DNA of 15,466 nt from Bacteroidales bacterium UBA3663 (GTDB lineage: Bacteria > Bacteroidota > Bacteroidia > Bacteroidales > UBA3663): the NCBI GenBank assembly GCA_002373755.1, contig DFJU01000106.1, forward strand, positions 30,301-45,766, in the 5' to 3' direction. Below are positions 1 through 15,466 of the stretch, piece by piece (positions within the stretch are counted from its first letter, which is position 1; each line of letters starts with the position of its first letter). The notes beneath the pieces were generated by a model. The model made no database searches, was not told the DNA's origin, and worked only from the letters and a program-made list of their open reading frames with translations. Position numbers and translations under genes: made by a program.

Positions 1-1067
1 TAGAACGTGTAATCCATGATGGTATTGACATGTGCTGTAACAGGGTCTTTTCCACGTAATTGGCGGATGGTACGCTTAACACATTCTGTGTCGAAGCGAA
101 GATAGTAATTCATTAGATATGACTGAATGGCGTCACCGCTCCATGTCCAGCGGTCGCGCTTGATGCCGTCCATCATGAACTCGCGCGTAGTGAGGTCCAT
201 CGTGTAGGCCGCAACTTGCCAGATGCGGTTCACCTCGTCGTCCGAGCATTCGAAACGGCCGCTACGCGACTCCTCCTGCGGCAGGTATTCGTAGAGCATC
301 GTCACATCGGCCACATCGCCCTCCACAAGCACGTAGCGGAAGGCTTTCGAGCCGGAGATGGTCAGGGTGCCGTCGGCCACAACGCGGTCGAGCGTCTCGC
401 AGTGCTCCTTGTCCAATGCCTCGGCCTCGCTTTCGCCGTAGTAGATGGCGACCTCGCCGTGCGCGCCGTGCAGGGTCACGTAGCCCATCGTTTCGCGTCC
501 GAAGTCCCACAGGGAGGCATTGGCCGCAATCTTTTTATGGCCGATGGCATTGCGCGGCTCGGTGCGGAGCAGCTGGAACTGGCTGGGCAGCACCTGCGGG
601 TCGTCGCATCCGGGCCACATGCCGGGCGCGAGGTAGATGCCCGAGCCGTGGGCGACGCCGTTTTCGTCAATCCAGATCTTGTCTTCGCAGGTCACGAGCC
701 ACGAGCCGTCGGTGTTGGCTGGGCTATTGGCCAATGTGCCTTCAATCCAGAGCGATGGCGGCGTGCTGACGCTGTTGACCTTGATGTTCAGCTTGTGGCG
801 GCCTGCGGGCAGCGTCCACGTGTCGGGTTGGCCGAACTGGAGCTTTCCATCGACCATAAAATTATAGATGCCCTCCACGTGGATGTGAAGGGTATCTGAC
901 TCGGGAAGTGTAAATTCCTTTGAGAATTCGACGGTCTGCCAGTGGCTGTCCTGCTTCCAGAAGGGCGGGAACATCGCGCCACGTTCAGTGCGCCGGTTAT
1001 TAAACTGGTTCCCCAGCCAAACCTCGCGGTCGCCGGGGAACCATATCCATTGCGGTTTATTCGCCAT
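1..1067 (-). CDS. GH78-type alpha-L-rhamnosidase, cytoplasmic (C-terminal part beyond the window)
   Basis: Likely removes terminal alpha-L-rhamnose from an imported glycoside. 355 codons are present and the frame is open to the left edge, where the rest of the (alpha/alpha)6 barrel should lie. Residues 1-180 are a beta-rich N-terminal region. Residues 188-196 read DFGRETMGY, a pattern seen in GH78 proteins just before the catalytic domain. Residues 300-312 read DGIKRDRWTWSGD, which aligns with the family motif DCPxRExxGWxGD and is followed by a YLMNYYLRFD stretch typical of a Bacteroidetes subgroup. The start ATG (1067-1065) lies inside the end of the MFS gene, an 11-base overlap, so the two are probably translationally coupled. 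There is no signal peptide: the protein begins MANKPQWIWF, so it should act in the cytoplasm. The position of the usual acid Glu in the motif holds Asp305. The family call is firm; the exact substrate is unknown. Confidence 0.88.
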   Translation of the reverse strand, partial: MANKPQWIWFPGDREVWLGNQFNNRRTERGAMFPPFWKQDSHWQTVEFSKEFTLPESDTLHIHVEGIYNFMVDGKLQFGQPDTWTLPAGRHKLNIKVNSVSTPPSLWIEGTLANSPANTDGSWLVTCEDKIWIDENGVAHGSGIYLAPGMWPGCDDPQVLPSQFQLLRTEPRNAIGHKKIAANASLWDFGRETMGYVTLHGAHGEVAIYYGESEAEALDKEHCETLDRVVADGTLTISGSKAFRYVLVEGDVADVTMLYEYLPQEESRSGRFECSDDEVNRIWQVAAYTMDLTTREFMMDGIKRDRWTWSGDAIQSYLMNYYLRFDTECVKRTIRQLRGKDPVTAHVNTIMDYTF

Positions 1068-2415
1068 AGTGTTCTTTGGTGTGATCTTCGCCGTAGCGTT
1101 CGTCGGAAATCTGGCTCATTGTCTTGCCACGGGTCTCAGGAGCGTAGTGGATGCCGATGGCTGCCGAAATCACTAAGAGCGCAAGCATAATCCATGAGCC
1201 GTAGCTGATGGCCTTCTCGCCGCCGATTGAGTTGAAGTATTCGGAGAAGGTGCTGGCACCGAGTGCTGAAAGCAGACGCACCATGCAGACCATTACGCCG
1301 ACTGCTGCTGCACGGTAGCGGAACGGGAACAGCTCGACGCTCCACAGGGCGAAGAAGAGCTGCACCGAAATGCCGGCCTGAACGCCCCACAGGATGGTGA
1401 CGAAGATAAGGCCGCCCATGCTGTCGATGCCGACCAGTCCGACCATAAGCCATGCCAGGATGCCGACATCAATGAAGCCGGCCATCAGCTTGCGGTGGTT
1501 GAAGCGGTCGATGAAGAAGGCTCCGACGAAGGTGATGACGCAGGTCAGGAACCACATGTCGGCCAACGTGCGGGTAGTGATCAGCATCGAGAGGTTACCG
1601 ACAGTCTGATAGATGTGGTTCTGGAAGAAGCCCATGGTCGACGCGACAAGATTCCACGACAGGTACATGCTGGTGAGGATGATGACCGTCTGCAAATACG
1701 GTGCCTTGAAGAGCTTCTTGAACGAGAAGAACAGCGGCTGCGTCTTGTCGATGGATGCTTTGTTGGCCAGCCATTCGTTCGACGGCTCCAGACGGCGCAT
1801 GAAGAACCATGCAATGACGGCGTCGATGTAGAGCAGTGCGAACACGATGCGCGACGTATAGACGTTCACTGCATTCGTGTGGTTGGAACGTACGCCAAAC
1901 CAGTCGGCCACCTCAACGACCCACGAGAAGAGTGTGCCGCCAGGCGAGAACAGGAAGGCAAAGAGTAGCACAAAGGCAGGGCCAAGACCCCAAGCCACCT
2001 GACTGAATGCGATGTTGCGGCCACGGGTGTTAGGCTCTGAACATTCGCAGATGTAGGTCCACGATGCAGGGATGCTCACGCCGGCTGCTACGCCAGTGAT
2101 GACGAAGCCAAGCAGCAACTGTGCGAAGGTGCTGGCTGTCATGGTGAGCAGGATGCCTGCCATGTAGGTCAACAGGTTGTAGGTGAACACTTTGCTGCGG
2201 CCATAACGGTCGGCAAAGAAACCACCCAAGAATGCGCCGATGGCAGCACCTGTGCCGTTGGCCGAAAGGAAGTTCAGCCAGCCAAGGTCGCCGCCGCTCA
2301 GGCCAAGATACTTTTCCCACAGCTCAAGGCCACTGCCTCCGGCCACGATGGCACCTGCAGCCAGAAAGTTGCAGGTGGAGGCAGTCAGTGTTTTTTGTAA
2401 TGATGATTGTGACAT
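1057..2415 (-). CDS. MFS transporter, sugar porter type
   Basis: A 452-residue inner-membrane permease with about 12 hydrophobic segments, the usual size for the major facilitator superfamily. The loop between segments 2 and 3 carries ADRYGRSK (residues 68-75), the family's D-R-x-G-R signature. The C-terminal tail carries PETRGK (about 426-431), the classic sugar-porter ending. It probably imports the sugar or small glycoside used by this operon, driven by an ion gradient. Its last codons overlap the start of the rhamnosidase gene, so the imported compound may be a rhamnoside that is split inside the cell. The gap of 146 bases to the isomerase holds a hairpin (2502-2557) but no recognisable promoter. 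Substrate specificity cannot be read from the sequence. Confidence 0.9.
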   Translation of the reverse strand: MSQSSLQKTLTASTCNFLAAGAIVAGGSGLELWEKYLGLSGGDLGWLNFLSANGTGAAIGAFLGGFFADRYGRSKVFTYNLLTYMAGILLTMTASTFAQLLLGFVITGVAAGVSIPASWTYICECSEPNTRGRNIAFSQVAWGLGPAFVLLFAFLFSPGGTLFSWVVEVADWFGVRSNHTNAVNVYTSRIVFALLYIDAVIAWFFMRRLEPSNEWLANKASIDKTQPLFFSFKKLFKAPYLQTVIILTSMYLSWNLVASTMGFFQNHIYQTVGNLSMLITTRTLADMWFLTCVITFVGAFFIDRFNHRKLMAGFIDVGILAWLMVGLVGIDSMGGLIFVTILWGVQAGISVQLFFALWSVELFPFRYRAAAVGVMVCMVRLLSALGASTFSEYFNSIGGEKAISYGSWIMLALLVISAAIGIHYAPETRGKTMSQISDERYGEDHTKEHYGE

Positions 2416-2501
2416 AGTGTAATTTGGTTTTGTTCCCCGCCGTCAGTCAACAACGGGAAGAGGTTAATGATATTATATAAGATAAAATTCTGGTTGATTG
2501 C

Positions 2502-2557
2502 AGGGAAGTAGGGAAAGAAGAACTAAGAGTTGCGTCCTCCTTTCTCCTGACTTCCCT
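2502..2557 (-). other. Imperfect hairpin between isomerase and transporter genes
   Basis: The arms AGGGAAGT (2502-2509) and ACTTCCCT (2550-2557) pair perfectly, and an inner GAAAG/CTTTC pair lengthens the stem. It begins five bases after the isomerase stop. The T-tract expected of an intrinsic terminator is weak, so it may instead stabilise the upstream message or cause partial termination. Confidence 0.4.
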
Positions 2558-2561
2558 TCAT

Positions 2562-3992
2562 TTATTCGTGTACGTACAGATCCCAGCCCAGATAGTTCAC
2601 AAGGGCATCCTGCACGATTTCGACCACATCGGTACGCACGAGGGCGACGTGATGCTCGAAGCCGTTGCGGCAGATGTACTTCATCAGCTTCTGGAGGTTA
2701 TCGACCTTGGTCACGGCGATGCAGCCGTCCATGCCGTATGGGTCATTGGTCAGCTCGCCCTTGCCCAGATATGCCTTGATGCAGCCTTTGGTGTCGTCGG
2801 TCGAGATGCGGAAGAAGGTGAACGGGCCTTCAGCCACCTTGGCATACACGGCGCCGAAGGTGCGTACCTTGCCGAGGGTGCGACCCAGCACGCCGAGCGG
2901 ACCGAGTTTGAGGTCGTCGGTGCCTACGAAGCCCTTCGGGAAGTTGCCGCAGTGGGTGCAGACGCACTTGTTGCGGTCCTGGGCAAAGTTGTTGTTCCAG
3001 TCGGCAAGGGCGGCAGGCTGCTGTGTGGCCAATGTCAGCGCGTACATCGACACGGCACCGGCCAGGTCGGTCTCGCAGGCAGCCGGAATCAGCTTATCCG
3101 ACAACATCGACATCGTGACACAGGCGGCGCAGCCATAGTTCTGCTCCAGCGAGTCCCAGCATTGGATAGCGACGGCATCGACCTTCTCGCTCTCCATCCA
3201 GTTCTCGACAGCTACGCCGAATTTTGCCTGCACGCGCAGCTTGTCCTGATACTGCTCAGGCACCTTGGCGTAGGCCGGAATCGACTTCAGCTTCTCGATG
3301 AACTTCGGGTCGTCGTCGGCCACCTTCTCGGCATTGTAGAGGATTTCGCTCAAATCGACCGGAACGACGGTGATGCCGCTGCGTTGCAGCAGTTTCTCGC
3401 TTGCGCGGCAGGTGTTGAAGCCCAGCGGACGTGTGCCGATCTGGCCGATGCGGCAGTGGCGCAGGCCGTTCACTACGCGGCAGGTTGCGGCAAATTTGAC
3501 GATGTCGGCCTTGACCAACGGGTCGTAGATGTCGTAGGTGTGCAATGTGGTGTCGCTGAACGGGATGCCGTACTGATACAGGTTGTTGCACACCGAAATC
3601 TTGCCGCAGAAGGCGTCGCGGCGGTGGTCCAGATCGACCTTGTCGTTATAGTCGTCGTAGGCCTGAACCAGCACCGGCACGTTGAGGTTGGCCTCGCTGA
3701 TGGCGTTGATGATGCCGATTTCGTAGCCGAAGTTCGGCAGGGCGACGATGATGCCGTCGATGCGTTCGCGGTTCTCCTTGAACTGGGCAGCAACCTTCAG
3801 ACCGTCCTCGCGCGTCTCAATCGAGCTCGAACCGGTCACGGTAGCATCCTCCGGCAGGATGACATAGTCGTAGCCGCACTCGTCCATGATGCGGAGCAAC
3901 TCCTTGCGTACGTCCTTGGCCAACTCGCTGTTGAAGTAGGCTCGCGTACCTATAATTATGCCGAAACACGGCTTCTTGTTCACAATCTTCAT
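2562..3992 (-). CDS. L-fucose/L-arabinose isomerase-like enzyme, candidate D-apiose isomerase
   Basis: Probably an aldose-ketose isomerase that makes the ketose substrate of the kinase just upstream. The start chosen is MKIVNKKPCF at 3992, giving 476 residues. An earlier in-frame ATG at 4034 would add 14 residues encoded partly by an intergenic repeat. Residues 8-170 look like the Rossmann-type N-terminal and central domains. Residues 277-310 carry CWDSLEQNYG and ACETDLAGA, where Glu283 and Asp309 are plausible metal ligands. His447 and His448 in FEHHVAL near the C-terminus could complete the site. The length is close to that of AraA and shorter than classical FucI. In gene context (FGGY kinase plus split transketolase) the best fit is D-apiose isomerase, but L-fucose, L-arabinose or another pentose remains possible. 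No signal peptide; cytoplasmic. Confidence 0.85.
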   Translation of the reverse strand: MKIVNKKPCFGIIIGTRAYFNSELAKDVRKELLRIMDECGYDYVILPEDATVTGSSSIETREDGLKVAAQFKENRERIDGIIVALPNFGYEIGIINAISEANLNVPVLVQAYDDYNDKVDLDHRRDAFCGKISVCNNLYQYGIPFSDTTLHTYDIYDPLVKADIVKFAATCRVVNGLRHCRIGQIGTRPLGFNTCRASEKLLQRSGITVVPVDLSEILYNAEKVADDDPKFIEKLKSIPAYAKVPEQYQDKLRVQAKFGVAVENWMESEKVDAVAIQCWDSLEQNYGCAACVTMSMLSDKLIPAACETDLAGAVSMYALTLATQQPAALADWNNNFAQDRNKCVCTHCGNFPKGFVGTDDLKLGPLGVLGRTLGKVRTFGAVYAKVAEGPFTFFRISTDDTKGCIKAYLGKGELTNDPYGMDGCIAVTKVDNLQKLMKYICRNGFEHHVALVRTDVVEIVQDALVNYLGWDLYVHE

Positions 3993-4011
3993 AAATTCTT
4001 TGTTTTTAAGG

Positions 4012-4042
4012 ACCCACCCCCGCCCCCTCCACAAGGGAGGGG
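4012..4042. repeat. GC-rich hairpin repeat upstream of the isomerase gene
   Basis: A C-rich stretch leads into a perfect 7-bp stem, CCCCTCC (4024-4030) and GGAGGGG (4036-4042), with the loop ACAAG. Similar C-rich boxes ending in a CCCTCC/GGAGGG hairpin are, as I recall, common between genes in Prevotella. It lies in the kinase-isomerase gap, about 20 bases before the isomerase start, and has no T-tract. Confidence 0.55.
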
Positions 4043-4081
4043 AGTGAAGTCCGTTGTTAACTCTTATTTCTTATTTCATAA

Positions 4082-5569
4082 TTATTTCAGCACTTGTGCG
4101 ACCGCTTGATGCCATTCATCCACGTAGCGCTGCATTTTCGAGCTGTCGGCCAATGGCTTTTTCGTCCAACGCGAGCGGCGCAGGCGGGCGACGTCGGCCA
4201 ACGAGGCATAGACACCTCTTGCCAGCACGTTCATCACGACGGCGCCCATGGCCGATGCCTCTTCCACGTCGCTGCAATTGACCGGCACGCCCAGCACGTC
4301 GGCCTGGAACTGCATCAAGGTGGCATTCTTCGTCGGACCGCCATCGACGCGCAGTTCCCTGAGGGCGACACCGGCCTGTTCGGTCATGGCCTTGACGAGG
4401 TCGTTCACCTGATAGGCGATGCTTTCCAGTGCGGCGCGCAGGATGTGGGCTCGCGTAGTGGCCAATGACATTCCCACGATGGCAGCGCGTGCGTCGGCAT
4501 TCCACCACGGTGCGCCCAGTCCGGCAAAGGCAGGCACAAAATAGACGCCGCCGTTGTCTTCGACGCTCTGTGCGGCCGGTTCGACCTCGGCCGGCGACGA
4601 GATGAGCTGCATCTGCTCCTGCAACCACTTCAGCGTGGCGCCGGTGCAGTGGATGTTGCCCTCAAATGCGTAGAAGCACTTTCCGCCGGCAGCGAAGGCC
4701 ACGCTTGTGACCAGTCCGCCGGGAGCCTTGCTGAATTCCTGGCCGATGTTCACCATCACGCTCGAGCCCGTTCCGTAGGTGGCCTTGCCCAGTCCGGCCT
4801 CGAAGCACATCTGTCCGGCCAATGCACCGTGGCTGTCGCCCAGCACACCCGCGATTTTTATCGGGTTGGCCAATGTGCCTTCCACGTCGGTTTCGCCGAA
4901 CACGCTGTCGCATGGCAGGATTTCTGGCATCATCGACGATGGAATCGTGAACATCCGAAGTAGGTCTTCGTCCCACTTCAATGTGCGTATGTTCATCAGC
5001 AATGTGCGCGATGCGTTGGTCACGTCGGTCACGTGGCATTGGCCGCGGGTCAGTTTCCAGATGAGCCACGAGTCGATGGTTCCCATCAGCAGTTCGCCGC
5101 GATTTGCAGCGTCGCGTGCGCCCTCCACGTTGTCGAGCAGCCATTTTGCGCCACTTGCCGAGAAGTATGGGTCGATGATGAGTCCGCTGCGTTCCTGTAC
5201 CATTGCACTGTGGCCGGCGGCTTTCAGCTCGTTGCAGAAGTCGGCTCCGCGCAGGCATTGCCAGACGACGGCATTGGCTATCGGCCGCCCCGTCAGCCTG
5301 TTCCACACGACGACGGTTTCGCGCTGGTTGGTGATGGCGAGGCTCAGGTTTTGAGGTTTTGAGGTTTTGAGGTTTTTAGGTTCATCGGCCAACAACTCAC
5401 GGATCCCTTCGACCACGTTGCGATAGATTTCTTCGGCATCGTGCTCAACCCAGCCTGGCTGCGGATAATATTGTTTGTGCGCCTTGTTGATACGCTTGAC
5501 CATCTCCAACTGTTCGTTGAAGAGCATCACTTTCGTTCCGCTGGTACTTTGGTCTATGGCGAGAATCAT
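4082..5569 (-). CDS. FGGY-family kinase, glycerol-kinase-like, candidate apulose kinase
   Basis: A cytoplasmic ATP-dependent sugar kinase of 495 residues, full length for the family. It is colinear with E. coli GlpK: AIDQSTSGTK near the N-terminus, NQRETVVVW at 81-89, DPYFSA at 133-138, GTIDSWLIWKLT at 163-174, GDSHGAL at 244-250 with catalytic Asp245, YGTGSS at 265-270 and DGGPTKN near residue 413. Arg83, Glu84, Tyr135 and Asp245, which contact glycerol in GlpK, are kept. Gln246 and Phe270 of GlpK are both Ser here, suggesting a larger pocket and a substrate other than glycerol. Beside an isomerase and a split transketolase, phosphorylation of a ketose such as apulose is the best guess. An 8-bp tandem repeat encodes residues 63-76, a loop before NQRET. 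The gap to the transketolase genes holds a dispersed repeat. Confidence 0.88.
   Translation of the reverse strand: MILAIDQSTSGTKVMLFNEQLEMVKRINKAHKQYYPQPGWVEHDAEEIYRNVVEGIRELLADEPKNLKTSKPQNLSLAITNQRETVVVWNRLTGRPIANAVVWQCLRGADFCNELKAAGHSAMVQERSGLIIDPYFSASGAKWLLDNVEGARDAANRGELLMGTIDSWLIWKLTRGQCHVTDVTNASRTLLMNIRTLKWDEDLLRMFTIPSSMMPEILPCDSVFGETDVEGTLANPIKIAGVLGDSHGALAGQMCFEAGLGKATYGTGSSVMVNIGQEFSKAPGGLVTSVAFAAGGKCFYAFEGNIHCTGATLKWLQEQMQLISSPAEVEPAAQSVEDNGGVYFVPAFAGLGAPWWNADARAAIVGMSLATTRAHILRAALESIAYQVNDLVKAMTEQAGVALRELRVDGGPTKNATLMQFQADVLGVPVNCSDVEEASAMGAVVMNVLARGVYASLADVARLRRSRWTKKPLADSSKMQRYVDEWHQAVAQVLK
5345..5382. repeat. 8-bp tandem repeat (GAGGTTTT) inside the kinase coding region
   Basis: Three exact GAGGTTTT units occupy 5353-5376. 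A near copy (CAGGTTTT) precedes them at 5345-5352 and a partial copy (TTAGGTT) follows to 5382. It encodes residues 63-76 of the kinase, in a surface loop about four residues longer than in GlpK. Eight is not a multiple of three, so gain or loss of one unit would shift the reading frame. Confidence 0.8.
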
Positions 5570-5640
5570 ATAGCGATTTGCGATAATTACAAATTACGAA
5601 TTACAAATTACCTTCCCATTCGGATAATCTCCTCCCCTCG

Positions 5641-5706
5641 GGGTCCTCGCAGCGAAAAGAACGATTGATAATCGTTCAGCGAGAAGACGAGCTTTAGCGA
5701 GGGGCA
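5641..5706. repeat. Dispersed intergenic palindromic element, copy A
   Basis: This copy matches 15055-15122 in inverted orientation at about nine in ten positions. Its core, 5660-5676, is a hairpin with 7-bp arms AACGATT and AATCGTT around GAT. It lies in the 153-base gap between the transketolase C-terminal gene and the kinase gene. Confidence 0.8.
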
Positions 5707-5722
5707 GGAGGGAGGGGGTCGC

Positions 5723-6649
5723 TCACTTTTTCACAAACTCTTTTGCGTTCTTGACGATGCCCTCTGCGTCCAATCCGTAGTGGTGGAAAATCTCCTTGTT
5801 GGTGCCGTGGATGGCATCTTCGTCGGGGATGCCGAGGATGCGCACGGGGACGGGATTCTCCGACAGGATTTCGCACACCATTGCGCCCAGTCCGCCGAAT
5901 TGCGAGTGCTCCTCGACGGTGATGATGCGGCCGGTCTCGCGGGCAGCCTTGATGACGGCCTCCTTGTCGCACGGCTTGATCCATGCCATGTCGAGCACGC
6001 GGGCCGAGATGCCCTCATTGGCCAACATGATGCCGGCCTGCTTGGCGTGGTATGTCGTCTCGCCCGTTGCGATGATGGTGAGGTCCTTGCCGTCCATCAG
6101 CATGTTAGCCTTGCCCACCTCAAACGTGAAGTTGTCGTCCTCATAGACATCGGGCACAGCAGCACGGCCGACGCGGACGTAGCATGCCTGCGGATAATCG
6201 ACCAGCAGTTTGACCAGCTTGGCCGTCTGTCGCTCATCGCATGGCAGGCAGATGCTCATGCCCGGAAAACAGCGTAGCACGGCCATGTCGTGCAGCGAGT
6301 GGTGGGTTGTGCCCAATGCGCCATAGGCCACACCGCCGCTCACGCCCAAAATCGTCACCGGATTGCGGCTGTAGGCCAGATCGACCTTGACCTGCTCCAG
6401 CGAACGTGCCACGTAGAAGCACGCCGGGCCGCACACGAATGTCTTCTTGCCCGAATGTGCCAATCCGGCCGAGATGCCGACGGCATCCTGTTCGGCGATG
6501 CCGCATTCCACAAATTGTTCTGGCAGTTCCTTTGCAAAATCGCCCAATGTGACCGAGCCGCGTGCGTCGGTGGTGACTGCAACAATATCTTTGTCCTTTT
6601 TGGCTAACCCAAGGAGTGTATCGGTAAAACTCTTTCTACAAGCTTTCAT
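5723..6649 (-). CDS. Transketolase, C-terminal subunit (candidate AptB-like)
   Basis: One half of a two-subunit thiamine-diphosphate transketolase, carrying the pyrimidine-binding and C-terminal domains; 308 residues, normal for such halves. ECGIAEQDAVG (48-58) holds Glu53, the residue that activates the cofactor's aminopyrimidine ring. GVAYGALGTTHHSLHD (106-121) is the usual active-site loop. VEEHSQFGGLG (245-255) starts the C-terminal domain. Its start is 15 bases after the stop of the N-terminal half, so the two are co-transcribed and should form one enzyme. With the adjacent isomerase and kinase it may cleave apulose 4-phosphate instead of serving the general pentose pathway. Deoxyxylulose-phosphate synthase is less likely because that enzyme is a single long chain. 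Cytoplasmic. Confidence 0.88.
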   Translation of the reverse strand: MKACRKSFTDTLLGLAKKDKDIVAVTTDARGSVTLGDFAKELPEQFVECGIAEQDAVGISAGLAHSGKKTFVCGPACFYVARSLEQVKVDLAYSRNPVTILGVSGGVAYGALGTTHHSLHDMAVLRCFPGMSICLPCDERQTAKLVKLLVDYPQACYVRVGRAAVPDVYEDDNFTFEVGKANMLMDGKDLTIIATGETTYHAKQAGIMLANEGISARVLDMAWIKPCDKEAVIKAARETGRIITVEEHSQFGGLGAMVCEILSENPVPVRILGIPDEDAIHGTNKEIFHHYGLDAEGIVKNAKEFVKK

Positions 6650-6664
6650 TTCTGTGCGTTTTTT

Positions 6665-7501
6665 TTAGATGTTCTTTTCGAGCGATGCGATTCGCGCGCT
6701 GATTTCGGCGATTGCCTGCTGGTATTGCTCTTCGTTCGGCATCCCGTGGTGCCAGCTGGCCACGTTCTCCATGTAGCTCACGCCGAATCCCTTGGTCGTG
6801 TTGCTCACCAGCAGGTGCGGCTTCCGGTTCGCGTAGTCGATTGAGGCGAAGGTGTCGAGGATGGACTGCATGTCGTCGCCGTTCATCTCCTTGACGTCCC
6901 AGCCGAAGGCCGACCAGCGTTCGCGGATGCTGTCGAGCGCCATCACATCTTCGGTGTTGCCCGAGATCTGAAGGTGGTTGCGGTCGATGATTGCCACCAG
7001 ATTGTCGAGCTTGTACTGGTGACCGGCCATTGCAGCCTCGTAGATCGAGCCTTCGCCCTGTTCACCGTCGCCCATCATCACGAAGGTCTTGTAGCTCCTT
7101 TTGTCCATTTTTGCGGCCAATGCCATTCCGACACCGATGCTGAGTCCGTGGCCGAGTGCGCCCGAGCACACCTCGATGCCATTCACGTCGATGGTCGGGT
7201 GTCCGCTCAGCACGCTGCCGAACTTGCCCAGCGTGTCGGTGAGTTCCGGCTTGATGAAGCCGCGGCTTTCAAGCACGGTGTAGAGCGATTCCACACAATG
7301 ACCTTTGCTCAGGATGAAGCGGTCGCGGTCGGGGTCGTTCACCTGCGCCGGACTGATGTTCATCACTTCACTGTAGAGAGCTGTCATCACGTTGAGGCAT
7401 GAGAGGTCGCCGCCGATGTGTCCGGCTTTGGCGTTATAGACCACCTCAACGAGTCTTTTGCGATTCTTTTCGCTTTGAAGCGTTAGTTCTTTTGCGTTCA
7501 T
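6665..7501 (-). CDS. Transketolase, N-terminal subunit (candidate AptA-like)
   Basis: The pyrophosphate-binding half of the split transketolase, 278 residues. Visible motifs are AGHIGG (26-31), SKGHC (65-69), SGHP (99-102), GALGHGLS (114-121) and the thiamine-diphosphate/Mg motif that begins at GDGEQGEGS (144-152) and ends at Asn175 in IIDRN. ASWHHGMP (248-255) supplies the substrate-binding His seen in transketolases. The start ATG at 7501 follows a 114-base gap after the beta-helix gene. That gap has no recognisable promoter, so the operon promoter at 9467-9498 probably drives this gene as well. Splitting of transketolase into two genes is common in bacteria and archaea; use in apiose breakdown is inferred from the neighbours. 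Confidence 0.88.
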   Translation of the reverse strand: MNAKELTLQSEKNRKRLVEVVYNAKAGHIGGDLSCLNVMTALYSEVMNISPAQVNDPDRDRFILSKGHCVESLYTVLESRGFIKPELTDTLGKFGSVLSGHPTIDVNGIEVCSGALGHGLSIGVGMALAAKMDKRSYKTFVMMGDGEQGEGSIYEAAMAGHQYKLDNLVAIIDRNHLQISGNTEDVMALDSIRERWSAFGWDVKEMNGDDMQSILDTFASIDYANRKPHLLVSNTTKGFGVSYMENVASWHHGMPNEEQYQQAIAEISARIASLEKNI

Positions 7502-7542
7502 TTTTTATCGTTTAACAATTCTTTGGGTCTTTTTTTTTACGA

Positions 7543-7577
7543 CGGAAATACACGGAACATCGGAAAATCACGGAAAA
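7543..7577. repeat. Degenerate direct repeats (CGGAAA type) in the intergenic gap
   Basis: Four CGGAA-led units begin at 7543, 7553, 7561 and 7571 (TTCCG on the coding strand), spaced 10, 8 and 10 bases. They lie in the 114-base gap between the beta-helix and transketolase genes. No promoter or T-tract terminator was found there. Confidence 0.55.
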
Positions 7578-7615
7578 GCTTGTCGCTACGTGATTTTTTT
7601 GTTGGCCGATGGTAT

Positions 7616-9436
7616 TCACTTCTTCACGGGAATGACGCGGGGCTTGTTTTCCTCCCGCAGCATCAGGTCATTGGCCTTCGGCTTGTTCTCGGGCGTGAGT
7701 ATCACTGTCTTTACGTTGTTCTCCCACACATTGCACGGGCCGTTGGCGTTTTGCAGGAACTTGTCCGACGGGCAATGGTTGTCGTGTACCCAGATGTTCG
7801 ACGAGCCTTCGTCGGTGTAGAGCCAGAACCAGTGGTTCGGGTCGTGCGCATAACTCGGCTTGGCGATGTCGCTTACCGTGTTGCCCGTGATTTCCGAACC
7901 CGGCTGGCTGCCCAGCGTGTAGATTCCGGCGCAGTCGTACATGTGCAGGGCGAACTGCGAAATCGTGTTGTCCGCTACGCGGTTGTCGTGCATGCAGCCT
8001 GTGTTGGCGTTCCATCCCCAGCCGAGCGAGATGGCGCTGTAGGGCACTCGTTCGATGCGGTTGCCCGCGATTTCCGTCTCGGCCACATATCCGGCGGCGA
8101 TGGCCAGTGTGCCCCAGTCTTCGGTGCCGGTGTCGTGAATCTCATTGGCCGCAATCCGGAGTCCGCTCACGACCTCGCGGCGGTCGGTCGGGTTGTAGGC
8201 GATGTGGGTCTCCAGTCCGGCGGGCGAGAACGAACCTGCCACGATGCCGTTGCCTGCGATGTCGGCCAATGTGCATCCCTCGATAGAGCCGCCCCGGGTG
8301 CCCCACTCGTAGTCGATGCCGCTGCTGCCCAGTTGCGTGAAGGTGCAGCCACGGAAGGCAATGTCCTTGCCGCCGCGCACTCTTACGGCCGATGCGGGAC
8401 GTGCCAGCCAGCCTTGGTTGTCGAGGTCGTGGTTGCCCTTGCGCTGCATCATCGGGTCGATGCGGTATGCCTCGGTGAGCATCATGCCGGCCTGTAGCGG
8501 CACGTGTCCCTCCAGTGAGGGACGAATCCACGTAGCGTGTGCGAACTCGACATTTTCGATGCGGATGTCATCGGCCATGTTGTCCAATGTGCCTTCGACG
8601 GCCAACAGCGTCTCGACGGCGGGGACAATGGCATCGGCCACAACCTCGCCCGGCATCGGCCAATAATAGACCTTCTGCGCCTTCAGGTCCAGATACCACT
8701 CGCCCGGCTGGTCGAGCAGTGCCTTGTGGTTCGTGATGTAGAAGGGCGATGCGTTCCAGCCCTCGGGTCGGTCGTGGCAGAGCGGTGACGGCCACGGGTG
8801 CGAGAACTGCAGGTCGCTTTCGGGGTTGTGGAAGCGGATGGCCATCGAGTCGCCCGTCTGGGTGATGCTCCTGATGCGCAATGTGGAGACGCACCACATC
8901 TCGTGCAGCACCATTTCGGCGTGTCCGACGCCCTCTTTGGCCAATCTTTTCAACGTAGCGTTGGCCGGAACGTAGAGGACTTTTGCGTCGCGATCCTGGC
9001 TCAGGACGCGTTCCATGTCGTCCCACTCGGCGACGTCTTTGGCTCGCACGGCCTTCCTGCCGTTCACGTAGAGCTGGCGGAATTCGAGGGGGCGGCCGTG
9101 AAATTCAGGCACATCGGCCACCATGAGCTTGCCTTCCTTGCGCCATTGGCCAAGACGGATGCCGCCTGAGATTCGGCTGAGGCATCGGCCGTCGCTGCCG
9201 CGTTCGCCCACGATGCGCAGGTGGCTGTCTTCGGGGCGGAGCACAAGCGTCTGTTCCACGGTGTAGGTGCCGGGAGCCAGATGAATAGTAATCGGAGTGG
9301 AATCGCCCTTGCGGTGCATTTCGCGCGCCTCAACGACGGCATCGTAGAGTGGACGGTTGGCCGTTGTGTAGATGTCGGAGGCGGAAAGAAAGCCGAAGCA
9401 CGTCGCGAAAAGAGAGAGCGTGGCGAGTATGCGCAT
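7616..9436 (-). CDS. Exported right-handed beta-helix protein, probable glycoside hydrolase (GH141-like)
   Basis: First gene of the operon, 606 residues from ATG 9436. That start is chosen over the in-frame ATG at 9523 because it begins a signal peptide (MRILATLSLF to about LSA, residue 19) and lies 30 bases after a promoter -7 box; the longer form would cross that promoter. There is no lipobox, so the product should be periplasmic or secreted. Residues about 25-80 resemble the entry region of pectate-lyase-like folds (HLAPGTYTV). GEWYLD at 245-250 and KVYYWP at 255-260 recall beta-helix hydrolases annotated in Bacteroidetes. Residues 290-575 carry repeating N-x-I/V turns of a parallel beta-helix, with DCAGIYTLGSQPG (501-513) and YTDEGSSN (540-547). 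GH141 (fucosidase/xylanase) is my best family guess and GH120 an alternative. It probably trims a plant glycan before uptake. Confidence 0.82.
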   Translation of the reverse strand: MRILATLSLFATCFGFLSASDIYTTANRPLYDAVVEAREMHRKGDSTPITIHLAPGTYTVEQTLVLRPEDSHLRIVGERGSDGRCLSRISGGIRLGQWRKEGKLMVADVPEFHGRPLEFRQLYVNGRKAVRAKDVAEWDDMERVLSQDRDAKVLYVPANATLKRLAKEGVGHAEMVLHEMWCVSTLRIRSITQTGDSMAIRFHNPESDLQFSHPWPSPLCHDRPEGWNASPFYITNHKALLDQPGEWYLDLKAQKVYYWPMPGEVVADAIVPAVETLLAVEGTLDNMADDIRIENVEFAHATWIRPSLEGHVPLQAGMMLTEAYRIDPMMQRKGNHDLDNQGWLARPASAVRVRGGKDIAFRGCTFTQLGSSGIDYEWGTRGGSIEGCTLADIAGNGIVAGSFSPAGLETHIAYNPTDRREVVSGLRIAANEIHDTGTEDWGTLAIAAGYVAETEIAGNRIERVPYSAISLGWGWNANTGCMHDNRVADNTISQFALHMYDCAGIYTLGSQPGSEITGNTVSDIAKPSYAHDPNHWFWLYTDEGSSNIWVHDNHCPSDKFLQNANGPCNVWENNVKTVILTPENKPKANDLMLREENKPRVIPVKK

Positions 9437-9466
9437 GGACAAGATTTCGTTTAAAATACACGAGCG

Positions 9467-9498
9467 CAAAGATATTGCATTTTGCCTACCTCTGCAAA
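9467..9498 (-). promoter_or_regulatory. Bacteroidetes-type promoter of the sugar operon
   Basis: Reading the minus strand, a -33 TTTG (9498-9495) and a -7 TATCTTTG (9474-9467) are 20 bases apart, matching the TTTG-N19-21-TAnnTTTG consensus. The box ends 30 bases before the beta-helix start. No other consensus promoter was seen on this strand down to the left edge. Confidence 0.82.
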
Positions 9499-9544
9499 TT
9501 TTCATTTGCGAAATTGGCTGCATGCGGGGATTTTGGGCGTATTT

Positions 9545-9575
9545 TTTGTCGGCTGAATATTTTTCGTTAATTTTG
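9545..9575 (+). promoter_or_regulatory. Bacteroidetes-type promoter of the queuosine-precursor transporter gene
   Basis: TTTG (9545-9548), 19 bases, then TAATTTTG (9568-9575) match the consensus. It is back to back with the sugar-operon promoter, with their outer boxes 46 bases apart. Transcription would begin near 9582 and leave a leader of about 110 bases before ATG 9694, long enough for a control element, but no known riboswitch could be recognised. Confidence 0.82.
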
Positions 9576-9693
9576 CGCCCCGAAATTCACTGGCAAACCG
9601 GAGAATGGACCGTTCGGACAGCAATTTTTTGCCGATATCCGTTCCCGCTGGCTTGCTCGAGTATTCCAGATTAACCTCGTAAAAAACAAGAAA

Positions 9694-10377
9694 ATGAAAG
9701 AGACCGAAAAGGTGTCAGCGATCTACATGGTCCTGGCGGTTGTGTTCTGCGTGTGTCTGGTTTCCAGCAATATTTTTGTGGCCAAGGTGACCACTTTCGG
9801 CTTTACTGGAGGCCTGCTCGTTTTCCCGATTTCCTACATCGTCGGCGACGTTGCGACCGAGGTCTATGGCTTCCGTGCCGTGCGCCGGCTCATCTGGTTG
9901 GGCTTTGCGATGAATTTCTTCGTCGTGGCGATGGGCGCGTTGGTGACGATGTTGCCCGGCAACGCTGAACTGCCCTCATCGGCCGCAATCGACACGATTT
10001 TCCACATTGGCGGCGGTATGGCGCTTATTGTATGCTGCGCCTCGATGCTTTCGTTCGTTTTGGGTTCGATGGCTAACGCTTGGGTGATGCACCGTATGCA
10101 CCAGATTGACGGCGAACGCCGTTTCTCGCTGCGCGCCATTGTCTCGACGATTGCCGGCGAAAGTGTCGATTCGCTGATTTTCTTCCCGATTGCCTTCTGT
10201 ATGCCGCTGATTTCTGGCGAGATGCCTGTCGAAGCGTTGTTTAAGATGATGGCATTGCAGGTTTCGTTGAAGACAATCTATGAAGTCATCGCGCTTCCGG
10301 TCACAATTCGCGTAGTGCGCTACGTTGAAGGGAAAGAGGCATCGGTCATGGTCGGAACTACGCGACTTGCGGCCTGA
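9694..10377 (+). CDS. yhhQ: Queuosine-precursor transporter, YhhQ/DUF165 family
   Basis: A 227-residue inner-membrane protein with about six hydrophobic segments, normal size for the family. The N-terminal part carries SSNIFVAKVTTF (24-35) and FPISYIVGDVATEVYG (44-59), the hallmark of YhhQ proteins. The family imports queuosine precursors (preQ0/preQ1) used to modify tRNA wobble bases at GUN anticodons. The start ATG follows an A-rich leader without Shine-Dalgarno sequence, usual for Bacteroidetes. It has its own promoter, divergent from the sugar operon, so a functional link to sugar use is unlikely. The following DUF3109 gene lies 100 bases downstream on the same strand and may share the transcript. 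Confidence 0.92.
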   Translation: MKETEKVSAIYMVLAVVFCVCLVSSNIFVAKVTTFGFTGGLLVFPISYIVGDVATEVYGFRAVRRLIWLGFAMNFFVVAMGALVTMLPGNAELPSSAAIDTIFHIGGGMALIVCCASMLSFVLGSMANAWVMHRMHQIDGERRFSLRAIVSTIAGESVDSLIFFPIAFCMPLISGEMPVEALFKMMALQVSLKTIYEVIALPVTIRVVRYVEGKEASVMVGTTRLAA

Positions 10378-10477
10378 AAATGCCATCGGATGCGGCTTAC
10401 TCCTTATTGTAAATTTTGCTGCGATTGAAAACTCGGTTTTAGGAAACCATAATTCTCAACTTTTAATTAGATAGCCC

Positions 10478-11128
10478 GTGCTCGGAATCAAAGATACTTT
10501 GGTGAGCGAAGACCTCATACGCGAGGCTTTCTGCTGCGATCTTGCTGCCTGCAAGGGTGGCTGCTGCAACTCGGAGGGCGAGAGCGGTGCGCCGTTGGAC
10601 GAAGACGAACTCGACGTGATGCGCGCCATGGTCGATGAGGTCTGGGATGCGCTGACGCCGCGTGCTCAGGCCGTCATCCGCGAGAAGGGGCCGTTTTTCA
10701 AGGACGCGGCCGGCGACTGGGTGACATCGGTGGTCGATGGACGCGACTGCGTGTTCTGCACCTATCCGAGCGATGCGGAGTGCGAGGCGGCGCATGTGCC
10801 GACGGGCAGTTGTCTGTGCGCCATCGAGAAGGCTTTCCGCGAAGGCCGATTCACCACACATCCGGCCTACCGCGACGGCAAGGAGCCGTTCATGAAACCG
10901 ATTTCGTGCCATCTCTATCCGGCGCGGCTGAAGCGGTTGGGCGACTACGTTGCGGTCAACTACGACGAGCAGCCCGATATGTGCGGATGCGCTACGCGAC
11001 TTGGCCGCAAGCTCAACATGCGGGTCTATCAGTGTCTGAAGTCGGCCCTCGTGCGCCGCTTCGGCCAGGCGTGGTACGACGAGCTTTGCCTTGCTGCCGA
11101 TGCGATGAAGAAGGCCGGAATGATTTGA
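10478..11128 (+). CDS. Cysteine-rich DUF3109 (YkgJ-related) protein
   Basis: A 216-residue protein with 15 cysteines, including CCDLAACKGGCC (19-30), CVFC (91-94), CLC (112-114) and CGC (169-171). These invite metal or iron-sulfur binding, as is assumed for YkgJ/DUF3109 proteins; the biochemical role is unknown. The start is GTG at 10478: the resulting N-terminus MLGIKDTLVS fits the family, and no in-frame ATG precedes the conserved part. It has no signal peptide or membrane segment and should be cytoplasmic. The 100-base gap upstream has a TAAATTTTG sequence near 10411 that only loosely resembles a -7 box, so read-through from the transporter gene is likely. A palindromic terminator begins 25 bases after the stop. 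Confidence 0.85.
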   Translation: MLGIKDTLVSEDLIREAFCCDLAACKGGCCNSEGESGAPLDEDELDVMRAMVDEVWDALTPRAQAVIREKGPFFKDAAGDWVTSVVDGRDCVFCTYPSDAECEAAHVPTGSCLCAIEKAFREGRFTTHPAYRDGKEPFMKPISCHLYPARLKRLGDYVAVNYDEQPDMCGCATRLGRKLNMRVYQCLKSALVRRFGQAWYDELCLAADAMKKAGMI

Positions 11129-11152
11129 ACGCAGAGAACCCAGAATAACGTA

Positions 11153-11188
11153 GTAGAGACGCGCCATGGCACGTCTCTACATTTTTTT
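11153..11188 (+). terminator. Palindromic intrinsic terminator
   Basis: Arms GTAGAGACGCGCCA (11153-11166) and TGGCACGTCTCTAC (11167-11180) form a 28-bp palindrome with one mismatched pair, followed by seven T (11182-11188). It ends the plus-strand transcript of the DUF3109 gene. A perfect palindrome of the same family is at 11657-11684. Confidence 0.8.
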
Positions 11189-11245
11189 GCGGTTTTAATC
11201 GCGTTCCGTCGGCCATAAAAGGGAGGAATATGGTCAACAGGGAAT

Positions 11246-11347
11246 TTAGAAAATGTCTGAATGTGTTCCGGTTTGTAGAAAAAGGAGGGTAAGTTCGGTG
11301 TCGTTCTGTTGCCACGTCATAAGCCAATCGGGTTGGATGTGACTTCT
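11246..11347 (-). pseudogene. yafQ: Remnant of a YafQ-type RNase toxin gene (C-terminal third only)
   Basis: Reading the minus strand from 11347 gives about 33 codons: HIQPDWLM, then WQQNDTELTLL, then TGTHSDIF and a TAA at 11248-11246. This is the C-terminal third of YafQ-like toxins; E. coli YafQ has HVEPDWILIYK followed by TGTHAALF. The Asp-Trp pair, the catalytic His in TGTH and the final Phe are kept. The first two thirds, about 60 codons, are gone: the frame upstream meets a stop at 11350-11348 inside the antitoxin gene. The remnant overlaps the last codons of the antitoxin in another frame, so one deletion probably removed the antitoxin's end and the toxin's front. An ATG at 11320 overlaps the antitoxin stop (ATGA) and could yield a 24-residue peptide, but it cannot be an active RNase. 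Confidence 0.85.
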
Positions 11348-11565
11348 TTATAAAAATCATCCAGCGAAGCGTAGGTCGTCACCCTGCCATTTTTCACGTC
11401 GTCTATAGCTTCGTGGAAATCTGCGGTCTTGGTGACGTCTGATTCTTTTTTCTTGTGCTGAACATTCTGAACTTTGACTGAAGTCACGCCCATAAGCATT
11501 TTGCAGGCTTGTTTGACCTTTGAAACGAGATTTTCGTCTGGAACTTGTAAAATTAATGTTGCCAT
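11317..11565 (-). CDS. Small antitoxin-like protein, partner toxin decayed
   Basis: An 82-residue protein of unknown exact family. The N-terminus MATLILQVPDENLVSKV looks like a beta-strand and helix of a small DNA-binding or dimerising domain. The C-terminal part, DFHEAIDDVKNGRVTTYASL then DDFYKE, resembles the toxin-binding tail of Bacteroidetes RelB/Phd-like antitoxins. The YafQ remnant that follows supports the antitoxin call. The last eight residues (VTSNPIGL) are encoded by DNA that reads as toxin in another frame, so the natural C-terminus has been replaced. A good -7 box lies about 30 bases upstream. It may still bind DNA or neutralise a related toxin elsewhere; this is inference. Confidence 0.72.
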   Translation of the reverse strand: MATLILQVPDENLVSKVKQACKMLMGVTSVKVQNVQHKKKESDVTKTADFHEAIDDVKNGRVTTYASLDDFYKEVTSNPIGL

Positions 11566-11593
11566 AATGATTCCATTTTAATCTTTTCGGTCG

Positions 11594-11601
11594 CAAAGGT
11601 A
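11594..11601 (-). promoter_or_regulatory. Promoter -7 box of the antitoxin-like gene
   Basis: The minus strand reads TACCTTTG, a perfect TAnnTTTG box, 28 bases before the ATG. No good TTTG lies 19-21 bases further upstream, so the -33 element is weak. Confidence 0.6.
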
Positions 11602-11656
11602 CGTATTTTTTTCGATTTTGCGGCCAATGCAACAAAAGCCGGATAGAGTTGAAACC

Positions 11657-11684
11657 GTAGAGACGTTTCATGAAACGTCTCTAC
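11657..11684. repeat. Perfect 28-bp palindrome (GTAGAGACG family)
   Basis: Arms GTAGAGACGTTTCA and TGAAACGTCTCTAC are exact reverse complements. It begins 15 bases after the ABC ATPase stop when read on the minus strand. There is no T-tract on either side, so it may end transcription poorly or act as a mobile palindromic repeat. Its outer nine bases on each side match the palindrome at 11153-11180. Confidence 0.85.
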
Positions 11685-11699
11685 AAATCCCACGCATTT

Positions 11700-12374
11700 T
11701 CAGAGTAGGACATCCGGCACGACCTGACCGTCAAACAGCTTGATGATGCGTTGTGCATGGCTGGCATCGCGTTCGGAGTGCGTCACCATCACGATGGTTG
11801 TTCCCTCCTGGTTCAGTTCGGTGAGCAGCTGCATGACCTCCAGTCCGTTCTTCGAGTCGAGGTTGCCTGTCGGTTCGTCGGCCAGGATGAGCTTGGGGTT
11901 CATCACCACGGCGCGGGCGATGGCGACACGTTGCTGCTGGCCGCCGGAGAGCTGTTGCGGGAAGTGGTGGGCGCGATGCGAGATGGACATGCGGCGCAGC
12001 ACCTCCTCGACACGCTGGCGACGCTCCTGCTTGGGGATGCCGAGGTAGGTGAGGGGCAGTTCGACGTTTTCCTCGACGTTCAGTTCGTCGATGAGGTTGA
12101 AGCTCTGGAAGATGAAACCGATCTGCCCCTTGCGCACCTTGGTGCGTTGGCTCTCCTTCAGTTTGCCAACCTCCTTGCCGTCGAGCCGGTAGATGCCGTC
12201 GGTGGGGTTGTCGAGCAGGCCGAGGATGTTCAGCAGCGTCGATTTTCCACAGCCGCTTGGACCCATGATGGCCACGAATTCGCCGTCGTTCACTTCGAGC
12301 GAAATGTTGTTCAATGCTACGGTCTCCACCTCCTCTGTGCGGAACACCTTTTGAATGTTTTCAAGCTTGATCAT
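11700..12374 (-). CDS. ABC transporter ATP-binding protein, MacB/LolD-like
   Basis: A 224-residue cytoplasmic ATPase, normal length for the family. GPSGCGKST (38-46) is Walker A, FQSFNL (89-94) the Q-loop, LSGGQQQRVAIARA (142-155) the ABC signature, LILADEPTGNLD (162-173) Walker B plus D-loop, and the H-loop His is in VTHSE (197-201). The MGPSGCGKSTLLN and DEPTGNLD forms are typical of MacB/LolD ATPases that power FtsX-like permeases by mechanotransmission. It is the last gene of an operon running adaptor, permease, ATPase, so the complex probably exports a compound or extracts a lipid-linked substrate across the envelope. The 153-base gap from the permease holds an inverted repeat but no consensus promoter. 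Confidence 0.93.
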   Translation of the reverse strand: MIKLENIQKVFRTEEVETVALNNISLEVNDGEFVAIMGPSGCGKSTLLNILGLLDNPTDGIYRLDGKEVGKLKESQRTKVRKGQIGFIFQSFNLIDELNVEENVELPLTYLGIPKQERRQRVEEVLRRMSISHRAHHFPQQLSGGQQQRVAIARAVVMNPKLILADEPTGNLDSKNGLEVMQLLTELNQEGTTIVMVTHSERDASHAQRIIKLFDGQVVPDVLL

Positions 12375-12414
12375 AGTGATATTTTTTTTAGGAATTATTC
12401 AAATTTTAAGGTTC

Positions 12415-12516
12415 TCAAGAATTGGAGAATTGTGGAAAATTGCAAAGCGAAGTTCTTGATTTTCAACGATTCGGAATGTCAGGAAATTGAAATTCTCTCA
12501 ATTCTAAAATTCTTGA
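12415..12516. repeat. Inverted repeat between ABC permease and ATPase genes
   Basis: The 18-base arms TCAAGAATTGGAGAATTG (12415-12432) and CAATTCTAAAATTCTTGA (12499-12516) pair with two mismatches around a 66-base loop. The word TTCTTGAT recurs several times in and beside the gap (12375-12527). The region is AT-rich; it could stabilise the transcript or be a small dispersed repeat. Confidence 0.55.
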
Positions 12517-12527
12517 TGAATCTTGAT

Positions 12528-14897
12528 TTATTCGTTCTTGATGCTGTTGACGGGATTCTCATCGGCCACATGCCAGCTCTGGAGCACGACGGTGGTGAGG
12601 GTGACGGCGGCGACGACGAGCAGTGTCATTGGGAAGAGCCACCAGTGGATTGGCGTACGTTCGGCAAACGACTGGAGCCATTCGTGTCCGATGTACCACG
12701 CCAACGGAGCCGCGATGACGAAGCTGACGGAGAGCGGCCACAGATAGCGGCGGCACAGCATCGTGAGGATTTCGGCCGTGGAACTGCCCATCACTTTGCG
12801 GATGCCGATTTCCTTGCGGCGGTATTCGGTCTCGAACATCGTCATGCAGAAAACGCCAATCAGGGTGATTATCATGCAAATGACCGAGAAGACAAGCACT
12901 TGCATGGTGAAGCGAAATTCCCCTTGGTAGGTATTTTCAAGCTCTTGGTCGAGGAACTTGACTTCGATTCCGCTCTGGGCACCGAGGCCGACAAGGACGT
13001 TCCTTATCTTCTGGCGCATCTCGATTTTGTCGATGCCGGCTGCTACGCGGACATTCAGGGTTCCCAGTCCATAAAAGTCTTTATCCTTGTCGCCCGTGAT
13101 GAAAAATGCCATCGGCGCATTGTTGTTGTCGGCACGAGTTGACTTGTATCGGACGTTTTTGCACACGCCAATCACGGGCAAAAAGTCTTTCAGAAGCGGC
13201 TTGTCCATCTCAACCCAGTCCCACTGCTTGCGTGCCGCCTCGTTGATGATGAGCACACCCTCGTCGTGCTCGTTGAAGTCACGACCCTCAATCACCTCAA
13301 TGCCCATAGTGCGCAGATAGTGCCAATCAACAGGTATACAGGTGAAGTTTATATGATGATCGCTGTCGCCACGCCCCCAACCCATGTAGCTGTCATTGGT
13401 GCCTATCTTGAACTGCGAGAAACTTACCTCCTCGACACCGGTGAGCTGCATCAGTTCGGAACGCATCGCATCGCGTTTGTCGGTCATCTCCCACACGAAG
13501 GCTTGAAGCACCTCGTCCTTGCTGTAGCCGTAGTCGGAATGGAAGATGTAATGAACCTGCTGCTGGAGGATGCCCACATAGACCATCATGATCGATGTGA
13601 TGATGAATTGCAGGCAGAGCAGCGCGGTGCGCAGTTTACGTCCCTTCGGGGTGAGGCCGAAAGAGCCTTTCAGCACCAAGGCCGGCTGGAACGATGTGAC
13701 ATAATAGGCTGGATACATTCCGGCGACGATGCCCACAATGACCGATACGGTGGCCAATGCCAACAGCAGCAGCAGATTGCCACCCAACGAGATGTCGCCC
13801 GAAAGAAGTCCATGCACGAGGGGCGACTGCGAGAGCAGATAGACGGCCGCCACAGCAAGCACGAACGCGGAGATGGATGTCACTACTGCCTCGCCGACAA
13901 AGCCCATGCGCAACGCTGACGTGCTGCAGCCAAGCACCATGCGCGTGTTCACGCTCTTTATGCGCATCGGGCTTTCGGCCAACGTGAAGTTCAGGAAGTT
14001 GATGGTGGCGATGATGATGACCAACAGGCACGCCAATTGCAGAATCCAATCCACATTGCGGTTGCCCTTGTCCAAATTTGAGTCGAGACCTGAGAACCAC
14101 GTTTCGGTGATGGGTGTGAGACGGACTGGCAACTCTTCTCCTTTTTTTTCAGCATCTTCCCAGTCCCGTTTGCCAAGCGACCGTAATTTCTCATAAATCT
14201 TCAGGGTAATGGTCTTGCCGAGGTTTTCGCCAAACTCGTCGGCATCCACATTTTCCCTCAACTTCAGGTAGCACGTATAGTTCCAGTTGTTGAGGTTGTC
14301 CTTGTTCTCGTCGCCAAAGTTCTTGTAGATGCAATTCCTCATCGAACAGTTTGCGGGCATATCCGTAAAGACGCCAATCACCGGGATGCTGTCATTCACA
14401 CCGCGCATACATCGGCCAGCCACCTGCGTCGAGCCGAAATAATTCATCGCGATTGAGGCCGGAATGACCAAGCCTTTCGTGTCGCCCTCCGTCCAGTTCA
14501 ATCGGCCGTCAATCAGTCGCGTAGCAAGCAACGAGATGGCATCGTTGCTCACGCCACAGGTCGGGAAATAGATGTCTGTCCCGTTGCTGCTGAATCGTTC
14601 GTTGCCCAACCAGCACTGAAGCAGCGCCATACCCTCGACCTGCGGCAGCGTGGCCAGTTCTTCGGCAATCAGACGGGAGCTTTGCGCTATCCATCGCCCT
14701 TCCTCCATAATGTCGCGGAACTCGACGCGATAGACGCGCTCGTAATCCTTCACGCCCTTGTTGTACGAGTGGTTATAGACGACCTGCGTCATGAGCAGGT
14801 AGAAAGTCGCGAAGGCCACCGTAAGCCCCACAAGGTTGAGCACCGTCGCCGTCTTGAAGCGGCGTGCCATGTAGATCATGTTTCTCAGTATGTTCAT
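12528..14897 (-). CDS. ABC transporter permease, FtsX/MacB-like
   Basis: A 789-residue inner-membrane permease of the large type common in Bacteroidetes, with two FtsX modules. The start is ATG 14897 (MNILRNMIYMARRFKTATVL), because an earlier in-frame ATG at 14942 adds 15 hydrophilic residues that lack the conserved opening. A transmembrane segment lies near residues 17-40, then a periplasmic domain of about 230 residues, a block of three membrane segments, the motifs YPAYYVTSFQPALVLKGSF and TPKGRKLRTALLCLQF that lead into the second module, a second periplasmic domain, and a last three-segment block containing ETEYRRKEIGIRKVMGSS. It ends ADENPVNSIKNE, typical of the family. It pairs with the ATPase downstream and the adaptor upstream. 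The exported substrate is unknown; antimicrobials, peptides and lipoproteins are known for relatives. Confidence 0.9.
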   Translation of the reverse strand: MNILRNMIYMARRFKTATVLNLVGLTVAFATFYLLMTQVVYNHSYNKGVKDYERVYRVEFRDIMEEGRWIAQSSRLIAEELATLPQVEGMALLQCWLGNERFSSNGTDIYFPTCGVSNDAISLLATRLIDGRLNWTEGDTKGLVIPASIAMNYFGSTQVAGRCMRGVNDSIPVIGVFTDMPANCSMRNCIYKNFGDENKDNLNNWNYTCYLKLRENVDADEFGENLGKTITLKIYEKLRSLGKRDWEDAEKKGEELPVRLTPITETWFSGLDSNLDKGNRNVDWILQLACLLVIIIATINFLNFTLAESPMRIKSVNTRMVLGCSTSALRMGFVGEAVVTSISAFVLAVAAVYLLSQSPLVHGLLSGDISLGGNLLLLLALATVSVIVGIVAGMYPAYYVTSFQPALVLKGSFGLTPKGRKLRTALLCLQFIITSIMMVYVGILQQQVHYIFHSDYGYSKDEVLQAFVWEMTDKRDAMRSELMQLTGVEEVSFSQFKIGTNDSYMGWGRGDSDHHINFTCIPVDWHYLRTMGIEVIEGRDFNEHDEGVLIINEAARKQWDWVEMDKPLLKDFLPVIGVCKNVRYKSTRADNNNAPMAFFITGDKDKDFYGLGTLNVRVAAGIDKIEMRQKIRNVLVGLGAQSGIEVKFLDQELENTYQGEFRFTMQVLVFSVICMIITLIGVFCMTMFETEYRRKEIGIRKVMGSSTAEILTMLCRRYLWPLSVSFVIAAPLAWYIGHEWLQSFAERTPIHWWLFPMTLLVVAAVTLTTVVLQSWHVADENPVNSIKNE

Positions 14898-14962
14898 AGT
14901 TGTTAAATGATTGAAAAGAATTCTATGTTTCAGGTTGTGCAAGTTTTAAGTTCGCTTGCTCA

Positions 14963-14990
14963 CCTTGCCCCTCGGCTAAAGCCTCGTCTT
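14963..14990. repeat. Fragment of the dispersed intergenic element, copy C
   Basis: These 28 bases match the left end of the element at 15053-15080, centred on CCCCTCGGCTAAAGCCTCGT. The palindromic core is missing. The DNA between it and copy B is AT-rich with short GAATTAAGAAATATGAG-like words. Confidence 0.75.
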
Positions 14991-15054
14991 AAGAGTTAGG
15001 AAATATGAATTAAGAAATATGAGTTGATAGCCGGAGCTATCGTCCCTTTCTCCT

Positions 15055-15122
15055 TGCCCCTCGGCTAAAGCCTCGTCTTCTCGCTGAACGATTATCAATC
15101 GTTCTGACCGCTGCGAGGACCC
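15055..15122. repeat. Dispersed intergenic palindromic element, copy B
   Basis: A 68-bp element matching 5641-5706 in inverted orientation. It differs mainly by two single-base insertions and a four-base block (GACC against TTTT). The core at 15087-15103 is the same 7-bp-arm hairpin. It sits between the adaptor and permease genes. Confidence 0.8.
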
Positions 15123-15144
15123 TTTCACTCCCCTTTTACTCCCT

Positions 15145-15466
15145 TTATTTTATTTCCAATATTTCATTGTCCTTGAATGCCTCGTATCCGCTTGTGACTA
15201 CGCGCTCGCCCGGCTCCAGACCTTCGATGATCTCGTAGTGCTGCGGGTTTTGTCGGCCTACGCGGATTCGTCGGCGATATGCTTGGCTTCCATCGGCCGA
15301 AAGCACGAAAATCCACTGTCCGCCTGTGCTCTGGAAGAATGTGCCGCGCGGAATGATGACGGCCTGTTCCGACTGGCCAAGTTCGAGGTCGATGTAGTAG
15401 GTCTGTCCGGTGCGGATGTTTTCCGGCCGTTCGCCCTTGAACACGAAGTCGCAGCGGAACTTGCCG
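15145..15466 (-). CDS. Periplasmic adaptor (HlyD/RND-type membrane fusion protein), C-terminal part
   Basis: About 106 C-terminal residues are present and the frame stays open to the right edge (beginning GKFRCDFVFKGE), so the gene starts outside the window. Residues resembling the beta-barrel domain (IRTGQTYYIDLELG) lead into AVIIPRGTFF, then WIFVLSADGSQAYRRRIRVG, then LEPGERVVTSGYEAF, a sequence of motifs typical of the membrane-proximal domain of MacA/AcrA-like adaptors. It would link the FtsX-like permease encoded downstream to an outer-membrane channel. The permease starts 247 bases after the stop; that gap holds copies B and C of the dispersed repeat and no consensus promoter. Confidence 0.87.
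   Translation of the reverse strand, partial: GKFRCDFVFKGERPENIRTGQTYYIDLELGQSEQAVIIPRGTFFQSTGGQWIFVLSADGSQAYRRRIRVGRQNPQHYEIIEGLEPGERVVTSGYEAFKDNEILEIK

Follow-up and report, generated by a model that had tools for sequence, protein, structure and literature searches.

How might a bacterium gain access to the apiose of a plant cell wall polymer, and on which side of its inner membrane would the last glycosidic bond be cut? The question is raised by a group of hydrolase, transporter and sugar-catabolism genes in a 15,466-nucleotide stretch (the window) of contig DFJU01000106.1 of Bacteroidales bacterium UBA3663. Judging from gene content and homology, we think it probable that this operon salvages the rare branched sugar apiose from rhamnogalacturonan II (RG-II), a highly complex pectin, the disaccharide rhamnosyl-apiose (Rha-Api) being taken up whole and cleaved in the cytoplasm before the apiose is burned.

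The minus strand carries seven genes, in the order GH141, transketolase N-terminal half (TktN), transketolase C-terminal half (TktC), FGGY kinase, isomerase, MFS porter and GH78 (Table 1). From GH141 to the MFS gene the intergenic gaps measure 114, 15, 153, 89 and 146 nt, and the start of GH78 overlaps the end of the MFS gene by 11 nt. The operon runs on past the left edge of the window into a GH127 gene, base 1 of the window bordering a scaffold gap that lies within GH78. The GH141 gene probably starts at 9436 (ATG), although a longer ORF extends to 9523. Matches to TTTG-N18-22-TAnnTTTG, which we take to be the Bacteroidota promoter consensus, occur twice in the window versus 0.06 times expected from shuffled sequences, and the pattern upstream of the operon is more than chance. 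A divergent pattern, which lies before an unrelated transporter gene, marks the operon boundary. A weak terminator-like hairpin (5677-5659) lies between TktC and the kinase gene, terminator-like patterns being no commoner in the window than in shuffles, and we infer a single transcript for the seven genes. Gene calls, Pfam matches and the comparison of the promoter pattern with shuffles thus confirmed the original prediction of seven same-strand genes following one good promoter. Its statement that the window has neither a SusC/SusD pair nor a regulator also holds: inspection by eye revealed no such pair among the ORFs of the window or of positions 14000-32000 of contig C60, and no regulator among the window ORFs, the SusC- and SusD-like ORFs being far off, close to the contig start. 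The order and identities of its gene list stood as well, with the beta-helix protein refined to GH141-like, but the kinase name "ApsK" did not, as the gene is called aplK in PMC13001218.

Table 1. Features of the operon and its promoter region in the window.
Feature	Position	Strand	Basis
Leaderless GH78 alpha-L-rhamnosidase, BT1001-like, N-terminal part, continues beyond the window	1..1067	-	Pfam; PDB match; overlap with MFS
MFS sugar porter, predicted inner-membrane rhamnosyl-apiose importer	1057..2415	-	Pfam; in several genomes beside a leaderless GH78; paralogues in L-rhamnose operons
L-arabinose/L-fucose-isomerase-fold protein, predicted D-apiose isomerase (ApsI-like)	2562..3992	-	Pfam Fucose_iso_C; gene context of relatives; AlphaFold2 model
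FGGY kinase, GlpK-like sequence, predicted D-apulose kinase (AplK-like)	4082..5569	-	Pfam/NCBIfam; Ser/Ser at GlpK Q246/F270 positions
Transketolase C-terminal half (AptB-like)	5723..6649	-	Pfam; 36% identity to E. coli SE15 AptB
Transketolase N-terminal half (AptA-like)	6665..7501	-	Pfam; 43% identity to E. coli SE15 AptA
GH141 beta-helix hydrolase, predicted to be exported; BT1002-like (RG-II alpha-L-fucosidase)	7616..9436	-	Pfam GH141_M, 191 bits; PDB match
Bacteroidota-type promoter (TTTG - 20 nt - TATCTTTG) upstream of the operon/GH141	9467..9498	-	Pattern match
Divergent Bacteroidota-type promoter pattern, before queuosine-precursor transporter gene (9694-10377)	9545..9575	+	Pattern match

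The proposal of an intracellular rhamnosidase was supported in silico. The GH78 protein has no signal peptide, and its closest relative in the PDB is BT1001 of Bacteroides thetaiotaomicron (3CIH; 773 bits for the full-length orthologue from locus L003, 413 bits for the window fragment), which is reported to split the RG-II disaccharide Rha-Api. Within a sample of 237 genomes of the order, GH78 was without a leader in 4/4 isomerase-positive genomes and exported in 7/7 isomerase-negative ones; all 30 sequences read from other isomerase genomes were leaderless too. In the tree the leaderless proteins form one clade with a single loss of the leader, and the correlation of localisation with the isomerase therefore counts as a single event.

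The MFS protein is the candidate inner-membrane porter. Its paralogues belong to L-rhamnose operons, including one in the same genome, which carries L-rhamnose genes; the porter may therefore carry rhamnose, and we can only infer its substrate. Of 42 isomerase genomes in which this GH78 occurs, only 7 have the MFS gene adjoining it. MFS matches were present in 38 of those 42 genomes (the GH78 leader was read in 34 of the 42), in 0/7 genomes with an exported GH78 and in 0/13 isomerase genomes without GH78, after G264, G278 and G279, which belong to the last class, had been left out. We had considered the presence of the MFS gene as a marker of leaderless GH78, hence of a dedicated porter, and dropped it: among the 30 loci returned, 23 had rhamnose-operon neighbors, 6 had GH78 adjacent and 1 had neither (9 further matches came without a locus). 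In many genomes with leaderless GH78 the rhamnose-operon paralogue is thus the only one seen.

These data are also what favors entry of apiose and rhamnose as free sugars, whereby the cassette would burn apiose, the MFS protein would import either apiose or L-rhamnose, and small rhamnosides that enter otherwise would be the substrates of the cytoplasmic GH78. The close paralogues in L-rhamnose operons and the 23/30 loci with rhamnose-operon neighbors agree with it. However, the rhamnose-operon paralogue that the genome already holds (46% identity to the operon MFS over the matched part) would make the operon copy redundant, the MFS gene runs into the start of the rhamnosidase gene, and the MFS-GH78 pair recurs in another family (G208). 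We thus regard this explanation as unlikely and prefer import of intact Rha-Api.

The sugar itself is suggested by the remaining four genes, which had been proposed to encode the transketolase route for D-apiose and whose two-gene transketolase, FGGY kinase and isomerase all lie in one cluster at the window locus. The isomerase had no match in the PDB by single sequence or by profile, nor did a profile comparison with E. coli FucI place it; it was placed by fold comparison only, its AlphaFold2 model having the arabinose isomerase fold (TM 0.81). It belongs to a family present in apiose-type clusters: relatives with 44% identity occur in Enterobacterales clusters of the form SBP-DUF2291-RbsA-RbsC-regulator-TktN-TktC-isomerase-FGGY. 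These match the E. coli apiose cluster, save that in E. coli two SDR genes replace the isomerase gene; the DUF2291 proteins of locus L097 and E. coli are of the same Pfam family, yet without BLASTP similarity. E. coli carriers of the apiose cluster have been found to grow on apiose.

Among 80 isomerase loci, 44 have adjoining TktN, TktC, kinase and isomerase genes in this order. In 65 loci the sequence retrieved reaches over 4.5 kb upstream of the isomerase gene, and in 18 of these one or more of the other three genes are missing from it. The full operon, including MFS, GH78 and GH127, was seen in 2 of 80 other loci (L003 and L005), many contigs being short. The isomerase is also present in the cultured relatives Prevotella sp. 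tc2-28 and Xylanibacter caecicola. Beyond the Enterobacterales clusters, the set of isomerase, kinase and split transketolase is present in Bacillota and further Bacteroidota families. In two phyla, a PF13204 (GH140-type) apiosidase gene lies within the isomerase cluster, namely, in Listeria, Monoglobus and a Prevotella (L036); the Listeria and Monoglobus isomerases have only 30% and 28% identity, respectively, and that of Listeria scores under the Pfam cutoff. In the window's family, 12 of 15 genomes have the isomerase and the same 12 have GH140, and in the order sample the isomerase was found in 8 genomes, GH140 in 36 and both in 7 (Fisher, 8e-6); one genome (G118) has the isomerase and no GH140 at the cutoff. 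The Enterobacterales clusters, the in-cluster PF13204 genes and the co-occurrence of isomerase and GH140 support the assignment of these components to an apiose route.

The kinase is slightly closer to E. coli GlpK (42% identity) than to AplK (39-40%) and scores 4.5 and 104 bits above the cutoffs of the two NCBIfam GlpK models, neither of which E. coli AplK reaches. Two of its pocket residues are nevertheless as in apiose-cluster kinases. At positions Q246 and F270, which we take to be glycerol-pocket residues of GlpK, it has Ser twice, as do 52/52 cassette kinases compared and also the kinases of apiose clusters; Tyr is retained at GlpK position 135. A plain glycerol kinase, considered on account of the NCBIfam matches, was set aside because both substitutions are common to apiose-cluster kinases. 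The transketolase halves are homologous to AptA and AptB, but their identities (41/34%) are no better than those to a pair located beside dihydroxyacetone kinase genes (37/40%). In the transketolase tree, apiose-cluster pairs are poorly separated from others (deep nodes 38, 74 and 76), and "apulose" appeared in none of the names shown for the 120 transketolase relatives listed, most of which were without a name.

Could the isomerase, kinase and transketolase then serve another sugar, for instance via glycerol, dihydroxyacetone, fucose or another RG-II sugar? The GlpK models, the split transketolases found in other contexts, such as beside dihydroxyacetone kinase genes, and the poor separation of contexts in the tree would permit it. 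The altered GlpK pocket, the apiosidase genes inside clusters of two phyla, the co-occurrence with GH140 and the gene content shared with apiose clusters argue against it, making such a role improbable and D-apiose the preferred substrate.

The hydrolases point to the polymer. The nearest PDB entry of GH141 is 5mqp (BT_1002), with 648 bits over residues 30 to 577, the catalytic beta-helix, and that of GH127 is 5mqo, presumably BT1003; by eye, the N terminus of GH141 looks signal peptide-like, and the protein is thus predicted to be exported. Both an RG-II fragment and a flavonoid glycoside had been offered as substrates, and the former is favored because GH141 and GH127, too, match RG-II enzymes. 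A flavonoid or other secondary-metabolite glycoside with rhamnose and apiose would suit an operon without an RG-II backbone enzyme, GH78 enzymes often being active on flavonoid rhamnosides and apiose occurring in apiin, but it is very improbable given that GH141, GH78 and GH127 all find their nearest PDB matches among the RG-II enzymes of B. thetaiotaomicron or their entry and that a GH95 gene immediately precedes the isomerase gene in 6 of 80 loci.

For RG-II, the route would run as follows. Exported GH141, with GH127 encoded just outside the window, would strip the residues on the rhamnose of the side-chain Rha-Api unit, and an apiosidase of family GH140, whose gene lies elsewhere in the genome, would detach Rha-alpha-1,3-Api from the galacturonan backbone. 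This disaccharide would cross the inner membrane through the MFS porter and be split in the cytoplasm by the leaderless GH78. The freed rhamnose would enter the separate L-rhamnose operon of the genome, while the isomerase would turn apiose into apulose, which the FGGY kinase would phosphorylate and the two-part transketolase would then cleave. The products of this transketolase route are dihydroxyacetone phosphate and xylulose 5-phosphate.

More tentatively, a Bacteroidales branch might have shifted the last step of RG-II side-chain degradation to the cytoplasm, with an MFS protein of the rhamnose-porter family turned into a Rha-alpha-1,3-Api importer, a BT1001-type rhamnosidase that lost its signal peptide, and a single operon uniting both with the apiose pathway. 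The parts are of known kinds; their combination suggests an uncharacterized uptake route in a relative of rumen Bacteroidales. Among the open-licence papers listed in literature searches, we noticed none on the uptake and burning of released apiose by RG-II degraders. The locus puts forward a route that can be tested and one defined candidate inner-membrane transporter for a branched-sugar disaccharide, and it links hydrolases of RG-II with enzymes of catabolism in mostly uncultured relatives of rumen plant-cell-wall bacteria.

The operon resembles several known systems in part. It differs from SusC/SusD-type polysaccharide utilization loci in having no SusC/SusD pair. With the L-rhamnose operons of the same bacteria (RhaB, RhaA or a related isomerase, MFS and RhaD) it shares a paralogous porter, here paired with a cytoplasmic rhamnosidase in an operon without RhaA, RhaB and RhaD. 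The transketolase route for D-apiose (ApsI, AplK and AptA/AptB; MetaCyc PWY-8089, as cited in PMC13001218) is alike in its isomerase, GlpK-like FGGY kinase and two-gene transketolase, the four genes matching the Enterobacterales clusters; the window operon has no ABC transporter and contains the MFS porter, GH141, leaderless GH78 and GH127. The RG-II enzymes BT1001, BT1002 and BT1003 of B. thetaiotaomicron are matched by GH78, GH141 and GH127 (nearest PDB entries 3cih, 5mqp and 5mqo, respectively), but here GH78 carries no signal peptide, and the operon links the hydrolases with genes of sugar catabolism instead of a SusC/SusD locus.

The window (C60:30301-45766) comes from a draft genome that is 70% complete. 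Judged by the isomerase, its closest relatives in the named collection are metagenome genomes of Bacteroidales, some of them, several in number, with ruminant-stomach labels. The original prediction of seven same-strand genes behind one promoter agrees with the presence of a Bacteroidota-type promoter pattern upstream of them (table below). The window contains only two such patterns, where 0.06 would be expected, and the second one is divergent. Intergenic gaps in the operon range from 15 to 153 nt, the end of the porter gene overlaps the start of the GH78 gene by 11 nt, and the gap that precedes the kinase gene, after that for the transketolase C half, contains a weak hairpin.

Base 1 of the window adjoins a scaffold gap within the GH78 gene. 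As approximately 120 bases are duplicated on either side of this gap in diverged copies, the contigs to its left and right may come from different strains. In view of this possible mix, the location of the GH127 gene 3′ of that for GH78 is best backed by four relatives (L003, L004, L005, and L006), in which both genes are on a single contig. A large protein encoded farther downstream matches PADLOC helicase models, e.g., DpdF and GajB, probably merely because of shared helicase folds.

Coordinates of features in the window, in the locus at its left edge (L002), and in a related isomerase locus (L061)
Feature	Coordinates	Strand	Remarks
Bacteroidota-type promoter pattern	window 9467-9498	minus	Precedes seven minus-strand genes
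Scaffold join within the GH78 gene	L002:16299-16300		Two Ns
1630-aa protein	L002:7989-12881		Downstream of GH127; two helicase-like regions
ABC transporter ATPase, large permease-like protein, membrane-fusion-like fragment	window 11700-15466	minus	MacB-type exporter by eye; unrelated to the operon
Protein of a ~580-aa family	L061:4603-6345		Leader by eye; 5′ of transketolase cassette or kinase

Similarities of the hydrolases point to rhamnogalacturonan-II (RG-II). GH141 matched BT_1002 (5mqp) with 648 bits, and GH127 matched 5mqo, which we take to be BT1003, with 1051 bits. In chain B of RG-II, aceric acid is borne by the Rha of a rhamnosyl-apiose (Rha-Api) unit; in the structure described for chain A, Fuc is attached α-1,4 to the Rha of Rha-Api. 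BT1003 is described as an aceric acid hydrolase (PMC10850190, PMC5698469). GH141 and GH127 would thus each uncover the same Rha-Api unit. GH78 matched 3cih, identified as BT1001 (PMC4690510), with 413 bits for the window fragment and 773 bits for the full-length L003 orthologue; BT1001 is reported to split Rha-Api. With these matches, the proposal of an RG-II fragment as the substrate is supported, and the predicted RG-II assignment of the operon is a good one.

GH78 had been predicted to lack a signal peptide, and the N termini, judged from hydrophobicity and by eye, bear this out. BT1001-type GH78s are present in 11 of the 237 genomes sampled from the order. They are leaderless in all four isomerase-positive genomes and have a hydrophobic leader in all seven genomes without an isomerase at the cut-off, although one of the latter (L122) requires an internal start. 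Among 50 isomerase genomes, 38 contain this GH78; N termini were read for 30 of the 38, and all are leaderless (the start in L137 is ambiguous). In the tree, the leaderless GH78s form one clade inside the exported ones, so the correlation between leader absence and the isomerase reflects a single evolutionary event.

Relatives of the window porter are of two kinds, adjacent to GH78 or located in L-rhamnose operons, and the window's own genome has one of each. Its L-rhamnose operon (L185, G000:C26) has the order RhaB-RhaA-MFS-RhaD, the MFS gene being a paralogue of the window porter gene; RhaA scores above its model cut-off and RhaB slightly below, and the contig ends after the start of the RhaD-like gene. 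Of the 42 isomerase genomes that contain a BT1001-type GH78, 7 have an MFS gene next to it, and a porter of this kind also occurs in a genome of a different family (G208). Import of Rha-Api by this candidate porter fits the data, as a rhamnose-linked porter family is paired here with a cytoplasmic rhamnosidase, but the porter may instead carry free rhamnose. We found no description of a disaccharide-import route for Rha-Api in the open-licence papers covered by our searches; the proposed route is plausible.

A link with apiosidases was also observed. PF13204 (Apiosidase) genes are located directly behind the isomerase gene in L036, which is a short contig from Prevotella (326 bits), directly behind the kinase gene in a Monoglobus cluster (60 bits), and after a PTS gene in a Listeria cluster (313 bits). 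In the window's family, 12 of 15 genomes have the isomerase and the same 12 have GH140 (Fisher, 0.002); in the 237 genomes of the order, 8 have the isomerase, 36 GH140, and 7 both (Fisher, 8e-6), but both P values overstate independence because the drafts are incomplete and related. The strong GH140 match of the window's own genome is on a contig (C103) other than that of the operon, next to an ORF resembling the GH95 of other loci.

Other genes accompany the isomerase in some of the 80 isomerase loci that we kept from 137 confirmed relatives. In 10 (L015, L023, L025, L050, L056, L058, L061, L074, L077, and L078), the genes behind it encode a sodium-solute symporter and a DapA-family aldolase; nine of these 10 loci also have genes for a DUF1537-type kinase and a PdxA-like dehydrogenase, and six have one for an Fe-alcohol dehydrogenase. 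This set could split a 3-deoxy-ulosonic acid, e.g., RG-II DHA, into pyruvate and a four-carbon acid, later yielding triose phosphate. The ~580-aa family of L061 has relatives in L015, L050, L056, L058, L068, L077, L078, and L079; it resembles pectate lyase by eye, and Pfam revealed no catalytic domain, only a TSP3 repeat below the cut-off. Past the isomerase, L068 and L079 carry, on the opposite strand, genes for a Zn-alcohol dehydrogenase and an amidohydrolase with a weak fuconolactonase match, perhaps another deoxy-sugar pathway.

A PDB sequence search with the window isomerase gave no match. Its AlphaFold2 model (pLDDT 85, pTM 0.90) adopts the L-arabinose isomerase fold (TM 0.81) and is similar to a D-arabinose isomerase (0.77) and to L-fucose isomerases (0.72 to 0.74). 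Residues E307, D331, H347, and H448 are invariant among 17 sequences from three phyla, which agrees with the metal site of the superfamily. Two GlpK models of NCBIfam accept the window kinase, with scores 4.5 and 104 bits above their cut-offs; the same models give the best scores for E. coli AplK, below both cut-offs. At the equivalents of Q246 and F270, which we take to be glycerol-contact positions of E. coli GlpK, Ser/Ser is found in all 52 cassette kinases compared (of 55 cluster members, chosen by length). The apiose-cluster kinases of E. coli and Klebsiella share this pair, as do one Agrobacterium homologue and additional members from Enterobacterales, Listeria, and Monoglobus. Position 135 of the window kinase is Tyr, as in GlpK.

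The apiose pathway converts apulose 4-phosphate to dihydroxyacetone phosphate and xylulose 5-phosphate. Genes for the transketolase N and C halves, kinase, and isomerase occur in this order, with less than 400 nt between matches, in 44 of the 80 loci, and anywhere in the fetched stretch in 51; where the fetched stretch extends over 4.5 kb 5′ of the isomerase gene, which is so in 65 loci, at least one is absent from 18. In L097, from another Bacteroidota family, the cassette is followed by genes for a substrate-binding protein, a DUF2291 protein, and an ABC ATPase and permease. L099 and L100, also from other families, have a similar set, although L100 is truncated and retains no more of the C half than its end. 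The Pfam run covered all four L097 transporter proteins, two of L099, and the DUF2291 protein of L100, the others being assigned by eye. Four rumen-type loci (L008, L010, L040, and L066) likewise contain genes related to the ABC genes of E. coli. The binding proteins of L097 and E. coli are 34% identical, and BLASTP detected no similarity between their DUF2291 proteins.

The cassette and ABC genes of these Bacteroidota loci resemble the cluster of E. coli SE15, and growth on D-apiose is reported for strains with that cluster; in Escherichia, two putative oxidoreductases are described where apsI would stand (PMC13001218). In the Rahnella, Klebsiella, and Sodalis clusters, the isomerase place is held by relatives of the window isomerase with 44% identity, hence our designation of the latter as ApsI-like; those of Listeria (30%) and Monoglobus (28%) are distant. 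The original reading of the isomerase, kinase, and two-gene transketolase as an apiose route is supported; the predicted apiose core has strong comparative support as a pathway of an already known type.
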